This document shows positions 1 to 64,000 of a stretch of 64,000 nt of DNA, in pieces (the first letter of the stretch is position 1; the number at the start of each line of letters is the position of its first letter). Source of the DNA: Caulobacteraceae bacterium (GTDB lineage: Bacteria; Pseudomonadota; Alphaproteobacteria; Caulobacterales; Caulobacteraceae). The position numbers and the translations under genes were made by a program. The stretch covers positions 23,610-87,609 of the forward strand of contig PLRV01000018.1 in NCBI GenBank assembly GCA_003164925.1. The letters run 5' to 3'. Below the pieces are notes generated by a model. That model saw nothing but the letters and a program-made list of their open reading frames with translations, had not been told where the DNA came from and searched no databases.

Positions 1-121
1 TCTCGTCGATGCACTTGATCTCCTGCAGGCAGGCTACGTCGGGCTGCACGCGCGAGAACCAGTCCAACACCGTGGGCAGTCGCGCGTTGATTGAATTTAC
101 GTTCCAGGTGGCGAGTCGCAT
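1..121 (-). CDS. xthA: Exodeoxyribonuclease III, N-terminal fragment (cut by window edge)
   Basis: Only the first 40 codons are inside the window; the gene continues off the left edge. The start is an ATG read from 121 downward. The visible residues open with [16 protein letters not shown] and reach CLQEIKC, the signature N-terminus of the exonuclease III/AP-endonuclease fold (endonuclease/exonuclease/phosphatase superfamily). The Asn of WNVNS and the Glu of LQEIK are the expected metal and active-site positions. The family repairs abasic sites and trims 3' ends in base excision repair in the cytoplasm. The fragment cannot show whether the C-terminal half is intact. Confidence 0.93.
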
Positions 122-227
122 TGACGGGGCCTTGGGTTGGGCGGAAGCGTTGTAGGAAGGGGCGCGAAGACTAGGCTGGCGTTAGGCTAGGCTGGCCAGG
201 GGCGTCCCTCAAGCGGGGAGCGGTCGA

Positions 228-536
228 ATGTCCAGACGACAGCAAGCGGTGGTCCTGGGTCTGGTCACCTTCGCCTGCCTTGTGATGCTGCCTGTGGGCG
301 CGGTGGGCGCCATCGCGTCGCCCATGGTGTTTGAAGACCCGTATAATCTGGAGCGGCCGATCGCCTGGATAGCCTTCTTCCTGATGCTCAGCCTGTGGAT
401 CATCTGCATCGCCGCGCCGTTTGGGGCCTGGGTGGCGTTCTACAAGCGCAGCCAGGGCCTGCAATGGGTCGCCGCGGGCGCGCCCTTCGCCTGGTTCGCC
501 GCCCTGGCGGCGTGCATGACCTTCGCCAGGGTTTAG
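228..536 (+). CDS. Small inner-membrane protein of unknown function
   Basis: A 102-residue protein with three hydrophobic segments, roughly residues 8-30, 44-68 and 80-98, so it should sit in the inner membrane. The first segment could instead act as an uncleaved signal anchor. A GGGGAG Shine-Dalgarno-like stretch precedes the ATG. I do not recognise the family. It lies between the divergent xthA and the convergent erpA; the closeness to erpA (24 bases between stops) says nothing firm about function. The stop codon falls in a short tandem duplication. Coding potential is supported by GC-rich third positions and the clean membrane pattern. Confidence 0.72.
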   Translation: MSRRQQAVVLGLVTFACLVMLPVGAVGAIASPMVFEDPYNLERPIAWIAFFLMLSLWIICIAAPFGAWVAFYKRSQGLQWVAAGAPFAWFAALAACMTFARV

Positions 537-561
537 GCGCCAGAGTCTAGGCGCCAGGGTC
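534..561. repeat. 14-bp tandem duplication between two convergent stop codons
   Basis: The unit TAGGCGCCAGAGTC is followed directly by TAGGCGCCAGGGTC. The first TAG is the stop of the small membrane protein and the end of the second unit touches the erpA stop. It looks like simple slippage; no function is visible. Confidence 0.7.
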
Positions 562-923
562 TAGATCGAGAAGCTGACGCCGCAGCCGCAGCTCGAGCGG
601 GCGTTGGGGTTCTTCACGCGGAACTGGGCGCCGGCCAATTCGTCGACGAAATCGATCTCCGAGCCCGCGAGCAGTTCAAGCGACACGGGGTCGACCAAGG
701 CAGCGGCGCCGTCGCGCTCGATCTTCAGGTCGTCAGCCTCGGCCCGCTCGACCAGATCGAACAGGTACTGGAAGCCCGAGCAGCCGCCGCCTTCCACCGC
801 TACGCGCAGCATGACCGGCCGGCCCTCCTGGGCGGACAGGCTGAGCAACCGGCGCGCGGCGTCGGACGACAAGCTCACCGGAGCGCTTTTGCTCTTGGTA
901 TGGACGATCAAGGTTTCGCTCAT
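561..923 (-). CDS. erpA: Iron-sulfur cluster insertion protein (A-type carrier, HesB/IscA family)
   Basis: A-type carrier that delivers Fe-S clusters to apo-proteins in the cytoplasm. The three conserved cysteines are visible: one in GGGCSGFQY near residue 45-50 and two in the C-terminal SSCGCGVSFSI. Length, about 120 residues, fits the family. I chose the ATG at 923 (MSETLIV) over one nine bases upstream because family members usually start there; neither has a strong Shine-Dalgarno. It is divergent from dgt, as in many Alphaproteobacteria. ErpA, IscA and SufA are hard to separate by sequence; the symbol reflects the usual name at this locus. Confidence 0.88.
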   Translation of the reverse strand: MSETLIVHTKSKSAPVSLSSDAARRLLSLSAQEGRPVMLRVAVEGGGCSGFQYLFDLVERAEADDLKIERDGAAALVDPVSLELLAGSEIDFVDELAGAQFRVKNPNARSSCGCGVSFSI

Positions 924-1014
924 GGCGCCCATGTTGACGTTGGACCGTTAAGACTAGCCTCTATATGAGGCCCATGGCGGTCCGGCGAAAGAGGGACCGC
1001 TCAAGAGGATCCGC

Positions 1015-2208
1015 ATGCCGGCCTATCGTTTCCAGCCGCCGCCGCCCGCGCCCTATGCGGCGGACCCCGCCCGTTCGCGCGGCCGGCGTTGGAGCGAGGC
1101 GGAAAGCCGCTCGCGCACGCCCTTCGCCCGCGACCGCGACCGCGTCATCCACTGCTCGGCTTTCCGACGGCTGAAGGAAAAGACCCAGGTGTTCGTGGCC
1201 CACGAGGGCGATCATTTCCGGACGCGCCTGACCCATTCCCTCGAAGTGGCCCAGATCGCCCGCTCGATCGCCCATGCGCTCGGCCTGGACGACGACCTGG
1301 CCGAAGCCATCGCCCTGGCCCACGACCTGGGCCATCCGCCCTTCGGTCACGCGGGGGAAGACCAGCTCGACGAATGCATGAAGGCTTACGGCGGCTTCGA
1401 TCACAATGTGCAGACCTTCCGCGTGGTCACCGAGCTGGAGCATCGCTATCCCAACTTCCAGGGCCTGAACCTGACCTGGGAAACCCTGGAGGGCGTGGTC
1501 AAGCACAATGGCCCGGTAAGCAACCGTCTGGATCGGCCCTCCTGGCGCGCGGTGGCCGAGTACGACCGCGACTATCCGCTGGAGACCGGCGGCTGGGCTT
1601 CGGCGGAGGCGCAGGTCGCGGCTCTGGCCGACGATATCGCCTACAACAACCATGACGTGGACGACGGGGTGCAGGCGGGCCTGTTCGACATGGACGAGCT
1701 GGCCGAGACCCCCTTGATCGGCCCGGTGATCCGCTCGGCGCGGAGCGATTATCCCGGACTGGAGGCGCGACTGCTGCGGCTGGAGGCCGTGCGCCGCATG
1801 ATCGGCGCCATGGTCGACGACGTGATGGCCACGACATTGCAGCGCGCCGCGTCCAGCGGGCTGGATTCGCCCCAGGCCGTGCGCGCCTTGGGCAAGCCTC
1901 TCGTGGCCTTCTCCGCCGAGATGGCCGAGGATTTGGGCGCCCTTCGCGAGTTCCTGCACACGCGCATGTACCGCCACTACCGCGTCAACCGCACCCGCAG
2001 TCAGGCCAGGCGCGTACTGCGCGAGATGTTCGAGCTGTTTCTGCACGAACCCGATGTTCTGCCAACCGGTTGGGCCGATCAGGTCAGGGCGCAGGACAGC
2101 CAGGCGGGGCGGGCCCATGTGGTGTGCGACTACATCGCCGGCATGACCGACCGTTTCGCCATTGAGGAACATCGTAAGCTTTTCAACCTCGACTTGTGGA
2201 ATAGCTGA
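1015..2208 (+). CDS. dgt: Deoxyguanosinetriphosphate triphosphohydrolase-like HD protein
   Basis: A 397-residue HD-superfamily dNTPase that removes triphosphate from dNTPs and so shapes dNTP pools. Metal-binding motifs appear in order: [15 protein letters not shown] near residue 44, the H of [13 protein letters not shown] near 73, and the HD pair in [16 protein letters not shown] near 102-112. A later [16 protein letters not shown] segment carries the distal Asp. Length fits the Dgt-like family common in Alphaproteobacteria. The ATG is preceded by an AGAGGA Shine-Dalgarno. In many relatives argS follows this gene; here the SPOR gene follows instead. Confidence 0.92.
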
Positions 2209-2315
2209 GCGCCGGCTCTACTCTTGTCGGTCCTTCTCGGAGCTTGCCGCGCAATGGACTAAAATGGGTGCGAATCAGTGCGCCTTCTTTCGCGCTGATG
2301 CGCCGGAGTCCTGCC

Positions 2316-3131
2316 ATGTCCGACCACGAACGCGGCGCCTATTCGCCGCAGACCGACGCGCCGCTGGCGTTCGACGCACGGCAGTCGCCCGGCGGCGGGG
2401 GCGGCGGGTTTCCCACAACCTTGGTGGTGAGCCTGGTCATTCTGGTGCTGCTGATCGGCGCCATCGTGCTGTTCTACCGCTCGGGCATCCGTGGCGCCGG
2501 GCAGGAACCGGCCGCCGTGGGCGCGCCCGTGGCTCAGATAAAAACCCCGCCGCCGGCCGGCGCTCAACCCAGCGACGAGGCCACCGGCCTGCAGATCTAT
2601 AAGACCGAAACGGCTCCCGCCGCCCCGTCGCCGCCCGCCTTCACCGCTCCGCCCGAGCAGCCGCAGCCGCGTCCAACCGCGGCGGTCTCGGCCAAGCCCG
2701 CGCCGGCCCCCACCCCCACCGCCCTGGCTCCCGCTGCTCGGTCTCCTGCAGTTCCGGCCAAGACCGCCCAGCCCAAGGATGAGATTGGCGCTTTGATCGA
2801 TAAGAACACCGCCGCCGCTTCCGCTCCCCCGCCGCCGGTCAAGCGCCCGCCCGCGGCGGTTAAAGCTTCGGCGCCGGCCGCGGCGGCCGGAACCGGGACC
2901 TCGGTGCAGATCGGCGCCTACTCTTCCCAGGACCTGGCCGAGAAAGGCTGGAATGCCCTGGCGACCGTGTTCCCGGCCGACATGACGGGCAAGGGCCAGC
3001 ACTTCGAGCCGGTGGCCAGGGACGGCAAGACCCTCTACCGGGCCGTGGTGACCGGCTTTGCCTCCAAGACCGGCGCCCAGGCCTTCTGCGCCAAGCTAAA
3101 AGCCGCCAATCGCTCCTGCATCGTGAAGTAG
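2316..3131 (+). CDS. SPOR-domain cell-envelope protein
   Basis: A 271-residue membrane-anchored protein. I start it at the ATG giving MSDHERGAY, since upstream codons do not look like protein. Layout: short cytoplasmic N-terminus, one membrane segment around residues 29-50 (LVILVLLIGAIVLFY), a long Pro/Ala-rich periplasmic linker, then a SPOR domain from about 195 to the end (VQIGAYSSQDLAEKGW ... YRAVVTGF). SPOR domains bind denuded septal peptidoglycan, so a role in division or wall remodelling is likely. It precedes nagZ by 13 bases and is probably co-transcribed with it. Confidence 0.88.
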   Translation: MSDHERGAYSPQTDAPLAFDARQSPGGGGGGFPTTLVVSLVILVLLIGAIVLFYRSGIRGAGQEPAAVGAPVAQIKTPPPAGAQPSDEATGLQIYKTETAPAAPSPPAFTAPPEQPQPRPTAAVSAKPAPAPTPTALAPAARSPAVPAKTAQPKDEIGALIDKNTAAASAPPPPVKRPPAAVKASAPAAAAGTGTSVQIGAYSSQDLAEKGWNALATVFPADMTGKGQHFEPVARDGKTLYRAVVTGFASKTGAQAFCAKLKAANRSCIVK

Positions 3132-3144
3132 GAAGGCGGACGGC

Positions 3145-4167
3145 TTGAGCCATCTGGCCGCCATCTTCGGCTGTTCCGGCCTCAGTCTAACCCCGGGCGA
3201 GCGCGCCTTCTTTGCGCAGGTCCGGCCGTGGGGTTTCATCCTTTTCGCGCGCAATATCGCGGACGCGAACCAGACGCGGTCCCTCATCGAGAATCTGCGC
3301 GCGGCGGCGGGCGATGCGAACGCCCTGGTGTTCGTGGACCAGGAAGGCGGCCGGGTGCAGCGGCTTAAACCGCCGTTGGCGCGCCTGCGCCGGCCCGCAG
3401 AGGCCTTCGGCGCCCTCTTTGCCTCGGATCCGCTGGGCGCGGCCGAGGCGGTGTGGCTGAACCACCGGCTGATCGCCCATGAGCTGGCGCAGCTCGGCTT
3501 CGACGCCGACTGCGCGCCCTGCCTGGATCTGCGTCTGCCCGAGGGTCACGGCGTGATCGGCGACCGCGCGTTTGGCGCCGCGCCGCCGGAGGTTTCCATG
3601 CTGGGCCGCGCGGCGCTGGATGGCCTGCTTGCGGGGGGCGTGGCGCCGGTGATCAAGCACATTCCCGGCCATGGTCGCGCGCGGGCCGACAGCCACCTGG
3701 AGCTGCCCATCGTGGCTACGCCGCTGGCTGTGCTGGAGCAGACCGATTTTCAGCCGTTTCGCGCCTTGGCCGATGCGCCCATGGCCATGACCGCCCACGT
3801 GACCTTCACCGATATCGACCCGCACGACTGCGTGACCTTGTCCCACCGCGCGATTGCGACGGTCATTCGCGGCGGAATCGGCTTTGATGGTCTTCTGATG
3901 AGCGACGACCTGTCGATGAAGGCTTTGGGCGGGGATTTCGACGCCCGTGCGCGCCGCGCCTTGGAGGCGGGCTGTGATGTGGTCCTGCACTGCAACGGCG
4001 ACATGGCGGAAATGATCGCGGTGGCCGAAGGGACAGGGACCTTGGCCGGCCGCGCCGCAGAGCGGGCCGCGGCGGCGAGAGCCGTCACGCGCCGTGCGCA
4101 GCCGTTCGACGCGCAAGCCGCCGAAGCGCGCCTGGACGCCCTGGGTCTTGCGGGACGGCTGACGTGA
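3145..4167 (+). CDS. nagZ: Beta-N-acetylhexosaminidase (GH3), muropeptide recycling
   Basis: Cytoplasmic GH3 enzyme that removes GlcNAc from GlcNAc-anhydroMurNAc peptides during wall recycling. Visible motifs are FVDQEGGRVQRL (residues 63-75), KHIPGHGRARADSH with the family's His on the flexible loop (about 170-184), and LLMSDDLSMKAL with the catalytic Asp near 253. Length 340 fits. The start is a TTG at 3145 with a GGAAGG Shine-Dalgarno ten bases upstream; no good ATG exists before conserved sequence begins. The stop overlaps the GTG start of scpA, so the two are translationally coupled. Confidence 0.93.
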   Translation: MSHLAAIFGCSGLSLTPGERAFFAQVRPWGFILFARNIADANQTRSLIENLRAAAGDANALVFVDQEGGRVQRLKPPLARLRRPAEAFGALFASDPLGAAEAVWLNHRLIAHELAQLGFDADCAPCLDLRLPEGHGVIGDRAFGAAPPEVSMLGRAALDGLLAGGVAPVIKHIPGHGRARADSHLELPIVATPLAVLEQTDFQPFRALADAPMAMTAHVTFTDIDPHDCVTLSHRAIATVIRGGIGFDGLLMSDDLSMKALGGDFDARARRALEAGCDVVLHCNGDMAEMIAVAEGTGTLAGRAAERAAAARAVTRRAQPFDAQAAEARLDALGLAGRLT

Positions 4168-4979
4168 CCGGCGAGCCCTTCCAGCAGCGCTTCGACTTCG
4201 CCGCCGCTGGCGTCGCCGCCGAAGACGGCGACGCCTTGATCGTGGACCTGGAGGGATACGAAGGGCCGTTGCATGTGCTTCTAGCCCTGGCCCGCAGCCA
4301 GAAGGTCGACCTGCTCAAGCTGTCGATCACCAAGCTGGCCGAGCAGTACCTGGCCTTCGTGCAAATCGCCCGCCGGCACAGGTTCGCCCTGGCCGCCGAC
4401 TATCTGGTGATGGCCGCCTGGCTGACCTATCTCAAATCGCGCCTGCTCCTGCCGAGGAAGGCCCAAGCGGCGCCCGAGGAGCCGCCGGCGGAGGAGGCCG
4501 CCAAGGCTCTGGCCTTCCGCTTGGCCAAGCTGGACGCCGTGCGGCGCGCGATGGAGGCCCTGGCGAACAGGCCGCAGCTCGGCCGCAATGTGTTTACCCG
4601 CGGCGATCCCGAAGCGGTGCGCATTGTCTCCTCGCGCAGCCTGGAAGGCGATCTGTACGGCCTGATGCGCGCCTACGCCGACCAAAGGCGCGAGCAGGAG
4701 ACCAGGCGCTACCGGCCGATCCCTGCCCAGGCATACGCCCTGGAGGATGCGCGCACGCGGCTGCGGGGCATCATGCAGGACCTGAGGGGCTGGCGACCGC
4801 TCGCGGGCCTTGCGCCCACGCCGAAAGGGGAGGGCGAGCCCAGCCGGGCGTCGTATCTGGCCTCGACCCTCTCGGCCAGCCTAGAGCTGGTCAAGGAAGG
4901 CGCTTTGGAGGCCCGCCAGCTTGAGGCCTTCTCCGAACTTTATCTGCGCTCCCGCCTGAGGTTGGAGGCGGAGGCATGA
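4164..4979 (+). CDS. scpA: Segregation and condensation protein A
   Basis: Kleisin subunit of the SMC-ScpAB condensin complex that compacts and segregates the chromosome. The 271-residue protein opens with LIVDLEGYEGPLHVLLALAR, the typical ScpA N-terminal SMC-binding helix, followed by KVDLLKLSITKLAEQYL; the C-terminal winged-helix part (about 195-270) contains LELVKEGALEARQ. It starts at a GTG overlapping the nagZ stop (GTGA) and its own stop overlaps the scpB start (ATGA). The tight overlaps imply one operon from the SPOR gene through scpB. Confidence 0.94.
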   Translation: MTGEPFQQRFDFAAAGVAAEDGDALIVDLEGYEGPLHVLLALARSQKVDLLKLSITKLAEQYLAFVQIARRHRFALAADYLVMAAWLTYLKSRLLLPRKAQAAPEEPPAEEAAKALAFRLAKLDAVRRAMEALANRPQLGRNVFTRGDPEAVRIVSSRSLEGDLYGLMRAYADQRREQETRRYRPIPAQAYALEDARTRLRGIMQDLRGWRPLAGLAPTPKGEGEPSRASYLASTLSASLELVKEGALEARQLEAFSELYLRSRLRLEAEA

Positions 4980-5608
4980 GCTCGACCGAACGGGCGATCG
5001 AGGCCCTGCTGTTCGCCGCGGCCGAGCCGCTCAGTCTGGCTGACCTGGCGCGCCGGCTGCCGCAGGACGCCGATGTGGAAGGCGCGCTGGAGGCCCTGCG
5101 CGGACGCTACGAGGGGCGAGGCGTGGAGCTGGCCTCCGTGGCCGGCGGCTGGAGGTTCCAGACCGCCGTCGACCTCGACTATCTGATGACCGAGGAGCGC
5201 GCCGAGCCGCGCCGCCTGTCGCGCGCCGCGCAGGAAATCCTGGCTATCATCGCCTATCACCAGCCTGTCACCCGGGCCGAAATGGAGATGATCCGCGGAG
5301 TGCAGACCAGCCGTGGCTCGCTGGACGCCCTTCTGGAGCTGGGTCTGGTGCGGCTGCGCGGCCGCAGGCGCACGCCCGGCCGGCCGGTGACCTACGGCAC
5401 CACCGACGTCTTCTTGGAGCACTATGGCCTGGCCAGCCTGGCCGATCTGCCGGGCGCGGCCGAGATGAAGGCGGCCGGTCTTCTGGACCTCAACATGCCT
5501 TCCGGCTTCGCCGTGCCCGATCCTACGCGTCCGGCCGAGGACGAAGACCCGCTCGAGCTGGGCGAGGCCGCTGAGTTCCATCAGGATTTTCTCGGCGGGG
5601 ACGAATAG
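4976..5608 (+). CDS. scpB: Segregation and condensation protein B
   Basis: The winged-helix partner of ScpA in the SMC complex. The 210-residue sequence shows the family pattern [18 protein letters not shown] near the N-terminus, then [28 protein letters not shown] and a [19 protein letters not shown] segment in the second winged helix. An acidic C-terminal tail follows. ATGA overlap with scpA indicates coupled translation. A 118-base gap then separates it from tatA, where a new promoter could lie. Confidence 0.93.
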
Positions 5609-5726
5609 GGACGGCAGCCTCGGGCGGATTGACGCGCTTTCTTGGCGTGGCCGCGTCCAATGTCCTATGTTAGGGCGACAAACTAATTCGCCGGAGGCTT
5701 CGGCCCCCGGAAAGGGAGTTAATTCG

Positions 5727-5948
5727 ATGGGTACCCTTTCACCGTGGCATCTTCTGATCCTCGGCGTGCTCTTGCTTCTCGTCTTTGGTGGCAGAGGCAA
5801 GATTTCGGGCATCATGGGCGACACCGCCAAGGGCATCAAAGCCTTCCGCGACGGTCTGAAGGGCGAGGATGAAGCCCCCAAGCCTGCCGCCACGACCCCC
5901 GCTCAGCCGCTTCCGGCCGAAACGCCGAAGGAAGAAGTGAAGTCCTGA
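5727..5948 (+). CDS. tatA: Sec-independent translocase subunit TatA
   Basis: A 73-residue single-pass protein that oligomerises to form the twin-arginine translocation pore. It has the short N-terminal hydrophobic helix [16 protein letters not shown], the Gly-Arg hinge (GGRGKI) and an amphipathic helix with FRDGLKGED, then a polar tail. I start it at the ATG giving MGTLSPWH because a longer reading frame upstream lacks family similarity, and AAAGGGAG lies just before. TatB starts 73 bases downstream and tatC overlaps tatB, a standard tatABC operon. Confidence 0.94.
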
Positions 5949-6021
5949 GGCCTTTGGTCCTCGGCGGCAACATCATATAGACATTCATGTCGCCCGGCCC
6001 CTCGCCCGGGTCTGAGGTCCC

Positions 6022-6564
6022 ATGCTGTCTGACGTAAGTCCTTGGCACATTTTTATTTTCGTAGTCCTGGCGCTGCTGGTTGTCGGCCCTAAGGATTTAC
6101 CCGCGATGCTGCGTAAGGTCGGCCAGTTCACGGCCAAGCTGCGCGGCATGGCGAACGAATTCCGCGCCTCCTTCGACGAAATGTCCCGCCAATCCGAGCT
6201 GGATGAGCTGCGCAAGGAGGTTGACGCCATGCGCGCGGCGACCGCCAAGCCGGTGCAGGACCTGCGCAACGCCGCCCTGCAGTTCCATGACGACATGGTC
6301 CGGGCCTCCGGCGACGTTCAGCCCGGCGCCGATCCGACCACTATCGAGGCCGCTCCCGTCATGGAGCCTGTTCCGACGACGGCGGCCGAACTCCCGGCGC
6401 CGACCAAGAAAAAGGCCGCGGGCAAAGCTAACGCAGGCAAGGCGGCTTCCGCCAAGGCGAAGCCCGCCGCCAAGAAAGCGGCGCCCCAGAAAGCTGGGCC
6501 CAAGAAAGCCGCGCCTAAAAAAGTCCGGCCCAAGACCGCCGCCGCGCCGGAGTCCGGCCAATGA
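6022..6564 (+). CDS. tatB: Sec-independent translocase subunit TatB
   Basis: TatB works with TatC to receive twin-arginine signal peptides. The 180-residue protein has one N-terminal membrane helix (WHIFIFVVLALLVVGPKDLP), the conserved Glu/Pro hinge region replaced here by GPKDLP, and a long amphipathic stretch with ELDELRKEVDAMR. Residues about 130-178 are an Ala/Lys/Pro-rich low-complexity tail with repeated KKAAPKK-type units, typical of alphaproteobacterial TatB but variable in length. Its stop overlaps the tatC start (ATGA). Confidence 0.93.
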   Translation: MLSDVSPWHIFIFVVLALLVVGPKDLPAMLRKVGQFTAKLRGMANEFRASFDEMSRQSELDELRKEVDAMRAATAKPVQDLRNAALQFHDDMVRASGDVQPGADPTTIEAAPVMEPVPTTAAELPAPTKKKAAGKANAGKAASAKAKPAAKKAAPQKAGPKKAAPKKVRPKTAAAPESGQ

Positions 6565-7439
6565 GCGACGGCGTCGACGACGAAATCGAGGCCTCGCGCG
6601 CGCCTCTGATGTCCCACCTGATCGAATTGCGCCAACGGCTGATCTTCAGCATCGTGGCCTTAGCCGTCGGTTTCGTGATCTGTTTCGCCTTCTCGCAAAA
6701 TATCTACGTCTTCCTGCTCCATCCTTTTGAGGTGGCCGGCGGCATCATGGCCGAGCAGAAGAACAAGGCGATCCACCACGGACCGTTCGACATGATCCTG
6801 ATGATGACGGGTTTTCTGCCGACTCCGCCTGCAGCGCCTTTAAAAATGGTCTTTACGGCGCCCCTCGAGTTCTTTTTCACGAAAGTAAAGTTGGCGGGCA
6901 TCGCCGGTCTGATGTTGTCCTTTCCCGTAATCGCCTATCAAATATATAATTTTGTATCTCCAGGACTCTACAAGCGCGAGCGTTTGGCATTCCTGCCGTT
7001 TTTGATTGCCTCGCCATTTCTATTCTTACTTGGCGCGGCTCTTGTATATTATATGATGCTGCCTTTTGTTCTTTGGTTTTCGCTAAACCAAGAAATTGTC
7101 AACGCCGGGAATGTTTCGGTCGAATTGCTGCCAAAGGTATCCGACTATCTGGACCTGGTGACGACCTTGCTGCTGGCTTTTGGCCTTTGTTTCCAGCTGC
7201 CGGTGGTGCTGTCGCTTCTCGGCTTGGCCAATCTGGTTTCGTCCAAGATGCTGGCTTCCGGGCGCCGCTATGCGATCGTCGGCGTGGGAGGCCTGGCTAT
7301 GGTGGTCACGCCGCCCGATCCATTCAGCATGATCGCTCTGATTGTCCCGTTATGCCTGCTCTACGAGGTCTCCATCTGGTGCGTTCGCTTGATCGAGCTG
7401 CGGCGCAAGAAGGACGAGGCGGCGGAAGCTCAGGGCTAG
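6561..7439 (+). CDS. tatC: Sec-independent translocase subunit TatC
   Basis: The multi-spanning core of the Tat translocase; it binds the twin-arginine motif. The 292-residue protein begins [17 protein letters not shown], the diagnostic TatC N-terminus with the conserved Glu and Arg of HLxELRxR, and has six predicted membrane segments. The conserved first periplasmic loop and [14 protein letters not shown] are present. Bases about 6840-7140 are far richer in A/T than the flanks, using codons such as ATA, TTA and TTT that are rare in the rest of the operon, yet the reading frame is intact. Confidence 0.95.
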
Positions 7440-7497
7440 TGCTGGGCGCCGACGCGCCGTAAAGGAAGCGGCTTCTCCTCCGTTCAGGCAGGCCGCC

Positions 7498-8778
7498 ATG
7501 CACGATATCCGGGCCCTCCGCGCCGATCCCGCCGCCTATGACGCCGCCTGGGCCCTGCGCGGCCTGCCGGCTCAGAGCCCGGCGATACTGGAGCTGGACG
7601 CCGCGGTAAGGAGCTTCCAAACCAAGTCCCAGGAGGCCAAGGCTCGGCAGAACGCCATTTCGGCCGAGATCGGTCAGGCCATGCGGCGTGGAGACCAAGC
7701 CGAGGCCCAGCGCCTTAAAGCCGCTGTCGAGTCGATCAAGTCGGAAGTGGCTAGCGACGAGGAGTGGGCCAACCTTCAGAAGGCCAAGCTCGACGCCATC
7801 CTCGCCGCCCTGCCCAACCTGCCCGCGCGCGACGTTCCGCATGGCGCGGACGAACACGGCAATGTCGAGCAGCGGCGCTGGGGGTCGGCGCCGATCATCA
7901 CGGCGCCCAAAGATCATGTGGCCCTGGGCGAAGGCCTGGGCCTGATGGACTTCGAGGCGGCGGCCCGCACCTCGGGCGCGCGCTTCGTTTTCCTCAAGGG
8001 CGAGCTGGCGCGGCTGGAGCGGGCGCTGGGCGCCTTCATGCTCGACATCCAGACCCGCGAGCACGGCTATACTGAGGTTTCGCCTCCGCTGCTGGTGCGC
8101 GACGAGGCGGTGTTTGGCACCGGGCAGTTGCCCAAATTTTCCGAGGATCTGTTCCGCACCACCGATGGCAAATGGTTGATCCCCACCGCCGAGGTCTCGC
8201 TGACCAATATGGTGCTGGGCCAGATCCTCGACGAAGCGGAGCTGCCGCTGCGGCTGACGGCCCTGACGCCCTGTTTCCGCTCCGAGGCCGGCGCCTCGGG
8301 TCGCGACACCCGCGGCATGATCCGCCAGCACCAGTTCTACAAGGTCGAGCTGGTGTCGATCACCACGCCAGAGCAATCGCAGGACGAGCACGAGCGCATG
8401 ACCGGCTGCGCCGAGGCGGTGCTCAAACGGCTGGAGCTGCCGTTCCGCACCATGCTGCTGTGCACCGGCGACATGGGCTTTGGCGCGCGCAAGACCTATG
8501 ACCTGGAGGTGTGGATGCCGAGCCAGGAGACCTATCGCGAGATCAGCTCCTGCTCGAACTGCGGCGACTTCCAGGCCCGGCGCATGGACGCCCGCTGCAA
8601 GACCGCCGGCGAGAAGGGGACGCGCTTCATGCATACCCTGAACGGTTCGGGCCTGGCGGTGGGCCGCACCCTGGTGGCCGTGCTGGAGAACTACCAGGAC
8701 GAGGGCGGCCGCATCAGCATTCCCACGGCCCTTCAGCCTTACATGGGCGGACTGACGCATATTGGCGCCGCAAGCTGA
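7498..8778 (+). CDS. serS: Seryl-tRNA synthetase
   Basis: Class II aminoacyl-tRNA synthetase that charges tRNA-Ser (and tRNA-Sec where present). The 426-residue protein has the N-terminal two-helix coiled coil that grips the tRNA long arm (about residues 30-100), then the catalytic domain: [21 protein letters not shown], motif 2 in [24 protein letters not shown] (about 263-282) and motif 3 in [20 protein letters not shown] near 382-400. It lies 58 bases after tatC, and its stop overlaps the surE start (TGATG). Confidence 0.96.
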
Positions 8779-9560
8779 TGCGCATTCTTGTCACTAACGA
8801 CGACGGTATCCACGCCGAGGGCCTGCGGGCGTTGGAGCGTATCGCGGCGCGTTTGAGCGAGGACGTATGGACCGTGGCGCCGGAACTGGAACAGTCCGGC
8901 GCCAGCCGCGCCCTCACCCTGTCGGCGCCCCTGCGCGTGCGCCAGCTGACCGAGCGGCGCTTCGCCGTGTTCGGCACCCCTTCGGACTGCGTCATGCTGG
9001 CGTTCCAGGACCTGATCGAGGGGGCAAAGCCGGACTTGGTGCTGTCGGGCGTCAACCGGGGCCAGAACCTGGGCGAGGACGTGACCGTGTCAGGCACCGT
9101 GGCCGGGGCTTTGCAGGGCATGACCCTGGGTGTTCCCGCCATCGCCCTCAGCCAGTCGCTCAAGGTGTTCCACGATTCAGAGCGGGCGCTCTACCACACC
9201 GCCGAAACCTACGCCCCGGGCATCATCCGCAAGCTGCTCGAGTGCGGCTGGCCGCAGGATGTGATCATCAATGTCAACTTTCCCGACCTTGAACCCGAGG
9301 CGGTGCAGGCGGTGGAGGTGACGTCTCAGGGGTTCCGCGAGACGCCGGACGCCCATGCCGAGCGCCGCACCGACCTGCGCGGGCGCGACTACTACTGGAT
9401 GGGCTTTCGCGGGCGCCAGGACGATTCTCCCGAAGGAACCGATCTTTACGCCGTGCGTCATGGCCGCATATCGGTTACGCCCCTGCACATCGATCTGACC
9501 CACCGGCCCACGATGCACGCCTTGAAAGGCGTTCTGGGCGGGCCGCCGCCGAAAGCCTGA
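8778..9560 (+). CDS. surE: 5'/3'-nucleotidase SurE
   Basis: Metal-dependent nucleoside monophosphatase, often linked to stationary-phase survival. The 260-residue protein starts [15 protein letters not shown], which holds the metal-binding Asp-Asp pair, followed by VAPELEQSGASRALTL (catalytic Ser loop), FGTPSDCVMLA and LSGVNRGQNLGEDVTVSGTV with the conserved Asn. The ATG at 8778 overlaps the serS stop, which fixes the start. The surE-pcm pairing that follows is widely conserved and linked to protein and nucleotide repair in stressed cells. Confidence 0.95.
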   Translation: MRILVTNDDGIHAEGLRALERIAARLSEDVWTVAPELEQSGASRALTLSAPLRVRQLTERRFAVFGTPSDCVMLAFQDLIEGAKPDLVLSGVNRGQNLGEDVTVSGTVAGALQGMTLGVPAIALSQSLKVFHDSERALYHTAETYAPGIIRKLLECGWPQDVIINVNFPDLEPEAVQAVEVTSQGFRETPDAHAERRTDLRGRDYYWMGFRGRQDDSPEGTDLYAVRHGRISVTPLHIDLTHRPTMHALKGVLGGPPPKA

Positions 9561-9570
9561 ACGCTCAACC

Positions 9571-10227
9571 ATGGCCCAGGATGAAGAGACGCCGGAAACG
9601 CGACTGGCGCGGTTGGTCCTTGGCCTCCGCTCTCAGGGCGTGACCGATCCGAAGGTCCTGTCGGCTATCGAGAAAACCCCTCGCGACCTGTTCGTGCCGG
9701 ACCTGTTCCGCGAGCGCTCCTTCGAAGACTCCGCCCTGCCCATCGCCTGTGGCCAGACGATCAGCCAGCCGTTCATCGTGGGTTTGATGACCCAGGCGCT
9801 GAACTTGGAGGCCCGCTCGCGCGTGCTGGAGGTCGGCACAGGGTCGGGCTACCAGACCGCGGTGCTGGCCCGCCTGGCGCGTTTCGTCTACAGCGTGGAG
9901 CGCTACCGCACCTTGCTGGCGGAGGCGGAGGAACGGCTCAGGACCCTGGGCGTGGCCAATGTCTTCACCCGCTTCGGCGACGGCGGCGAAGGCTGGTCCG
10001 AACAGGCGCCGTTTGACCGCATTCTGGTCACGGCGGCGGCGCCGGGCGAGCCCAAAGCTCTGTTAGGACAACTGAAACCATACGGAGTGCTTGTCGCCCC
10101 CATCGGCCGCGGGCCCGTTCAGAGCTTGAAGCGCTATGTGGGCGACGGCAAGGGCGCCTTTAAGACCGAGACCCTCTGCGACGTCCGTTTCGTGCCCTTG
10201 CTCGATGGCGTCGCCCGTGAACTTTGA
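9571..10227 (+). CDS. pcm: Protein-L-isoaspartate O-methyltransferase
   Basis: SAM-dependent methyltransferase that repairs isoaspartyl residues in aged proteins. The 218-residue sequence shows RDLFVPDLFRERSFEDSALPI, the substrate-binding GQTISQPFIVGLMTQAL, and the SAM-binding motif I VLEVGTGSGYQTAVLA (about residues 88-103), then VYSVERYR. Length is typical. It lies 10 bases after surE. The DipM-like gene follows with about 78 bases between, so the stress-repair genes and a wall protein probably share transcription, as in other Alphaproteobacteria. Confidence 0.95.
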   Translation: MAQDEETPETRLARLVLGLRSQGVTDPKVLSAIEKTPRDLFVPDLFRERSFEDSALPIACGQTISQPFIVGLMTQALNLEARSRVLEVGTGSGYQTAVLARLARFVYSVERYRTLLAEAEERLRTLGVANVFTRFGDGGEGWSEQAPFDRILVTAAAPGEPKALLGQLKPYGVLVAPIGRGPVQSLKRYVGDGKGAFKTETLCDVRFVPLLDGVAREL

Positions 10228-10305
10228 CTTGGCGCCATGGCCGGCGCCGCCGACACTACACCCGGGAGGGCGAGGCGATTCCGATCACTTGCCGCAGGAG
10301 CTGAG

Positions 10306-11619
10306 ATGAAGGACTTCAAGACCACGGCCCTCGCCGCCACAGCCCTGTGTGCGATACTGAGCGCTTGCGGAACGACGCCGCTTTATCCGACCACAGCGCC
10401 CGCCCAGCCAGCGCAACCCACGCCCGCGCCTACGCCTGCGCCCACGCCTCCGCCGCCTGCCGACAACGGAATCACCGCCGCGCCCACCACGCCGGTGGAA
10501 GCCTCGGCCCTGCCGCCGCCGCCTGGCGCGCGCGAAGCGCCCGCCAGGCCGCCCTGCCGGGAGCCGGTTTACACGCCGCCTCCGCCGCGCATGATCGCCC
10601 AGAAAGCGCCGGGGTCAGGCAAGGTGCATACCGAAACGCCCGAGCCGATCACGGTCAAAAAGGGCGATACCCTGGTGGCCATCTCCCACCGCACGAAGAT
10701 TTATGTGGCGGACCTGGCCAAGGAAAACGACCTCAAGAAGCCCTATCGCCTGAAGCTGGGCTCGCAGATCAAGCTGCCGGCCACGCGCTATTACGAGGTG
10801 GAGAGCGGCGACACCCTCTATTCCATCGCCCACCGCTTCGGCCTGGAGCCCAAGGCCCTGGCCGAGTTCAGCAAGCTGAGCGAGGAAAAGGGCGTGCGCG
10901 GCGGCGAGAAAATCTACTTGCCGGACGACGCCAAGGACAAGGGCGCGCCCAAGCCGATCATGGTCGAGGGGCCGCGGCCGCGGCCTCAGCGGATCGCCCC
11001 GGTCTGCCCCCCGGTCGAGTCCGAGGCCCCGCCGGCCCAGCCCCAGGCCTATACGCCGCCGCCATCGCCTCCCTCGCCAGCGCCTTACACGCCCCCGGCT
11101 GCGCCTGCTCCCTACACGCCTTCGCCGCCCGCCGCGCCGGTTAGCCGCCCGCCGGCCGTGGCGCCGTCCGCCCAGCCTGCGCCCGCGACGACTTCGACCG
11201 ATTCAGACGTAGCCGCCGCCGGCCGGGGCCTGTTCCAGTGGCCGGTGCGCGGCGAGCTGATCACCACCTTCGGCCAGAAGGGCGCCGTCCGCAGCGACGG
11301 CATCGACATCGGCGCGACCCGCGGCGACAGCGTGCGCGCGGCGGCCGATGGCGAGGTGGTCTATGCAGGCAGTGCGGTGCAGGGCTTCGGCAATCTGGTG
11401 CTGATCAAGCACCCTGGGGGCTGGGTGACCGCCTACGCCCACCTAGCCTCCATCGAAGTCAAGATGCGCCAGACAGTGACCCAGGGCCAGGAAGTCGGCC
11501 TGGTGGGCGATACCGGCGGCGTGGACCGCCCTCAACTTCATTTCGAAATTCGTTACGCGCCGACGCCCAAGGACAAGGCGCGGCCCATCGACCCGATGCT
11601 GGTCCTGCCGGTGCAGTGA
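10306..11619 (+). CDS. dipM: LysM-M23 (LytM) lipoprotein, DipM/NlpD-like cell-division factor
   Basis: A 437-residue envelope protein. The start at 10306 gives a lipoprotein signal with lipobox LSAC (Cys near 19). Then come a Pro-rich linker, two LysM peptidoglycan-binding modules (about 113-155 and 160-200), a second Pro/Tyr-rich linker, and a C-terminal M23 domain (about 308-430). The domain keeps the Asp of DGIDIGA, the His of AYAHL and the His of LHFEIRY, but the first zinc-ligand His is missing: the aligned stretch reads RSDGIDIGA. NlpD and DipM are similarly degenerate and activate amidases or lytic enzymes at the septum. Caulobacter DipM, which I recall at this same locus, has four LysM modules; here there are two. 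The symbol is tentative. Confidence 0.75.
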   Translation: MKDFKTTALAATALCAILSACGTTPLYPTTAPAQPAQPTPAPTPAPTPPPPADNGITAAPTTPVEASALPPPPGAREAPARPPCREPVYTPPPPRMIAQKAPGSGKVHTETPEPITVKKGDTLVAISHRTKIYVADLAKENDLKKPYRLKLGSQIKLPATRYYEVESGDTLYSIAHRFGLEPKALAEFSKLSEEKGVRGGEKIYLPDDAKDKGAPKPIMVEGPRPRPQRIAPVCPPVESEAPPAQPQAYTPPPSPPSPAPYTPPAAPAPYTPSPPAAPVSRPPAVAPSAQPAPATTSTDSDVAAAGRGLFQWPVRGELITTFGQKGAVRSDGIDIGATRGDSVRAAADGEVVYAGSAVQGFGNLVLIKHPGGWVTAYAHLASIEVKMRQTVTQGQEVGLVGDTGGVDRPQLHFEIRYAPTPKDKARPIDPMLVLPVQ

Positions 11620-11679
11620 GGCCTACGGCCTTGCCCTGAGCGAGGCGGCGAGGCCGAGGAAGACCAGCAGCGCCTGTCG

Positions 11680-12519
11680 CTAAAGCGGCAAACTCTTGCC
11701 CAACTCTCCGGCCAGGTCGCGGATGAACTGGTAGGCTACGCGGCCCGAGCGGGCGCCGCGCAGTTGCGACCATTGCAGGGCGCGGGTGTCCAGGTCGGGG
11801 ATCTGAAGGCCGAAGCGCTCGGCGTAGGCATTGATCGCTTCCAGATAGGCGGCCTGGTCCATGGGCGCAAAGCCCAGCCACAGGCCAAAGCGGTCGGAGA
11901 CAGACACTTCCTCCTCGGCGTCCTCGGCGGCGGCGATCAGGCCGCGGTTCTCGGTATGGCCGCGCGGCATAAGGTGGCGCCTGTTGGATGTTGCCACGAA
12001 CAGCACATTGGGCGGCGGACCCTCGACCCCGCCCTCCAGCGCGGACTTCAGCGTCTTGGCCGCGGCCGCGCCGTCCTCGAAGGACAGGTCGTCGCATAGC
12101 ACCACGAACCGCTCGGCCCGGCCGCGCAGGCGGGCAAACAGCGCGGGCAGGGCGCCGATATGATCGCGGTCCAGCTCCACCATGCGCAGGGCGGGATAGC
12201 TGGCGGTCAGGGCCATGAAGGCGGCCTTGGCCATGGAGCTCTTGCCCGTCCCCCGCACGCCCCACAAAAGGGCGTTGTTGTTGGGCAGGCCCTGGGCGAA
12301 CCGCTTGAGGTTCTCTGCGAATCTCAGCCTTTGCCGCTCTACCCCGACCAGCAGGTCCACCGGCAGGGGATAGTCGGGCGCGGGGGTGAACCGATCGCGT
12401 TCGGGGGAATAATGATAGAGCCGCGCGGCGCCGAAATCGGGCTCGGCGAGGGGCGGCGGCGCCAGGCGCTCGAGGGCGTCGGCGATGCGGCGGAGCAGGG
12501 GAAGGACGTCTTCACTCAT
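11680..12519 (-). CDS. DUF815-family AAA-like ATPase
   Basis: A 279-residue P-loop protein. Walker A is GVRGTGKSSM near residue 90-99 and Walker B is FVVLCDDLSFEDG near 140-150. The order matches the DUF815 family of predicted ATPases often found near secDF in Alphaproteobacteria; its biochemical role is unknown. I start at the ATG giving MSEDVLPLLRRIAD, with further upstream codons not looking conserved. It is convergent with the DipM-like gene (60 bases between stops) and divergent from yajC (94 bases). Confidence 0.85.
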   Translation of the reverse strand: MSEDVLPLLRRIADALERLAPPPLAEPDFGAARLYHYSPERDRFTPAPDYPLPVDLLVGVERQRLRFAENLKRFAQGLPNNNALLWGVRGTGKSSMAKAAFMALTASYPALRMVELDRDHIGALPALFARLRGRAERFVVLCDDLSFEDGAAAAKTLKSALEGGVEGPPPNVLFVATSNRRHLMPRGHTENRGLIAAAEDAEEEVSVSDRFGLWLGFAPMDQAAYLEAINAYAERFGLQIPDLDTRALQWSQLRGARSGRVAYQFIRDLAGELGKSLPL

Positions 12520-12613
12520 GCCTCTGGTCCTAACGACACAGGCAGCGCATTGCAAAACGTGAGATCAAGCCCTAGCTTCCGCCGACTTTTGACCTGACCC
12601 TCACGGAGAGCCC

Positions 12614-12973
12614 ATGTTCGGGACACCGGCCTACGCCCAGACCGCCGCCGCTGCGACAGGAGGCAACGGACTCTCCGATCTGCTCGCCAGCCCGATCCCC
12701 CTGATCGTGTTCATGGGCATCATGTTCTACTTCATGCTGTGGCGCCCCCAGCAGCAGAAGGTGAAGCAGCATCAGGCGATGGTCGCGGCCCTCAAGCGCG
12801 GCGACACGGTGGTGCTCAACAGCGGCGTGATTGGCAAGGTGGCCAAGGTCGAGGACGCCGAGCTCGGCGTGGAGATCGCTCCGACCGTCGTCATCAAGGT
12901 GGTCCGCTCCATGGTGTCGGAAGTACGCGCGAAGGGTGAGCCGGCGCCCGCAAACGATCCCAAGAACGGCTAA
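12614..12973 (+). CDS. yajC: Preprotein translocase subunit YajC
   Basis: Small single-pass partner of SecDF in the holotranslocon. The 119-residue protein has one membrane helix (LIVFMGIMFYFMLWRPQQQK, residues about 34-53), whose WRPQQQK end is the YajC signature, then the cytoplasmic VAALKRGDTVVLNSGVIGKV and EIAPTVVIKVVRSMVSEV motifs. Start ATG is preceded by ACGGAGAG. secDF begins nine bases after its stop, so they form one operon. Confidence 0.95.
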   Translation: MFGTPAYAQTAAAATGGNGLSDLLASPIPLIVFMGIMFYFMLWRPQQQKVKQHQAMVAALKRGDTVVLNSGVIGKVAKVEDAELGVEIAPTVVIKVVRSMVSEVRAKGEPAPANDPKNG

Positions 12974-12982
12974 GATCCCCTC

Positions 12983-15547
12983 ATGCTCGCGTTGCCCCGC
13001 TGGAAGGTCGTCCTGTGCGTCCTGGCCCTGCTATTCGGCTTGGCCTTCACTGCGCCCAATCTGATTGCGCAATCCACTCTGGACAGCCTGCCTGGCTGGC
13101 TACCCAAGGCCAAGCTGAACCTGGGCCTCGACCTGCAGGGGGGCTCCTACCTACTGCTGGAGGTGGATACGGACGCGCTGAAAGCGGAAAAGATTAATAA
13201 CCTGCTGGAAGACGCGCGCACGACCCTGGCGACCAAGCACATCGCGACGGCGAGCCTAGGCCAGTCCGGCGGCGTGGTCACTGTGCGCATGGCTGATCCC
13301 GGCCAGAGCAATGCGGCCTTCCAGGTCCTGGCGCCGCTAGGCCAGCTTCAGACCAACGGCTCGCGTGATGTGGTGGCCCAGGCCGAGCCGGGCGGGGTGA
13401 TCACCCTGCGCCTGGCCGACGACGCCATGGCCGCCGAATCCTCCAAGGCGGTGGACCAATCCATCGAGATCATCCGTCGCCGGGTCGACGCCATGGGCAC
13501 GCGCGAGCCCAGCATCACTCGCCAGGGCCTGAACCGTATCGTGGTAGAGGCGCCGGGCGAAAGCGATCCGGAGAAACTCAAGGCGGTGATCGGCCAGACG
13601 GCCAAGCTTACCTTCCAGATGGTGGACGACGAGGTCAGCCCCGAGGATTTGCAGGCCGGTCGCATTCCGCCTGACGACATTTCGCTGCCCAGCGAGGAGA
13701 AGGGCGGACAGCCCACGGTGGTCAAACGCCGCTCGGTGGTGACAGGCGAGATGCTGACCGACGCCAGCCAGGGCTTCGACCAGCAGACCAGCCAGGCGAT
13801 CGTCAATTTCCGCTTCAACGGCTTGGGTACGCGACGCTTCGCCCAGGTCACCGCCGCCAACATCGGCAAGCGCTTCGCCATTGTGCTGGACAACAAGATT
13901 GTGTCCGCGCCGGTGATCCAGGGCGCCATCCCGGGCGGCTCAGGCCAGATATCGGGTAATTTCACCCCGGAGAGCGCCAATCAGTTGGCTATCGTGCTGC
14001 GGGCCGGCGCGCTTCCGGCGCCGCTCAAGGTGCAGGAACAGCGCAGCGTGGGCGCCGAACTAGGCGCGGACGCGGTGCGGGCCGGGCAGATTTCCGCCGT
14101 GCTCGGCTTCCTGGTGATCCTGGTGTTCATCGTGTTGGCCTACGGCTTCCTGTTCGGCGGCATCGCTGTGGCGGCCCTCACCGTGAACGGTCTGCTGCTG
14201 ATCGCGGCCATGTCTCTGACCCAGGCGACGCTGACCCTGCCCGGCGTGGCCGGCATGATCCTGTCCCTGGCGCTGGCGGTGGACGCCAGCGTGCTGATCT
14301 ACGAGCGCATTCGCGACGAGGCGCGCGCCGGCTCGGCCCCGCTGATGGCCGCCGACCACGGCTTCCGCCGCGCCATGGTGTCGATCATGGACGCCAACGT
14401 CACGACGCTGATCGCCGGCGCCATCATGTTCCAGTTCGGCGCGGGTCCTGTGCGCGGCTTCGCCTGGTCCTTGTCGATCGGCGTGTTCACCTCGGTGTTC
14501 AGCGCCATCGTTATCAGCCAGGTGCTGCTCGGCCTGTGGTTCCGTAAGGCTAAGCCCAAGGCCCTGCCGATCATGGATCCCAAGGGAGCCAAAGGCTGGC
14601 CCCTGATCAAATGGGTGCCGGCGCAGACCCACTTCAAGTTCACGCGCTTGGCGCCTTTCGCCGCCATCCTGTCGGGCGTCTTGGTGCTGGCCTCGGCCGG
14701 CAGCTTGGGCTTCACGGGCCTGAACCTCGGCACCGACTTCGCCGGCGGCACGGTTATCGAGATCGCGACGCCGGGTCCTGCGCCGCTGGCCCAACTGCGC
14801 ACGCAGCTCGACCACGACAGCGCGGTGCGTGACGCCCAGGTGCAGGGCTTCGGCGCCCCCAACGCCGCCCTGCTGCGCTTCAAGACGCCCAACGGACAGG
14901 ACGCCATGCAGGCCGCCAACGGGGTCAAACTCGACCTGGCCAAGGCGTTCCCGGGCATCCAGTTCACGCAGGTTGAGGTGGTCGGGCCCAAGGTGTCGAG
15001 CGAGTTGATGACCTCGGGCATTCTGGCGCTCGCCTTGGCCATCGCTTTGATGCTGGCCTACATCTGGTTCCGCTTCCAACTGCAGTTCGGCCTGGGTGCG
15101 GTCATCGCCATCTTCCACGACCTGATCCTCACCGTGGGCATACTCTCGGCCCTGCACATCGAGTTTTCCATGACCTCGATCGCAGCCCTGCTCACGATCA
15201 TCGGCTATTCGATGAACGAGAAGGTGATCACCTTCGACCGGCTGAGGGAGAACCTGCGCAAGTATCGGCGCACGCCCCTGCGCGAGATCATCGACCTGTC
15301 GGAGAACGAGCGGTTGTCGCGGACCCTGATCACCGGCTCGACCGCGCTTCTGGCCCTGGCCGGGATGTTGTTCATGGGGGGGCCGGCCCTGTTCCCCCTG
15401 GTGTTCGCCATGGTGTTCGGCATCTTCGTGGGCACCTATTCCTCGATCTATGTGGCCCTGCCGATCATTCTGGTGTGGGGCGTCAAGCGCGGGGACGAGG
15501 CCGAGGCGACGCCGCTGGGCGCCAGGGCAGTCATCCCCAGGCCTTAG
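12983..15547 (+). CDS. secDF: Fused SecD-SecF protein translocase
   Basis: An 854-residue fusion that uses the proton gradient to pull secreted proteins to completion on the periplasmic side. The SecD half opens with one membrane helix and LGLDLQGGSYLLLEVD (about 44-60), has a large periplasmic domain, and ends with a five-helix RND bundle (about 365-520). A short linker (KAKPKALPIMDPKGAKG) joins the SecF half, which repeats the plan: LNLGTDFAGGTVIEIATPG near 580 and a second bundle at about 675-835 with SMTSIAALLTIIGYSMNEKV. The stop is followed at once by the next ATG, so the Mth938-like gene is coupled. Confidence 0.95.
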   Translation: MLALPRWKVVLCVLALLFGLAFTAPNLIAQSTLDSLPGWLPKAKLNLGLDLQGGSYLLLEVDTDALKAEKINNLLEDARTTLATKHIATASLGQSGGVVTVRMADPGQSNAAFQVLAPLGQLQTNGSRDVVAQAEPGGVITLRLADDAMAAESSKAVDQSIEIIRRRVDAMGTREPSITRQGLNRIVVEAPGESDPEKLKAVIGQTAKLTFQMVDDEVSPEDLQAGRIPPDDISLPSEEKGGQPTVVKRRSVVTGEMLTDASQGFDQQTSQAIVNFRFNGLGTRRFAQVTAANIGKRFAIVLDNKIVSAPVIQGAIPGGSGQISGNFTPESANQLAIVLRAGALPAPLKVQEQRSVGAELGADAVRAGQISAVLGFLVILVFIVLAYGFLFGGIAVAALTVNGLLLIAAMSLTQATLTLPGVAGMILSLALAVDASVLIYERIRDEARAGSAPLMAADHGFRRAMVSIMDANVTTLIAGAIMFQFGAGPVRGFAWSLSIGVFTSVFSAIVISQVLLGLWFRKAKPKALPIMDPKGAKGWPLIKWVPAQTHFKFTRLAPFAAILSGVLVLASAGSLGFTGLNLGTDFAGGTVIEIATPGPAPLAQLRTQLDHDSAVRDAQVQGFGAPNAALLRFKTPNGQDAMQAANGVKLDLAKAFPGIQFTQVEVVGPKVSSELMTSGILALALAIALMLAYIWFRFQLQFGLGAVIAIFHDLILTVGILSALHIEFSMTSIAALLTIIGYSMNEKVITFDRLRENLRKYRRTPLREIIDLSENERLSRTLITGSTALLALAGMLFMGGPALFPLVFAMVFGIFVGTYSSIYVALPIILVWGVKRGDEAEATPLGARAVIPRP

Positions 15548-15913
15548 ATGACGACCATGCGCCAGCCGCCTTCCATCGACGCCTATGGCGCGGGCGGGTT
15601 CCGCGTTTCGGGCGAGCGGCGCGAAGGCTCGCTGCTGATCCTGCTGGACGAGGCCACGTCCTGGCGGCCCCGAGCCCTGGCCCAGATCGCGCCGACGGAC
15701 TTTGACGCCGTGATCGCGCTGGGTCCTCGCGAAGTGGAATTCGTCCTTCTAGGGGTAGGTCTCAAGGCCGCGCCGGCGCCGCCGGCGGTGCGCCAGGCCC
15801 TGCAGGCCGCCGGCATCGGGCTGGAGGTGATGGACACAGCCACCGCCTGCCGCACCTACAATGTCCTGGCCGCGGAGGGCCGCCGCCTAGCCTGCGCCCT
15901 TATCGCCATTTAG
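15548..15913 (+). CDS. Mth938/DUF498-domain protein (NDUFAF3-like)
   Basis: A 121-residue single-domain protein. The family pattern is visible: YGAGGFRVSGERREGSLLIL, then FDAVIALGPREVEFVLLGVG (about 57-76) and GIGLEVMDTATACRTYNVLA near the C-terminus. The mitochondrial member, NDUFAF3, is a complex I assembly factor; bacterial members have no settled biochemical role. Its start directly follows the secDF stop. The nearby squalene/phytoene-synthase-like gene is the homologue of another complex I assembly factor, NDUFAF6, which makes a shared role in Nuo assembly a fair guess, not a demonstrated one. Confidence 0.85.
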   Translation: MTTMRQPPSIDAYGAGGFRVSGERREGSLLILLDEATSWRPRALAQIAPTDFDAVIALGPREVEFVLLGVGLKAAPAPPAVRQALQAAGIGLEVMDTATACRTYNVLAAEGRRLACALIAI

Positions 15914-16009
15914 GACTTGCCCGCTTGGAGCTGCGGTTGCACCTTGCCGCCGGTCCCGACCTGGCAAGGGTCGGGAATTGGCGAACGCAACGGCGCAAGG
16001 GGGGCAGGC

Positions 16010-16630
16010 ATGTCCGGGCTACTAATGAACTTCCGCAACACCATGATCTTGAGCGCCTTGCTGGCGCTGATCATGATCATCGGCTTTGGCGTCCATGCGC
16101 CGGGTGGTTTCGACGCCATCTTCTGGCAGGCTGTGCTGCGCTGGGTGCACGTGCTGGCCGGCATCCTGTGGATCGGCCTGCTCTACTACTTCAACTTCGT
16201 GCAGATCCGCAAAATGCCGGAAATTCCCGCCGAGCTGAAGCCGGCCGTGACCAAGTACATCGCCCCCGAGGCGCTGTTCTGGTTCCGCTGGGCGGCGCTG
16301 GTGACGGTTCTGGCGGGCCTGGCGATCGCCGGCATCCGCGGCTACACGGTGCAGGCGCTCAGCCTGGGCTTCCTCGGCAATGCGCCGGGCGCGGGCGTGG
16401 ACGTGCACTACTCCCTGCTGGGCACAGGCATGTGGCTGGCCTTGATCATGTTCATCAATGTGTGGGGCGTGATCTGGCCGAACCAGAAGATCGCGCTCGG
16501 CATCAAGGAAGCGGACGCCGACGCCAAGGCCAAGGCCGGCAAGATCGCCACCCTCTTCAGCCGGACCAACACCCTGCTGTCCCTGCCCATGCTGGTGGCC
16601 ATGACCATGAGCCAGACCATTTTCGGCTAA
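16010..16630 (+). CDS. Membrane protein similar to the urate hydroxylase PuuD membrane domain (DUF989)
   Basis: A 206-residue membrane protein with about five hydrophobic segments. Motifs VRWVHVLAGI-like (here VLRWVHVLAGILWIGLLYYF), FFRWAALVT-like (LFWFRWAALVTVLAG), VWGVIWPNQKIALG and LFSRTNTLLSLPMLVAMTMS match the membrane half of PuuD-type urate hydroxylases. The cytochrome c domain of PuuD is absent, so urate oxidation cannot be claimed. I start at the ATG giving MSGLLMNFRN with AGGGGGGC upstream. A rho-independent terminator follows 40 bases after the stop, closing the yajC-secDF operon. Confidence 0.75.
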   Translation: MSGLLMNFRNTMILSALLALIMIIGFGVHAPGGFDAIFWQAVLRWVHVLAGILWIGLLYYFNFVQIRKMPEIPAELKPAVTKYIAPEALFWFRWAALVTVLAGLAIAGIRGYTVQALSLGFLGNAPGAGVDVHYSLLGTGMWLALIMFINVWGVIWPNQKIALGIKEADADAKAKAGKIATLFSRTNTLLSLPMLVAMTMSQTIFG

Positions 16631-16670
16631 GGCTTGGCTTCGGCTGAGGACCTCGTTCGGAAATACAGAA

Positions 16671-16699
16671 AGGTCCGCCCCACGGCGGGCCTTTTTTGT
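16671..16699 (+). terminator. Rho-independent terminator after the DUF989 gene
   Basis: A 9-bp stem (AGGTCCGCC pairing with GGCGGGCCT, one G-U) with a CCAC loop, followed directly by a run of six T. It ends the plus-strand yajC-secDF transcription unit. Confidence 0.88.
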
Positions 16700-16721
16700 T
16701 GCGCCCTTTTTTGCGCGCCCT

Positions 16722-17456
16722 ATGCCAGGGCCCATGTCTGAACCGGCCCTGGACCTGGACGAAAGCTTGCGGCGCGCCGACCACGATCGGTGGCTGGCAA
16801 GCCGGTTCGTGGACGACCCCGACGCGCGGGCGGACCTGATCGCGCTCTACGCTTTCAATCATGAACTGACCCGCGCCCTGGCCGTGGCGTCCGAGCCCCT
16901 GATGGCCGAGATTCGCCTGACCTGGTGGTCCGAAGCCCTGGGCGAAATGTTCGAAGGCCGGATGGTGCGGGCTCACCCTGTCGCCCAGGCCTTGGCTCAG
17001 GCGGTGTGGCGGCGAGGACTGGCGCGCGAGCCGCTCGACAGCCTGATTGATGCGCGGCTGCGCGAAACCGACCGCCATGCCTTTGTCGACGAGGGCGCCC
17101 TTTTCGCTCATCTGGACGCCAGCGCCGGCGCCCTGATGCAAGCCGCGGTCAGCCTGCTGGGCGGCGCGGTCAGTCTGACGACGGTGCAGGCGGCGGGCCG
17201 CGCCTGGGGCCTGTCGCTGGCGCGCCGCCAGATTGTCCTGGAACACCTGCCGCCCAGCCTCACGCCGGACCGAATCAAGGCCCTGACCCGCCAATTGGTC
17301 CAGGCCGCGCGCACGGCGTTGCGGGATTTGCCGGTGGGGGCCTTCCCCGCGGTGGCCTACGCCACCCTGGCGCCCGCCTATGCCGCGGGCCGCGCCCCGA
17401 CGCTGCTGGAGCGCCAGGCGCGGCTGGTGTGGGCGACGGCAAGGGGGGCGATTTAG
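16722..17456 (+). CDS. Squalene/phytoene synthase-like protein (NDUFAF6-like)
   Basis: A 244-residue member of the trans-isoprenyl diphosphate synthase (head-to-head) superfamily. The opening DHDRWLASRFVDDPDARADLIALYAFNHEL-type helix and RLTWWSEALGEMF match the squalene/phytoene synthase fold, but the classical DxxxD aspartate-rich motifs are not clearly kept (ADLIALYAFNHE at the first site, DRHAF near the second). Loss of these motifs is a feature of the NDUFAF6 branch, whose mitochondrial member assists complex I assembly. No carotenoid or hopanoid genes are nearby. It lies just after a terminator and ends convergently with trmFO across a repeat element. Confidence 0.78.
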   Translation: MPGPMSEPALDLDESLRRADHDRWLASRFVDDPDARADLIALYAFNHELTRALAVASEPLMAEIRLTWWSEALGEMFEGRMVRAHPVAQALAQAVWRRGLAREPLDSLIDARLRETDRHAFVDEGALFAHLDASAGALMQAAVSLLGGAVSLTTVQAAGRAWGLSLARRQIVLEHLPPSLTPDRIKALTRQLVQAARTALRDLPVGAFPAVAYATLAPAYAAGRAPTLLERQARLVWATARGAI

Positions 17457-17523
17457 CTCCGCCTGTCCCGGCCTTCGCGGGGCTGGATCATATTATTCCG
17501 CCGCTTCTTCCACCCGTCCGCCC

Positions 17524-17626
17524 AGAGCACGATGGGTTTAGGCGGAATCGCCTAAACGCTGAATCGTGCTCTAGGTTCGAATATGTAGAGCCGGATTCAG
17601 ACTTCGAGAGAAGTCATCCGGCTCTA
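17524..17626. repeat. Two-hairpin dispersed repeat, copy 1
   Basis: About 103 bp made of two hairpins. Hairpin 1 (17524-17572) has outer arms AGAGCACGAT/ATCGTGCTCT and an inner GTTTAGGCG/CGCCTAAAC stem with a GAAT loop. Hairpin 2 (17586-17626) has outer arms TAGAGCCGGAT/ATCCGGCTCTA and inner GACTTC/GAAGTC. It lies between the convergent squalene-synthase-like gene and trmFO, and hairpin 2 is translated as the last residues of TrmFO. Related copies are at 33447, 43929 and, inverted, 63294. Confidence 0.9.
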
Positions 17627-19016
17627 GCCACGCGTTCAAATCCCGCAGCGCCCGCTCGCTCATGAGCTTTTTCTTGGCGCGGCCGCGCTCCTTGAGCGGG
17701 ATCTTCTGCCCGCTGGGGTCCTGCTTAGGCGCTTCCATGGGCGGCAGCAGGCCGTAGTTGATGTTCATCGGCTGGAAGCTGGCCGATGAACCTTCCAGAT
17801 GCCCGCCGGTGATGTGGGCGATCAGGGCGCCGAGCGCGGTGCTAGGCGGCGGCGCGTTCAGCGGCGCGCCCAGGCGCTCGGCGGCGGCGAAGCGGCCGGC
17901 CAGCAGGCCCACGGCGGCGCTTTCCACATAGCCCTCCACGCCCGTGACCTGGCCGGCGAAGCGCAGGCGCGGATCGACCTTCAGGCGCAGGGCGCGGTCG
18001 AGCAGCTTGGGCGAATTGATGAAGGTGTTGCGGTGCAGCCCGCCCAGCCGGGCGAACTCGGCGTTATGCAGCCCGGGGATGGTCCGGAACACCTCCGCCT
18101 GGACGCCGTGCTTCAGCTTGGTCTGGAAGCCGACCATGTTGAACAGCGTGCCCAGGGCGTTGTCCTGGCGCAGCTGGACGATGGCGTAGGCTTTTACCGT
18201 CGGGTTGTGGGGGTTGGTCAGGCCCACCGGCTTCATCGGGCCGTGGCGCAGGGTCTCCACGCCGCGTTCGGCCATGACCTCAATGGGCAGGCAGCCGTCG
18301 AAGTAGGGCACGTTTTCCCACTCGCGGAACTCGGTCTTGGGCCCATCGATCAGCGCACGGACGAAGGCCTCGTACTGGGACTTGTCCATAGGGCAGTTGA
18401 TATAGGCCGCCGCATCCCCGCCCGGCCCTTCCTTGTCGTAGCGCGACTGGCGCCAGGCCACCGACATGTCGATGCTATCGGCGTGGACGATGGGAGCGAT
18501 GGCGTCGAAGAAGCTGAGGGCGCCTTCGCCGGTCAGGGCCAGCACCGCGTCGGCCAGGGCCGGGGAGGTCAGGGGGCCGGTGGCCAGGATCACGCTGTCC
18601 CAGTCGGCGGGCGGCAGGCCGGCGATCTCCTCGCGGCGCACCTCAATAAGGGGGTGATCCTGAATCTGCGCGGTCACCTTGCCGGAAAAGCCATGGCGGT
18701 CCACCGCCAGGGCTCCGCCGGCGGGCACCTGGCTGGAGTCCGCGCAGGCCATGATCAGCGAGCCGCAGGCGCGCATTTCCGCGTGCAGCAAACCCACGGC
18801 GTTATAGGCCCAGTCATCCGAGCGGAAGGAATTGGAGCAGACCAGCTCGGCTAAGGCCTCGGTCTGGTGCGCGGCAGTGGCGCGTACGGGCCGCATTTCG
18901 TGCAGCACGACGGCAATGCCGGACTGGGCGATCTGCCAGGCGGCCTCGCATCCCGCGAGGCCGCCGCCGACCACGTGGATAGGAGCGGCGCAGAGGGGGG
19001 GGACAGGGGACGTCAT
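17571..19016 (-). CDS. trmFO: tRNA (uracil-54-C5)-methyltransferase, folate/FAD-dependent
   Basis: Flavoprotein that makes m5U54 in the tRNA T-loop using methylene-tetrahydrofolate. The 481-residue protein starts [27 protein letters not shown] with the FAD-binding GGGLAG motif and contains the gidA/trmFO hallmarks [21 protein letters not shown] and [10 protein letters not shown]-like [11 protein letters not shown]. The normal family C-terminus seems to end near NAWL; the final 17 or so residues ([17 protein letters not shown]) are encoded by hairpin 2 of repeat copy 1, and the TAG stop is between the hairpins. The extension is probably tolerated. Divergent from the tandem membrane-protein genes. 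Confidence 0.95.
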
Positions 19017-19148
19017 CGGCGTGCAGATATCACACGGGAAAAAAAAACGCTTCCGATCCCATCAGTGGGCTGGCGCCGCCTTTACAAATGCTGCGTAAAA
19101 ACAAACATCCGTGATGTCGGGTCTGCGCCCGGCAGGGGATTCGTTCTG

Positions 19149-20051
19149 ATGCCTAATTTCTCGCTTACCGAAGCCGCATTCGAGGGATTCCGCTTTACGC
19201 GGGAACGACCGGCTTCGGTGGCGGCCTGGGCTTTGGCGACCTTTGTCTCCAACCTGGCCACGGGCATCCTGGGCGCCCTGGTCGGGGGCCCCGCCCTGCA
19301 TGCCTTCCAGGCCGCGGCGGCCAGTTCCGACATCACCCAGTTCCTCTCCCTGTTGGTCCCGGCCGTGCCCGCGCTTGTGGTCACGGTGTTGATGGAGCTG
19401 GCGGGCGCATCGGTGGTCTATGCCTCGGCCTTGCGTTCCTTCATGGGCATCGACCATCGGGTGACCTTCAAGGCGGGGGCCGACGAGCGACGGCTGTTCC
19501 TGCTCCTGGTCGGCTATGGGCTGATCTACTGGGTCTTCTCGCTGCTCACGGGCATGGCGTTCGGCTTGTCCGAGAACATCGCCTCGGCGCTCAGTCCTGT
19601 CGTCGCCAATTTCCTGGTGTGGCTGGCGCCCATCGCCATGTTCTGCCTGCCCACTTTTGTGATCGTGCGGCTGTCGCTGGCGCCGGTGATCGCGTTGGAC
19701 CGCAAGCGCATCAGTCTCAAGGAATCGTGGGTCTCCACCAAGGGCCATTTTTGGCCCCTGGCCGGGTCGCTGATCCTGTCCATCGGTCTGTTCCTGGTGG
19801 TGGCCTTCGTGGCTTTGATGCTGGTGATGATCCTCACCGAACTGGCCTCGATCGGCACCCACGGGGCCATCGCCAAGCCCGGCGATCTGTTCAACGCGGA
19901 CGCCACCGTGGGACCGGCGGTGCTGTTCGGCGAGATCGTCACCGCCATCAGCATCGCCCTGTTGTTGCCCGTGGTGGCCGGGCCCCTGGTGCGCGCCTAT
20001 CAGGCCTATGACGCGCCTGATCCGCCGCCGACTACGCGCATTCAAGCCTGA
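19149..20051 (+). CDS. Polytopic membrane protein, paralogue 1 of 3
   Basis: A 300-residue protein with about six hydrophobic segments and no recognised enzyme motif. It starts MPNFSLTEAAFEGFRFTRERP and contains SWVSTKGHFWPLAG around residue 200. Both patterns recur in the next two genes (FSASEAAFSGFGLVRRRP with SWRLTRGHFWSLFG, and FAPLAAALAGFRLVRARP with SWGLTRGHGWKLLS), so the three are tandem paralogues. The S-W-x-x-T-[KR]-G-H motif lies before a membrane segment on the predicted cytoplasmic side. Function is unknown; an envelope or lipid-related role is only a guess. Confidence 0.85.
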   Translation: MPNFSLTEAAFEGFRFTRERPASVAAWALATFVSNLATGILGALVGGPALHAFQAAAASSDITQFLSLLVPAVPALVVTVLMELAGASVVYASALRSFMGIDHRVTFKAGADERRLFLLLVGYGLIYWVFSLLTGMAFGLSENIASALSPVVANFLVWLAPIAMFCLPTFVIVRLSLAPVIALDRKRISLKESWVSTKGHFWPLAGSLILSIGLFLVVAFVALMLVMILTELASIGTHGAIAKPGDLFNADATVGPAVLFGEIVTAISIALLLPVVAGPLVRAYQAYDAPDPPPTTRIQA

Positions 20052-20130
20052 CGCGCGAGCGTCATCAGCGCTTTACAAACTCCGGTTGTTCTTGGCCAAT
20101 GCTGCCCAATAGGGGCGTTGGGAGGCGACC

Positions 20131-21060
20131 ATGGCGAAATTTTCCGCATCTGAAGCGGCGTTTTCAGGGTTTGGGCTGGTGCGCCGGCGACCTGGGGCGG
20201 TTACGGCCTGGGCGGGCTTCATGCTCCTGTTCAGCCTGCTCTTGTGGGGCGCTATCGCCGGCCTGGCCTGGCAGCCGCTGGTGCAGATGCAGGTCATGCA
20301 AAGCCAAGCCCAGCCTGATCCGGCGGCGGCGATGCGCCTGATGACGGCCATCTTGCCGGTGGAGGCGGTCATCTTCGTCCTGATGCTTCTGGCCTACCCG
20401 ACCCTGTTCAACGCCGTGCTGCGCAGCTTTCTCAGCCCCACGCCATTGCGCCTCGGGGGCCTCAAGGTTGGAACGGACGAACTACGCCAGATCGGAGCCG
20501 TAGTGCTTCTGGTCCTGACGATTTTTGCCATCGAGATCGGGGCAGTGCTGGTCGCCGTGATCGTCGGAGCGCTCATCGCGTTTAGTCTGCATCTCGCGCA
20601 CGTTCCATCGGCGTTCGTGAGGCTTCCTCCCTTCGTCGCGGTGGTCGTGGCCTTCTGCTTCGTTCTGTACGTCGAGGTCCGGCTTTCCCTGACCTTCGTC
20701 GCCACCCTGGCCGAAAAGCGTATCGGCATCGGCCGCTCCTGGCGCCTGACCCGCGGTCATTTCTGGTCCCTGTTCGGCGCCTACCTGCTGACTGCGATTT
20801 TCGCCTTGCTAATCTATCTGCTGATCTATGCCGTGATCAGCATGGTCATGGCTGTGGCGCTCGTCGCCACCCACGGCAATCCGATGGATTTCTTCAAGGC
20901 GATCATGTTCCCCTTGGCGCACCCGGCCCTGCTGCCCGAGTTCTTCATCGCGCACCTGGTCATGCTGTGGGCGTTCTCGGCCTTGCTGGCTGTGGTCCTG
21001 GGGCCGCAAGCGGCCGCCTATCAGGCTTTCAGCGCGGAGGTCGACGCACCTGCGCCCTAG
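20131..21060 (+). CDS. Polytopic membrane protein, paralogue 2 of 3
   Basis: A 309-residue paralogue of the preceding gene with the same layout of about six membrane segments. The N-terminal FSASEAAFSGFGLVRRRPGA and the mid-protein SWRLTRGHFWSLFGAYL motifs mark the relation. The start is the ATG giving MAKFSASEA; a GGGAGGCGACC stretch just upstream is a good ribosome site. It lies 79 bases after paralogue 1 and 56 bases before paralogue 3, consistent with one operon. No catalytic or transport motif is visible. Confidence 0.86.
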   Translation: MAKFSASEAAFSGFGLVRRRPGAVTAWAGFMLLFSLLLWGAIAGLAWQPLVQMQVMQSQAQPDPAAAMRLMTAILPVEAVIFVLMLLAYPTLFNAVLRSFLSPTPLRLGGLKVGTDELRQIGAVVLLVLTIFAIEIGAVLVAVIVGALIAFSLHLAHVPSAFVRLPPFVAVVVAFCFVLYVEVRLSLTFVATLAEKRIGIGRSWRLTRGHFWSLFGAYLLTAIFALLIYLLIYAVISMVMAVALVATHGNPMDFFKAIMFPLAHPALLPEFFIAHLVMLWAFSALLAVVLGPQAAAYQAFSAEVDAPAP

Positions 21061-21116
21061 GAGGCGGCCGCAAGCTCGCCTACAACAGCCGGAATTCAGT
21101 CGAGACAAGGATTTCC

Positions 21117-22019
21117 ATGGCGTTCGCTCCTTTGGCCGCAGCCTTGGCGGGGTTCAGGTTGGTACGGGCCCGCCCCCAGGCGGTTCTGGTCTGGGCTGGG
21201 GTGATCTTCGTCGGGCGGCTTGCCGGCTTGATGCTGACCACGGCGATCAGCGGACCGTTCATGCCGGCGCTGGATGCGGCTGTGAACGCCACCCCGCTCA
21301 ATCTGCAAGCGGTCACCGTGGCCTATCAGCAGGTGGCGCCCGGCTATCTGGCGGGCGCGGCGCTGGCGCTGCCGTTTTTCGCGGTGGTGTTCGCCGCGAT
21401 CTACCGCGCCTACCTCAAGCCGGAGGACAGCCGCGCCTTCTTCCTGCGGCTGGGCGCGCAGGAAGCCGCCATCCTGGCCCTGATCCTCGCCCTGAACCTG
21501 ATGGTGCTGGTGGGCCTGTCCTTCGGCGCAGCCGTGGTGGCTTTGTTAGCGAGCATGATCGCGACGGTCGACGCGGCCGCGGGGAGCCTGGCGGAAGCCG
21601 TGGGGCTGGGCGCGCTTTTGGCGTTCGTCCTGTGGGGCGTGGTGCGCCTGTCCTTGGCCTGGCCCGTCAGTTTCCGGGCCGCCCGGCCAGTGCTGTTGCG
21701 CTCGTGGGGCCTGACGCGGGGCCACGGCTGGAAGCTGCTCAGCGCTTACGTCATCGCCGAGGCGCTCATGCTGGTGGTGGGCGTGCTGGTGCTAGGCATC
21801 TGCGCGTCCCTGTCGGGCGCGATGCTGGTGGCGATCGGCAGGCCGCTCGACCAATTGCCCGATGCGTTGCGGCCCGCGATGGCGGTGGTCGAGGTGTTCC
21901 GGCCGGCGCCCCTGTTGTTCTCGGCCTTTGAGGCCTTGCTGTTGGCGCTGAGCGCGACGACGTTGGTTGGCGTTGCGGTGAGCGCCCTACGCTCTTTTGC
22001 GCCGCAGGAGTCGCTCTGA
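21117..22019 (+). CDS. Polytopic membrane protein, paralogue 3 of 3
   Basis: A 300-residue paralogue of the two genes upstream, with motifs FAPLAAALAGFRLVRARPQA and SWGLTRGHGWKLLSAYV. About six hydrophobic segments. I place the start at the ATG giving MAFAPLAAALAG, where alignment with the siblings begins, rather than at an earlier in-frame codon that would overlap paralogue 2. The gene ends ten bases from the uvrA stop on the other strand. It is the most diverged of the three. Confidence 0.85.
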   Translation: MAFAPLAAALAGFRLVRARPQAVLVWAGVIFVGRLAGLMLTTAISGPFMPALDAAVNATPLNLQAVTVAYQQVAPGYLAGAALALPFFAVVFAAIYRAYLKPEDSRAFFLRLGAQEAAILALILALNLMVLVGLSFGAAVVALLASMIATVDAAAGSLAEAVGLGALLAFVLWGVVRLSLAWPVSFRAARPVLLRSWGLTRGHGWKLLSAYVIAEALMLVVGVLVLGICASLSGAMLVAIGRPLDQLPDALRPAMAVVEVFRPAPLLFSAFEALLLALSATTLVGVAVSALRSFAPQESL

Positions 22020-22028
22020 GCGATTGCG

Positions 22029-24944
22029 TCAGGCCCGTTTGGTCAGCTTGTCCACGCGGGTGCGCCGGCGCTGTTCCTGGCGCGCCAAAACCTCGGCCAG
22101 GTAGCGGCCGGTCCAGCTATCTGGTTCGCCGGCGACCTGCTCTGGCGTACCCTCGGCCACGATGCGGCCGCCGCCGTCCCCGCCCTCGGGACCGAAGTCC
22201 AAGATCCAGTCGGCGGTCTTGATCACATCCAGGTTGTGTTCGATCACCACCATGGTGTTGCCTTGATCGACCAGCTCGTGCAGCACATCGAGCAGGCGCT
22301 TGATGTCCTCGAAATGCAGGCCGGTGGTGGGCTCGTCCAGGATGTACAGCGTGCGTCCGGTGGCCCGTCGCGACAGCTCCTTGGACAGCTTAACCCGCTG
22401 GGCCTCGCCGCCCGAAAGCGTGGTCGCCGACTGGCCAAGCTTGACATAGTCGAGTCCCACCCGCGACAGGGTCGCCATCTTGTCCCGGATGGCGGGCACG
22501 GCCTTGAAGAAATCCACGGCCTCCTCGACGGTCATGTCGAGCACATCGGCGATGGACTTCCCCTTGAACAGGATCTCGAGGGTTTCGCGGTTGTAGCGCC
22601 GGCCCTTGCAGACGTCGCAGGTGACATAGACGTCGGGCAGGAAGTGCATCTCGATCTTGATCAGGCCGTCGCCCTGGCACGCCTCGCAGCGTCCGCCCTT
22701 GACGTTGAACGAGAAACGGCCGGGGCCGTAGCCGCGCGCCTTGGACTCGGGCAGGGCGGCGAACCAGTCACGGATCGGCTGGAAGGCGCCGATGTAGGTG
22801 GCCGGATTGGAGCGCGGCGTGCGGCCGATGGGCGACTGGTCAATGTCGATGACCTTGTCGAATTGGGTCAGGCCCTCAATCCGATCGTGCGGCGCGGGGG
22901 CGTCCGAAGCATTGTTCAGCCGGCGCGCCGCGGCCTTGTACAGGGTCTCGATGGTGAAGGTGGACTTGCCGCCGCCCGACACGCCGGTGACGCAGGTGAA
23001 CACCCCCACCGGGATCTCGCCGGTGATGTTTTTCAGATTGTTGCCGCGGGCGCCCTCGACGGTAATGACCTTTTTCTTGGAGATCGGCCGGCGCTCCAGC
23101 GGCACGGCGATCTCGCGCGCACCGGTCAGATACTGGCCGGTGATGCTGTCCTCACAGGCCATGATGTCGGACGGCTTGCCCTCGGCCACCACCGCGCCGC
23201 CATGCACGCCGGCGGCCGGGCCCATGTCGATCACATAGTCGGCCGTGAGGATGGCTTCCTCATCGTGCTCCACCACCAGCACAGAATTGCCCAGGTCCCG
23301 CAGGCCCCGCAGGCTGGCCAGCAGTCGCGCGTTGTCTCTCTGATGCAGACCGATGGATGGCTCGTCCAGCACATAGAGGACGCCGGTCAGGCCCGAGCCG
23401 ATCTGGCTGGCCAGGCGGATGCGCTGGCTTTCGCCGCCCGACAGCGAGCCTGAGCCGCGCGACAGGGTCAGGTAGTCCAGACCCACGTCCACCAGGAAAC
23501 GCAGGCGGTCGTTGATCTCTTTCAGGATGCGTCGGGCGATCTCCATCTGCTTGTCCGACAGCTGCGCGTTCAGGCTCGCGAACCAGTCGCGCGCCATGCG
23601 GATCGACAGCAGGCCCGCCTCGCCGATCGAGGAGCCGGCGATCTTGACCGCCAGGGCCTCGGGCTTGAGGCGAAGGCCGTGGCAGACATCGCAGGGGGTG
23701 TCGGACTGATAACGGCCGAGCTCCTCGCGCACCCAGGCGCTGTCGGTCTCGCGCCAGCGCCGCTCCAGGTTGGGCACCACGCCCTCGAAGGTCTTGCTGA
23801 CCTCGTATTTGCGGGCGTTGTCGTCGTAGGTGAATTTGATCTTCTCGGCGCCCGAGCCGTAGAGGATTATCTTGCGTGCGTCCTCCGGCAGCTTGGCCCA
23901 GGGCAGATCCATCGAGAAGCCATAGTGGCGGGCCAGCGCCTGCAGGGTCTGGGTGTAGAGCGGCGAGGGCCCGCGCGCCCAAGGCGCCACCGCGCCCTTG
24001 TGCAGGCTCTTTTCCTTGTCGGGAACCACCAGCTCGGCGTCGAACGCCAGCTTGGCGCCCAGGCCATCGCAGGTAGGGCAGGCGCCGTGCGGACTGTTGA
24101 AGGAGAACAGGCGCGGTTCGATTTCGGAGATAGTGAAGCCCGAGACGGGGCAGGCGAACTTCTCGGAAAACAACAGGCGGCGCGGCTCTTGGCCCCCGCT
24201 GTTCTCGTCTTTCGGCGCGTCGGCCCATTCGGCCACGGCAATGCCGTCGGCCAGGCGCAGAGCGGTCTCCAGGCTGTCAGCCAGGCGCTGCTCCAGGCCC
24301 GGTTTGACCACGATGCGGTCGACCACGACATCGATGTCGTGCTTGATCTGCTTCTCCAGCGCCGGGACGTCCTCAATGGGATAGAAGGTCCCGTCCACCT
24401 TGAGCCGCTGGAAGCCCTGCCGCTGCAGGTCGGCGATCTCTTTGCGGTACTCCCCCTTGCGGCCGCGGATCAGCGGCGCCAGCAGGTAAAGCCGCGTCCC
24501 GTCTTCCAGCGCGGTGATCTTGTCGACCATCTGGCTGACGGTCTGGCTCTCGATGGGCAGGCCGGTAGCGGGCGAATACGGCACGCCCACCCGCGCCCAC
24601 AGCAGGCGCATATAGTCGTGAATCTCGGTGACCGTTCCCACTGTGGAGCGCGGGTTCTTGGAGGTGGTTTTCTGCTCGATCGAAATGGCCGGCGACAGGC
24701 CCTCGATCAGGTCCACGTCGGGCTTGCCCATCAGCTCCAGGAATTGGCGGGCATAGGCCGACAGGCTTTCCACGTAGCGGCGTTGGCCCTCGGCGTAAAT
24801 GGTGTCGAAGGCCAGGGAGCTCTTGCCCGAGCCGGACAGGCCGGTGAGCACCACAAGCTGCTCGCGCGGGATGTCCACGCTGACGTTCTTGAGATTGTGC
24901 TCGCGCGCGCCGCGCACGCGGATGAAGCGGTGGGGATCGGACAT
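22029..24944 (-). CDS. uvrA: Excinuclease ABC subunit A
   Basis: Damage-sensing ATPase of nucleotide excision repair. The 971-residue protein has the two ABC modules of UvrA: Walker [17 protein letters not shown] near residue 31-46 and a second [10 protein letters not shown] near 655, plus two LSGGE signatures ([30 protein letters not shown]). Zinc-binding cysteines appear as CPVSGF...CPTC and CEACQGDG...CDVCKGRR. Length is standard. An SOS box lies 76 bases upstream of the ATG, so LexA control is likely. Confidence 0.97.
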
Positions 24945-25019
24945 GCAAAGCTCGAAAGGCCCGGCGAAAGATGGCGGGCGGACCCTCCTATGTAGGGCCT
25001 AATCCGCGCTTCGCAGCAA

Positions 25020-25034
25020 GAACATTATGGGAAC
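25020..25034. promoter_or_regulatory. LexA (SOS) box upstream of uvrA
   Basis: GAACATTATGGGAAC fits the alphaproteobacterial LexA site GTTC-N7-GTTC read on the minus strand. It lies 76 bases before the uvrA ATG. The match is exact at all eight specified positions. Confidence 0.82.
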
Positions 25035-25077
25035 TTGAAGGCTCGGGCTTTGTCGCCGCCGAATTGAACAAGCGGGC

Positions 25078-25467
25078 CTATTCCTGGAAACCTGCGAAAG
25101 GCTCGATGTTGGCGTCCAGACCAAGGCGTCGAGCCGCCGACAACAGCCGCCGGTCCCGCGTCCACAGACGGGCAGTCGCGGTTAGGCGCGTGGCGGCTAG
25201 CAGATGCGCGTCTACGTAGCCGATCCCCAACCCGATCAGTTCGTTCAACGCGATGAAATCGAACACTTCCGCGTCCGTCGCGACGATGGCCTCGGGCAGA
25301 CCTCGCAGGGCGTCCAACACCCGTTGGCGCTGGGGAATACGGCCCAGGGCGAGTTCGCCCATAACATGCGGGTGCATCAGAACCTGCTCGCGCTCAAGCA
25401 GGTCGACCAGACCCGCATCGCTCCGGTGCAGGTGGTCGACCCACACCGAGGTGTCGGCCAAGATCAC
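25078..25467 (-). CDS. vapC: PIN-domain toxin of a VapBC module
   Basis: A 129-residue PIN ribonuclease. The four acidic active-site residues are visible: Asp in LADTSVWVDH near the N-terminus, Glu in HVMGELALG, Asp in GIGYVDAHLLA and Asp in LWTRDRRLL. VapC toxins cleave RNA, often initiator tRNA or the rRNA sarcin-ricin loop; the target here is unknown. The ATG overlaps the antitoxin stop (ATGA), the classic antitoxin-first layout. It lies between uvrA and poxB, where nothing else suggests a mobile element. Confidence 0.92.
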   Translation of the reverse strand: MILADTSVWVDHLHRSDAGLVDLLEREQVLMHPHVMGELALGRIPQRQRVLDALRGLPEAIVATDAEVFDFIALNELIGLGIGYVDAHLLAATRLTATARLWTRDRRLLSAARRLGLDANIEPFAGFQE

Positions 25468-25661
25468 GCCGGATCAGCGCGTCGCCGGGGCGGAGCTTCA
25501 AGATCCGGCGCCGCGCCGCCCAGACGCGCGAGCCGTCGGGCGCTCTCACGCTGGATCAGCGCCTTCAACCCCTCGCGAACAAGCGCGGATTTTTCCGTTA
25601 GGCCCGTCAGGTTTTGCGCCGTGGCCAATAGATCGTCGTCGATGGCGAGGGTGGTGCGCAT
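25464..25661 (-). CDS. vapB: VapB-type antitoxin (ribbon-helix-helix, DUF2191-like)
   Basis: A 65-residue protein starting MRTTLAIDDDLLATAQ, the usual opening of small antitoxins whose first beta strand contacts DNA, followed by a helical KSALVREGLKALI segment and a basic, Pro-rich toxin-binding tail. An in-frame upstream Met is possible but lacks family similarity. A 14-bp palindrome 33 bases upstream is a likely operator for autorepression. Overlaps vapC by four bases. Confidence 0.88.
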   Translation of the reverse strand: MRTTLAIDDDLLATAQNLTGLTEKSALVREGLKALIQRESARRLARLGGAAPDLEAPPRRRADPA

Positions 25662-25693
25662 GATCTCTGCCTGGTGAAGAGGCACGAAATATC

Positions 25694-25707
25694 GCATCAA
25701 TTGATGC
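25694..25707. promoter_or_regulatory. Palindromic candidate operator of vapBC
   Basis: GCATCAATTGATGC is a perfect 14-bp palindrome 33 bases before the vapB ATG. VapB antitoxins commonly bind such sites to repress their own operon. No binding evidence exists beyond position and symmetry. Confidence 0.55.
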
Positions 25708-25779
25708 TGATTTCAATGCGGGGCGGGCGGATAGGGCGCGCGCGCCTGAGCTGCCGCGGTCCAAGGGGCAGGTTGCGCT

Positions 25780-27495
25780 TCACTTGACGAAGTTATCGCC
25801 AAGCAGCTCCAGCACGTCGCCGGCGCGGCCGCTCAGCATGGCCTTGGCCGAGTAAAGCGCCGTGCCGAACACCTGGGCGGCCTCGACCTTGGGCGGCATG
25901 ACCAGCTCCATGCGGTCGACGTGAACGTCCAGCAGGGCGGGACCCGGCTGCGCCAGCCAATCGGCGACGGCGCCGTCCAGGGCTTCGGCGTCGCGCACCG
26001 AGCGCCCCCAGAAGCCGATGGCCTCGGCGACCTTGGCGAAATCTGGGTTCTTCAAGTCGGTGTAAGCGTCCAGCAGGCCTTCAACCTTTTGCTCGATTTC
26101 CACGAAACCCAGGCTGGCGTTGTTGAACACGGCCACCTTGATCGGGATGTCCTCCTGGATCGCGGTGAGCAGGTCGCCCAGCATCATGGCCAGGCCGCCG
26201 TCGCCGGACAGCGAGATCACCTGCCGATGGGGCTGGGCCTTCTTGGCGCCGAGGGCCTGGGGCATGGCGTTGGCCATGGTGCCGTGGCTGAGGCTGATGA
26301 TGGTGCGGCTCTTGCCGGTGGCCGGTATATGGCGCAGGAGCCACACCATGGGCGAGCCGCCGTCCGCCGTGAATACCGCGTCCTCGTCCGCGTGCTTGGC
26401 GATCAGGCTGGCCAGGTACTGGGGATGGATGGCGGCGCCGCGGCCGATCTTGGCGCGTTTGTCGAGGGTCTCGGCCGCCGCGCGATGATGGCGCAGGCAT
26501 TCGTCCAGGAAGCCGCGATCGCCGCGCGGCTTCAGGCCCGGCAGTAGAGCCTGCAAAGTCGGCTTTATGTCGCCCACGGCCCCAAGGGCGATGGGATGGC
26601 GGCGCCCCAGATGCGCGCCATCGATGTCGATCTGGATGATCTTGGCCTTGCTGGGATAGAACTGGCGCCAGGCGAAGTCGCAGCCAAGCAGCAGCAGGGT
26701 GTCGCAGCTCATCAAGGCGTGATAGCCGCCCTCAGTCCCGAAGATGCCGGTCATGCCGACGCCGTAGGGATTGTCGTGCTCCAGAAAGTCCTTGGCCCTG
26801 GACGTATGGGCCACCGGCGCCTTGAGGGTCTCGGCCAGGGCCATGACCTCCGCGTGCGCGCCCGCGCAGCCCGAACCGCCGTAGACGGCGATCCTGGAGC
26901 CCGCGTTCAGCGCCTGGGCGATGGCGTCGAGCTCGCCGTCGCTGGGCCGCACGACGGGATGGGCGATGTGCACCGCAAAACCGTCGTCCTCGACTTCCTC
27001 CTTTGACACGTCGACCGGCAGGATCAGCACCGCCACGCCGTGCTTGGACAGCGCCGCCTGACAGGCCTGAGCGGTTTTGCGGCGGGCCTGGGCGCCGGTG
27101 CGGATCTCGTCGCAAAAGACGCTGCAGCTCGCGTAGACGCTCTTGAAGTCGACCTCCTGCGGAAAGTCGAAGCCGATCTCGTCGCGCACGATCTGGCTGG
27201 CGATCAGAACCACCGGCGCACGGTTGCGATGGCTTTCGAATAGGCCATTGATGAAGTGCAGGCTGCCCGGTCCGCACGATCCGGCGCAGGCGGTCAGGTC
27301 GCCGGTGATCATCGCCTCGGCGCCCGCGGCGAAGCCCGCAGCCTCCTCGTGCCTGACATGGACGAAGGCGATCTTGCTGCGCCGCAAGGCGTCGGTGACA
27401 TAGTTGAGGGTGTCTCCGGGCACGCCCCAGCAGTGCTTCACCCCCGCGCCCTCCAGCGTTTCGACGACGACCTGAGCCACTGTTTTGCGGGCCAT
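25780..27495 (-). CDS. poxB: Pyruvate dehydrogenase (quinone), PoxB family
   Basis: Thiamine-diphosphate and FAD enzyme that oxidises pyruvate to acetate and CO2, passing electrons to ubiquinone at the inner membrane. At 571 residues it matches E. coli PoxB (572). Key segments: GVKHCWGVPGDTLNYV, HVRHEEAAGFAAGAEA with the catalytic Glu, CAGSCGPGSLHFINGL, and the TPP motif GDGGLAMMLGD...NN around residues 427-455. The C-terminus SAKAMLSGRAGDVLELLGDN resembles the membrane-binding tail of PoxB. I start at the ATG giving MARKTVAQVV with a weak upstream Shine-Dalgarno. Confidence 0.92.
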   Translation of the reverse strand: MARKTVAQVVVETLEGAGVKHCWGVPGDTLNYVTDALRRSKIAFVHVRHEEAAGFAAGAEAMITGDLTACAGSCGPGSLHFINGLFESHRNRAPVVLIASQIVRDEIGFDFPQEVDFKSVYASCSVFCDEIRTGAQARRKTAQACQAALSKHGVAVLILPVDVSKEEVEDDGFAVHIAHPVVRPSDGELDAIAQALNAGSRIAVYGGSGCAGAHAEVMALAETLKAPVAHTSRAKDFLEHDNPYGVGMTGIFGTEGGYHALMSCDTLLLLGCDFAWRQFYPSKAKIIQIDIDGAHLGRRHPIALGAVGDIKPTLQALLPGLKPRGDRGFLDECLRHHRAAAETLDKRAKIGRGAAIHPQYLASLIAKHADEDAVFTADGGSPMVWLLRHIPATGKSRTIISLSHGTMANAMPQALGAKKAQPHRQVISLSGDGGLAMMLGDLLTAIQEDIPIKVAVFNNASLGFVEIEQKVEGLLDAYTDLKNPDFAKVAEAIGFWGRSVRDAEALDGAVADWLAQPGPALLDVHVDRMELVMPPKVEAAQVFGTALYSAKAMLSGRAGDVLELLGDNFVK

Positions 27496-27596
27496 GTTCG
27501 CAACTCCTGAAAGGGCGCACGAGCCGGATATGACGCCTCGCCCCGAGGACTTTCCACCTCCGCCTCGGCAAAACAAGCGTGGCCGCGGCGCGCCGT

Positions 27597-27786
27597 CGCA
27601 GAACGGGTCGCCGCCGGCGCCATCCTGGCCGCCGACCTCCACGCCCTACCGGTGTCCACCGCCCACATTCTGTCCAGCGGGGCGCCGGGGGCCGTGGCGG
27701 CCAACGGGTCGGGCCTGCAGTGGAGCACGATCCGCTCCATCGCCACGGCCTGGGTGATGACGCTGCCGGCCGCTAAGCTGACGGTA
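27597..27786 (+). pseudogene. Remnant of a PiT-family phosphate permease (C-terminal end)
   Basis: In the gap between poxB and the kinase, plus-strand frame codons reading through 27652 encode ALPVSTAHILSSGAPG, then AANGSGLQWSTIRSI and TAWVMTLPAAKL. This matches the last two membrane segments of PitA-type inorganic phosphate transporters (PVSTTHVLSS, then AWVLTLPA). Only about 60 residues survive; the rest of the gene is missing, the start is gone, and the frame runs into unrelated sequence. Recognition is by motif memory and not by alignment. Confidence 0.72.
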
Positions 27787-27837
27787 AACAATATTCGGCA
27801 TAGTCCTTTCCCAAATAAGAGGTTGGGAGGCGATTCA

Positions 27838-30330
27838 ATGAGACGGCCGTCTTTGACCGCCAAACTGCTCATTGTGGTGCTCGCGCTGTCGTTCGCCTTT
27901 ACCGGCATCTGCGCCGTGACGGGATTTTTCGCCTTCCGGCGCGCCTTTGTTCAAGCCAAGGAGGCCGACCTTGCCCTCTACGCCGCGGAGCGGGGACGCG
28001 AACAAAGCGCGGTGTTCCGCGCCCTGGCCCTCAGACACCAGGCGGCGACCGCCGCCTTGGTCCGCCGTCTGGACGCCTTGAGCGAGGCCCAGGTCGATCA
28101 GCGGTTCGCGCGCGATTTCCCACTGGCTTCCGATGGCAGCCGCCGCACCCCACCGGTCCTGTACTACGGCCGAAAGCTCCCTTCGGGCCAGGTCCAGTTT
28201 GGACTGGATGGCGACATAGCCGATGGCAAGACCGTGTCGCGGACGGAAAAACGCTTGCTGCTGACCGCACTCGATGTCGTGCAGGAGATCGGCGAAGGCC
28301 AACAGAACCGGCTCGATAACTTCGAATTCTTCACGGCCAACGGCAACGTCATTCTCTTCGCGCCCAATCCGCCCGGCTGGCTCGTGCAGCTGCGAGCCCG
28401 CCGACGGCAGTCGAGGCAGGCGGCGCCGGCCGGCCCGTCCGTCGGCCAGGTTCCCAGCTTGGTGCAAGGGATGCGGTGCGACCCCGCTCCAGATTCGAAA
28501 GAGTCCCGGGCGTGTTTCTCGCCGGCCGTCGTCGATGGCCGTGTTGTCGGCGCCTTCGGCTCGGTGCTCCTCAAAGATGAGTACTTGCCGGCGGTGTTCA
28601 AGGACCAGGCGCCCGGCGTCGCCCAAATGCTCATCACCGACAAGGGCGAACTAGTCGCCTCATCCGGGAATGCGGACGACGGCCGGCTCACTGAGAGCGA
28701 GCGACTGCAGTTGCGCACTCAAGCGGCGAAAGCCATCATCGCGGCTATCAAGCGTAGCGGGCTCAACAGCGGCGTGCTGACCAGGACAAACTCTGGCCGC
28801 TTGATCGCCTTCACCCGGCTTGAGACCCCCGCCTTGTATCTGGTGGTGGCGACTTCGCGGACTCCGATTGAGGTGCGCGCCGGCTGGACGTCACTGGCGA
28901 TCGTCGGCGCTGGCCTGCTCGCCCTGCTCGGCACGGGCCTGATGATCTTTCTCTATACCCGCCGGCTGATCGTGCGGCCGCTGGAGCGGCTGGCCCGCCA
29001 TAGCCTGAGAATGCGCGCCGCGACGGAGCCGCTGGACGCGGCGATCTTGAACGAGGCGTCGGATCTCGAAGCGCGCAGGGACGAAATCGGCGACCTGGCT
29101 CATTGCTTGGCCGAGGAACGGGCGCGCGCGGATGAAATCCTGCAATCGCTTGAGGAGCGGGTCGCCGAGCGCACCGGCGAACTGGACCGGGCCAACCGGG
29201 CCAAGTCCTCGTTCCTCGCCAATATGAGCCATGAGTTGCGCACCCCGCTCAATGGGGTGGTGGCGCTGTCAGACCTGTTGGCCAAACGCCAGTCCTGCGA
29301 GGAAGACCGCAAGATGGCCGAGCTGGTGGTCTCCTCGGCCAAGCTGCTTGAGCAGGTGCTCACGGACATCCTGGACGTATCCAAGATCGAAGCCGGCCAA
29401 TTGACCTTGACCCACGAGCCGTTCGAACTGGAAAGCCTGGTCAGCCGCATCGCCCAGCTGCATAGCGCCACGGCCGAGCGCAAGGGCGTGAGCTTGGACT
29501 GGACCGTGTCCCCCGCCGCCGCCGGCCGCTATCTGGGCGACGAGGTGCGCATCACCCAGGTCCTGTCCAACCTGCTGTCCAACGCCGTCAAGTTCACTGC
29601 GCACGGCCGTGTGGGCCTGGCGGTCGACGCGGGTCCAGAGGGATTGACGCTGACGGTCGAGGACACCGGCATCGGTTTTTCACCCGACATGGCCGAACGC
29701 CTATTCAAGCCCTTCGAACAGGCCGACGCCTCGGTCACCCGCCAATTCGGGGGCACCGGCCTGGGTCTGGCCATCGCCAAGTCCCTATGCGCGCTGATGG
29801 GCGGCTCGATCTGCGCCCAATCCGAAGTCGGCCGCGGCGCCCGGTTCACCGCGACGCTGCCCTTGCTCAGAGCCGGGGAGGCGGTGAGCTATGAGACTGA
29901 GACGGCGCCGTTGGAAGTCGGGCTGGAAGGAATACGGGTGCTGTTGGCCGAGGATCATCCGACCAACCAGGCGGTGGTGCGCCTGATCCTTGAGCCTCTG
30001 GGGGTGAATATCACCCTGGTCGAGAACGGGGCCGACGCCGTGGAGCGGTTCAAGGCCGAGTCGTTCGACGTGGTGCTGATGGATCGGCATATGCCGGTGA
30101 TGGACGGTTTGACCGCCATCCGCCTGATCCGGGCGCACGAGGCGCAGGCCGGAGGCGAACCAACCCCAATCATCGTCCTGACCGCCGACGCCCTTCCCGA
30201 ACATGCGCAAGCCAGCCGCACCGCGGGAGCCGACGGGCACCTGTCCAAGCCGATCCGCCCCGCTGGCCTGATCGCGGCGCTCCAGCGGGCCGTGGCTCCG
30301 GCCGAGCGGAGCAAGTCCGAGGTGGCCTGA
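27838..30330 (+). CDS. Membrane-bound hybrid sensor histidine kinase
   Basis: An 830-residue sensor. Order: membrane helix at about residues 8-30, a periplasmic cache-like sensor domain to about 350, a second helix (about 350-372), HAMP region, coiled linker, HisKA with phospho-acceptor His in FLANMSHELRTPLNG (about 463), HATPase with NAVKF, DTGIGF and GGTGLGLAI boxes, and a C-terminal receiver with EDHPTN and the phospho-acceptor Asp in VLMDRHMPVMDG near 750. I start at the ATG at 27838, preceded by TTGGGAGG; longer frames upstream are the permease remnant. No response regulator or DNA-binding partner lies beside it, so the signal and the output are unknown. Confidence 0.93.
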   Translation: MRRPSLTAKLLIVVLALSFAFTGICAVTGFFAFRRAFVQAKEADLALYAAERGREQSAVFRALALRHQAATAALVRRLDALSEAQVDQRFARDFPLASDGSRRTPPVLYYGRKLPSGQVQFGLDGDIADGKTVSRTEKRLLLTALDVVQEIGEGQQNRLDNFEFFTANGNVILFAPNPPGWLVQLRARRRQSRQAAPAGPSVGQVPSLVQGMRCDPAPDSKESRACFSPAVVDGRVVGAFGSVLLKDEYLPAVFKDQAPGVAQMLITDKGELVASSGNADDGRLTESERLQLRTQAAKAIIAAIKRSGLNSGVLTRTNSGRLIAFTRLETPALYLVVATSRTPIEVRAGWTSLAIVGAGLLALLGTGLMIFLYTRRLIVRPLERLARHSLRMRAATEPLDAAILNEASDLEARRDEIGDLAHCLAEERARADEILQSLEERVAERTGELDRANRAKSSFLANMSHELRTPLNGVVALSDLLAKRQSCEEDRKMAELVVSSAKLLEQVLTDILDVSKIEAGQLTLTHEPFELESLVSRIAQLHSATAERKGVSLDWTVSPAAAGRYLGDEVRITQVLSNLLSNAVKFTAHGRVGLAVDAGPEGLTLTVEDTGIGFSPDMAERLFKPFEQADASVTRQFGGTGLGLAIAKSLCALMGGSICAQSEVGRGARFTATLPLLRAGEAVSYETETAPLEVGLEGIRVLLAEDHPTNQAVVRLILEPLGVNITLVENGADAVERFKAESFDVVLMDRHMPVMDGLTAIRLIRAHEAQAGGEPTPIIVLTADALPEHAQASRTAGADGHLSKPIRPAGLIAALQRAVAPAERSKSEVA

Positions 30331-30361
30331 TGGCGGTCTCGGTTTTGCCCAGGTGTCTGCC

Positions 30362-30802
30362 TTAGGCCCTTCTATTCAGCGTCAACGACGTGGCTGGGCG
30401 CATGGCCTGCTTGGCCTTGGGGCCGTAGCCCGCGACCGCGCCCCGCTGGCGGGCAATCTCTTCGGCGATGGCGCGAACCAGGCCCTCGGTGATGATCTTG
30501 GCCGCTTCCACCGCACGGCCATGGCGGGCCAGAACGGCATCGAAGGCGCGGGTGGAGACGATGAGGCGCTTGCGCAATTCGAAGGGGGCCCCCGCCAGCA
30601 GGTCTGGCCGCGACTGCACGCGCAGGCTTTCGTGGCGATAAAGGTTGGCCAGCCGGCCGGTCTCTTCGGCGTTGAGAGCGGCCTCGTGAGGACGGCGCGC
30701 CTCGAACGCCTGGACCTGCTCGGTGATCAGCGCGGTCAGGCGCTCAGTCAGGGTGATGAGCTGCAGCACGCGGCCGGCGGCGTCGGGAGCGTCGAGCGCC
30801 AT
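30362..30802 (-). CDS. flbY: Flagellar protein FlbY (FlgN-like)
   Basis: A 146-residue, strongly helical protein without signal peptide, last gene of the flgI-flgJ-flbY run. Position and length match Caulobacter FlbY, a flagellar assembly protein; the heptad-rich helices (VLQLITLTERLTALITEQVQ) recall FlgN-type chaperones for hook-associated proteins. The start lies one base after the flgJ stop. The chaperone role is an inference from context and helix content. Confidence 0.75.
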   Translation of the reverse strand: MALDAPDAAGRVLQLITLTERLTALITEQVQAFEARRPHEAALNAEETGRLANLYRHESLRVQSRPDLLAGAPFELRKRLIVSTRAFDAVLARHGRAVEAAKIITEGLVRAIAEEIARQRGAVAGYGPKAKQAMRPATSLTLNRRA

Positions 30803-30803
30803 A

Positions 30804-31106
30804 TCAGGCGAGACCCTGCAGTTTTAGCATCTCGGCCTGGACGGATTTGGCTAGGCCGACGCCGTGGCCCTCGGCGATCTGCTTGCCCACAGCGTCCATC
30901 ATGATCGACTTGAAGGCCTCGCCGCCTTCACCGCCCCCCATGTCCACGTCTTTGAATACCGACTGCAGCATGCTCGACAGGAAGGAGGCCTCGAACTTCT
31001 TGGAGGTCTCTGAAATCTTGGCGCGCGCCGTGGCCTGCTGGGCCGGGGTCATGGCTGCGGCGGCCGCTTGGGCGGGGGTCACGGGCAGGGCGACAGGAGT
31101 CATCAC
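30804..31106 (-). CDS. flgJ: Stand-alone rod-binding protein (FlgJ N-terminal domain)
   Basis: A 100-residue protein carrying only the FlgJ rod-binding/capping domain: KFEASFLSSMLQSVF and GGEAFKSIMMDAVGKQIA are the family motifs. The muramidase domain of enteric FlgJ is absent, as is normal for Alphaproteobacteria, where a separate lytic enzyme opens the wall. It helps the flagellar rod assemble through the periplasm. The ATG overlaps the flgI stop, so the two are translationally coupled. Confidence 0.88.
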   Translation of the reverse strand: MMTPVALPVTPAQAAAAAMTPAQQATARAKISETSKKFEASFLSSMLQSVFKDVDMGGGEGGEAFKSIMMDAVGKQIAEGHGVGLAKSVQAEMLKLQGLA

Positions 31107-32221
31107 ATCACCTGAATGTCGGCTTGTAGGGCGCCGGCGGCCTTGATGGTCTGCAGGATGGAAATCATGTCGCGAGGGGTCACGCCCAGTGCGTTGAGTC
31201 CGGCCACCAGGGTCGCCAGCGAGGCGCCTTCCTTGACCACCAGCAATCTCTTGCCCTTCTCTTCGTCGATAGAAACGGCCGATTTGGGCGTGACGGTGGT
31301 CTGGCCCTGGCTGAAGGGAGCCGGCTGGCTTACCTGAGGGGTCTCCTGCACGGAAATGGTCAGGTTCCCTTGGGCGATGGCTACGGTGGACACACGCACG
31401 TCCGATCCCATTACGATCACGCCGGACACCTCGTCGATCACCACCCGGGCGGGCGAGTCGGGCTCGACCTGCATCTGTTCGACCGTGGTGACGAAGCTGA
31501 CCATGTCCATACCAGCGGGTGGGTGCAGGGTGACGATGGTCGGGTTGTCCGAGGCCGCGCTGCCGGGGAAGCTCGTGTTGATCACATCAGCGATGCGGCG
31601 CGCGGTGGTGAAGTCAGGATTCTTCAGGGTCAGCCGCAGCTGACTCATGCTGGACAATTGGAAGCTGACCTCGCGCTCGACCACCGCGCCGGCTGCGATA
31701 CGGCCGGACGTCGGCACGCCGCGGGTGACGGCGGATCCCGAAGCCCCTTGGGCTGAAACCGCTCCGGTCTGTACGGTCCCCTGGGCCACCGCATAAGCCT
31801 CGCCATCGGCGCCCAGCAGCGGCGTGACCAGCAGGGTGCCGCCCAGCAGGCTTTTGGCGTCGCCCAAGGCCGAGACCGTGGCGTCGACCGGGGACCCGGT
31901 GGCGGCGAAGGGTGGCAGTCTGGCGGTGACCATCACCGCGGCGACATTCTTGGTGTTCAAGGTGGCGTCGCGGGTATTGACGCCGAGGCGCTCCAGCATC
32001 GCCTCCAGGCTCTGGCGGGTGAACGGCGAGTTGTTGAGGGTGTCGCCCGTACCGGCCAGGCCCACAACGATGCCGTAGCCCACCAGCATGTTCTCACGCA
32101 CGCCCTCGAAATCGACGATGTCTTTGATTCGGGACTTGGCGAAGCTCGGCTGGGCGCCCAGGCAGACGGCGGCGAGCGCCGCAATGATGACAGGAATACG
32201 GGGCCAAAAGAGGCGACGCAT
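31103..32221 (-). CDS. flgI: Flagellar P-ring protein precursor
   Basis: A 372-residue periplasmic subunit of the flagellar P-ring, the bushing in the peptidoglycan layer. It has a signal peptide ending near QPSFA, then RIKDIVDFEGVRENMLVGYGIVVGL, the diagnostic FlgI N-terminus, and SLEAMLERLGVN, PTSGRIAAGAVVERE and VGSDVRVSTVAIAQGNL-like segments. First gene of the flgI-flgJ-flbY operon and divergent from fliX. A sigma-54 promoter candidate lies 54 bases upstream, fitting class III flagellar control. Confidence 0.96.
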   Translation of the reverse strand: MRRLFWPRIPVIIAALAAVCLGAQPSFAKSRIKDIVDFEGVRENMLVGYGIVVGLAGTGDTLNNSPFTRQSLEAMLERLGVNTRDATLNTKNVAAVMVTARLPPFAATGSPVDATVSALGDAKSLLGGTLLVTPLLGADGEAYAVAQGTVQTGAVSAQGASGSAVTRGVPTSGRIAAGAVVEREVSFQLSSMSQLRLTLKNPDFTTARRIADVINTSFPGSAASDNPTIVTLHPPAGMDMVSFVTTVEQMQVEPDSPARVVIDEVSGVIVMGSDVRVSTVAIAQGNLTISVQETPQVSQPAPFSQGQTTVTPKSAVSIDEEKGKRLLVVKEGASLATLVAGLNALGVTPRDMISILQTIKAAGALQADIQVM

Positions 32222-32274
32222 GGACGGTTCCGCACGGATTCAGACGGATGGACCGCCTTTTGTGTCTACCCCAT

Positions 32275-32289
32275 GCGATGAACGTGCCA
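32275..32289 (-). promoter_or_regulatory. Candidate sigma-54 promoter of flgI
   Basis: Read on the minus strand, TGGCACGTTCATCGC fits TGGCAC-N5-TTGC with one change in the -12 box, keeping the essential GG and GC dinucleotides at the right spacing. It ends 54 bases before the flgI ATG. Class III flagellar genes in Caulobacter use sigma-54. Confidence 0.68.
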
Positions 32290-32378
32290 ACTTGTGCACA
32301 AAAAAACTATATTAAAAACAACATGTTATTTGCGGAGCTCGTGCTCCCGCCTTTGCGCAGGGCAAGTTCTGCCGGGCA

Positions 32379-32393
32379 TTAACCATACTGCAA
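32379..32393 (+). promoter_or_regulatory. Candidate CtrA site upstream of fliX
   Basis: TTAACCATACTGCAA matches the left half of the CtrA motif TTAA-N7-TTAA exactly, including the common TTAACCAT form; the right half is GCAA. It lies 76 bases before the fliX ATG, and class II flagellar genes in Caulobacter are CtrA-dependent. Confidence 0.5.
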
Positions 32394-32468
32394 GCAGCGC
32401 GGCGGAGACTTCGTGTTAAGGCCATGCGCCAGGGATGTGCGCATGCGCTGGCGGGTTGAGGTGAAACC

Positions 32469-32903
32469 ATGAAGATTGGCGGTCCGAACGGCGCATCTTC
32501 CGCTGGCGCCGTGGGGCGGGGTCGACCGGCGACAGGCGGCCAGGGCTTTGTCCCCACCGAGGCGGCGGAGGGCTCGGCTCCGACCGACCAGGCGAGTCGT
32601 CTGGAGAGCCTGGAAGGGGTGATCACCCTGTCCGCGCTGCTCGCTCTGCAGGGGGTGGACGATCCCCTCCTGCGGCGTCGGCGCATGGTCGGGCGCGCGG
32701 GACGCATCTTGGATCTGCTGGACGAACTGAAGCTGGCTCTGATCGATGGCGAGGCCTCGCCCGCGGTGCTCGACCAGCTGCTGGTCGCTGTGCGCGAGGA
32801 GCGCGCGGCCACGGAAGATCCGCGCCTGGATGCGGTGCTGGATCAGATTGAAACGCGCGCGGCCGTTGAGTTGGCCAAGGTCGGTCGCTCGCGCGCCGCC
32901 TGA
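32469..32903 (+). CDS. fliX: Class II flagellar assembly regulator FliX
   Basis: A 144-residue protein found in Caulobacter and near relatives, divergent from flgI as in Caulobacter. FliX links basal-body completion to the activity of FlbD, the sigma-54 activator for late flagellar genes. The N-terminal 50 residues are low-complexity; the conserved helical part includes LFALQ-type LSALLALQGVDDPLLRRRR and ILDLLDELKLALIDG. Recognition rests on these helices, the length and the flgI divergence. The start ATG follows a GAGGTGAAACC ribosome site. Confidence 0.86.
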   Translation: MKIGGPNGASSAGAVGRGRPATGGQGFVPTEAAEGSAPTDQASRLESLEGVITLSALLALQGVDDPLLRRRRMVGRAGRILDLLDELKLALIDGEASPAVLDQLLVAVREERAATEDPRLDAVLDQIETRAAVELAKVGRSRAA

Positions 32904-33006
32904 ACGGAATCCAAGCTTGGAAACGAGCTCGATTGAACCGTTCGAGCGATTTGCTATAAGCGCTGCGCTCGGCTAGATCGGTAGGCAACCGACTTGGAGG
33001 GCGTCA

Positions 33007-33435
33007 ATGAAGGCGGCCGTGGTGCAAGTAGAAACGTCAAATTATCGTCCGTCCGACGATGAGCCGTTTATGAATGAACGGCAGCTCCGGTACTTCGAGC
33101 AAAAGCTTCTTTCCTGGAAAGAAGATATCCTGCGCGAATCACGCGAGACGCTCACGCATCTTCAGACCGACACCGAGAATCATCCTGACTTGGCCGACCG
33201 CGCCTCGTCAGAAACTGATCGGTCACTGGAATTGCGCACCCGCGACCGGCAAAGGAAACTGATCTCCAAGATCGATGAGGCCCTGCGCCGGATCGAGGAC
33301 GGTTCCTACGGCTACTGCGAGGAGACCGGAGAGCCTATCGGTCTTGCGCGGCTGGAGGCGCGTCCGATCGCCACCCTGAGCCTGGAGGCGCAGGAGCGTC
33401 ACGAACGTCGCGAGCGCGTCCACCGCGACGACTGA
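33007..33435 (+). CDS. dksA: RNA polymerase-binding factor DksA
   Basis: A 142-residue DksA/TraR protein that binds the RNA polymerase secondary channel with ppGpp. The coiled-coil region carries the DRASSETDRSLELRTRDR pattern with the functional Asp near its tip, followed by YGYCEETGEPIGLARLEARP. Only one of the usual four zinc-ligand cysteines is present; the rest of the finger reads ATLSLEAQERHE, as in other alphaproteobacterial DksA. A short N-terminal leader precedes FMNERQLRYFE. The start ATG has GGAGG just upstream. Confidence 0.93.
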   Translation: MKAAVVQVETSNYRPSDDEPFMNERQLRYFEQKLLSWKEDILRESRETLTHLQTDTENHPDLADRASSETDRSLELRTRDRQRKLISKIDEALRRIEDGSYGYCEETGEPIGLARLEARPIATLSLEAQERHERRERVHRDD

Positions 33436-33446
33436 TCGATTCACTC

Positions 33447-33549
33447 AGAGCACGATGGGTTTAGGCGGAATTGCCTAAACGCTGAAGCGTGCGCTAGATT
33501 CAAATATGTAGAGCCGGATTCAGACTTCGTGAGAAGCCATCTGGCTCTA
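33447..33549. repeat. Two-hairpin dispersed repeat, copy 2
   Basis: Same orientation and layout as copy 1, about 90 per cent identical by eye. Hairpin 1 is 33447-33495 and hairpin 2 is 33509-33549. It lies between convergent dksA and the LOG gene and fills nearly the whole gap. The TAG stop of the LOG gene is the outer edge of hairpin 2. Confidence 0.9.
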
Positions 33550-34191
33550 GGTGAGCGAGGACGCTTCGGGCTCCACGGGGGCGCCCGCGCCGAGCATGGC
33601 CCGCATGGCTGGCAGAATCTCCTCCGGCCGTTCCACCGCCCGATAGGCGTCCAGGAACCACGCGGGGGAAAGACCCTGCTCGACGATGTGGGCAAACAGG
33701 TCGAACAGCCGCGTCCAATAGCCGCCCGGGTTGAGAAACACGATCGGTTTGGCGTGCAGGTCCAGCCGTCGCCAGGACAGCAGCTCCACCACTTCCTCCA
33801 AGGTGCCCACGCCGCCCGGCAGGACGGCGAACGCGTCGGATTGCGCGAACATGATCGCCTTGCGCTCATGCATGGAGTGGACGAACACGGTCTCGACCGC
33901 ATCAAGAGCGCCTTCGCGGCTGCTCAGGAAGGTCGGCATGACGCCCAGCACCCGGCCGCCGGCCATGTGCGCGGCCCTCGCGCAAGCGCCCATCAGCCCC
34001 ACGCCGCCGCCGCCGTAGACCAGTCGGACGCCGGCTGCGGCTAGGTCTTCGCCCAACCGTTGCGCGCCGGCCGCATATTGCGGGTCCGTTCCGTTCGACG
34101 ACGCGCAGAACACGCAGACCGAGTCTAGGGCCTGGCCTGAAACCCGCTCTTGCGCTCTCATTTCGTCTCCCAATGCCGAGGCTGCCGTCAT
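33547..34191 (-). CDS. LOG-family protein (cytokinin riboside 5'-monophosphate phosphoribohydrolase-like)
   Basis: A 214-residue Rossmann-fold protein with VCVFCASSNGTDPQY at the N-terminus, LVYGGGGVGLMGACARAA, and the catalytic PGGVGTLEEVVELLSW motif near residue 120-135 plus MHERKAIMF. The family removes ribose 5-phosphate from N6-modified AMP or other nucleotides; the bacterial substrate is often plain AMP. The start is uncertain within the first 12 residues. The TAG stop is formed by the repeat element at its 3' end. Divergent from the lipoprotein gene. Confidence 0.88.
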   Translation of the reverse strand: MTAASALGDEMRAQERVSGQALDSVCVFCASSNGTDPQYAAGAQRLGEDLAAAGVRLVYGGGGVGLMGACARAAHMAGGRVLGVMPTFLSSREGALDAVETVFVHSMHERKAIMFAQSDAFAVLPGGVGTLEEVVELLSWRRLDLHAKPIVFLNPGGYWTRLFDLFAHIVEQGLSPAWFLDAYRAVERPEEILPAMRAMLGAGAPVEPEASSLT

Positions 34192-34346
34192 GACCGATTC
34201 GAACCGCTCTTTCGATCCGATCTTCGCTTCCTTCGCCGCCGGCGGCAGGAAATTTTCGCGGACCGCGACAGCTTAGCGACTTATGCTGCGGCTTGTCGCG
34301 CCGCCCCGGGGATCTGGGCATAATACTTGGGGATCAGGACCGGGTG

Positions 34347-35165
34347 ATGAAAGTCGTACAAGCTTGGACCGCTTTGGCTTTTACCACGGCCGTGGCGCTG
34401 TGCGGCTGTGGCCGGTCCGCCCCCTGGGCTCCCGCGGCCGAACGACCCTCGAGTCGTCCCAATGACGCCAATGACAACGGCTACCTGGCCCCGCCGCGCG
34501 CGCGCCAGGCCATCTTGGCCGGCGACGGGGCGACGGTGCTGTCCGGCCTGGCCTTGGCCGGGGCGACGGTGCGGGTGACGAGCCCGGACGGACGACGCCA
34601 GGAGGCCAAGGTCGACGACGCCGGGGCCTGGAGCGTAAGCCTGCCCGCCGTCGGCCCGGCGATATATGGTCTGTCGCAGGAGGCGTCTGGCCGGTTGGAC
34701 CAGGCGCAGGGCTATGTGGTGGTGCTGCCCGGCGCCCCGCCCGTGGCTGCGGAATTGAGGTCCGGGGCCGGTGCGCGGCTGCTGCAGGGCGGCGCCGGCA
34801 AGCTGCAGATCGACGCGGTCGATTTTGACGATACGGGCGCGGCCGTCGTGTCGGGTTGGGCCGCCCCCAACCAGCCGCTCCGCGTTTTGTTGGACGGCGT
34901 CGTGGCCGATGAAAGCACGGCCGGCGCCACGGGACGCTTCTCTCTCGCGCTGCCCAAGCCCTTGGTCGCTGGGCGGCGCGCTTTGCAGATTGTGGTCCCG
35001 AATGGCGCGAAAGTCCGGGCCGATCTGGAGGTCGGGCCTGCCTCGCCCTTTGCCGGCGCGATGCGGGCGTTCAAGCACGGCTCCAGTTGGCGCATCGACT
35101 GGAAGACCCCCGCCGGCGGCGATCAGACCACCATCCTGTTTCCCACGCCAAGGACCGGGCCTTGA
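34347..35165 (+). CDS. Lipoprotein with Ig-like/carboxypeptidase-regulatory-like segments
   Basis: A 272-residue predicted lipoprotein: signal helix then lipobox LCGC with Cys near residue 21. The body has two beta-rich units with patterns such as VLSGLALAGATVRVTSPDGRRQEAKVDDAG-type and GWAAPNQPLRVLLDGVVADE, resembling Ig-like or carboxypeptidase-regulatory repeats that occur in envelope proteins. No catalytic motif is visible. Its stop overlaps the TTG start of the ABC exporter gene (TTGA), suggesting coupled expression; a functional tie to the exporter is not evident. Confidence 0.75.
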   Translation: MKVVQAWTALAFTTAVALCGCGRSAPWAPAAERPSSRPNDANDNGYLAPPRARQAILAGDGATVLSGLALAGATVRVTSPDGRRQEAKVDDAGAWSVSLPAVGPAIYGLSQEASGRLDQAQGYVVVLPGAPPVAAELRSGAGARLLQGGAGKLQIDAVDFDDTGAAVVSGWAAPNQPLRVLLDGVVADESTAGATGRFSLALPKPLVAGRRALQIVVPNGAKVRADLEVGPASPFAGAMRAFKHGSSWRIDWKTPAGGDQTTILFPTPRTGP

Positions 35166-37009
35166 ACGGACGAGGCGCCGGACGCGCTGAGCGCGATCGC
35201 GCCGGCCGGGAGCTTGAGGCGGGCGGCAAACCCAGCCTCGCTCGGGCCCTGGGCGATCTGTGGGCCCTGATCATGCGTTCGCAGGCGCCGCAGTTGCGCC
35301 TGCGCACCGCCATAGCGCTCCTGCTGACCCTGGCGGGTAAGGCGCTTGGGGTGTGGGCGCCCCTGCTGATCGGACAGGCGATCAGCCGTCTGTCCCACGG
35401 GCGTGGCCCCGCCGCCGGGGTTGGGCTGTCCTTCGCCGGCTTGGCCCTGGGCTGGGCGCTGCTGCGGTTCCTGTCGGCGGCCGCGCCCCAGGCGCGCGAC
35501 GCCATCTTCACGGTGGTGTCTCAGGCGGCCCAGCGGCGAGCGGCCACAGAGACCTTCGGTCACGCGCTCAGCCTGTCGATGGACTACCACCAGACCAAGC
35601 GCAGCGGAGCCCTGTCGCGCACCATCGACCGGGGCGCCCGCTCGATCGAGTACCTGATCCGCACCTTGGCCTTCAACATGGCGCCCACGGTGTTCGAATT
35701 ATTGCTCGCCGCCGCTGTTCTGCAGCACGTCTACGACTGGCGCTACGCGGCGTTGGTGATGGCCACGGTGGTGGTCTACGGGGCTCTGACCTTCGTTGTG
35801 TCGGACTGGCGCATTGGCCACCGGCGAGCGCTTAACGAGGCTGATTCCGAGGCCGCGGGACGGGCGGTGGACGCCCTGCTTAACTACGAGACCGTCAAGA
35901 GCTTCGGCGCGGAACGCCGGGCGGTGGAGAGTTACGACGAAGCCCTCGTCGCCTACGCCCAGGCCGCGGTGAAAGCCAATACGTCGCTCGTGATGCTCAA
36001 CGTCGTGCAGGCGGCGATCATGAGCGCAGGCCTGGCGGCTATGGCCCTGATGGCGGGCCTCGATGCCGCCGCGGGCAAGATCGAGGTGGGGGCGATTACC
36101 GCCGTCACCCTGATGATGATGAACATCTACGCACCGCTCAACATCCTGGGCTTCGCCTACCGCGAGATCCGCCAATCGATCATCGACATGGAAGCCATGG
36201 TCGACCTGTGGCGGCAAAAACCTGCGGTGGCCGATCTGCCGGACGCCCGTCCCCTGACGCCGGCGGACGCGCGCGGCGCCGAGCTGGTGTTTCACGAGGT
36301 GGGCTTTCGCCATACCGCACGCTCCCAGGGTCTGAACGGGGTGTCCTTCCGCGCCGCGCCCGGCTCGACGGTAGCGGTTGTGGGCTCCTCGGGCGCCGGC
36401 AAGAGCACGCTCGTTCGCCTAGCCATGCGCCTGATCGATCCGCAGGAGGGGGCGGTGCGCATTGACGGCTGCGACTTGCGCGATCTGACGCAGGCTTCCC
36501 TGCGCCGGGCCGTGGCCCTGGTGCCGCAGGACGTGGCCCTGTTCAACGACACCATTCGTGCGAACGTGGCTTTCGGCCGGCCGGGGGCCGACGATCAGGC
36601 GACGTGGGCCGCCGTAGACGCCGCCGAGCTGGGCGATTTCATCCGCGGCCTGCCCCACGGGATCGACACCAGGGTGGGTGAGCGCGGTTTGAAGCTGTCC
36701 GGCGGCGAGCGCCAGAGAGTGGGCCTGGCGCGGGCCTTGATCGCCGATCCGCGCCTCCTGATCCTGGACGAGGCCACCAGCGCGCTGGACAGCCGCACCG
36801 AGGCGGCGATCCAGGCGACGCTGCGCCGCGCCCGTCAGGGCCGCACGACCCTGGTGGTGGCCCACCGCCTGTCGACCGTGGCCGACGCCGATCTGATCCT
36901 TGTGCTCAAGGGCGGAAAGATCGTGGAGCAGGGCGACCACGCCGCCCTGATCGAGCAGGACGGCGAGTACGCGGCCTTATGGCGGCGTCAGACGCGGCGC
37001 AAAGCTTAA
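35162..37009 (+). CDS. Atm1-family ABC exporter (fused permease-ATPase)
   Basis: A 615-residue half-transporter that dimerises in the inner membrane. Six membrane helices span about residues 40-310; the segment SRTIDRGARSIEYLIRTLAFN with FNMAPTVFELLL matches bacterial Atm1 relatives that export glutathione-type conjugates and help metal detoxification or Fe-S metabolism. The ATPase has Walker A VGSSGAGKSTL, signature LSGGERQRVGLARAL and Walker B LLILDEATSALDS. The TTG at 35162 overlapping the lipoprotein stop is the likeliest start; longer frames extend into the upstream gene. The substrate is not predictable. Confidence 0.85.
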   Translation: MNGRGAGRAERDRAGRELEAGGKPSLARALGDLWALIMRSQAPQLRLRTAIALLLTLAGKALGVWAPLLIGQAISRLSHGRGPAAGVGLSFAGLALGWALLRFLSAAAPQARDAIFTVVSQAAQRRAATETFGHALSLSMDYHQTKRSGALSRTIDRGARSIEYLIRTLAFNMAPTVFELLLAAAVLQHVYDWRYAALVMATVVVYGALTFVVSDWRIGHRRALNEADSEAAGRAVDALLNYETVKSFGAERRAVESYDEALVAYAQAAVKANTSLVMLNVVQAAIMSAGLAAMALMAGLDAAAGKIEVGAITAVTLMMMNIYAPLNILGFAYREIRQSIIDMEAMVDLWRQKPAVADLPDARPLTPADARGAELVFHEVGFRHTARSQGLNGVSFRAAPGSTVAVVGSSGAGKSTLVRLAMRLIDPQEGAVRIDGCDLRDLTQASLRRAVALVPQDVALFNDTIRANVAFGRPGADDQATWAAVDAAELGDFIRGLPHGIDTRVGERGLKLSGGERQRVGLARALIADPRLLILDEATSALDSRTEAAIQATLRRARQGRTTLVVAHRLSTVADADLILVLKGGKIVEQGDHAALIEQDGEYAALWRRQTRRKA

Positions 37010-37104
37010 GGACCCGCCCCTCGCAGCTAAGTCCCCTCGCGGCTATGTCATCGGGCCCGCTCGCGCGCTCCGGCGATGTTGGCCGAAGCGCGGTCTTAAG
37101 GCGG

Positions 37105-37248
37105 CTAGCGCCAACCCCAGGTGCAGACCCGGTGATGGTGATGGAATGAGCACATACGCATGTGGTGACGGTGCGGCTGGGCGTTCGCGGTTCCCGCCAG
37201 CGTGGCGAGCGTGCTGGCGGCCAGAACGACGGCGATGACTTTTTTCAA
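37105..37248 (-). CDS. Small secreted His/Arg-rich peptide
   Basis: A 47-residue peptide starting at a TTG (KKVIAVVLAAST...), preceded by GGAGGAGTAAGACC. It has an N-terminal signal ending near GTANA and a mature part of about 24 residues with a HHHH run and a Val-Cys-Thr-Trp-Gly-Trp ending, so metal binding in the periplasm is conceivable. Similar tiny His-rich secreted proteins occur in Caulobacterales and Sphingomonads. It lies 95 bases downstream of the ABC-2 permease gene on the same strand. Confidence 0.65.
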   Translation of the reverse strand: MKKVIAVVLAASTLATLAGTANAQPHRHHMRMCSFHHHHRVCTWGWR

Positions 37249-37343
37249 GGTCTTACTCCTCCATTGGCCCCAAGGGGCGACGCTTAGATGAGCGCCCCAT
37301 GGTGAACGGCTCATGAATTGCCGATGAAAAGCGCGACATTTTG

Positions 37344-38147
37344 TCAACCCACGCTCTCGGCGCTATAGCGCGCGATCAGGCCGGTGCGGATGGCGTGGCG
37401 ATAGACAAGGGTGAAGGTCAGGCAAGCCAGAACGATATAGCCCACGGCCATGCCGCAGCTCAACGCGAGCAGCCCTGGCGCCGGGCCCTTGCCCGCCACG
37501 ATCGCGCGCATGCCCTCAAACACATAGGAGGGCGCCAGAAGCCGGCTGACCGCCTGCATCCAGCGGGGAAGCGTGGACAGGGGGTAGAAGACGCCGACGA
37601 AGGGCGACAGGATCGAGGGGATCGGCCAGATCAGCCACTCCGACGCGGGGCCGAGGCGCAGCACGATGGACGCGCCGAACACGCCCAAGGCGATGCCGGT
37701 CAGGAACAGCACCAACACGAAGGGGATCAGCGCCAGGCCGTAGCTCACGAAGGACAGGCCGAACAGGCCGCTCGCCAGGACCAGCATCGCCAACAGGCCC
37801 ACCAGACTGGTGCCGATGGCGGTGATCACCAGGCCCGACAGGTATTCGGACACCTTCAGCGGCGTGGCGAAGATGTTCAGGAAGTTGCGCGACCAGACAT
37901 CCTCGAAAAAGGCGGTCGTCACCCCCTGCATGACGCGCGTGAGGAAATCCCACAGCAGCACCGCGCCCAGGATGGCGGGCACGAAGTTGAAGCGCGCTCC
38001 GGTCACGGTGTTGAGGTAGCGGGTGATGAAGCCCCACAGGACGATGTCGATCGTCACCCAGGCGATCATCGGCAGGAGCCGCACCGGGCTGCCACGGTAG
38101 AGGTAGATCTGCCGCAGCACGATGGCGGCGACGCGCGAGGGGTTCAT
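37344..38147 (-). CDS. ABC-2 type transporter permease
   Basis: A 267-residue permease with about six hydrophobic segments and the ABC-2 pattern SPFVGVFYPLSTLPRWMQAVSRLLAPSYVFEGMR-like near residues 180-215. It pairs with the ATPase encoded just upstream (four-base overlap). Such transporters move lipids, polysaccharide parts or drugs; nothing here picks among them. The N-terminal MNPSRVAAIVLRQIYLYRGS fits the short cytoplasmic start of these permeases. Confidence 0.88.
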   Translation of the reverse strand: MNPSRVAAIVLRQIYLYRGSPVRLLPMIAWVTIDIVLWGFITRYLNTVTGARFNFVPAILGAVLLWDFLTRVMQGVTTAFFEDVWSRNFLNIFATPLKVSEYLSGLVITAIGTSLVGLLAMLVLASGLFGLSFVSYGLALIPFVLVLFLTGIALGVFGASIVLRLGPASEWLIWPIPSILSPFVGVFYPLSTLPRWMQAVSRLLAPSYVFEGMRAIVAGKGPAPGLLALSCGMAVGYIVLACLTFTLVYRHAIRTGLIARYSAESVG

Positions 38148-38899
38148 GCCTCCGCCTCCAGCGACTGTTGCGCCACGCTGACGAACAGATCCTCGAGGGT
38201 CGCCGCGCCGTGTTCGCGGATCAGCGCGTCAGGCTCGCCCTGCAGCAGGATGCGGCCCTGAGCCAGGAACAGCACGCGATGGCACACCTCGGTCACCTCG
38301 TACATGTTGTGGCTGGTCCACAGCACTGCGCCCTGGCGCTCGGCGGCGAAGTTGCGGATGCGGGCGCGGATGTCGCGCGCCGACGAGGGATCGATCGAGG
38401 CGGTCGGCTCGTCCAGCAACAGGAGCTGCGGGTTATTGAGCATCGCCTTGGCTAGGCCCACCCGGGTCTGCTCGCCCGACGACAGTACGCCGCACTTTTG
38501 CCGGCGGAAGCGCAGCAGGTCGAATTCGTCGAGCACCGCTTCAATGCGCGCGCCCAGGGCCTTCACCCCATAGATCATGCCGAACACCCGCAGGTTCTGT
38601 TCGACCGTCAGATTGCCCGGCAGGGGGGCGTAGACGGCGGCGAAATTGGTGTTGGACAAGGCCTCGCTCGGTCTCTTGGCCAGGTCCACGCCGGCGATGC
38701 GGATCGCGCCGGCCGTAGGTTCCAGCACGCCCAGGATCATGTTGATGGTGGTGGTCTTGCCCGCGCCATTGGGGCCGACCAGGCCGACGATCTCGCCCCG
38801 GTTCACGGCGAAGGACACGTCATTCACCGCGACGGTCTGGCCGTAGGTCTTGCACAGCCCCTGAACGGACAGCACGGCGGTGGAATTGGCGGGGATCAT
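38144..38899 (-). CDS. ABC transporter ATP-binding protein
   Basis: A 251-residue ATPase with Walker A GPNGAGKTTTINMI, the signature LSSGEQTRVGLAKAML and Walker B LLLLDEPTASIDPSSARD. It drives the adjacent ABC-2 permease. The gene is divergent from ccmI, with a 406-base gap holding several hairpins. Start is ATG giving MIPANSTAVLSVQGLCKTYG. Confidence 0.92.
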   Translation of the reverse strand: MIPANSTAVLSVQGLCKTYGQTVAVNDVSFAVNRGEIVGLVGPNGAGKTTTINMILGVLEPTAGAIRIAGVDLAKRPSEALSNTNFAAVYAPLPGNLTVEQNLRVFGMIYGVKALGARIEAVLDEFDLLRFRRQKCGVLSSGEQTRVGLAKAMLNNPQLLLLDEPTASIDPSSARDIRARIRNFAAERQGAVLWTSHNMYEVTEVCHRVLFLAQGRILLQGEPDALIREHGAATLEDLFVSVAQQSLEAEA

Positions 38900-38985
38900 C
38901 GAAGCCTTTAGTAGCCGCCCCTGCGCGCCGGAGCACCAATTTCCAGCTCAGGGAGCGCCAGGTTTTGTGGCAATTTCGAAATGAA

Positions 38986-39016
38986 AAGGGCGGCTCCTGT
39001 TGCAGGAACCGCCCTT
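38986..39016 (-). terminator. Candidate minus-strand terminator hairpin
   Basis: AAGGGCGG-rich arms of about 14 bp with one mismatch and a 3-base loop; on the minus strand the stem is followed by TTTTC. It sits between the divergent ABC ATPase and ccmI genes, so if used it would stop a minus-strand transcript that starts right of it. Confidence 0.5.
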
Positions 39017-39064
39017 AATACCCCCTCAGGGCAGATTTCTTGTCAACGAATGGCCATTATTGGC

Positions 39065-39157
39065 TGCTAAACGTTGTGTCACCCGTGAGCTGTATCCCCT
39101 CACTCACGGCAACTGGCCCGGTGGTTGAGGTCCCTCTCACCGGGCCACTCTTTCTTC
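39065..39157 (+). ncRNA. Candidate small RNA with terminator
   Basis: In the 406-base gene-free gap. A hairpin at 39083-39109 (CCGTGAG/CTCACGG, loop containing ATCCCCTCA) is followed by a perfect 10-bp stem at 39114-39147 (TGGCCCGGTG/CACCGGGCCA) and a CTCTTTCTTC tract. This layout is a short RNA ending in an intrinsic terminator. The 5' end is not defined; a GCTAAACG element at about 39066 resembles a Caulobacter-type -10 box. C-rich loops recall alphaproteobacterial stress sRNAs, but no family is recognised. No protein reading frame is convincing here. Confidence 0.42.
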
Positions 39158-39305
39158 AAAGCCTGGATCTCGCAAGAGGTCGGACGCGTGGAGCGGCGGT
39201 ATCTGGCGGGCTGTGGCGCCAGAGGCACAGTGTGGCGGCCGGCTCATCCCGGCCTGAAGTCCGGCGCGCGTTGGCGGCCATGCGCTATTCGTCTATGGAC
39301 AGCCG

Positions 39306-40502
39306 ATGATCGTCTTCTGGATCGCCGCGGCCATTTTGTCCGCCTGCGCCGCCGTGCTGGTGCTCTACCGGGCGGCGCGCCTCGCCCGCCTGCCGGAAGG
39401 CGACCCGACGGTGGAGGTCTACCGTCGCCAGCTTGGCGAGATCGATGACCTGGCCGAGCGGGGTCTGCTGGCCGACAACGAACGCCGCGTAGCGCGCGCG
39501 GAGGCCGCCCGCCGTCTGCTCAGCGCCGCCGACTCGTCCCGGCGTGCGGTCGCGGCCAAGACCGCCGACCCCAAATTCGTTCGGGCGTGCGTGGTGCTGG
39601 GCGCTGTGGCCGCGCCCCTGGCCGCGCTGAGCCTCTATATCGCCCTGGGTTCGCCAGGCCTGCCCGATCAACCTTTCGCCGCGCGCTTGACGGCCTGGCG
39701 GACCGTCGCGGACCCCCGTCTGCTAACGGCCGACCAACTCATGGCCGTGCTCGAAGACGCGGTCAAACGGCGGCCCGACGATCCGCAGGGCCGACTGCTG
39801 TTGGCCCGTGTGCAAGCGGAGACGGGCCGTCTGCCCGCGGCGGCGCAGACCCTCAAGACCGCGGCCCGCCTGGCGCCGGCGCGGGCGGATATCTGGGCTG
39901 CCCTAGGTGAGATCCTGGTGGAACAGGCCGGGGGACAGGAGACCGCCGACGCTGTGGACGCCTTCGGACGAGCCCTGGCGCTGGATCCCGAGGCCGCTGC
40001 GGCCCGCTATCATCTGGCGCGCGCCAAGATCGTGTCCGGCGACGTGCAGGGCGGCCTAAACGGCTGGCGCGCCCTCGCGGCAACCTTGTCGGCGCCGGAG
40101 GAGATCCAGGCGCTTAACGCCCAGATCGCCGCGACGCAACGGGCCGGTCGTCTTATGGAGCCCGACGACGCCCAGCCGCAGGCGCAAGCCGAGAGCCAAA
40201 CCCAGCCTGCCGGCCCAGGCCCCTCGGCAGATCAGGTCCAGGCCGCTCAGCAGGCCTTGGCCGGCGCCGCTCCAGCCGATCAGCAGGCTTTCATCAAGTC
40301 GATGGTGGACAGACTGGCGACAAAGCTGAAAGCCGAACCGCAAGATTGGCGAGGCTGGGCCCAGTTGGTGCACGCCTACGGCGTGTTGGGCGAAACCGAC
40401 CGGCAGGCGGAGGCCTATGCCCAGGCCGCGAAGCGTTTCAAGGCCGATTCGGTCGCCATGAAGGCGTTGGATCAGGCGCGGGCGCCCGGTCCTAAGGCCT
40501 GA
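39306..40502 (+). CDS. ccmI: Cytochrome c biogenesis protein CcmI (CycH)
   Basis: A 398-residue bitopic protein of the cytochrome c maturation system I that holds apocytochrome c. Two N-terminal membrane helices (about residues 3-22 and 97-118) flank a cytoplasmic loop with RQLGEIDDLAERGLL, followed by periplasmic TPR repeats (ADIWAALGEILVEQ, AAARYHLARAKIVSG and a C-terminal WAQLVHAYGVLG) separated by a Gln/Ala/Pro-rich linker. Usually ccmE, ccmF and ccmH follow; here the next gene is on the other strand, so it is solitary in this window. Confidence 0.9.
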   Translation: MIVFWIAAAILSACAAVLVLYRAARLARLPEGDPTVEVYRRQLGEIDDLAERGLLADNERRVARAEAARRLLSAADSSRRAVAAKTADPKFVRACVVLGAVAAPLAALSLYIALGSPGLPDQPFAARLTAWRTVADPRLLTADQLMAVLEDAVKRRPDDPQGRLLLARVQAETGRLPAAAQTLKTAARLAPARADIWAALGEILVEQAGGQETADAVDAFGRALALDPEAAAARYHLARAKIVSGDVQGGLNGWRALAATLSAPEEIQALNAQIAATQRAGRLMEPDDAQPQAQAESQTQPAGPGPSADQVQAAQQALAGAAPADQQAFIKSMVDRLATKLKAEPQDWRGWAQLVHAYGVLGETDRQAEAYAQAAKRFKADSVAMKALDQARAPGPKA

Positions 40503-40530
40503 ATCAGGCCCGATGACTTAAGTTCCGCGG

Positions 40531-41106
40531 TCAAACCGGCAGGACGCCGTTGGTCTTGGCCATGAAGGTGGCGATGTAGTCCATCAGCGGTGGGTTCAGG
40601 CAGTCGTAGGGCGGCAGGCGGAGAGCGCGCAGGCGCGCGCGGATGCCGCCCATCCTTTCGGGATGCACGCCCTGCTCGATGACCGAGGAGACGAAGGCCG
40701 CGAAGGTGGGCGCCGCCGCTCCCGGCTGGACGAACCGTTCGGGATGGACGAACGACAGGCCGGTGAACGGATGCGAGGGTTTTTCCACCGCGCCGTAAAG
40801 GTGAACGCCGCAGTCGGCGCAGGCATGGCGCTCGATCAGGGCCGCGGGATCGACCACCCTCAGCTTGTCGGCGTTGTGGGTGGCTTGGACCCGATCACTG
40901 GGGACGATCGCCACCAGGGCGAACAGCGCCCCTTCCGGTTTCCAACATTTGGTGCAACCGCAGACATGGGCGTGCGCCACCGGGCTGGACACCTGGACCT
41001 CGACCGGACGCTCCACGCACAGGCACCTCAGGGCGCCGCCGGCGAAATCCGCCGCTCCAGGCATGACGCCGTCGTCGACCAGCGGATGGATCTTCACCTC
41101 GGACAT
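40531..41106 (-). CDS. gfa: S-(hydroxymethyl)glutathione synthase
   Basis: Zinc enzyme that speeds the condensation of formaldehyde with glutathione. The 191-residue protein has the cysteine clusters VCGCTKCWKPEGA (near residues 48-60) and HACADCGVHLYG (near 94-105), which bind structural and catalytic zinc, and FTGLSFVHPERF. Length matches Gfa. Its ATG overlaps the ribA stop by one base (TGATG), so the two are co-translated. No formaldehyde dehydrogenase gene is in the window. Confidence 0.9.
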   Translation of the reverse strand: MSEVKIHPLVDDGVMPGAADFAGGALRCLCVERPVEVQVSSPVAHAHVCGCTKCWKPEGALFALVAIVPSDRVQATHNADKLRVVDPAALIERHACADCGVHLYGAVEKPSHPFTGLSFVHPERFVQPGAAAPTFAAFVSSVIEQGVHPERMGGIRARLRALRLPPYDCLNPPLMDYIATFMAKTNGVLPV

Positions 41107-42257
41107 CAGCTTGATGCTCCGGCGGCCGGCGGGGTCAGCAGTGCCTCCAGATCGTGGTCGGCGCGCGCGGCCTTCGTCGCCAGGTAGCCGCGGTTATGCA
41201 CGGTCACCGCCCCGAACAGCGGCCGACGGCCCACGACGTCCAGGCCGGCGCGCATGAGAGCGCCAATCTTCTCCGGGTTATTGGTCAGGAGCACGATCTT
41301 GCGGTAGCCGAGCTTGAGCAGGATCGAGGCCGCGTACTCGAAACGTCGCTCGTCCGGGCTGAAGCCCAGCACGGCGTCGGCTTCTATGGTGTCCATGCTC
41401 TCCTGCTGCAGGGCGTAGGCGCGCATCTTGTTGCCGATGCCGATGCCTCGGCCTTCCTGGTCCAGATACAGCAGCACGCCGCCGCCTTCCGCGGCCAGCC
41501 GGTCCATGGCGCCGCGCAACTGATCGCCGCAGTCGCACTTCATCGATCCAAACAGATCGCCGGTCAGGCAGGCCGAATGGACGCGCACCAGCACCGGCTG
41601 GGCCGGGTCAGGATCGCCAACGATAACAGCCACCTGATCGCGCGGGGTCGGGCCGCCGCGAAACACCAGGAACCGGGCGGCCACACCGCCGGCCAGAGGC
41701 GCTTCGGCGCTGGAGACAAGCTCAAGCTCGTGAAGCCGGGGCGCGTCGGCCGCGCGCGCGGCGCTGAGCTCCAGGCGGAACAGCGACGCGGGCAGCGCCG
41801 CGCCTGGCGCGGCGGGGGCGGCCAAGGCCGCGGGCAGGAACAGAGCCTGTTTGCACAGGGCCACAGCGGCTTCTTCGGCCGGTAGGGCCGCACGCCAGAC
41901 CGGGGGCGGGGCGTGGCGGGCCGAGCAGGCCAGTCGCCAGGCGGAGCCCTGGTCCAAGCCTGCCAGGGGCGAGGCCACCGCCTGGTCCGTTTGCAGGCCC
42001 AGGACGCGGGCTCGGTGGGGAGAAAGTATAAGGCTAGCGTCCGCCATATCGGTGAAGGCGGACAGCACCGACGGCGCGACGCCGTCCAGAGCGGCGATCA
42101 AAGTTGCGCCAGACCCGTCCTGGATCAGCCCGTCCTGGATCAGAAGGGGCCGCCCAGCGCGCAGTTCGCCAACCGCCCGTTCCCGGGCGATCTGGGCGTC
42201 TTCGCCCAACAGCGCGCCTAGCGCCGCCGCCTGTGGACCCTCAAGCTTCCCGTTCAC
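41106..42257 (-). CDS. ribA: GTP cyclohydrolase II with a long divergent N-terminal region
   Basis: Zinc enzyme that opens GTP in riboflavin synthesis. The catalytic domain, about residues 175-370, is complete: VRVHSACLTGDLFGS, the zinc cysteines in KCDCGDQL, YLDQEGRGIGIGNKMRAY, and NNPEKI near the end. The first 170 or so residues are extra. Their pattern (GELRAGRPLLIQDG, IAALDGVAPSVLSAFTDMADASLIL) resembles DHBP synthase (RibB) but lacks its acidic DDEDRENEGD metal motif, so this half is probably catalytically dead. LIQDG is duplicated in tandem at 42118-42144. Confidence 0.92.
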   Translation of the reverse strand: MNGKLEGPQAAALGALLGEDAQIARERAVGELRAGRPLLIQDGLIQDGSGATLIAALDGVAPSVLSAFTDMADASLILSPHRARVLGLQTDQAVASPLAGLDQGSAWRLACSARHAPPPVWRAALPAEEAAVALCKQALFLPAALAAPAAPGAALPASLFRLELSAARAADAPRLHELELVSSAEAPLAGGVAARFLVFRGGPTPRDQVAVIVGDPDPAQPVLVRVHSACLTGDLFGSMKCDCGDQLRGAMDRLAAEGGGVLLYLDQEGRGIGIGNKMRAYALQQESMDTIEADAVLGFSPDERRFEYAASILLKLGYRKIVLLTNNPEKIGALMRAGLDVVGRRPLFGAVTVHNRGYLATKAARADHDLEALLTPPAAGASS

Positions 42258-42435
42258 CGCATGCTCGCCTTAAGACCCGGAAGCGTAAAACCGGATCCTT
42301 GCTCAAATCCGAGGGCTGGCGCTTCAGTCCAGCTGCATCCCCTTAATTAGCAACGCGGGGGTAAATAAACCAGATCGGCCAGCCGATTTCGGCGTCAGGA
42401 GGTCGTCTGCGGCCCAAGGTTGGGGAGGCTATGTC

Positions 42436-43317
42436 ATGGGTGTGGCGCTGACTCATGCGGACAAGCCGCTTTGGCCCGGTGCGGGAGATGTCGGGGCGGT
42501 GACCAAGCACGACTTGGCGCAATATTATGAAGCGGTCGGCGAATGGATGCTGCCGCACATCCGCGGGCGTCCGTGCTCGATCCTGCGGTTTCCCGACGGG
42601 ATCGGCCGGGGCAAGCGCTTTTTCCAACGTCATACGGCCAAGGGGCAGTCCGCGCTGATCACCTCTGTGGCCGTGCCCGGCGAGAGCAAGCCCTATCTGC
42701 AGTTCGACCGGGTCGAGGCGCTCGTGGCGGCGGCGCAGACCGCGGCGTTGGAGCTGCATCCCTGGAATTGCCGGCCGTTCGAGCTGGCGAAGCCCGGCCG
42801 CCTGGTGTTCGACCTGGATCCGGCCCCGGATTTGCCTTTCGACGCGGTCGTCCTCGCCGCGCTTGAGGTCCGGGAGCGACTGGAGACCCTCGGCCTGACC
42901 GCCTTTTGCAAGACCACCGGAGGCAAGGGGCTGCACGTCGTTACGCCGCTGAAGGCCGAAGGCCTCGACTGGCCCGCCGCCAAGACCTTCGCCCGCGACC
43001 TGTGCCAGGCCATGGCGGCGGACGCGCCGGACCGTTACCTGATCTCCATGGCCAAGAGCCGGCGCGGGGGGCGGATATTTCTGGACTATCTGCGCAACGA
43101 TTGGATGTCGACGGCGGTCGCGCCGTTGTCGCCTCGCGGTCGTCCGGGCGCGCCCGTTTCCATGCCCCTGTCCTGGGGACAGGTAAAACCGGGACTCGAT
43201 CCCACGGGCTACACCGTTCGAACCGTGCCTTCGTTGCTGGCGAAGCTGACCGCGTGGGAGGCCTACGACGAGGGCGAACGCTCACTTGCCGAGGCGATCA
43301 TGCGCCTGCGCGCATAG
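42436..43317 (+). CDS. LigD-type DNA polymerase/primase domain, stand-alone
   Basis: A 293-residue archaeo-eukaryotic-primase-like polymerase of the LigD family, the nucleotidyl-transfer part of bacterial non-homologous end joining. Visible parts: [43 protein letters not shown], the catalytic FDLDPAP motif (about 124-132), [14 protein letters not shown] and RSKRGG-like [15 protein letters not shown]. Ligase and phosphoesterase domains and a neighbouring ku are absent. The ATG follows GGGGAGG. Divergent from ribA. The missing partners could be elsewhere in the genome. Confidence 0.9.
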
Positions 43318-43326
43318 CGGCCGATG

Positions 43327-43452
43327 TCAACCGAAGCGCACGCTGCGCCGATGCGCGGCTGGAGCGGCGTTCGGGACCGAGGGCTGGCCCATCGCGACGC
43401 CGGACACGGTGGTGAGGAGAGCCACGGAAAGGCAAAGAATAGGGGACTTCAT
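43327..43452 (-). CDS. Short secreted peptide
   Basis: A 41-residue frame with a good signal peptide (MKSPILCLSVALLTTVSG then VAMGQ) and a mature part of about 19 residues rich in Ala, Arg and Pro. A GGAAG sits before the ATG. It is convergent with the LigD-like gene (10 bases apart) and divergent from the Thr-rich lipoprotein. No family is recognised; being short, it could be spurious. Confidence 0.45.
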   Translation of the reverse strand: MKSPILCLSVALLTTVSGVAMGQPSVPNAAPAAHRRSVRFG

Positions 43453-43602
43453 GGGTTGCTTCCAATCCCGACGCCCTGGTGAAACGCAGGGATGATCGAT
43501 CAGTTTCGGTGGAAGTGGACTTGCAGCCGCACGACTTTTTTCGTGCTGTCGGGAACCATCGTCGGGCGCGACTGTTATCAGGCGACAACCGGAGAAACTT
43601 CC

Positions 43603-43839
43603 ATGATCAAACGTGCTGCCCTTGCTACCGCCATGGCGTTTAGCCTCGTCTGCGGCCTCAGCGCCTGTCAAAAGGACAACACGACGACGGCCGCGTCCGA
43701 CACCACGACGACCACGACGACCTCGGACACGTCGTCGGTTTCCGACCTGGCCCCGTCTGACACGGCCGCCGCGCCAACGACCAGTTCGACGACGACCACC
43801 ACCACCACGAACAGCCAGAGCAACCAGGCGACCCATTAG
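43603..43839 (+). CDS. Small Thr/Ser-rich lipoprotein
   Basis: A 78-residue protein starting MIKRAALATAMAFSLVCG with lipobox LSAC (Cys near residue 22). The rest is almost all Thr, Ser, Asp and Ala, with runs of four to seven Thr, so it is likely unfolded and surface or periplasm exposed. GGAGAAACTTCC precedes the ATG. Two strong palindromic hairpins follow the stop. No function can be assigned. Confidence 0.75.
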   Translation: MIKRAALATAMAFSLVCGLSACQKDNTTTAASDTTTTTTTSDTSSVSDLAPSDTAAAPTTSSTTTTTTTNSQSNQATH

Positions 43840-43846
43840 GTCCCTG

Positions 43847-43910
43847 GCTATGGCGCCCGCAATTGCGGGCGCCATAGCGGTAAAGGACGCAGATTTTCTG
43901 CGTCCTTTAC
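43847..43910. terminator. Two perfect hairpins after the Thr-rich lipoprotein gene
   Basis: The first (43847-43878) is a 32-bp perfect palindrome centred on GCAATTGC. The second (43880-43910) has 14-bp perfect arms starting GTAAAGGACGCAGA around a TTT loop. Neither has a long T tract on the plus side, though the second is followed by TTATGT. They may stop transcription from both sides or protect the mRNA 3' end. Confidence 0.7.
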
Positions 43911-43928
43911 TTATGTCTGGTCCGAACC

Positions 43929-44009
43929 AGAGAACGACGCGTCTAGGCGGAATCGTACTCTAGAATGTAGGGCCTGATTCAGTCTTCAAGACGAAGGCGT
44001 CAGGCTCTA
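43929..44009. repeat. Two-hairpin dispersed repeat, copy 3 (shortened)
   Basis: Same orientation as copies 1 and 2. Hairpin 1 (43929-43961) has lost the inner right arm but keeps TCTAGGCGGAATCGT. Hairpin 2 (43968-44009) keeps GTAGGGCCTGATTCAGTCTTC. It lies between the convergent Thr-rich lipoprotein and transglutaminase genes, and its outer edge supplies the latter's TAG stop. Confidence 0.82.
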
Positions 44010-44891
44010 CGCCAGACCGGACAGACGCCGCGGCCGCTCGCCGGTGTCGGCCTCGTAAGCCGAGGCAGGCTGGAACTGGCATTCCTCGGTGATCACCTTG
44101 AATTGAATCAGGTCAATCGGCGTGAAAGCGGTGGTGATGGCGACATCCGTCGCATCTCGGCCCCGGGCCATCGGGATGCGTCCGATCCGGGGGGTGTTGT
44201 GACGTGCGTCGAAGGTCATCCATTCATCGCCGATATAGGCTTCGAACCAGGCGCTGAAATCCATGGGCGAATCCATTGGCGGAACGCCGATATCGCCCAG
44301 ATAGCCCGCGCAATAGCGCGCCGGCACGTTCATGCAACGGCACAAGGTGACAGCGAGGTGGGCGAAATCGCGGCAGACGCCTACGCGTTCTTCGTGGGCC
44401 TCCCAGGCCGTGCGCGTCGGCCGGGCGTGACCATAGCCAAAGGCAATACGTTGGTGGGTGTAGTCAACGATGGCCTGGACCCGCTCCCACCCCGGCTTTG
44501 TCGACCCGAACAGGGACAGGGCCAACGGGGTCATGCGATCAACTTCGCAATAACGGCTGGCTAGCAGATAGAGCAGAGCTTCCTCGGGGAGTTCCTCGAT
44601 CGGGACCTGGCGAGCATCCGGGCGAACGGGATCGGCTTCTCCGCTGTCCCAGACAACAAAATCCGCAGACAGCGTGATCGGACCGGCCGGCGCGACCAAG
44701 CGCGTGCAGATATTTCCGTGTATATCCATAAATCTCGATGAGCGAATGTCAGGGGAAACGTAAATTGTATCCGGCGTTTCCATATCGGATACTCGAGATG
44801 GATGCACGCTTAACGATAAAATCATCGGCGTTTTCGCATGACAGTTGTATATTAGTTCAAACCCTGCGCGGATATGCATCGTGGTTTCCAT
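44007..44891 (-). CDS. Transglutaminase-like cysteine peptidase-fold protein
   Basis: A 294-residue protein with a transglutaminase-like core: the Cys of ERVGVCRDFAHLAVTLCR (about residue 170), the His region around WFEAYIGDEWMTFDARHN with the Asp near 225, in the order Cys-His-Asp. The N-terminal part has the beta-rich entry domain seen in bacterial transglutaminase-like proteins. No signal peptide is clear, so a cytoplasmic place is likely; the family includes peptidases and amidases whose targets are often unknown. Start could be the second Met (MHIRAGFE). Its upstream stretch is unusually A/T-rich. Confidence 0.85.
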   Translation of the reverse strand: METTMHIRAGFELIYNCHAKTPMILSLSVHPSRVSDMETPDTIYVSPDIRSSRFMDIHGNICTRLVAPAGPITLSADFVVWDSGEADPVRPDARQVPIEELPEEALLYLLASRYCEVDRMTPLALSLFGSTKPGWERVQAIVDYTHQRIAFGYGHARPTRTAWEAHEERVGVCRDFAHLAVTLCRCMNVPARYCAGYLGDIGVPPMDSPMDFSAWFEAYIGDEWMTFDARHNTPRIGRIPMARGRDATDVAITTAFTPIDLIQFKVITEECQFQPASAYEADTGERPRRLSGLA

Positions 44892-45505
44892 ATGAGCTGG
44901 ATGCAGAACGCTTTTAGTTGATCAAGGTTGCCAAGCTTCGAGATGAAGCCGTCTGATCTCTAGGGTTTGTCAACGAGCGCTTCCGGCTGTCGAGGGCTCG
45001 GTATTCCAACCCGATATGGCGGCCTGGTCATGCAGTCCGAGACGGGTGACGCCAGCCATGCTATAAGCAGCGACCAAGCCAATGATGCTAGGCGTCAGAT
45101 TCAGACTTTACCCCTCGCCGAATAGATATCGGGATGGGGCGGTCGGGGTCGGAAATGCCGCCTTGTCTGCCTAGCCTGCTTCAGACCTAGAGTCGGATCA
45201 CGTCTCTCGAAGTCTGAAATCCGATCCCGTTTTTACAATTTGAGAGCGGCCCAAACGAGCCAGCTTTGGCTTCGTGCGCCCGATGCGCACGGGCAAGGTC
45301 TTCGCTCGTGCGGCGCCGCCAACGCCGGCGGGCTCCATCGCGGCGCCAGGACGCTGCGCTTGGAACCCGCGCGCAACGCAGGCGTTGCTCCAACGCCCAG
45401 CTGTCGTTTGAAGCGGCTGGACCATAAAAATCCTCGCCGTAGGAACCCTATCTCGACGGCTGCTCAATGCGTTTTTGGACGACCCGAAGTAGCAAGGAAA
45501 GTACC
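44892..45505. other. Gene-free region with decayed repeat fragments
   Basis: About 600 bases without a convincing gene. Reading frames here lack ribosome sites and recognisable motifs. It holds three decayed pieces of the two-hairpin repeat: a right half of hairpin 2 at about 44936-44964, a left piece at about 45092-45112, and a near-complete inverted hairpin 2 at 45188-45229. The region also serves as the upstream control region of the glycosyltransferase gene. Confidence 0.65.
45188..45229. repeat. Inverted, partial copy of repeat hairpin 2
   Basis: Reads as the reverse complement of hairpin 2 of copy 1 with about seven changes, including TCTCGAAGTCTGA unchanged. It is followed by CGTTTTTAC, so on the plus strand it resembles a terminator. 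No hairpin 1 partner is next to it. Confidence 0.72.
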
Positions 45506-47809
45506 ATGGCGGCTCACGCTCTGAGGTTGGTGAAATCTGCGTTTGATGTCGGCCAGACCACCGATAAGCCAAACTCGGTCGTCCTGATCGGCAGCTATTC
45601 GCCAAGACGATGCGGCATCGCCACCTTCACCAGCGACGTGTACGCGTGTCTCGTCGCGGCCCGGCCCAATCTGCGCTGCGACGTGTTCGCCATGACCGAT
45701 CACGGCGGCCCTTACGATTATCCGCCGGAGGTCACCCTCGAAATCCCCTCCGAGCAGCCGATGGCCTACCAGGCGGCCGCGGCCAAGCTCGGCGAAATCA
45801 ACCCTGACGTCGTGTTCGTGCAGCATGAATTCGGGATCTATGGCGGCCCGGCCGGCGAACACCTGATGCTGCTTCTGGAGGCCACGGATCGGCCTATCGT
45901 CACCTTGCTCCACACGGTGCTTGACCAGCCCGACCCCGATCAGCGCCGGATTTTCGAACGGCTGCTCGCTCGGTCCGCACGGCTGATCGTCATGGCCGAG
46001 CATGGGCGCTCGATCCTGCGCGAGACCTGGAAGGTTCCGGGCGACAAGGTCGCCGTCATCCCGCACGGCGCGCCGGACCGGCCGTTTGGTCCGACGGAGC
46101 CGTTCAAGGAGAAGCTCGGTTTTGCCGGAAAAGACCTGCTGTTCAGCTTTGGCCTGCTCTCGCCCAACAAGGGGCTGCAAAACGTCATTCGAGCGCTGCC
46201 CGCTATCGTCAAGCAGCGACCGAACGTCATCTACGCCATCCTGGGCGCCACCCATCCGCATCTCATCGCCAAAGAAGGCGAACGCTACCGGAAGAGTCTT
46301 GTCGAGCTGGCCCGCGAATTGGGGGTCGAGCGCCACTTGCGGCTGATCGACGAATACGCCGACACGCCGCGGCTCATTGAATATCTGCAAGCGGCCGACA
46401 TCTACCTCACGCCTTATCTGAATGCGGCCCAGATCACGTCCGGCACCTTGTCCTACGCAGCGGCTCTGGGGGTTCCGATCGTTTCGACCCCCTATTGGCA
46501 CGCCAAGGAACTGCTGGGCGACGGGACCGGACGCCTGACGCCGTTCGGAGACAGCGTGGCGATCGCCGAGCAGGTCACAGAGTTGCTCGAACAGCCCGAT
46601 GTGCGCCACGCTCTGCGTCAACGTCTGTATGCCAAGGCGCGCGATACCGTCTGGAGCTGTTTCGCCGAGCGCGCCCTATCGTTGCTGGCCCAAGCCCGGG
46701 TCCTGGGCGCTCCCACCCGGTTGTCGCCCGCTCCGACGCCGTATGCGGCGCTCTCGCTGGACGGCGTGCGCCGCCTGACGGACGATTGTGGAATTCTGCA
46801 GCACAGCCTGTACGGCGTACCCGACCGTCGTCACGGCTACTGCGTGGACGACAACGCCCGCGCGCTCCTTCTGATGAATCGCCTTCCCGGGCCAGCCAAT
46901 GCGGAACGGCGACGTCTGACCTCCACCTACGCCGCCTTCGTGCAATACGCATGGAATCCGGACTGCGGGCGCTTTCGAAATTTCATGAGCTATGAGCGCG
47001 TGTGGCTCGAAGAAGCGGGTTCGGAGGACAGCACCGGCCGGGCGTTCTGGTCTGTGGCCGATACGGTCGCGCACACCGCTGATCCCGCCCTGCGCCGATG
47101 GGGCGCGGCTCTTGCTGGCGAGGTCCTTCCTCATCTGGCGGAATTGACGTCGCCCAGAGCGATCGCCTTTGTCCTTTTGGGTCTGTCCGAACTGATCGAA
47201 GCAGGCTTTGGCGGTGAGGATGCGCTCGAACTGGCGCGCGACAAGCTGAACGTGCTCAAGCAGCTCTTGGCCCGCTGCGAGGCCGAAAACGCGCCCTGGT
47301 TCGAGATGTCCCTCGCCTATGATAACGCTCGGCTGCCCGAGGCGATGATCCGCGCGGGCGTCGCCTTGGACGACCCGCCGGCCGTGGCGGCGGGCCTTCG
47401 GACGCTCAAGTGGCTGTGCGCCCGGCAGACCTCGGACGAAGGCCTGTTCCATCCGATCGCGACGGCGGATATCGGACTGCCGCTCAACGCCCGCACCCTG
47501 TTCGACCAACAGCCGGTCGAGGCGGCCGCCATGATCGATGCCTGCGAAGCGGCCTTCCGCCTCGTGCATGACGTCCGATGGAGCGAGGAGTGCGACCGCG
47601 CTTTCGCTTGGTATTTTGGCGCCAACACCTTGGGCGCGCAGATCGCCCAGCCATTCGGAGATTGCTTCGACGGTTTGACCTGGCGGGGCCCAAACGAGAA
47701 TATGGGTGCAGAATCGGTGCTGTCCTTGCAGTTGGCGACCTGCGCTCATGCCCGGGTCGTTGCTCGAGGGTTGGACACGACAAAGACGGCGGTGCTGCCG
47801 CTAAGCTAG
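45506..47809 (+). CDS. Two-domain protein: GT4 glycosyltransferase plus (alpha/alpha)6-type domain
   Basis: A 767-residue cytoplasmic protein. Residues 1-400 form a GT-B glycosyltransferase: SYSPRRCGIATFTSDVY, VQHEFGIYGGPAGEH, FGLLSPNKGLQNVIRALP, and a donor-binding part with SGTLSYAAALGVPIVSTPYW. Residues about 415-760 are helical with GYCVDDNARALLLMNRL and WRGPNENMGAESVLSLQLA, like an (alpha/alpha)6 toroid found in carbohydrate-active enzymes. The GH130 gene follows 20 bases after. With mannose-1-P-linked genes nearby, the product could be a mannoside, but donor and acceptor are unknown. The ATG at 45506 follows AAGGAAAG. Confidence 0.85.
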   Translation: MAAHALRLVKSAFDVGQTTDKPNSVVLIGSYSPRRCGIATFTSDVYACLVAARPNLRCDVFAMTDHGGPYDYPPEVTLEIPSEQPMAYQAAAAKLGEINPDVVFVQHEFGIYGGPAGEHLMLLLEATDRPIVTLLHTVLDQPDPDQRRIFERLLARSARLIVMAEHGRSILRETWKVPGDKVAVIPHGAPDRPFGPTEPFKEKLGFAGKDLLFSFGLLSPNKGLQNVIRALPAIVKQRPNVIYAILGATHPHLIAKEGERYRKSLVELARELGVERHLRLIDEYADTPRLIEYLQAADIYLTPYLNAAQITSGTLSYAAALGVPIVSTPYWHAKELLGDGTGRLTPFGDSVAIAEQVTELLEQPDVRHALRQRLYAKARDTVWSCFAERALSLLAQARVLGAPTRLSPAPTPYAALSLDGVRRLTDDCGILQHSLYGVPDRRHGYCVDDNARALLLMNRLPGPANAERRRLTSTYAAFVQYAWNPDCGRFRNFMSYERVWLEEAGSEDSTGRAFWSVADTVAHTADPALRRWGAALAGEVLPHLAELTSPRAIAFVLLGLSELIEAGFGGEDALELARDKLNVLKQLLARCEAENAPWFEMSLAYDNARLPEAMIRAGVALDDPPAVAAGLRTLKWLCARQTSDEGLFHPIATADIGLPLNARTLFDQQPVEAAAMIDACEAAFRLVHDVRWSEECDRAFAWYFGANTLGAQIAQPFGDCFDGLTWRGPNENMGAESVLSLQLATCAHARVVARGLDTTKTAVLPLS

Positions 47810-47829
47810 CCTCCAGCCTAAGGTCGACG

Positions 47830-49143
47830 TTGATCAAGATTTTGCCCATCAGGCTGCAAGCCGAGCCCGGCCGCGTCGTCATCCGCCCGTTCCAGATCGC
47901 ACCTGAACCCCGTTCGCAGCATCCGACCGAGCTGGCGCGCGCCCACCGAATCGTTTCGGCGGTCTTGGCCATGGACATGCGCACCTGCCAGGCCGAACTC
48001 GCCCTGGTGACCCGAGACTTCGAACAGCGCCACTGGCAGACCCGACGGGTGTTCCTGGAACGTTTTGAGCAGGTCAAGGCCCAGCTTCATGTCGATGGCC
48101 ATCTGCGCGAGGAGCGCAAGGAGCTGATCGGGGCCTATTTCTGCCACGAGTACTCCTATGCCTCCGCGGCCCTGATGAACCCCTCGATCGTGCCCCATCC
48201 GGATCAGTCCGGGCTGGTGGAAGGGGCGATGCGGGTGGTGCTGTCGCTGAGAGCGGTCGGCGAGGGCCATATCTCCTCGATCGCGTTCCGCGAAGGCATT
48301 TTAGACCATCGCGGCGGCTTCGAGTTGATGTCGCGGCCGCCCTTTTCCGTGGCCGCGGGCGAGAAAATTCGCGCCACCGAAGCGAATGGCCACGTGACGA
48401 CCATTACCCGGTTTGAGGAAGCCAGCCTGTCGGGCACGGTCATTTTTCCCTTTACCGAACAGCAGAGGAACGGTCTGGAAGATCTGCGCCTGGTGCGGAT
48501 GCAGGGCGAGGATGAGGGACTCTACTGCGGCACCTACACCGCCTATTCGGGGTTCAACATCGCGTCGGAAATGATGATGACGCGCGATTTCCGTACATTC
48601 GAACTGCATCCGATAATGGGGACAGCCGCGCGCAACAAAGGCATGGCTCTGTTCCCCCGCAAGGTTGACGGCGCCTATGCCATGATCGGACGCCAGGATG
48701 GCGAGAGCCTATTCTATCTGCGGTCGGACGATCTTCTCACCTGGGGCGAGGGCGAACGGCTCCTGACGGCGCTCTATCCGTGGGAGCTGGTCCAAATCGG
48801 CAATTGCGGCGCGCCGATTGAGATCGACGAAGGCTGGCTGCTGCTGACCCATGGCGTCGGCGCCATGCGCAAATATTCGATCGGCGCGGTCCTGCTGGAC
48901 AAGGCTGATCCCAGCAAAGTTCTGGCGCGCACCGTCCGGCCGATTGTCTCGCCCTCCGATGAGGACCGCGAGGGCTATGTGCCGAACGTCGTCTACACCT
49001 GCGGGGCCCTGGCCCACGGCCGGCAACTGTTCATGCCCTATGGCGTGGCCGACAGCTCCGTGGCGTTCGGTTTCCTGGGCCTGGACGAACTGCTGGGCGC
49101 GATGAGCCCCGTCGCGTCACGGAATAGGCCCGCCGCGCCCTGA
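47830..49143 (+). CDS. GH130-family beta-mannoside phosphorylase/hydrolase (long form)
   Basis: A 437-residue GH130 enzyme with an N-terminal extension of about 110 residues. The five-bladed propeller motifs include MNPSIVPHP, GEGHISSIAFREG, GLEDLRLVRM with the catalytic Asp region (about 215), YCGTYTAYSG, NKGMALFPRKV, IGNCGAPIEI, THGVGAMRKYSIG and VPNVVYTCGA. GH130 members phosphorolyse or hydrolyse beta-1,2- or beta-1,4-mannosides, releasing mannose-1-P in the phosphorylase case. The start is a TTG at 47830, in the only frame that fits. Its 3' end overlaps the minus-strand GH130 gene by 106 bases. Confidence 0.86.
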   Translation: MIKILPIRLQAEPGRVVIRPFQIAPEPRSQHPTELARAHRIVSAVLAMDMRTCQAELALVTRDFEQRHWQTRRVFLERFEQVKAQLHVDGHLREERKELIGAYFCHEYSYASAALMNPSIVPHPDQSGLVEGAMRVVLSLRAVGEGHISSIAFREGILDHRGGFELMSRPPFSVAAGEKIRATEANGHVTTITRFEEASLSGTVIFPFTEQQRNGLEDLRLVRMQGEDEGLYCGTYTAYSGFNIASEMMMTRDFRTFELHPIMGTAARNKGMALFPRKVDGAYAMIGRQDGESLFYLRSDDLLTWGEGERLLTALYPWELVQIGNCGAPIEIDEGWLLLTHGVGAMRKYSIGAVLLDKADPSKVLARTVRPIVSPSDEDREGYVPNVVYTCGALAHGRQLFMPYGVADSSVAFGFLGLDELLGAMSPVASRNRPAAP

Positions 49144-50240
49144 TCCGGCTCAATGCGGCATGGAGGCAAGGTCTCCGGCACAATGAGCGTGGCCGCGCCG
49201 ATACGGTTGTCGGCCATGCCGTAATAAACGTCGAACCGGTCCGGTTGTCCCAGGTCGTCGCGCCGGTCGATGCCCGTCGGGAAGACGACGCCATCCACGG
49301 TTCCCATGATCTCTTCCGCAAGCTGGGGGGAAAGGATCGGTTCGGGTGAGCGATAAAGGATGCGGTGCGGGAACCGCCGGTCCAGAATCATGACGCCGGC
49401 GGAATAGCTATACTTGTGGTGGTCTTGCGTGGAGCCGGCCTGCAGCTTCACCCCGTGGTAGACGAACAGCCAACCGTGCCGGCAAAGGATGGGCGGGGCG
49501 CCGCTGCCGATCTTCAACGCTTCCCACGCGAAGGTCGGCCGAGCCAGACGCCGATGGGCGACGAACTGATGGCCTATCGCCGCCGCCGGGGCTTCCGGAT
49601 GGGTCCGCCAATGCCAATAGGAAATCCAGATGCTTTCGAGTTCCGGCATGATCGGTCGCGGGTTCTGGGGCCTGGCCATGTCCTCCGGCCGGGTTCCGGG
49701 AAATAGCGGCCGGTGGAGCATGGCGACCGAGGGCGCGCCATGCGCGTCTTCGATGAACGCCGGGAATATGACGGCGTCCTTGTCGTCCACGTTTTCGATG
49801 GGGACATCCTTGAACGGGGTGAAGTGCGCGAGCCCCAGCCGTTCCCAACGGAACAAGTCCGGCGAACGGGCGATGGCGATGCGAGGGCCGTTCTGCGACC
49901 ACGCCGTATAGGTCATCACATAGTGGTTGAGCGGCTCGACGAAGCTGATGCGGGGATCCTCGCATCCGCCGCGTCCATCCGGCCACGTCTCGTATTCGGT
50001 TTCCGGCTTGAGCGCGATGCCGAGGCGCTCGACACCGACGGGATCGCCGGCGGCGTCGAACTTCACCCTGGTGATGCCGATTTCGGAGTGGTTGCCGTGT
50101 CCGACGCAGCGGGGGAGCAGATAGAGTTTCCCGTCCGGTCCGCGCGCGACCCCCGGGTTCAGAACCCCTTCCACTTCGCTGGGCAAGTTCGGATCTGGCT
50201 CCATCACGATGCCCAGACGCTTGAGCTGAAACGGGATCAT
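49038..50240 (-). CDS. GH130-family beta-mannoside phosphorylase/hydrolase (short form)
   Basis: A 400-residue GH130 protein, last gene of the ten-gene minus-strand run. Motifs: LNPGVARGPDGKLYLLPR, GGCEDPRISF (about 90-99) with the catalytic Asp, YVMTYTAWSQ, KDAVIFPAFI, HRPLFPG, GSGAPPILCRHGWLFVYHG, YSAGVMILD and FPTGIDRRDD. It starts at the ATG overlapping the stop of the phosphomannomutase-like gene (ATGA). The last 25 or so residues are low-complexity Ser/Arg/Pro and come from sequence antisense to the other GH130 gene. Phosphorylase or hydrolase activity cannot be told from this reading. Confidence 0.87.
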   Translation of the reverse strand: MIPFQLKRLGIVMEPDPNLPSEVEGVLNPGVARGPDGKLYLLPRCVGHGNHSEIGITRVKFDAAGDPVGVERLGIALKPETEYETWPDGRGGCEDPRISFVEPLNHYVMTYTAWSQNGPRIAIARSPDLFRWERLGLAHFTPFKDVPIENVDDKDAVIFPAFIEDAHGAPSVAMLHRPLFPGTRPEDMARPQNPRPIMPELESIWISYWHWRTHPEAPAAAIGHQFVAHRRLARPTFAWEALKIGSGAPPILCRHGWLFVYHGVKLQAGSTQDHHKYSYSAGVMILDRRFPHRILYRSPEPILSPQLAEEIMGTVDGVVFPTGIDRRDDLGQPDRFDVYYGMADNRIGAATLIVPETLPPCRIEPDQGAAGLFRDATGLIAPSSSSRPRKPNATELSATP

Positions 50241-50992
50241 GCGGAAGACTTGCTTTGCCAGGAGAGAATTGTCTCGATCACCTTGCTCGTTTCGGAGGGA
50301 CCGGCGACCTGGATGCAAGTCACGCCAGTGCGCCGGGCTGGATAGTCGTTGCCGCCTTCGAACAGGGCGTCGCCCACGAACAGCATTTCGGGGATATCGA
50401 TGCCCAGCACCTCCTTCAGCTTGCCGATGCCATAAGCCTTGTCGACGCCGGGGCGGGTGACGTCGATGGAGCTCGATCCGCCCATGCCGATCGAGAACTC
50501 CGGCAGTAGAAGATCGAGCTTGCCTTTCATTTCGCGCCGCTTTGCGAAGTCCGGATCCCAGGTCTTCTTCTGGTCCAGCGGCGCTTCTTGGCCGAGGGCT
50601 GACAGGGTGATCTGGCTGCCGCGGTCTTCGATGGTTTCGCCCCAATGTTGGTGCGGCGCGAAACCTGAGGACTGAAAGACGGCATTAAGCGCAGCGATGA
50701 TCTTGGCCTTCTGCTCCGGCGTGAAGTCTTCGGCGTAGAGTTGACGCCACGTTCCGTCATAGGTCAGGAACCGCGTGCCGCTGGTGGGCAGGAGCGACAG
50801 GCGTTTCAGGGGCGCTCCGCTGGGCAGGTGGGCCAGAAGCTGCTTTTCGAATTGCGGCCAGGCGCCGCCCGAAATCACGGCCACCTGGCAGACGTCCAGC
50901 AGTTTGGCGAGCCACTGGCCGACGCTCTTGTCCAGCGGCGACTTGCTTTCGGCCAGGGTGCCGTCCAGATCGAATATGGCAAGACGTTTCAT
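50237..50992 (-). CDS. HAD-family phosphomannomutase, eukaryotic PMM2-like
   Basis: A 251-residue HAD-IIB protein. DxDGT motif I is FDLDGTLAE at residues 7-15; motif II is near VISGGAW; the metal-binding end is FVGDALFEGGNDY near 215. The cap region carries IEDRGSQITLSALGQEAP and MGGSSSIDVTRPGVDKAYGI, which align by eye with the PMM2 cap and core (RNGMLNVSPIGRS; ISFDVFPDGWDKRYCL). Such enzymes interconvert mannose-6-P and mannose-1-P. It sits between manA and a GH130 gene, matching that role. A plain phosphatase cannot be excluded. Overlaps both neighbours by four bases. Confidence 0.78.
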   Translation of the reverse strand: MKRLAIFDLDGTLAESKSPLDKSVGQWLAKLLDVCQVAVISGGAWPQFEKQLLAHLPSGAPLKRLSLLPTSGTRFLTYDGTWRQLYAEDFTPEQKAKIIAALNAVFQSSGFAPHQHWGETIEDRGSQITLSALGQEAPLDQKKTWDPDFAKRREMKGKLDLLLPEFSIGMGGSSSIDVTRPGVDKAYGIGKLKEVLGIDIPEMLFVGDALFEGGNDYPARRTGVTCIQVAGPSETSKVIETILSWQSKSSA

Positions 50993-51972
50993 CGCGCCTC
51001 CGGAATGGCGATTTCGAGGATTGTTGCGGCGCCTGCGGGCGTAAAGCTTCCGGCGCCGACCGCGGCGGGCAACAGCACCACGTCGCCCCGGCGCACCGGC
51101 GTCGCCTGCGCGCCGCCCTCTATCTTTCCCGCGCCGTCAACGCAGACGAGCACCCGGGCCTCGGCCGCGGCGCCGACAGCCAACCGACGCGAGCTCGTTC
51201 GGCGCGTTACGTTGAAGTAGGCGCTGTGGATGAGTTCATCGGCGCCTGCCGACGGATCGAGTTCGATGGGCTTGACCGCGCCGCGATCGAAATCGATGCA
51301 GGCCAGGGCCTGGTCGACCTGCAGGGGGCGGAGCTTGCCGCTCCTGGCGTCCACATGGCCCCAGTCATAGATGCGGAAAGTCACGTCGCTGTTCTCCTGA
51401 AGCTCGAAAGCCATGACCCCGTCGCCCAGGGCGTGCACCGTGCCCGCCTTGATCAACACCGCCTGGCCCGGTTTCGGCGGGAAGCTGGCAAGGCGGTCGT
51501 TGACGTTGGCGGTCGTGAGCGTGCGCAGGTCCTGCGCGGTTGTTCCGGGCTCTAGCCCAGCGTAGATGCGCGCCTTGGGCTTTGCGCGCAGCACAAGCCA
51601 AGCCTCGGTCTTGCCGGTGTCGCCTTTGGGGATCAGATCGGTCTGGTCGTCATGCGGGTGGACCTGCACCGACAGCATCTTTTGCACATCCAGGAATTTC
51701 AGCAGCAGGGGGAAGCGCTCGAACCGCCCCGCCTGACGGCCCAGAAGCGCGTCCTTGCGCTCGTGCATGAGGTCCGTGAGGGTCCGGCCGGCGAGGGGCC
51801 CATTGGCGATCTTGCTGGAGAAATCGGCTCGGTCGCAGAGCACCCACGCCTCGCCGATGGGATCCTCGCCCGGTAGGTCGGCGCCCATGAAACCGCCGAG
51901 TTCGCGTCCGCCCCACAAGCGGTATTGGAACATCGGCTCGAAACGCAGGGGATAGAGGTCAGATGCGGTCAT
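50989..51972 (-). CDS. manA: Mannose-6-phosphate isomerase, class I
   Basis: Zinc enzyme that interconverts fructose-6-P and mannose-6-P. The 327-residue protein shows QVHPHDDQTD (zinc ligands, about 105-114), KTEAWLVL, and the later VHALGDGVMAFELQENSDVTFRIYDWG region with the third ligand and substrate residues. The length fits the shorter class I branch. It precedes the phosphomannomutase-like gene with a four-base overlap, which supports a fructose-6-P to mannose-1-P path. Confidence 0.92.
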   Translation of the reverse strand: MTASDLYPLRFEPMFQYRLWGGRELGGFMGADLPGEDPIGEAWVLCDRADFSSKIANGPLAGRTLTDLMHERKDALLGRQAGRFERFPLLLKFLDVQKMLSVQVHPHDDQTDLIPKGDTGKTEAWLVLRAKPKARIYAGLEPGTTAQDLRTLTTANVNDRLASFPPKPGQAVLIKAGTVHALGDGVMAFELQENSDVTFRIYDWGHVDARSGKLRPLQVDQALACIDFDRGAVKPIELDPSAGADELIHSAYFNVTRRTSSRRLAVGAAAEARVLVCVDGAGKIEGGAQATPVRRGDVVLLPAAVGAGSFTPAGAATILEIAIPEAR

Positions 51973-52012
51973 GGCTGGCTTTGGTTGGGACGGAGGGCCG
52001 TTGCGCGGCGGC

Positions 52013-52690
52013 TCATGGGCGGCATCCCTCGCGGATCGCCCTGATCGCCTCGCCGTAGTCGATCGCCTGGAAAATAGCGCTTCCGGCCACGATTGCCGTC
52101 GCGCCCGCTAAGACCGCCTCTGCGGCGTGAGCGCAATCCTGCCCGCCGTCGACTTCGATCACCGGATCCAGACCTCGCTCGTCGCAAAGGCTGCGCATCC
52201 GGCGCACCTTCTCCAGCATCGGCGGCAGGAAGGCTTGGCCTGCGAAGCCGGGATTGACCGTCATCACCAGGACGATATCGCACAGGGGCAAGACCCATTC
52301 GGCCATCTCGGGCGGGGTGGCGGGGTCGATCACGACTCCGGCCTTTAGGCCCAGGGCGCGGACGCGCGAAAGGGTGCGATGAAGGTGGATGGTGGAAGCC
52401 GGCTCCGCCTGGATCAGGATGTGGTCGGCGCCCGCCTCGGCGAAGTCTTCGAGGTAGCGCTCGGGTTCGGCGATCATCAGGTGGACGTTGAGCGGCTTGG
52501 CCGTGGCCGCCCGCACCGCCTTGAGCACCACCGGACCGAAGCTGATGTTGGGCACGAAGCGGCCGTCCATCACGTCGACGTGGATCCAGTCGGCGCCGGC
52601 GGCGTCCAAGGCGCGAACCTCTTCGGCGAGCCGCCCGAAATCCGCCGACAGGATGGACGGGGCAATGAGAGGCAAGCGGCCTGTGTTCAT
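52013..52690 (-). CDS. rpe: Ribulose-phosphate 3-epimerase
   Basis: TIM-barrel enzyme of the pentose phosphate pathway that interconverts ribulose-5-P and xylulose-5-P. Motifs: PSILSADFGRLAEEV, WIHVDVMDGRFVPNISFGP with catalytic Asp and metal ligands (about 34-52), VHLMI, VMTVNPGFAGQAF and VIEVDGGQ. Length 225 is normal. The stop of the upstream aldolase overlaps its ATG by four bases; 41 bases separate it from manA. Confidence 0.95.
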   Translation of the reverse strand: MNTGRLPLIAPSILSADFGRLAEEVRALDAAGADWIHVDVMDGRFVPNISFGPVVLKAVRAATAKPLNVHLMIAEPERYLEDFAEAGADHILIQAEPASTIHLHRTLSRVRALGLKAGVVIDPATPPEMAEWVLPLCDIVLVMTVNPGFAGQAFLPPMLEKVRRMRSLCDERGLDPVIEVDGGQDCAHAAEAVLAGATAIVAGSAIFQAIDYGEAIRAIREGCRP

Positions 52691-53610
52691 GGACGCGCGC
52701 CGTAGATCGTCATGGCGTCGTTGAGCATCTTGAGCGCGTCCGGCCGGGGGCGCTGGAACGAGTTGCGGCCCACGATCGAGCCGAAACCGCCGCCGTCGCG
52801 GATGGCTTCGAACTCCGCATGCAAGGCGCCGTCATCGAAATTGGCCGCGCCGCCTGAGAAAATGACGATGCGTCGGCCCGCAAACGCGCTTTGGACGACA
52901 TGGGCCACCCGCTCGGCCGCCGTCGAGATCGGGATCTTCTCTTTCTCGTAGACCGCCTTGGCGGCAGGCTGCTCGACGTGGTCGCTGGGCAGCTTGACCT
53001 TGATGATGTGGGCGCCGAGCTGGGCCGCGATTTGCGCCGCGTAGGCCACGACATCGATGGCGGTCTCGCCCGCCTCGCTGAGCTGCGAACCTCGCGGATA
53101 GGACCACACGACCACCGCCAGACCCAGGGCCTTGGCCTCGGCGGCTAAGGCGCGCGCCTGGGAGAACAGCGCGTATTGGCGGCTCGATCCCGGATAGATG
53201 GTGAAGCCGATGGCCGCGGCCCCCAGGCGCAACGCGTCCTTGACCTCAGCGGTCTGGGCCTGGTCGGGATCGGGGTCCTCGCGCAGGCTGTCCGCGTCGT
53301 TCAGCTTGAGGATTAGCGGGATTTGGCCAGCATAGTCGCGCGCCCCCGCCTCGATGAAGCCCAGCGGCGCGGCATAGGCGTTGCAGCCGGCCTCGATCGC
53401 CAGCTCGAAGTGATAGCGGGGATCGTAGGCCGGCGGATTGGGCGCAAAGGAGCGCGCCGGGCCGTGCTCGAATCCCTGGTCCACCGGCAGGATCACCAGA
53501 CGTCCTGTTCCGCCCAGCCGTCCATGGCCGAGCAGGCGCGCCAGGTTCGCGAGCGTGCCGGGGTTGTCCGCGCCGTACCAGCTGAGGATTTCCTTTACGC
53601 GCGGCGTCAT
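52687..53610 (-). CDS. fbaB: Fructose-bisphosphate aldolase, class I (FbaB/DhnA type)
   Basis: Schiff-base aldolase that interconverts fructose-1,6-bisphosphate with the triose phosphates. The 307-residue protein shows RLVILPVDQGFEHGPARSF, YHFELAIEAGCNAYAAPLG, and the lysine loop HIIKVKLPSDH (near 208-218) where the Schiff-base Lys lies, plus FSGGAANFDDG and GGGFGSIVGRNSFQRP for phosphate binding. Archaeal-type class I aldolases of this kind are found in many bacteria beside a class II enzyme. It starts with ATG overlapping the stop of the HAD gene. Confidence 0.93.
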   Translation of the reverse strand: MTPRVKEILSWYGADNPGTLANLARLLGHGRLGGTGRLVILPVDQGFEHGPARSFAPNPPAYDPRYHFELAIEAGCNAYAAPLGFIEAGARDYAGQIPLILKLNDADSLREDPDPDQAQTAEVKDALRLGAAAIGFTIYPGSSRQYALFSQARALAAEAKALGLAVVVWSYPRGSQLSEAGETAIDVVAYAAQIAAQLGAHIIKVKLPSDHVEQPAAKAVYEKEKIPISTAAERVAHVVQSAFAGRRIVIFSGGAANFDDGALHAEFEAIRDGGGFGSIVGRNSFQRPRPDALKMLNDAMTIYGARP

Positions 53611-54455
53611 GGAGCACTCCGATTTTCGGGTTCAAGGACGTTCGGGGCGAGAAGGAATCGGCGGACGGCCTTGGCGAAGCCGTCATCCTCATTGCTGTCG
53701 GTCACGGTATCGGCCTGGGCCTTCACAGCGTCGCTGGCGTTGCCCATGGCGATGGAGAAGCCGCTCTGGCGGAACATCAGCACGTCGTTTGGCATGTCGC
53801 CGATCGTGGCGATCCGTGCGGGGTCCAGGCCCAGTTGGCGCGCCAAGTTCAGCACCACGAAACCCTTGGTCGCCTTCGCGTCTGTGATGTCGAGGAAGTG
53901 CGGCTCCGAACGGGTGACGCTGACAGCCGAGCCGAGCCGCCGTTGCGCGAAGGCCTCGGCTGCGGCCACCTTGGGATGGTCATCGCTCACCCCAACGATC
54001 TTGAACACCCGGCCGAAGGGAAGCTCGCCGATGTCAGGCGCGACCTCGGGGACCATCTCGATGATCCAGGCCTCGCGCGCAACGCGAGGACCGTCAGCGG
54101 CGGTCACGAACCATGCGCCGTCCGTGTAGATCCAGATGTCGAGGCCGGTTTCCCGCAGCAGTTGCACAGCGGCTCGGACCGCCTCGGGCGCGATGGGATG
54201 GCTTTCCAGTTCGCGCAGCTTCACATCCATGATCAGGCCCCCGTTGAAGCCGGCCAACGGCAGTTCCAGATCGAGGGGCTCAACGAGCATGCGCATGCCC
54301 TGAGGCGGCCTGGCGCTGGTCAGAGCCAGGCCTATGCCGCTTCGGCGCAGGTCGGCGGCGGCCGCGAGCGCTGCTGGCGTAAGCGTCTTGTCGCGGGTGA
54401 CCAGGGTGCCGTCGACGTCCGCCATCAGGAGCTTGATGTCGCGGGATGGAGTCAT
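53607..54455 (-). CDS. Cof-type HAD-IIB sugar-phosphate phosphatase
   Basis: A 282-residue HAD hydrolase with motif I MADVDGTLVTRD near residue 11, motif II LALTSARPPQGM, the Lys of ATKGFVVLNLARQLG and motif III TIGDMPNDVLMF. The cap domain lies between. Members dephosphorylate hexose phosphates or flavin and other small phosphates; the substrate here is unknown. It overlaps zwf upstream and the aldolase gene downstream by four bases each, so it is made along with central sugar enzymes, which argues for a sugar-phosphate substrate. Confidence 0.88.
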   Translation of the reverse strand: MTPSRDIKLLMADVDGTLVTRDKTLTPAALAAAADLRRSGIGLALTSARPPQGMRMLVEPLDLELPLAGFNGGLIMDVKLRELESHPIAPEAVRAAVQLLRETGLDIWIYTDGAWFVTAADGPRVAREAWIIEMVPEVAPDIGELPFGRVFKIVGVSDDHPKVAAAEAFAQRRLGSAVSVTRSEPHFLDITDAKATKGFVVLNLARQLGLDPARIATIGDMPNDVLMFRQSGFSIAMGNASDAVKAQADTVTDSNEDDGFAKAVRRFLLAPNVLEPENRSAP

Positions 54456-56002
54456 GTCGGCGTCCGCGCCGGCGGCGCCAGGGAACGCCAGGCCCGCTGG
54501 TTCGATCCGGCGATGAGGGAGTCGGCCGCCTCAGGGCCTTCGCTGCCCGAGGCATAGTCGGGAAAGGCCGGAGCTTCGGCGGCCCAGGCGTCAAGCACAG
54601 GCTCGATGATGCGCCAGCCGTGCTCGATCATGTCCGCGCGCATGAACGAGGTCGGATCGCCGATCATGACGTCATAGAGCAGCGTCTCGTAGCCAACGTT
54701 GGATTGCTTGGGGAACCGGTCATCGTAGCGAAATTCCAACTGCGCCGGCGCGAGCGTCATGGCCGGCCCGCGACGCTTCACCTCGAACTGCAGCGAGATG
54801 GTCTCCTGGGGCGCGGCGCGTAGCACGAGCCAGTTCGGGTCCAAGCTCTCCACCGGCGTGCCGCGAAACAGCGCCAGAGGCGCGGCTTTGAAGCGGATGG
54901 CGATCTCGGTGACTCGGGCCGTCAGGTGCTTGCCGGTGCGCACGAAGAACGGCACGCCGGCCCAGCGCCAGTTGTCGATCTCCAACTCCAAGGCGGCGTA
55001 GGTCTCGACTGCGGAATCCCGCGCCACGTCCGGTTCCTGGCGATATCCGGCGGCCTTGCCCTCGGCGCCGGCGCCGTACTGGCCGCGCACGGCCTTGTCG
55101 GGCGTCACGGGCCTGATCGCGGCCATGGTCTCGGCCTTCTTGGCGCGCACTTCCCCGGGCGACAGGTTGATCGGCGGCTCCATGGCCGCCAAGGTCACCA
55201 GGCTCAGCATATGGTTCGGGACCATATCGCGCAGGGCGCCGGCCCGTTCGTAAAATTCCCCGCGCTCTTCCACCCCGACGAGCTCGGCCGCGGTGATCTG
55301 CACATGATCGATACAGTCGCGATTCCAGATCGGTTCGAACAGACTGTTGGCGAAGCGTAGCGCCAGGATGTTCTGGACGGTGTCCTTGCCCAGGAAGTGG
55401 TCGATCCGGAATATCTGCTCTTCGCTCAGGCTCTTCAGGAGCTCGGCGTTGAGCGCCCGTGCGGAGCTCAGATCGTGGCCGAAGGGCTTTTCGATCACCA
55501 CCCGTCGCCATGCGCCATTCCTTTCCTGGGTCAGGCCTGCATCGCCCAGCCGGTCCACCACCGGCCCGAACATCCGGTCCGAAACCGCCAGGTAGAACAA
55601 GGCGTTGCCTTCAGTTCCCCGTTCGGAGGCGGCGTGCTCTAACGCTTGGCCGACAGACGTATAGAGGCCGGCCTCGGTCATATCGCCCTGGACGAACGCC
55701 ATGCGCCGGCTAAGCCTTTCCCAAACGCCGTCGTCGATACGGTCAGCCTGGAATGTGCCGGTCTTGGACTTGACGAGGTCGTCCAGGCCCTGCCGCAACA
55801 TTGCGCGCCACGCGTCTACATCGCTGTTCCGCCGGGCGATGCCGATCAGGGCGAAGCCCTCTGGCAGGGTTCCGGCATGCTCCAGATTGTAGAGCGCTGG
55901 GATCACCAACCTTTTGGACAAGTCGCCGGTGGCGCCGAACAGCACCATGGCGCAAGGATCGGCGGGCTTGAGCGCGCTCGCGGGGCGGGCGTCGTCGGCC
56001 AT
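54452..56002 (-). CDS. zwf: Glucose-6-phosphate 1-dehydrogenase
   Basis: NADP-linked entry enzyme of the oxidative pentose phosphate and Entner-Doudoroff pathways. The 516-residue protein shows the nucleotide-binding LFGATGDLSKRLVIPALY (about 21-38), VVIEKPFGHDLSSA, and the active-site RIDHFLGKDTVQNILALRFAN (about 190-210). Length matches the family. One base after the 6-phosphogluconate dehydrogenase stop and four bases overlapping the HAD gene. Confidence 0.97.
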   Translation of the reverse strand: MADDARPASALKPADPCAMVLFGATGDLSKRLVIPALYNLEHAGTLPEGFALIGIARRNSDVDAWRAMLRQGLDDLVKSKTGTFQADRIDDGVWERLSRRMAFVQGDMTEAGLYTSVGQALEHAASERGTEGNALFYLAVSDRMFGPVVDRLGDAGLTQERNGAWRRVVIEKPFGHDLSSARALNAELLKSLSEEQIFRIDHFLGKDTVQNILALRFANSLFEPIWNRDCIDHVQITAAELVGVEERGEFYERAGALRDMVPNHMLSLVTLAAMEPPINLSPGEVRAKKAETMAAIRPVTPDKAVRGQYGAGAEGKAAGYRQEPDVARDSAVETYAALELEIDNWRWAGVPFFVRTGKHLTARVTEIAIRFKAAPLALFRGTPVESLDPNWLVLRAAPQETISLQFEVKRRGPAMTLAPAQLEFRYDDRFPKQSNVGYETLLYDVMIGDPTSFMRADMIEHGWRIIEPVLDAWAAEAPAFPDYASGSEGPEAADSLIAGSNQRAWRSLAPPARTPT

Positions 56003-56003
56003 C

Positions 56004-57002
56004 TCAGTCCTCCGCCTTTGCGGCCGCCGGATGGCCTTCCTTGTGGCCGCCGAAGCCGAACCGCATGGCCGACAGCAGTCGCTCGGCGAGGGTGTGTTCC
56101 TGGCGCGAGCGAAAGCGCGTGTAGAGGGCGCAGGTCAGGACCTCGGCCGGCACAGCTTCCTCGATGGCGGCCTCAACCGTCCATCGGCCTTCGCCGGAAT
56201 CCTCGACATAGCCGGAAACATGGGCCAGCTGCGGATCGTGCGCGAAGGCGGAGGCGGTGAGGTCGAGCAACCAGGATGAGATGACGCTCCCCCGCCGCCA
56301 GACCTCGGCGATGTCGGGCAGGTTGAGGTCGAGGCGCTGGTCTTGGGGCAAGGCGTCGGAGCCCTTGCCCCGCAAGATGTCGAAACCTTCCGCATAGGCC
56401 TGCATTAGGCCGTATTCGATGCCGTTGTGCACCATCTTGACGAAGTGGCCGGCGCCGGTCGGGCCGGCATGGATATAGCCCTGCTCGGCGCGAGGATCAC
56501 CGTTTTCGCGGCCCTGGGTGCGCGGGATGTCGCCTAGACCGGGGGCGAGAGCCTTGAAGATCGGGTCCAGGCGTTCAACGGCGGCCCTGGGCCCGCCGAT
56601 CATCATGCAGTAGCCCCGTTCTAGTCCCCACACGCCGCCGGAGGTGCCGCAGTCGATATAGTCCACGCCCTTGCCGGCTAGCGCCTTGGCCCGGCGGATA
56701 TCGTCCCGGTAGAAGGCGTTGCCGCCGTCGATAATGGTATCGCCCCGCTGCATCAGGCGCCCGAGGACATCGACCGTGCTTTGCGTCACGTCGCCGGCGG
56801 GCAACATGCACCACACCGTCGCCGGCCGCTCCAGCGCCGCCACCATCTCGTCAAGCGATTTCACGGCTCGGGCGCCGTCCTTGGCCACCACGGCGCCGGC
56901 GTCGGGATTGGCGTCGTAGACAATACAATGGTGGCCCGCTTTCATAAGCCGGCGAGCGATGTTGCCGCCCATACGTCCAAGACCGACGATGCCGATCTGC
57001 AT
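56004..57002 (-). CDS. gnd: 6-phosphogluconate dehydrogenase, decarboxylating (short type)
   Basis: Converts 6-phosphogluconate to ribulose-5-P. At 332 residues this is the short, usually NAD-preferring branch and not the 470-residue enteric type. The Rossmann motif [50 protein letters not shown]-type substrate loop, and the catalytic Lys in [17 protein letters not shown] (about 190) are visible. Twenty bases follow the tal-pgi stop. Confidence 0.93.
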
Positions 57003-57022
57003 GATGATAGTCTCCCGGTCGG

Positions 57023-59851
57023 TCAGCTAAAGGCGTCGTGGATCGCCTGGGCCAGGCGGGGCAGCCCCGAGTCCGCGTCTTTCAGATGCACGCGAAGCGC
57101 GCGCCGTTCACGCTCGATCAGCACGGCCAAGTCGCCGCGGGCCTGGGCGTCCTTGACGACCCCGAAGCTGTACCGGTGATCCGGTATGGCGAGGTCTTCC
57201 GGGTCGCCGCAGGTGATTTGCAGGAACACGCCGCTGTTGGGGCCGCCCTTGTACGCTTGGCCGGTCGAATGCTGGAAACGCGGTCCGAAGCCGACGCAGG
57301 TCGCGGCGCGCGTGCGGTCGCGCACGAAACTGCGCATCTCGGTCATGGCGAAGGTCGCCTCGGGCGTGCGGTCGACATAGGCCAGGAACGCGGCATAGTC
57401 GCCCTCGTCCACGCGGCCGAAGTGGCTCTTCAGATAGCCGGCCACGGTATTGTGCCGGCCGAGCTCGTCGGCGTTACGCGGGTCGGCGTAGACGGCCATC
57501 TCGTCCTGCTCCAGCACGGGTTGCTGTTGCGGCAGGGTGTGGATCTGTTCGTAGGCATCGGTCAGCTTGTGGGTTTCGACCTTGCTGGCCTCAACGTCGG
57601 GCTGATCGAACGGATTGATGCCGATGATCGCTCCTGCGACCGCCACGGCGATTTCCCAGCGGAAAAACTCCTGCCCCAGGGCCTGCTTTCCATTCATCGT
57701 CAAAGTGGCGACGGGGTGGCCGGCCTTCGCCAGGGCCTGCATCGTTTCACGCTGCCTGGGATCGAAGCCGTCCTCCAGCTCGATGTAGGCGAAGAAGCGG
57801 TCCTGGCCATAGATCTCAAGCGGGCCGAGCGGTTCGTCAGCCACCGGGATAAGGCCGCGTCCCTGCTTGCCGGTGCTCTCAGCCAGCAACTGTTCCAGCC
57901 ACGCGGCGATGGGGGCGATGGAAGGGGAGGCGACGATGGTGACCTTGTCCCGGCCCAGGCGGGTCGCGGCCACGCCCATGGCCACGCCAAGCTGCACGCC
58001 CGGGTTTTCCGCCGGCGGCATATCGGCGGCGCAGGCGCGGGTCATGACGCGTGTGGTCTGCAAAAGGCTCAGCAGGTCGAGCCCCATGGCGGCCGCGGGT
58101 GCGAGACCGAATTTCGATAGCACCGAATAGCGGCCGCCGATCGACGGAACGCCATAGAAGATCTCGGCCCAGCCCTCGTCTTTCGCCCGCCTTTCCAGCG
58201 GCGAACCCGGATCGGTGATGGCGACGAAGCGACGGGACGCCGTATCGGCGCCGCAGACCGCCGCGACTCGAGCGTGGAAATAGTCGGCGAATATATTGGG
58301 CTCCAACGTGCTGCCGGACTTGGACGAGACGATGAACAGGGTCTTGTCCAGTCGAACGGCGTTTTCCACGTCCCTGACCTGGGCGGGATCGGTGCTGTCG
58401 AGCATGTGGAACCGAGGCCATCCGAACTGGGGCCCGAACACCGCGGCCAGCACTTCGGGCCCGAGGCTGGAGCCGCCCATGCCCAGCAACACCACGTCGC
58501 TGAAAGCCTCCTGCCGCACATGCTGGGCGAACTGTTGCAGGGGGCCCAGGTCGCCAAGCTCCTGCTCGACGACGTTCAGCCAACCGCACCAATGGTCTTC
58601 GTCGGCGCCGGTCCAAAAGTCGGCGTCGCCGGCCCACAGACGGCGGATGCGTCCCTGCTTGCGCCAGGCTTCCATCTCCTCGCAAAAAGCCGCCGCGGCC
58701 TGGTCCGATCCCGGCTCGATGCGGGTTTCGCCGAAGCTTTGCGGCGCATCGGCCCGCCCGTGTTTGGCGATGGCGGCGAACAGGGAGTCGAAGGCGTCGG
58801 CGAACTGTTGGACGCCGTCGACCGTCAGCTGGCGCGTGATCGCCTCCAGATCGATGCCCAGATCGGCAAAGGCCTTTAGTGTCGCGTTGGCGCCGTCGAG
58901 GTCCAGTTCGATGGCGTTTGGCGTCACCACGCCGTGGTCGCGGAAAGCGTCCATGGTCGCCGGCGGCATGGTGTTGACGGTGTCATTGCCGATTAGCGCC
59001 TCGACGTAGACCGTGTCCTTGAGGGTTTTGCTCTTGGCGCCGGTCGAGGCCCACAGGAGCCGCTGGGTCTTGGCTCCAGCCTTTTCCAGGGCTTCCCAGC
59101 GCGAGCCGCTGAAAAGGTCCTTGTACGCGGCGTAGGCGATTTTGGCGTTGGCGATCGCGACCTTGCCGCGCAGGGGCTCGCCCTCAGTTGGATCAGGCAG
59201 GGCGTCGATGGCTTTGTCCGCCGCAGTGTCGATGCGGCTGACAAAGAAGCTGGCGACGCTCGCCGCCTTGGACAGATCGCCGCCCATGGCCTTCAGGTCC
59301 TCGAGTCCGGCGATATAGGCCTCCGCGACCTTGCAGTAGGTCTGTACCGAAAACAGCAGGGTGACATTGACGTTGACGCCCTGGCCGATCAGGGCGCGGA
59401 TCGCCGGCAGGCCCGCGTCCGTGGCGGGCGCCTTGACCATCAGGTTCGGCCGGTTCACCGCCGCCCACAGGCGCTTGGCCTCGGCGATGGTCGCCTCGGT
59501 ATCGTTGGCCAGATAGGGCGAACATTCCAGACTGACGTAGCCGTCGCGGCCGCCGGTTTCTTCGAACACCCCGCGCAGCACATCCGCCGCCGCCTGGATG
59601 TCGGCCACGGCCAGATGCTCGTAGACGGCGGTGACGCTGGGCGAATCGTGTGAGGCGAAGGCGCTCATCGCGACGCCGTATTCGTCGCTTTCGGCGATGG
59701 CCTTTTCGAAGATCGAAGGGTTGGAGGTGACGCCTTTCAAGCCGTCGCGCTCGATCAGCGTCTTCAGCCCGCTGTCCTCGATCAGGCTGCGCTTCAGATA
59801 GTCGAGCCACGGCGCTTGGCCGCAGCCAGCTAAGGCTTGGAGCGAATTCAC
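57023..59851 (-). CDS. tal-pgi: Bifunctional transaldolase / glucose-6-phosphate isomerase
   Basis: A 942-residue fusion. The N-terminal transaldolase half (about 1-365) has the [13 protein letters not shown] motif and the Schiff-base Lys in [16 protein letters not shown] (about 140). The C-terminal isomerase half (about 385-942) has [35 protein letters not shown] and [20 protein letters not shown]. The start is a GTG ([12 protein letters not shown]) overlapping the tkt stop (GTGA). Such fusions occur in some Alphaproteobacteria and Actinobacteria; channelling between the two activities is not shown. Both halves look intact. Confidence 0.93.
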
Positions 59852-61950
59852 GTGGCGATCTCCCGGCTTTGCTTGATCTGCGCGTGGGCGGCGGCAAGGA
59901 CCGCTTCGGGCGTGAAGCCGAAGTGCTTCATCAAATCCTCGATCGGTCCGGAGGCGCCGAACGTATGCATGCCGATCATCGCTCCGCCTGGACCCACGTA
60001 CCGGTCCCAGCCGATGACCGAGGCGGCCTCCACCGATAGGCGCGCGGTCACCGCCGGCGGCAGGACGCTCTTTCGGTAGGCCTCGTCCTGCGCCTCGAAC
60101 AATTCCCAAGAGGGCATCGAAACCACTCGCGCGGCGACCCCTTCGCTCTTGAGCGCTTCATAGGCCTGCAAGCACAGCGAGATTTCACTGCCCGTGCCGA
60201 TCAGGATCACCTCGGGCTTGCCGGGTGCGGCGTCGACCAGGACATAGGCGCCCTTGGCTACGCCAGAGGCCGGCGCGTAGACGTCGCGGTCCAGCGTGGG
60301 CAGGGCCTGGCGGCTGAGAACCAAGGCGGCCGGCTGGTCGGTCAGCAGGGCGATGACCTTCCACGCCTCGACCACTTCGTTGGCGTCCGCGGGCCTCAGG
60401 GTCACCAGGCCCGGGATGCTGCGCAGGGCGACCAGTTGTTCGATCGGCTGGTGCGTCGGCCCATCTTCGCCCAGGCCGATGGAATCGTGCGTGAACACCC
60501 AGATCGCCGGCTGGCGCATCAGGGCGCTGAGACGGATCGGCGGCTTCATGTAGTCGGAGAAGATCAGGAAGGTCGAACCGTAGCCGCGCAGTCCGGTCAG
60601 CGTCAGGCCGTTGACGATGGCGCCCATGGCATGCTCGCGAATGCCGAAATGAAGGTTTCTTCCGCCATAGCTGTTCGCCTCGAACGCCCCGGCGCCATCG
60701 AAGGTCAAGTTGGTCTTGGTCGATGGGGAAAGGTCCGCTGCGCCGCCCATAAGCCCCGGATAGTGTTCGGCCAAGGCGTTGATCGCCTTGCCGCCCGAGG
60801 CGCGCGTGGCCTCGCCCTTGGCGTCGGCCGGAAAGGTCGGCATGGCCCTGTCCCAGCTGTCCAGCGGCCGTCCGCTCAACAGGCGATCGAGCTCGGCGGC
60901 GAGATCCGGATGGGCCGCGCGATAGCTGTCCATCCTTTCGGCCCATTCGGCGTAAAGGCGCTCGCCCCGAGCCCCGATCCGGGCGTCGAAGCGTTCCTTC
61001 ACGCCGTCGGGGACCAGGAAATGGGCGTCGTCGGGCCAGCCGTAGAACGTCTTGGCGAGCCGCACTTCGTCTTCGCCCAGCGCTTCCCCGTGGGCTTTTG
61101 CCGTGTCCTGCTTGTGCGGCGCGCCATAACCGATGTGGCTATCGACCACGATCAGCATCGGCGCGCTTTGGTCCGCCTTGAAGGCCTGCAGGGCCGCGCC
61201 AACCGCGGCGGTGTCATTGGCGTCCGGCACGTGGCCGGTCCGCCAGCCGTAGGCTCGAAAGCGCGCGGCGACATCCTCGCTGAACGCCAGGGCTGTACGG
61301 CCTTCGATGGTGATGCCGTTGTTGTCGTACAGCCAGCACAGATTGCCGAGCTTCAGATGACCGGCGATGGACGCGGCCTCGCTGGCCACGCCTTCCATCA
61401 TGTCTCCGTCGCTGCAGAAGGCGTAGACGTCGAAGTCGAACACTGCCGCTTCAGGTCGATTAAAGCGGGCGCCGAGCCACTTGGAGGCCATGGCCATGCC
61501 GACGCTGTTGCCGCAGCCCTGGCCGAGCGGGCCGGTGGTCGCTTCAACCCCCGTGGTCACGCCATGTTCGGGGTGGCCTGGACAGCGGCTGCCCAGTTGC
61601 CGGAAAGCCATGATGTCGTCCAGCGTCACCGCCGCGCGGCCCGGCTCGCGGCTGTCCTGTACGCCCGCCAGATGCAGGAGGGCGTAGAGCAGCATGGAGG
61701 CATGGCCGTTGGATAGGAGGAAGCGGTCCCGATTGGGCCATAGCGGCGTCTTGGGATCGTAGCGGAGGATCGACTGCCACAGCGTATAGGCCACCGGCGC
61801 TAAGGCCATCGGCGTGCCCGGATGTCCGGAATCGGCCTTTTGCACGGCGTCCATGGCCAGGGTGCGGATGGTGTCTATGGCCAGCTGGTCGAGGTCCCGC
61901 TCCCCAGTGCGCGGCGAAAACATTGATGCTGGCGACGATGCCTCGATCAT
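59848..61950 (-). CDS. tkt: Transketolase
   Basis: Thiamine-diphosphate enzyme of the non-oxidative pentose phosphate pathway. The 700-residue protein shows QKADSGHPGTPMALAPVAY (about 35-53), the TPP-binding GDG-type FCSDGDMMEGVASEAASIAGH with WLYDNN, and the pyrimidine domain FGIREHAMGAIVNGL (about 405-420) and THDSIGLGEDGPTHQP. I use the ATG at 61950 because it has GGAGAG eight bases upstream; an in-frame TTG at 61998 has no ribosome site. First gene of the ten-gene run and divergent from tpiA (163 bases apart). Confidence 0.96.
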   Translation of the reverse strand: MIEASSPASMFSPRTGERDLDQLAIDTIRTLAMDAVQKADSGHPGTPMALAPVAYTLWQSILRYDPKTPLWPNRDRFLLSNGHASMLLYALLHLAGVQDSREPGRAAVTLDDIMAFRQLGSRCPGHPEHGVTTGVEATTGPLGQGCGNSVGMAMASKWLGARFNRPEAAVFDFDVYAFCSDGDMMEGVASEAASIAGHLKLGNLCWLYDNNGITIEGRTALAFSEDVAARFRAYGWRTGHVPDANDTAAVGAALQAFKADQSAPMLIVVDSHIGYGAPHKQDTAKAHGEALGEDEVRLAKTFYGWPDDAHFLVPDGVKERFDARIGARGERLYAEWAERMDSYRAAHPDLAAELDRLLSGRPLDSWDRAMPTFPADAKGEATRASGGKAINALAEHYPGLMGGAADLSPSTKTNLTFDGAGAFEANSYGGRNLHFGIREHAMGAIVNGLTLTGLRGYGSTFLIFSDYMKPPIRLSALMRQPAIWVFTHDSIGLGEDGPTHQPIEQLVALRSIPGLVTLRPADANEVVEAWKVIALLTDQPAALVLSRQALPTLDRDVYAPASGVAKGAYVLVDAAPGKPEVILIGTGSEISLCLQAYEALKSEGVAARVVSMPSWELFEAQDEAYRKSVLPPAVTARLSVEAASVIGWDRYVGPGGAMIGMHTFGASGPIEDLMKHFGFTPEAVLAAAHAQIKQSREIAT

Positions 61951-62113
61951 GGCCCGCTCTCCGGAAAGTCTCGTGCACGGGTGCAGCCCCTTATTCAAAC
62001 AGAAAGGGCGGCAAAGAGTTGCACGCCGCCGTCAGAGGGGCGCGCCGCAATATGTTCGGAGCCTTGGCCAGGTCGCAGGCGTTGAAGAACGAGCAAGCTG
62101 ATGAGGGACGCGC

Positions 62114-62911
62114 ATGCCTCGGCCACGACTTCTGATCGCGGGAAACTGGAAGATGCACGGTCTTGCAGCCGATCTTGGCGAGGCCGAGACTTTGGCGGCG
62201 GCCCTTGCCGGACGACGGGTCCGCTCGCGCGTGGCGCTGTTCCCGCCAGCCACGCTCTTGGACCGAATGGCTCGCGCCGCCCAAGGACGCGGCCTTCTGG
62301 TGGGCGCGCAAGATATCTATCACGAGCCCAGCGGCGCCTTTACCGGCGCGATCAGCGCCGAAATGGCGAAGGACGTCGGCGCTAGCCTTGTGATCCTCGG
62401 TCATTCCGAGCGTCGCCGGGACTTCGGCGAAACGGATGCCCAGGTGAGGCTGAAGGTCGAAGCGGCCTTCAGGGGGCGTCTGGAGCCCATCGTGTGCGTG
62501 GGCGAAAGCGCCGAGGTTCGCGACGCCGGGGGGACCATGGCCCGGATCGAGAGCCAGTTGCGCGCCTCGCTGCCGGAAAGTCTCGGCGAGCAGCGCATCA
62601 ATGTCGCCTATGAGCCCGTCTGGGCCATCGGCGCCGGCAAGACCCCGTCGCTTGAGGAGATCGCCGAAGCCCACGAAGGTCTGCGCCGGGTGCTAGCCCA
62701 CGTCATCGGCGACCAGGCCCAGGCCACGCCGATCCTGTATGGCGGATCGGTCACCGCAGAGAATGCGTCCGCTGTGCTGGCGGTCAGCGGGGTGGATGGC
62801 GTTCTGGTCGGGAGCGCCTCCTTGGAGGCGGCGGATTTCTTGCCGATCGTCTGGGCCGCGGAGGCCGCGTCAGAACCCGATGGCGGATTTGAGAGCTGGC
62901 TCCGCGGGTAG
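62114..62911 (+). CDS. tpiA: Triosephosphate isomerase
   Basis: Glycolytic TIM barrel. Active-site residues are visible: Asn and Lys in AGNWKMHG (about 9-16), His in LGHSERRRDFGE (about 95-106), and Glu in AYEPVWAIGAGKTP (about 165-178), with the phosphate-binding YGGSVTAENA. At 265 residues it is slightly long: the C-terminus GFESWLRG runs into sequence antisense to the tRNA-Asn 3' end. The ATG follows GAGGGAC. Divergent from tkt, so it shares that control region. This may be a second tpiA in the genome; that cannot be told here. Confidence 0.94.
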   Translation: MPRPRLLIAGNWKMHGLAADLGEAETLAAALAGRRVRSRVALFPPATLLDRMARAAQGRGLLVGAQDIYHEPSGAFTGAISAEMAKDVGASLVILGHSERRRDFGETDAQVRLKVEAAFRGRLEPIVCVGESAEVRDAGGTMARIESQLRASLPESLGEQRINVAYEPVWAIGAGKTPSLEEIAEAHEGLRRVLAHVIGDQAQATPILYGGSVTAENASAVLAVSGVDGVLVGSASLEAADFLPIVWAAEAASEPDGGFESWLRG

Positions 62912-62971
62912 GATTCGAACCTACGACCAGCCGGTTAACAGCCGGCTGCTCTACCACTGAGCTACCGCGGA
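62897..62971 (-). tRNA. tRNA-Asn (GTT)
   Basis: Read from 62971 downward. The acceptor TCCGCGG pairs with CCGCGGA, the D-arm GCTC..GAGC, the anticodon loop CTGTTAA within a GCCGG/CCGGC stem, and the T-arm with GGTTCGAATCC all fold correctly, and CCA is encoded. Its last 15 bases lie under the tpiA 3' end on the opposite strand. Confidence 0.97.
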
Positions 62972-63037
62972 TCAGAGCTCGTCGAAGCGGGGCCTATACG
63001 CTGGCCCGCGAAGTCGCGCAAGCGGCGCGGCCCCCAC

Positions 63038-63064
63038 AAAAAAAGCCCGGCCAACGGCCGGGCT
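63038..63064 (-). terminator. Minus-strand rho-independent terminator
   Basis: AGCCCGGCC and GGCCGGGCT form a perfect 9-bp stem; on the minus strand it is followed by seven T. It ends a transcript coming from the right, where only a tiny frame (63072-63158) is seen. Confidence 0.88.
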
Positions 63065-63071
63065 GATAAAG

Positions 63072-63158
63072 TCAGTGATGGTGGGTGTCTCCAATGAAGA
63101 CCCCGTTAACCTGCGCGAAAGTTATTAACCGGAGGTAAACGAAAGCTCGTCGTTCCAT
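63072..63158 (-). CDS. Possible 28-residue leader or small peptide ending in HHH
   Basis: A short frame with ATG at 63158 (MERRAFVYLRLIT...) ending GVFIGDTHHH, with the terminator hairpin starting 8 bases after its stop. Position just before a terminator would suit an attenuation leader, and the terminal His run recalls his leaders, but the next minus-strand gene is tRNA-Asn and no his gene follows. No ribosome site is clear. It may be chance. Confidence 0.25.
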   Translation of the reverse strand: MERRAFVYLRLITFAQVNGVFIGDTHHH

Positions 63159-63293
63159 GAAGGCCCTGCGACAGAAACGCACTGCCGCCGAAGCGGCTTC
63201 AGGGTCGCCCAGGCGCATCGCCGAGATCGGCTTTGATCGACGTGGGCCGTCCAGCGAACCCGAACCGAGGTCCGGACGTTCATCGATCAGCCA

Positions 63294-63395
63294 AGAGCCC
63301 GACGACTTCATCTTGAGGCCTCAATCAGGCTCTACATATTTGAATGGACGGCACGATTCAGCGTTTGGGCGATGCCGCCGAAATCCATCGTGCTC
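63294..63395. repeat. Two-hairpin dispersed repeat, copy 4 (inverted)
   Basis: Reverse complement of the copy 1 layout: hairpin 2 at 63294-63334 and hairpin 1 at 63349-63395, the latter with GGCACGATT/AATCGTGCTC-type arms and a degraded inner stem. Unlike the other copies it is upstream of a gene: its edge is 12 bases before the ATG of the DUF1003 gene, so it may affect that mRNA's leader. Confidence 0.82.
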
Positions 63396-63406
63396 CAGGA
63401 TGGCCT

Positions 63407-63970
63407 ATGACCGACACATCGACATCGCCGGACCACGTCGAACAGACGATCGAGGCGGTCGCAGAGCTGCAGCGCGAGCACCATCGCCGAGCGACGCCAT
63501 CTCAAAAGGCCGTGGTGCAGCTGACGGCGTTGGTCGGCCGGCCCCGTTTCATCCTCGCCTTGACCACCGCCCTGGTCTTCTGGGTTGGCCTCAACGCCGC
63601 CGGCCGCCTGGCCGGATATGCCGTTCCTGATCCCCCGCCGTTCAACTACCTCCAAGCCGCCGCCGGCGTCGCCAGCGTCTATGTCGCGCTGCTGATCCTG
63701 ATCACTCAACGACATGAAAACCAGTTGGCGGAAGCGGGGGATCAGTTGGCGCTCGAACTGGCCATCCTCAACGAGCAGAAGAGCGCCAAGGTCATCGCGC
63801 TGCTGGAGGAAATGCGGCGCGATCTGCCGACGCTTCCGAATCGATCGGACCAGGAAGCGGAGGCCTTGGCGCAGCCGGCCGACCCGCAGGCCGTGCTGCA
63901 AGCGCTCAGGACGACGCCCAACGAGATACGCGAAACGTTTCCGGACGGTCAGCCGCCGGCCGAGGCGTAG
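63407..63970 (+). CDS. DUF1003-family membrane protein
   Basis: A 187-residue protein with two closely spaced membrane helices (about residues 45-63 and 79-100) separated by a short loop with PDPPPFNYLQAAAGV, followed by RHENQLAEAGDQLALELAILNEQKSAKVIALLEEMRRD-type coiled coil. The order and the PPPFxxL loop define DUF1003, whose function is unknown. The ATG giving MTDTSTSPDHVEQ has a CCAGGA upstream, inside the edge of repeat copy 4. The tail is polar and Pro-rich. Confidence 0.85.
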   Translation: MTDTSTSPDHVEQTIEAVAELQREHHRRATPSQKAVVQLTALVGRPRFILALTTALVFWVGLNAAGRLAGYAVPDPPPFNYLQAAAGVASVYVALLILITQRHENQLAEAGDQLALELAILNEQKSAKVIALLEEMRRDLPTLPNRSDQEAEALAQPADPQAVLQALRTTPNEIRETFPDGQPPAEA

Positions 63971-64000
63971 GCGCTGGGGAGGACAAAGTGTCAGAGACAC

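Follow-up and report, generated by a model that had tools for sequence, protein, structure and literature searches.

Two convergent gene groups resembling a mannoside cycle, one of them the tail of a pentose-phosphate operon, in a Caulobacteraceae genome

Two neighbouring gene groups in the window (the whole 64,000-nt stretch of Caulobacteraceae DNA that was analysed) look like a circuit that would make a mannose compound and return its mannose to central metabolism. We give even chances to the reading that the locus encodes a two-module mannoside cycle inside the cell, the recovery arm of which would feed pentose-phosphate enzymes. In the first module, a GT4-like glycosyltransferase (GT4) and its partner GH130a would make or remodel a mannoside from GDP-mannose and/or mannose-1-phosphate (Man-1-P). 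In the second, GH130b would phosphorolyse a beta-mannoside to Man-1-P, which the HAD mutase candidate would convert to mannose-6-phosphate (Man-6-P) and ManA further to fructose-6-phosphate (Fru-6-P). The latter could then be passed to the pentose-phosphate enzymes encoded by the operon to which these genes belong, yielding NADPH and pentoses with no ATP cost for a hexokinase. The product would most likely be a short cytoplasmic beta-1,2-mannoside or mannan, acting as a reserve and/or a stress protectant. In this scheme, we infer every substrate, the direction in which each reaction runs and the product; the bacterial mannogen-like cycle put forward in the initial annotation is plausible but unproven.

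Gene layout and family assignments

Gene content, overlaps, pairing, co-distribution and conserved residues were read directly from the sequences. All five genes lie where the initial annotation had placed them, and their families were upheld by Pfam and TIGRFAM scores above the cut-offs (Table 1); at the scores obtained, chance is no concern for these assignments. The description of the five as one adjacent gene group held only in part, since they are all present but form two opposing units, GT4 followed by GH130a on the plus strand and ManA followed by HAD and GH130b on the minus strand, and the minus-strand genes are the tail of an operon. The 3′ ends of the two units, GH130a and GH130b, overlap by 106 bp. 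We also observed ATGA overlaps at the ManA/HAD and HAD/GH130b junctions, and the TTG start of GH130a is preceded by AAGG. Scans for promoters, terminators and repeats gave nothing exceeding chance.

Table 1. Positions in the window and family matches of the genes of the two units and of the operon
Feature	Position	Strand	Family evidence
GT4-like glycosyltransferase, 767 aa	45506..47809	+	PF00534 66.4 bits, PF13439 41.3 bits
GH130a, 437 aa, TTG start	47830..49143	+	PF04041 107.6 bits (cut-off 26)
GH130b, second GH130, 400 aa	49038..50240	-	PF04041 115 bits (cut-off 26)
HAD, hexose-phosphate mutase candidate	50237..50992	-	PF03332 30 bits, TIGR01484 60.7 bits
ManA, class I mannose-6-phosphate isomerase	50989..51972	-	TIGR00218 129.1 bits (cut-off 116.2)
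rpe, class I fba, Cof-type HAD, zwf, gnd (front part of the operon)	52013..57002	-	ORF coordinates, families
tal-pgi fusion and transketolase	57023..61998	-	PF00923 + PF00342; PF00456

The GT4–GH130a pair

The pair recurs in many other bacteria. One scan of bacterial and archaeal genomes gave at least 585 coding stretches related to GT4, and in all 80 loci that were fetched a GH130a partner stood beside it on the same strand, at a distance of 361 bp or less in 79. The two genes had identical holders among the genomes of the class (8 of 289) and among the relatives (7 of 61), one additional genome carrying only a GH130a fragment. Their trees correlate with r 0.94 in a mirror-tree comparison, a value reached in none of 2000 permutations, which is weak evidence because shared descent can produce such a correlation. 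The pair is also found on conjugative plasmids; in 18 of the 28 GT4-bearing plasmid records, which were examined, we observed GH130 in 17, mannose genes (GMP/PMI, ManA, PMM or AGE epimerase) near the pair in 12 and a HAD of the window type in six.

Apart from GT4 and GH130a themselves, the commonest neighbour gene cluster occurs in at most 28 of the 80 loci. A universal five-gene cluster was rejected: by best matches at E ≤ 1e-8, in flanks that differ in length between loci, GH130b was present in none of the 80, HAD in two and a ManA-like gene in 19 (63–89 bits). For one of these ManA-like proteins there was no Pfam match, its name being that of the plasmid annotation.

The GT-B half of GT4 (residues ∼1–400) contains PF00534, PF13692 and PF13439 above their cut-offs. 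A Pfam search of the C-terminal domain (∼405–767) gave no match, and its profile matches 7tem (putative exported protein YPO2471; 8.7e-13). The closest solved chains, PimA and 3c4q, score only ∼43 bits. EX7E is the motif rule for GT4 enzymes, though some subgroups may be without it; in this protein it is absent, and all 81 sequences have instead Q309 and Y317, which fall near the two Glu residues of PimA in the alignment. As GT4 enzymes are retaining and give alpha products, GDP-mannose would be expected to yield an alpha-mannoside, and GH130 enzymes are not known to cleave alpha-mannosides.

Both GH130 proteins combine PF04041 scores above the cut-off with the catalytic aspartate of GxED, which is Asp218 in 81 of 81 GH130a sequences and is also found in GH130b. 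The nearest solved chains to GH130a are beta-1,2-mannoside phosphorylases and Uhgb_MS. K270, again present in every GH130a and in GH130b, aligns with the NKD lysine of solved beta-1,2 enzymes, and its equivalence to Lys199 of BT3780, a mark of beta-1,2 specificity, was judged by spacing alone. R288 and H341 are conserved in all 81 GH130a sequences. The His that precedes R288 (position 287) is missing, and position 322 is Gln in 80 of the 81, where the aligned PDB beta-1,2 enzymes have Arg or Lys; GH130a appears to be altered near the phosphate site. GH130b has H, R, K and H at GH130a positions 287, 288, 322 and 341 (HRP, K322, H341).

GH130b shows partial sequence resemblance to the BT3780-type beta-1,2-mannosidases, and a Glu adjoins the catalytic Asp as in that group. 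Unlike the BT3780-type enzymes, neither window protein has a Glu at the place of Glu268 or, in a simple hydropathy scan, a hydrophobic N-terminus, and both keep His341 where 5a7v of that type has Asn. We do not favour a secreted hydrolase, given the N-terminus and the residues compared with the BT3780 group. With the basic phosphate-site residues kept and the hydrolase Glu absent, GH130b looks phosphorylase-like.

A retaining GT4 in which EX7E is absent and a GH130a altered near the phosphate site do not account for how a beta-mannoside would be synthesized. Possibly, GT4 builds a primer or core of alpha-mannosyl units, on which GH130a attaches or trims beta-1,2-mannosyl residues. This would reconcile a retaining GT4 with its constant beta-mannoside-type partner; GH130a resembles Uhgb_MS, which is named a mannoside synthase, and in Candida, alpha-mannans carry beta-1,2 caps (PMC4599007). 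However, the acceptor and the product are putative and the changed phosphate site could mean different chemistry, so that we consider such a mixed mannoside doubtful.

In another reading, the GH130 enzymes degrade beta-mannosides of external origin or released by envelope turnover for GDP-mannose synthesis, while GT4 as a consumer builds an alpha-mannosylated glycoconjugate. Salvage of this kind was proposed for Thermoanaerobacter, where the two GH130 beta-1,2-mannoside phosphorylases Teth514_1788/1789 share a cluster with a GT4 and a mannose-1-phosphate guanylyltransferase (Chiku et al. 2014, PMC4264767). The alpha-stereochemistry of GT4 agrees with it, and several plasmids have GMP/PMI next to the pair, while two have PMM there. 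However, the Thermoanaerobacter cluster, as described there, also carries an ABC transporter and a GH5, whereas a Pfam scan of ten of the commonest neighbour clusters of the pair revealed no glycanase or sugar importer (they include an OPT transporter, in 19 loci and on the opposite strand, and an MscS channel, in 16 loci), and the window instead has a mutase and ManA joined to pentose-phosphate genes. We regard salvage as an unlikely account of this locus. Use of imported plant mannan is not favoured either, as a family scan of the two units, like that of the ten neighbour clusters, found no sugar importer or glycanase.

The recovery arm and the pentose-phosphate operon

Read from upstream, the operon runs transketolase, tal-pgi, gnd, zwf, Cof, fba, rpe and then ManA, HAD and GH130b, with 4-nt overlaps linking rpe, fba, Cof and zwf. 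Cof and fba were named by family match, and rpe, zwf and gnd are what we take these genes to be from their sequences. We compared the operon in four genomes, two of them of one genus. The order from tal-pgi to the last gene is the same in the window genome (G000) and in two other genomes that hold the GT4–GH130a pair (G014 and G030), the last slot being filled by two different GH130 lineages in the tree. In the fourth, G012, the operon has the same order but extends only up to rpe, and no match to GT4, GH130a or HAD was found. G014, G030 and G012 each have tal-pgi at the corresponding position, with 65–67% identity.

HAD carries the DxDGT motif and exceeds the cut-offs of PF03332 (22.4 bits) and TIGR01484 (41.8 bits), while the Cof and SPP phosphatase subfamilies match it below theirs. 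Its solved relatives (17 matches, E ≤ 0.001) are all mutases. The best is 4bnd, a Lactococcus alpha-phosphoglucomutase (133 bits over 246 residues; gene presumably pgmH, a name that matches a cited title), compared with 46 bits or less for solved phosphomannomutases. The earlier label of a PMM2-like HAD agrees with the PF03332 score but not with the nearest solved chain. Unlike the Lactococcus enzyme, the window gene sits between ManA and GH130.

Among the relatives, HAD is present in three of the seven GT4 holders and in none of the 54 others (Fisher p 0.001; 0.02 by genus), leaving four holders without it. In the class it occurs in one of 289 genomes, the window's own, so the seven other GT4 holders there are without HAD. 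GH130b has no match in 60 relatives (1e-20) or in 397 genomes of the phylum (1e-30). It is 60% identical to a GH130 on a Nitrobacter plasmid that likewise directly follows, and overlaps, HAD. ManA and HAD are adjacent on one further plasmid.

These distributions bear on whether the ManA–HAD–GH130b tail and the GT4–GH130a pair are unrelated neighbours, HAD being a glucose mutase or a phosphatase of general sugar-phosphate metabolism. In G014 and G030 the pair and the operon are on separate contigs, most GT4 holders are without HAD, and its nearest solved chain is an alpha-phosphoglucomutase. Moreover, among the 40 plasmid rows listed, 24 show HAD overlapping a gene for a heavy-metal ATPase, and on the Nitrobacter plasmid HAD follows a gene annotated as a beta-phosphoglucomutase family hydrolase. 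Against this, HAD is confined to GT4 holders within the sample of relatives, the gene after it is a GH130 in three genomes and on the Nitrobacter plasmid, and a Sphingomonas paeninsulae plasmid likewise carries, all within 10 kb, a broken GT4, GH130a, HAD and a ManA of 52% identity. We judge unrelatedness to be rather improbable.

Returning to the two-module cycle, the proposed recovery through GH130 to Man-1-P, HAD and ManA to Fru-6-P was borne out to the extent that comparative genomics ties these genes together and to the pentose-phosphate operon. Because HAD is nearest to the Lactococcus mutase and GH130b has phosphorylase-like residues, the route from beta-mannoside via Man-1-P, Man-6-P and Fru-6-P to the pentose-phosphate pathway is a fair one to infer. 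The claim that one and the same beta-mannan is made and recovered by a single pathway was not supported; the retaining GT4, the separate contigs, the lack of GH130b matches at the thresholds used and a glycogen synthase family gene speak against it. The latter (PF08323) is present in the window genome and in none of the six other GT4 holders, and replacement of glycogen is not supported.

Known systems and possible significance

The mannogen cycle of Leishmania is fed by an isomerase and a mutase. It resembles the window in having a five-bladed propeller family that handles Man-1-P and beta-1,2-mannan, and in the idea of an intracellular reserve. It differs in using GT108, whereas the window propeller enzymes are GH130 (PF04041) with a GT4 partner; the GT108 chain 6Q50 was absent among their solved-structure matches. 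The window also has its recovery arm in a pentose-phosphate operon. Our literature search, to which subscription papers were mostly closed, found among the papers listed no account of a mannan store in bacteria or of the GT4–GH130a pair.

If the pair makes a mannose reserve or protectant, it would represent a counterpart to glycogen among bacterial carbohydrate stores, and such a store would account for GH130 enzymes without an obvious imported substrate. Speculatively, and with low expectation, the pair may be a widespread, often plasmid-borne machine for a cytosolic mannoside, as a mannogen equivalent in bacteria. In this picture a non-canonical GT4 would supply a product on which GH130a, given its altered phosphate site, would act as a beta-mannosyl synthase, and the pentose-phosphate tail would consume this store to provide NADPH when cells are stressed or short of oxygen. 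That the operon occurs both with the mannose tail and lacking it, and with one or the other GH130 lineage, offers clean, testable predictions.

A gene of the GMP_PMI family is present in the window genome. At a distance of 6–10 kb in the window there are genes for ABC transporters of other types (35087–37009 and 38144–38899).

Families and arrangement of the five genes

The initial annotation had placed a GT4, two GH130 proteins, a HAD and ManA in the window; we found all five genes where it had located them, and their families are secure. The GT4 matched PF00534 and PF13439, both GH130 proteins matched PF04041 (107.6 and 115 bits, cut-off 26), the HAD matched PF03332 and TIGR01484, and ManA belonged to class I, with a TIGR00218 score above the cut-off. 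The genes form two units facing opposite ways, GT4–GH130a and ManA–HAD–GH130b, the latter coupled by ATGA overlaps and starting 40 nt after rpe of an operon having fba, a Cof HAD, zwf, gnd, a tal–pgi fusion and transketolase upstream. The contig ends together with the window.

Positions of window features and of related loci elsewhere
Feature	Location	Coordinates	Strand	Remarks
GH130a start codon (TTG)	window	47830	+	20 nt past the GT4 stop
GH130b start	window	50240	−
Overlapping 3′ ends of GH130a and GH130b	window	49038–49143		106 bp
Transglutaminase-like gene	window	44007–44891	−	divergent, upstream of the GT4
ORF, presumably a LigD-type polymerase domain gene	window	42436–43317	+	judged from sequence
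Short GH130 fragment	window genome, contig C21 (L141)	7002–7334		contains a stop
Divergent full GH130	window genome, contig C21 (L142)	9193–10314		adjoins FecCD-type ABC transporter
C-terminal GH130a fragment	genus-mate G003, contig C25 (L174)	1023–1346		86% identical over 91 residues
GT4, GH130, GH130, GT4	Ilyobacter polytropus plasmid (L125)	4548–10274		fusobacterium plasmid, typed conjugative
Acetate kinase, glucokinase, large beta-phosphoglucomutase family hydrolase, HAD, GH130b, phosphoketolase	Nitrobacter hamburgensis plasmid 2 (L132)	10469–20695		heavy-metal ATPase genes on both sides

A transglutaminase-like relative also lies directly 3′ of GH130a in locus L189 (55% identity), and others near the pair in L098 and L103, with weak matches in L100 and L126.

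Association of the GT4 with GH130a

Scanning of genome contigs with a 13-sequence GT4 alignment yielded at least 585 stretches coding for a relative, of which the best 80, i.e. the closest matches to the window GT4, were kept. The named loci nearest to the window suggest that its organism belongs to Caulobacterales, Alphaproteobacteria. A GH130a-type gene was present on the strand of the GT4 in all of these best 80 loci, at a distance of ≤361 bp in 79 and of 2.9 kb in one (L116). Because these loci had been selected as the best GT4 matches, we used two further samples picked without regard to GH130, consisting of 289 genomes of the class and 61 relatives. GT4 (E ≤ 1e-60) and GH130a (E ≤ 1e-30) were found in the identical eight class genomes, in one of which (G067) both matches were partial, and the holders of a full-length GT4 were also those of a full-length GH130a in the relatives (7/61); the genus-mate G003 had a GH130a fragment only. 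The Fisher p values for this co-distribution, which ignore kinship, were 9e-16 (class) and 2e-9 (relatives). The identities of the two proteins gave a Mantel correlation of 0.94 across 81 loci, which shared descent could also yield.

The full pair was absent from all three genus-mates examined, one of them just 79% complete, and hence we consider it an accessory and probably mobile trait; the fragment in G003 suggests its loss there. Beyond GT4 and GH130a, no gene cluster occurred in more than 28 of the best 80 of at least 585 loci, with a simple gene calling that recovered 78 GT4 and 77 GH130a genes. A Pfam scan of ten of the next clusters gave a Cys/Met PLP enzyme, a rhodanese, QueF, an aminoacyl-tRNA synthetase, a photolyase-related protein, Gcw_chp, HerA, an OPT transporter (19/80 loci) and an MscS channel (16/80); a ManA-like protein (17/80 by this gene calling, 19/80 in the search of the loci) had no match in it. 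These clusters appear to reflect local synteny, chiefly that of Sphingomonas.

The GT4 also matched 28 plasmid records, and the contents of 18 were checked by tblastn. A GH130 was within the displayed stretch in 17 of them, immediately after the GT4 in 13; the remaining record, from Rhizorhabdus wittichii, has a GT4 with no C-terminal domain. A short or broken GT4 occurred in two records, with GH130a some kb off on the opposite strand; on a Deinococcus plasmid the GH130 was more distant in sequence and two genes beyond the GT4. On the Ilyobacter plasmid two GH130 genes precede the GT4, and the pair thus crosses phyla. Mannose genes (GMP/PMI, ManA, PMM or AGE epimerase) were present in 12/18 records, those without being two from Novosphingobium, one unannotated, and the Deinococcus, Ilyobacter and Rhizorhabdus ones. 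The window-type HAD occurred in six, once truncated by the stretch end. A recurring sphingomonad island (three records, a fourth in part) carries GMP/PMI, GT4 and GH130 followed by GrpE, DnaK, DnaJ, HAD, USP and Dps, with zwf ∼7 kb upstream in two; a second type (two records) has GroEL, GMP/PMI, ManA, GT4, GH130 and PMM. Cytochrome bd genes adjoin the pair on a Devosia plasmid. Stress genes (GroEL, DnaK and USP counted) were seen in 7/18 records. These contexts resemble, only suggestively, a low-oxygen-activated Burkholderia locus with USPs, BON and DUF1488 proteins, as described in PMC6127331, whose text mentions neither phosphoketolase nor acetate kinase.

Residues of the GH130, HAD and GT4 proteins

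According to PMC4599007, GH130 phosphorylases bind phosphate through basic residues that the hydrolases lack, and the hydrolase BT3780 works with Glu227/Glu268 and carries Lys199 as the mark of β-1,2 specificity; next to its catalytic Asp stands a Glu, at a position taken by Tyr in GH130_1 and GH130_2. Judged from Asn74 and Asp142, the numbers of its chain 5a7v are those of the paper plus 4; Glu268 was taken as the Glu preceding Cys at chain position 273. This Glu can be read from 4onz in the alignment, where 5a7v is displayed from the Cys onward. In the alignment, Glu is absent from this place in both GH130a and GH130b. The Asn of 5a7v is replaced by His in GH130b and, in the joint alignment, also in GH130a. 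GH130b keeps HRP, K322 and KD like the aligned β-1,2 enzymes. All 81 GH130a sequences keep K270, R288 and H341 and have NKG in place of NKD; no His precedes R288, Asp290 is invariant, and Q322 is found in 80/81. From this residue comparison, GH130b is the better phosphorylase candidate; GH130a might phosphorolyse with altered kinetics, or act as a synthase, as a hydrolase or in some other way. When both types were used for a profile search, the β-1,4 enzymes ranked below the β-1,2 enzymes and Uhgb_MS.

The HAD gave 133 bits over 246 residues with the Lactococcus α-phosphoglucomutase and ≤46 bits with phosphomannomutases, and is a candidate mutase for mannose and/or glucose phosphates. The nearest chains to the GT half, those of the GDP-mannose-dependent PimA and of 3c4q, scored just ∼43 bits, which gives a slender basis for naming its donor. 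Q309 and Y317 occupy the two Glu places of the EX7E motif in 81/81 sequences. For the C-terminal 360 residues, Pfam gave nothing in the window protein and only scattered weak matches across 52 members; the profile of this region matched 7tem (putative exported protein YPO2471; E 8.7e-13). Seven of nine acidic positions checked there are invariant in 81/81 (D448, D449, D508, E600, D667, D722 and E736) and two are conserved in 80/81, which suggests a working catalytic domain.

The operon tail and a possible mannoside reserve

G014 and G030, which belong to a single further genus of the family, share the order tal–pgi, gnd, zwf, cof, fba, rpe, manA, HAD and GH130, with the GT4–GH130a pair on a different contig. 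Their operon GH130 is 47–48% identical to window GH130a and forms a clade (92/91, under the 95 mark) separate from the pair type, whereas window GH130b joins Nitrobacter and Bradyrhizobium plasmid GH130s (100/95); the tree took 19/81 pair-type sequences, and long branches leave its deep joins unsure. By these placements, one slot behind the mutase gene is occupied by two distinct GH130 lineages. On the Nitrobacter plasmid the HAD overlaps GH130b, as in the window.

Among the 61 relatives, fba (E ≤ 1e-60) occurred in exactly four, the window genome, G012, G014 and G030; in G012 the operon stops after rpe, and no GT4, GH130a or HAD matched. The HAD was present in three of the 61, every one a GT4 holder. 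Against such a link, in the class sample (289) it occurred solely in the window genome, the seven other GT4 holders being without it, and searches for GH130b matched nothing in 60 relatives (1e-20) or in 397 phylum genomes (1e-30).

The initial annotation proposed that the five genes form one intracellular β-mannoside reserve cycle, which is reasonable. In the reading we favour, GH130b would phosphorolyse an internal mannoside to Man-1-P, the HAD would convert this to Man-6-P and ManA to Fru-6-P, which would then be oxidised via tal–pgi, zwf and gnd. The synthetic half is harder to account for, since GT4 enzymes are retaining whereas GH130 substrates are β-mannosides. GH130a itself might lengthen a β-chain using Man-1-P, the GT4 might supply an α-primer, or, lacking EX7E, it might behave unusually. 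A GMP_PMI family gene in the genome (397 bits against a cut-off of 373) makes it probable that the organism produces GDP-mannose. A glycogen synthase family gene is present as well and is missing from the six other GT4 holders.

All component families are already known, and mannogen is known from Leishmania. Among the open-literature matches listed, no paper dealt with the conserved pair or described it as joined to a pentose-phosphate operon. PMC4264767 describes a Thermoanaerobacter cluster, interpreted as salvage, which shares with the window a GT4–GH130 neighbourhood.

Of 52 plasmid records with the HAD, 40 were listed; in 24 of these 40 a heavy-metal P-type ATPase gene adjoins it or overlaps with it.
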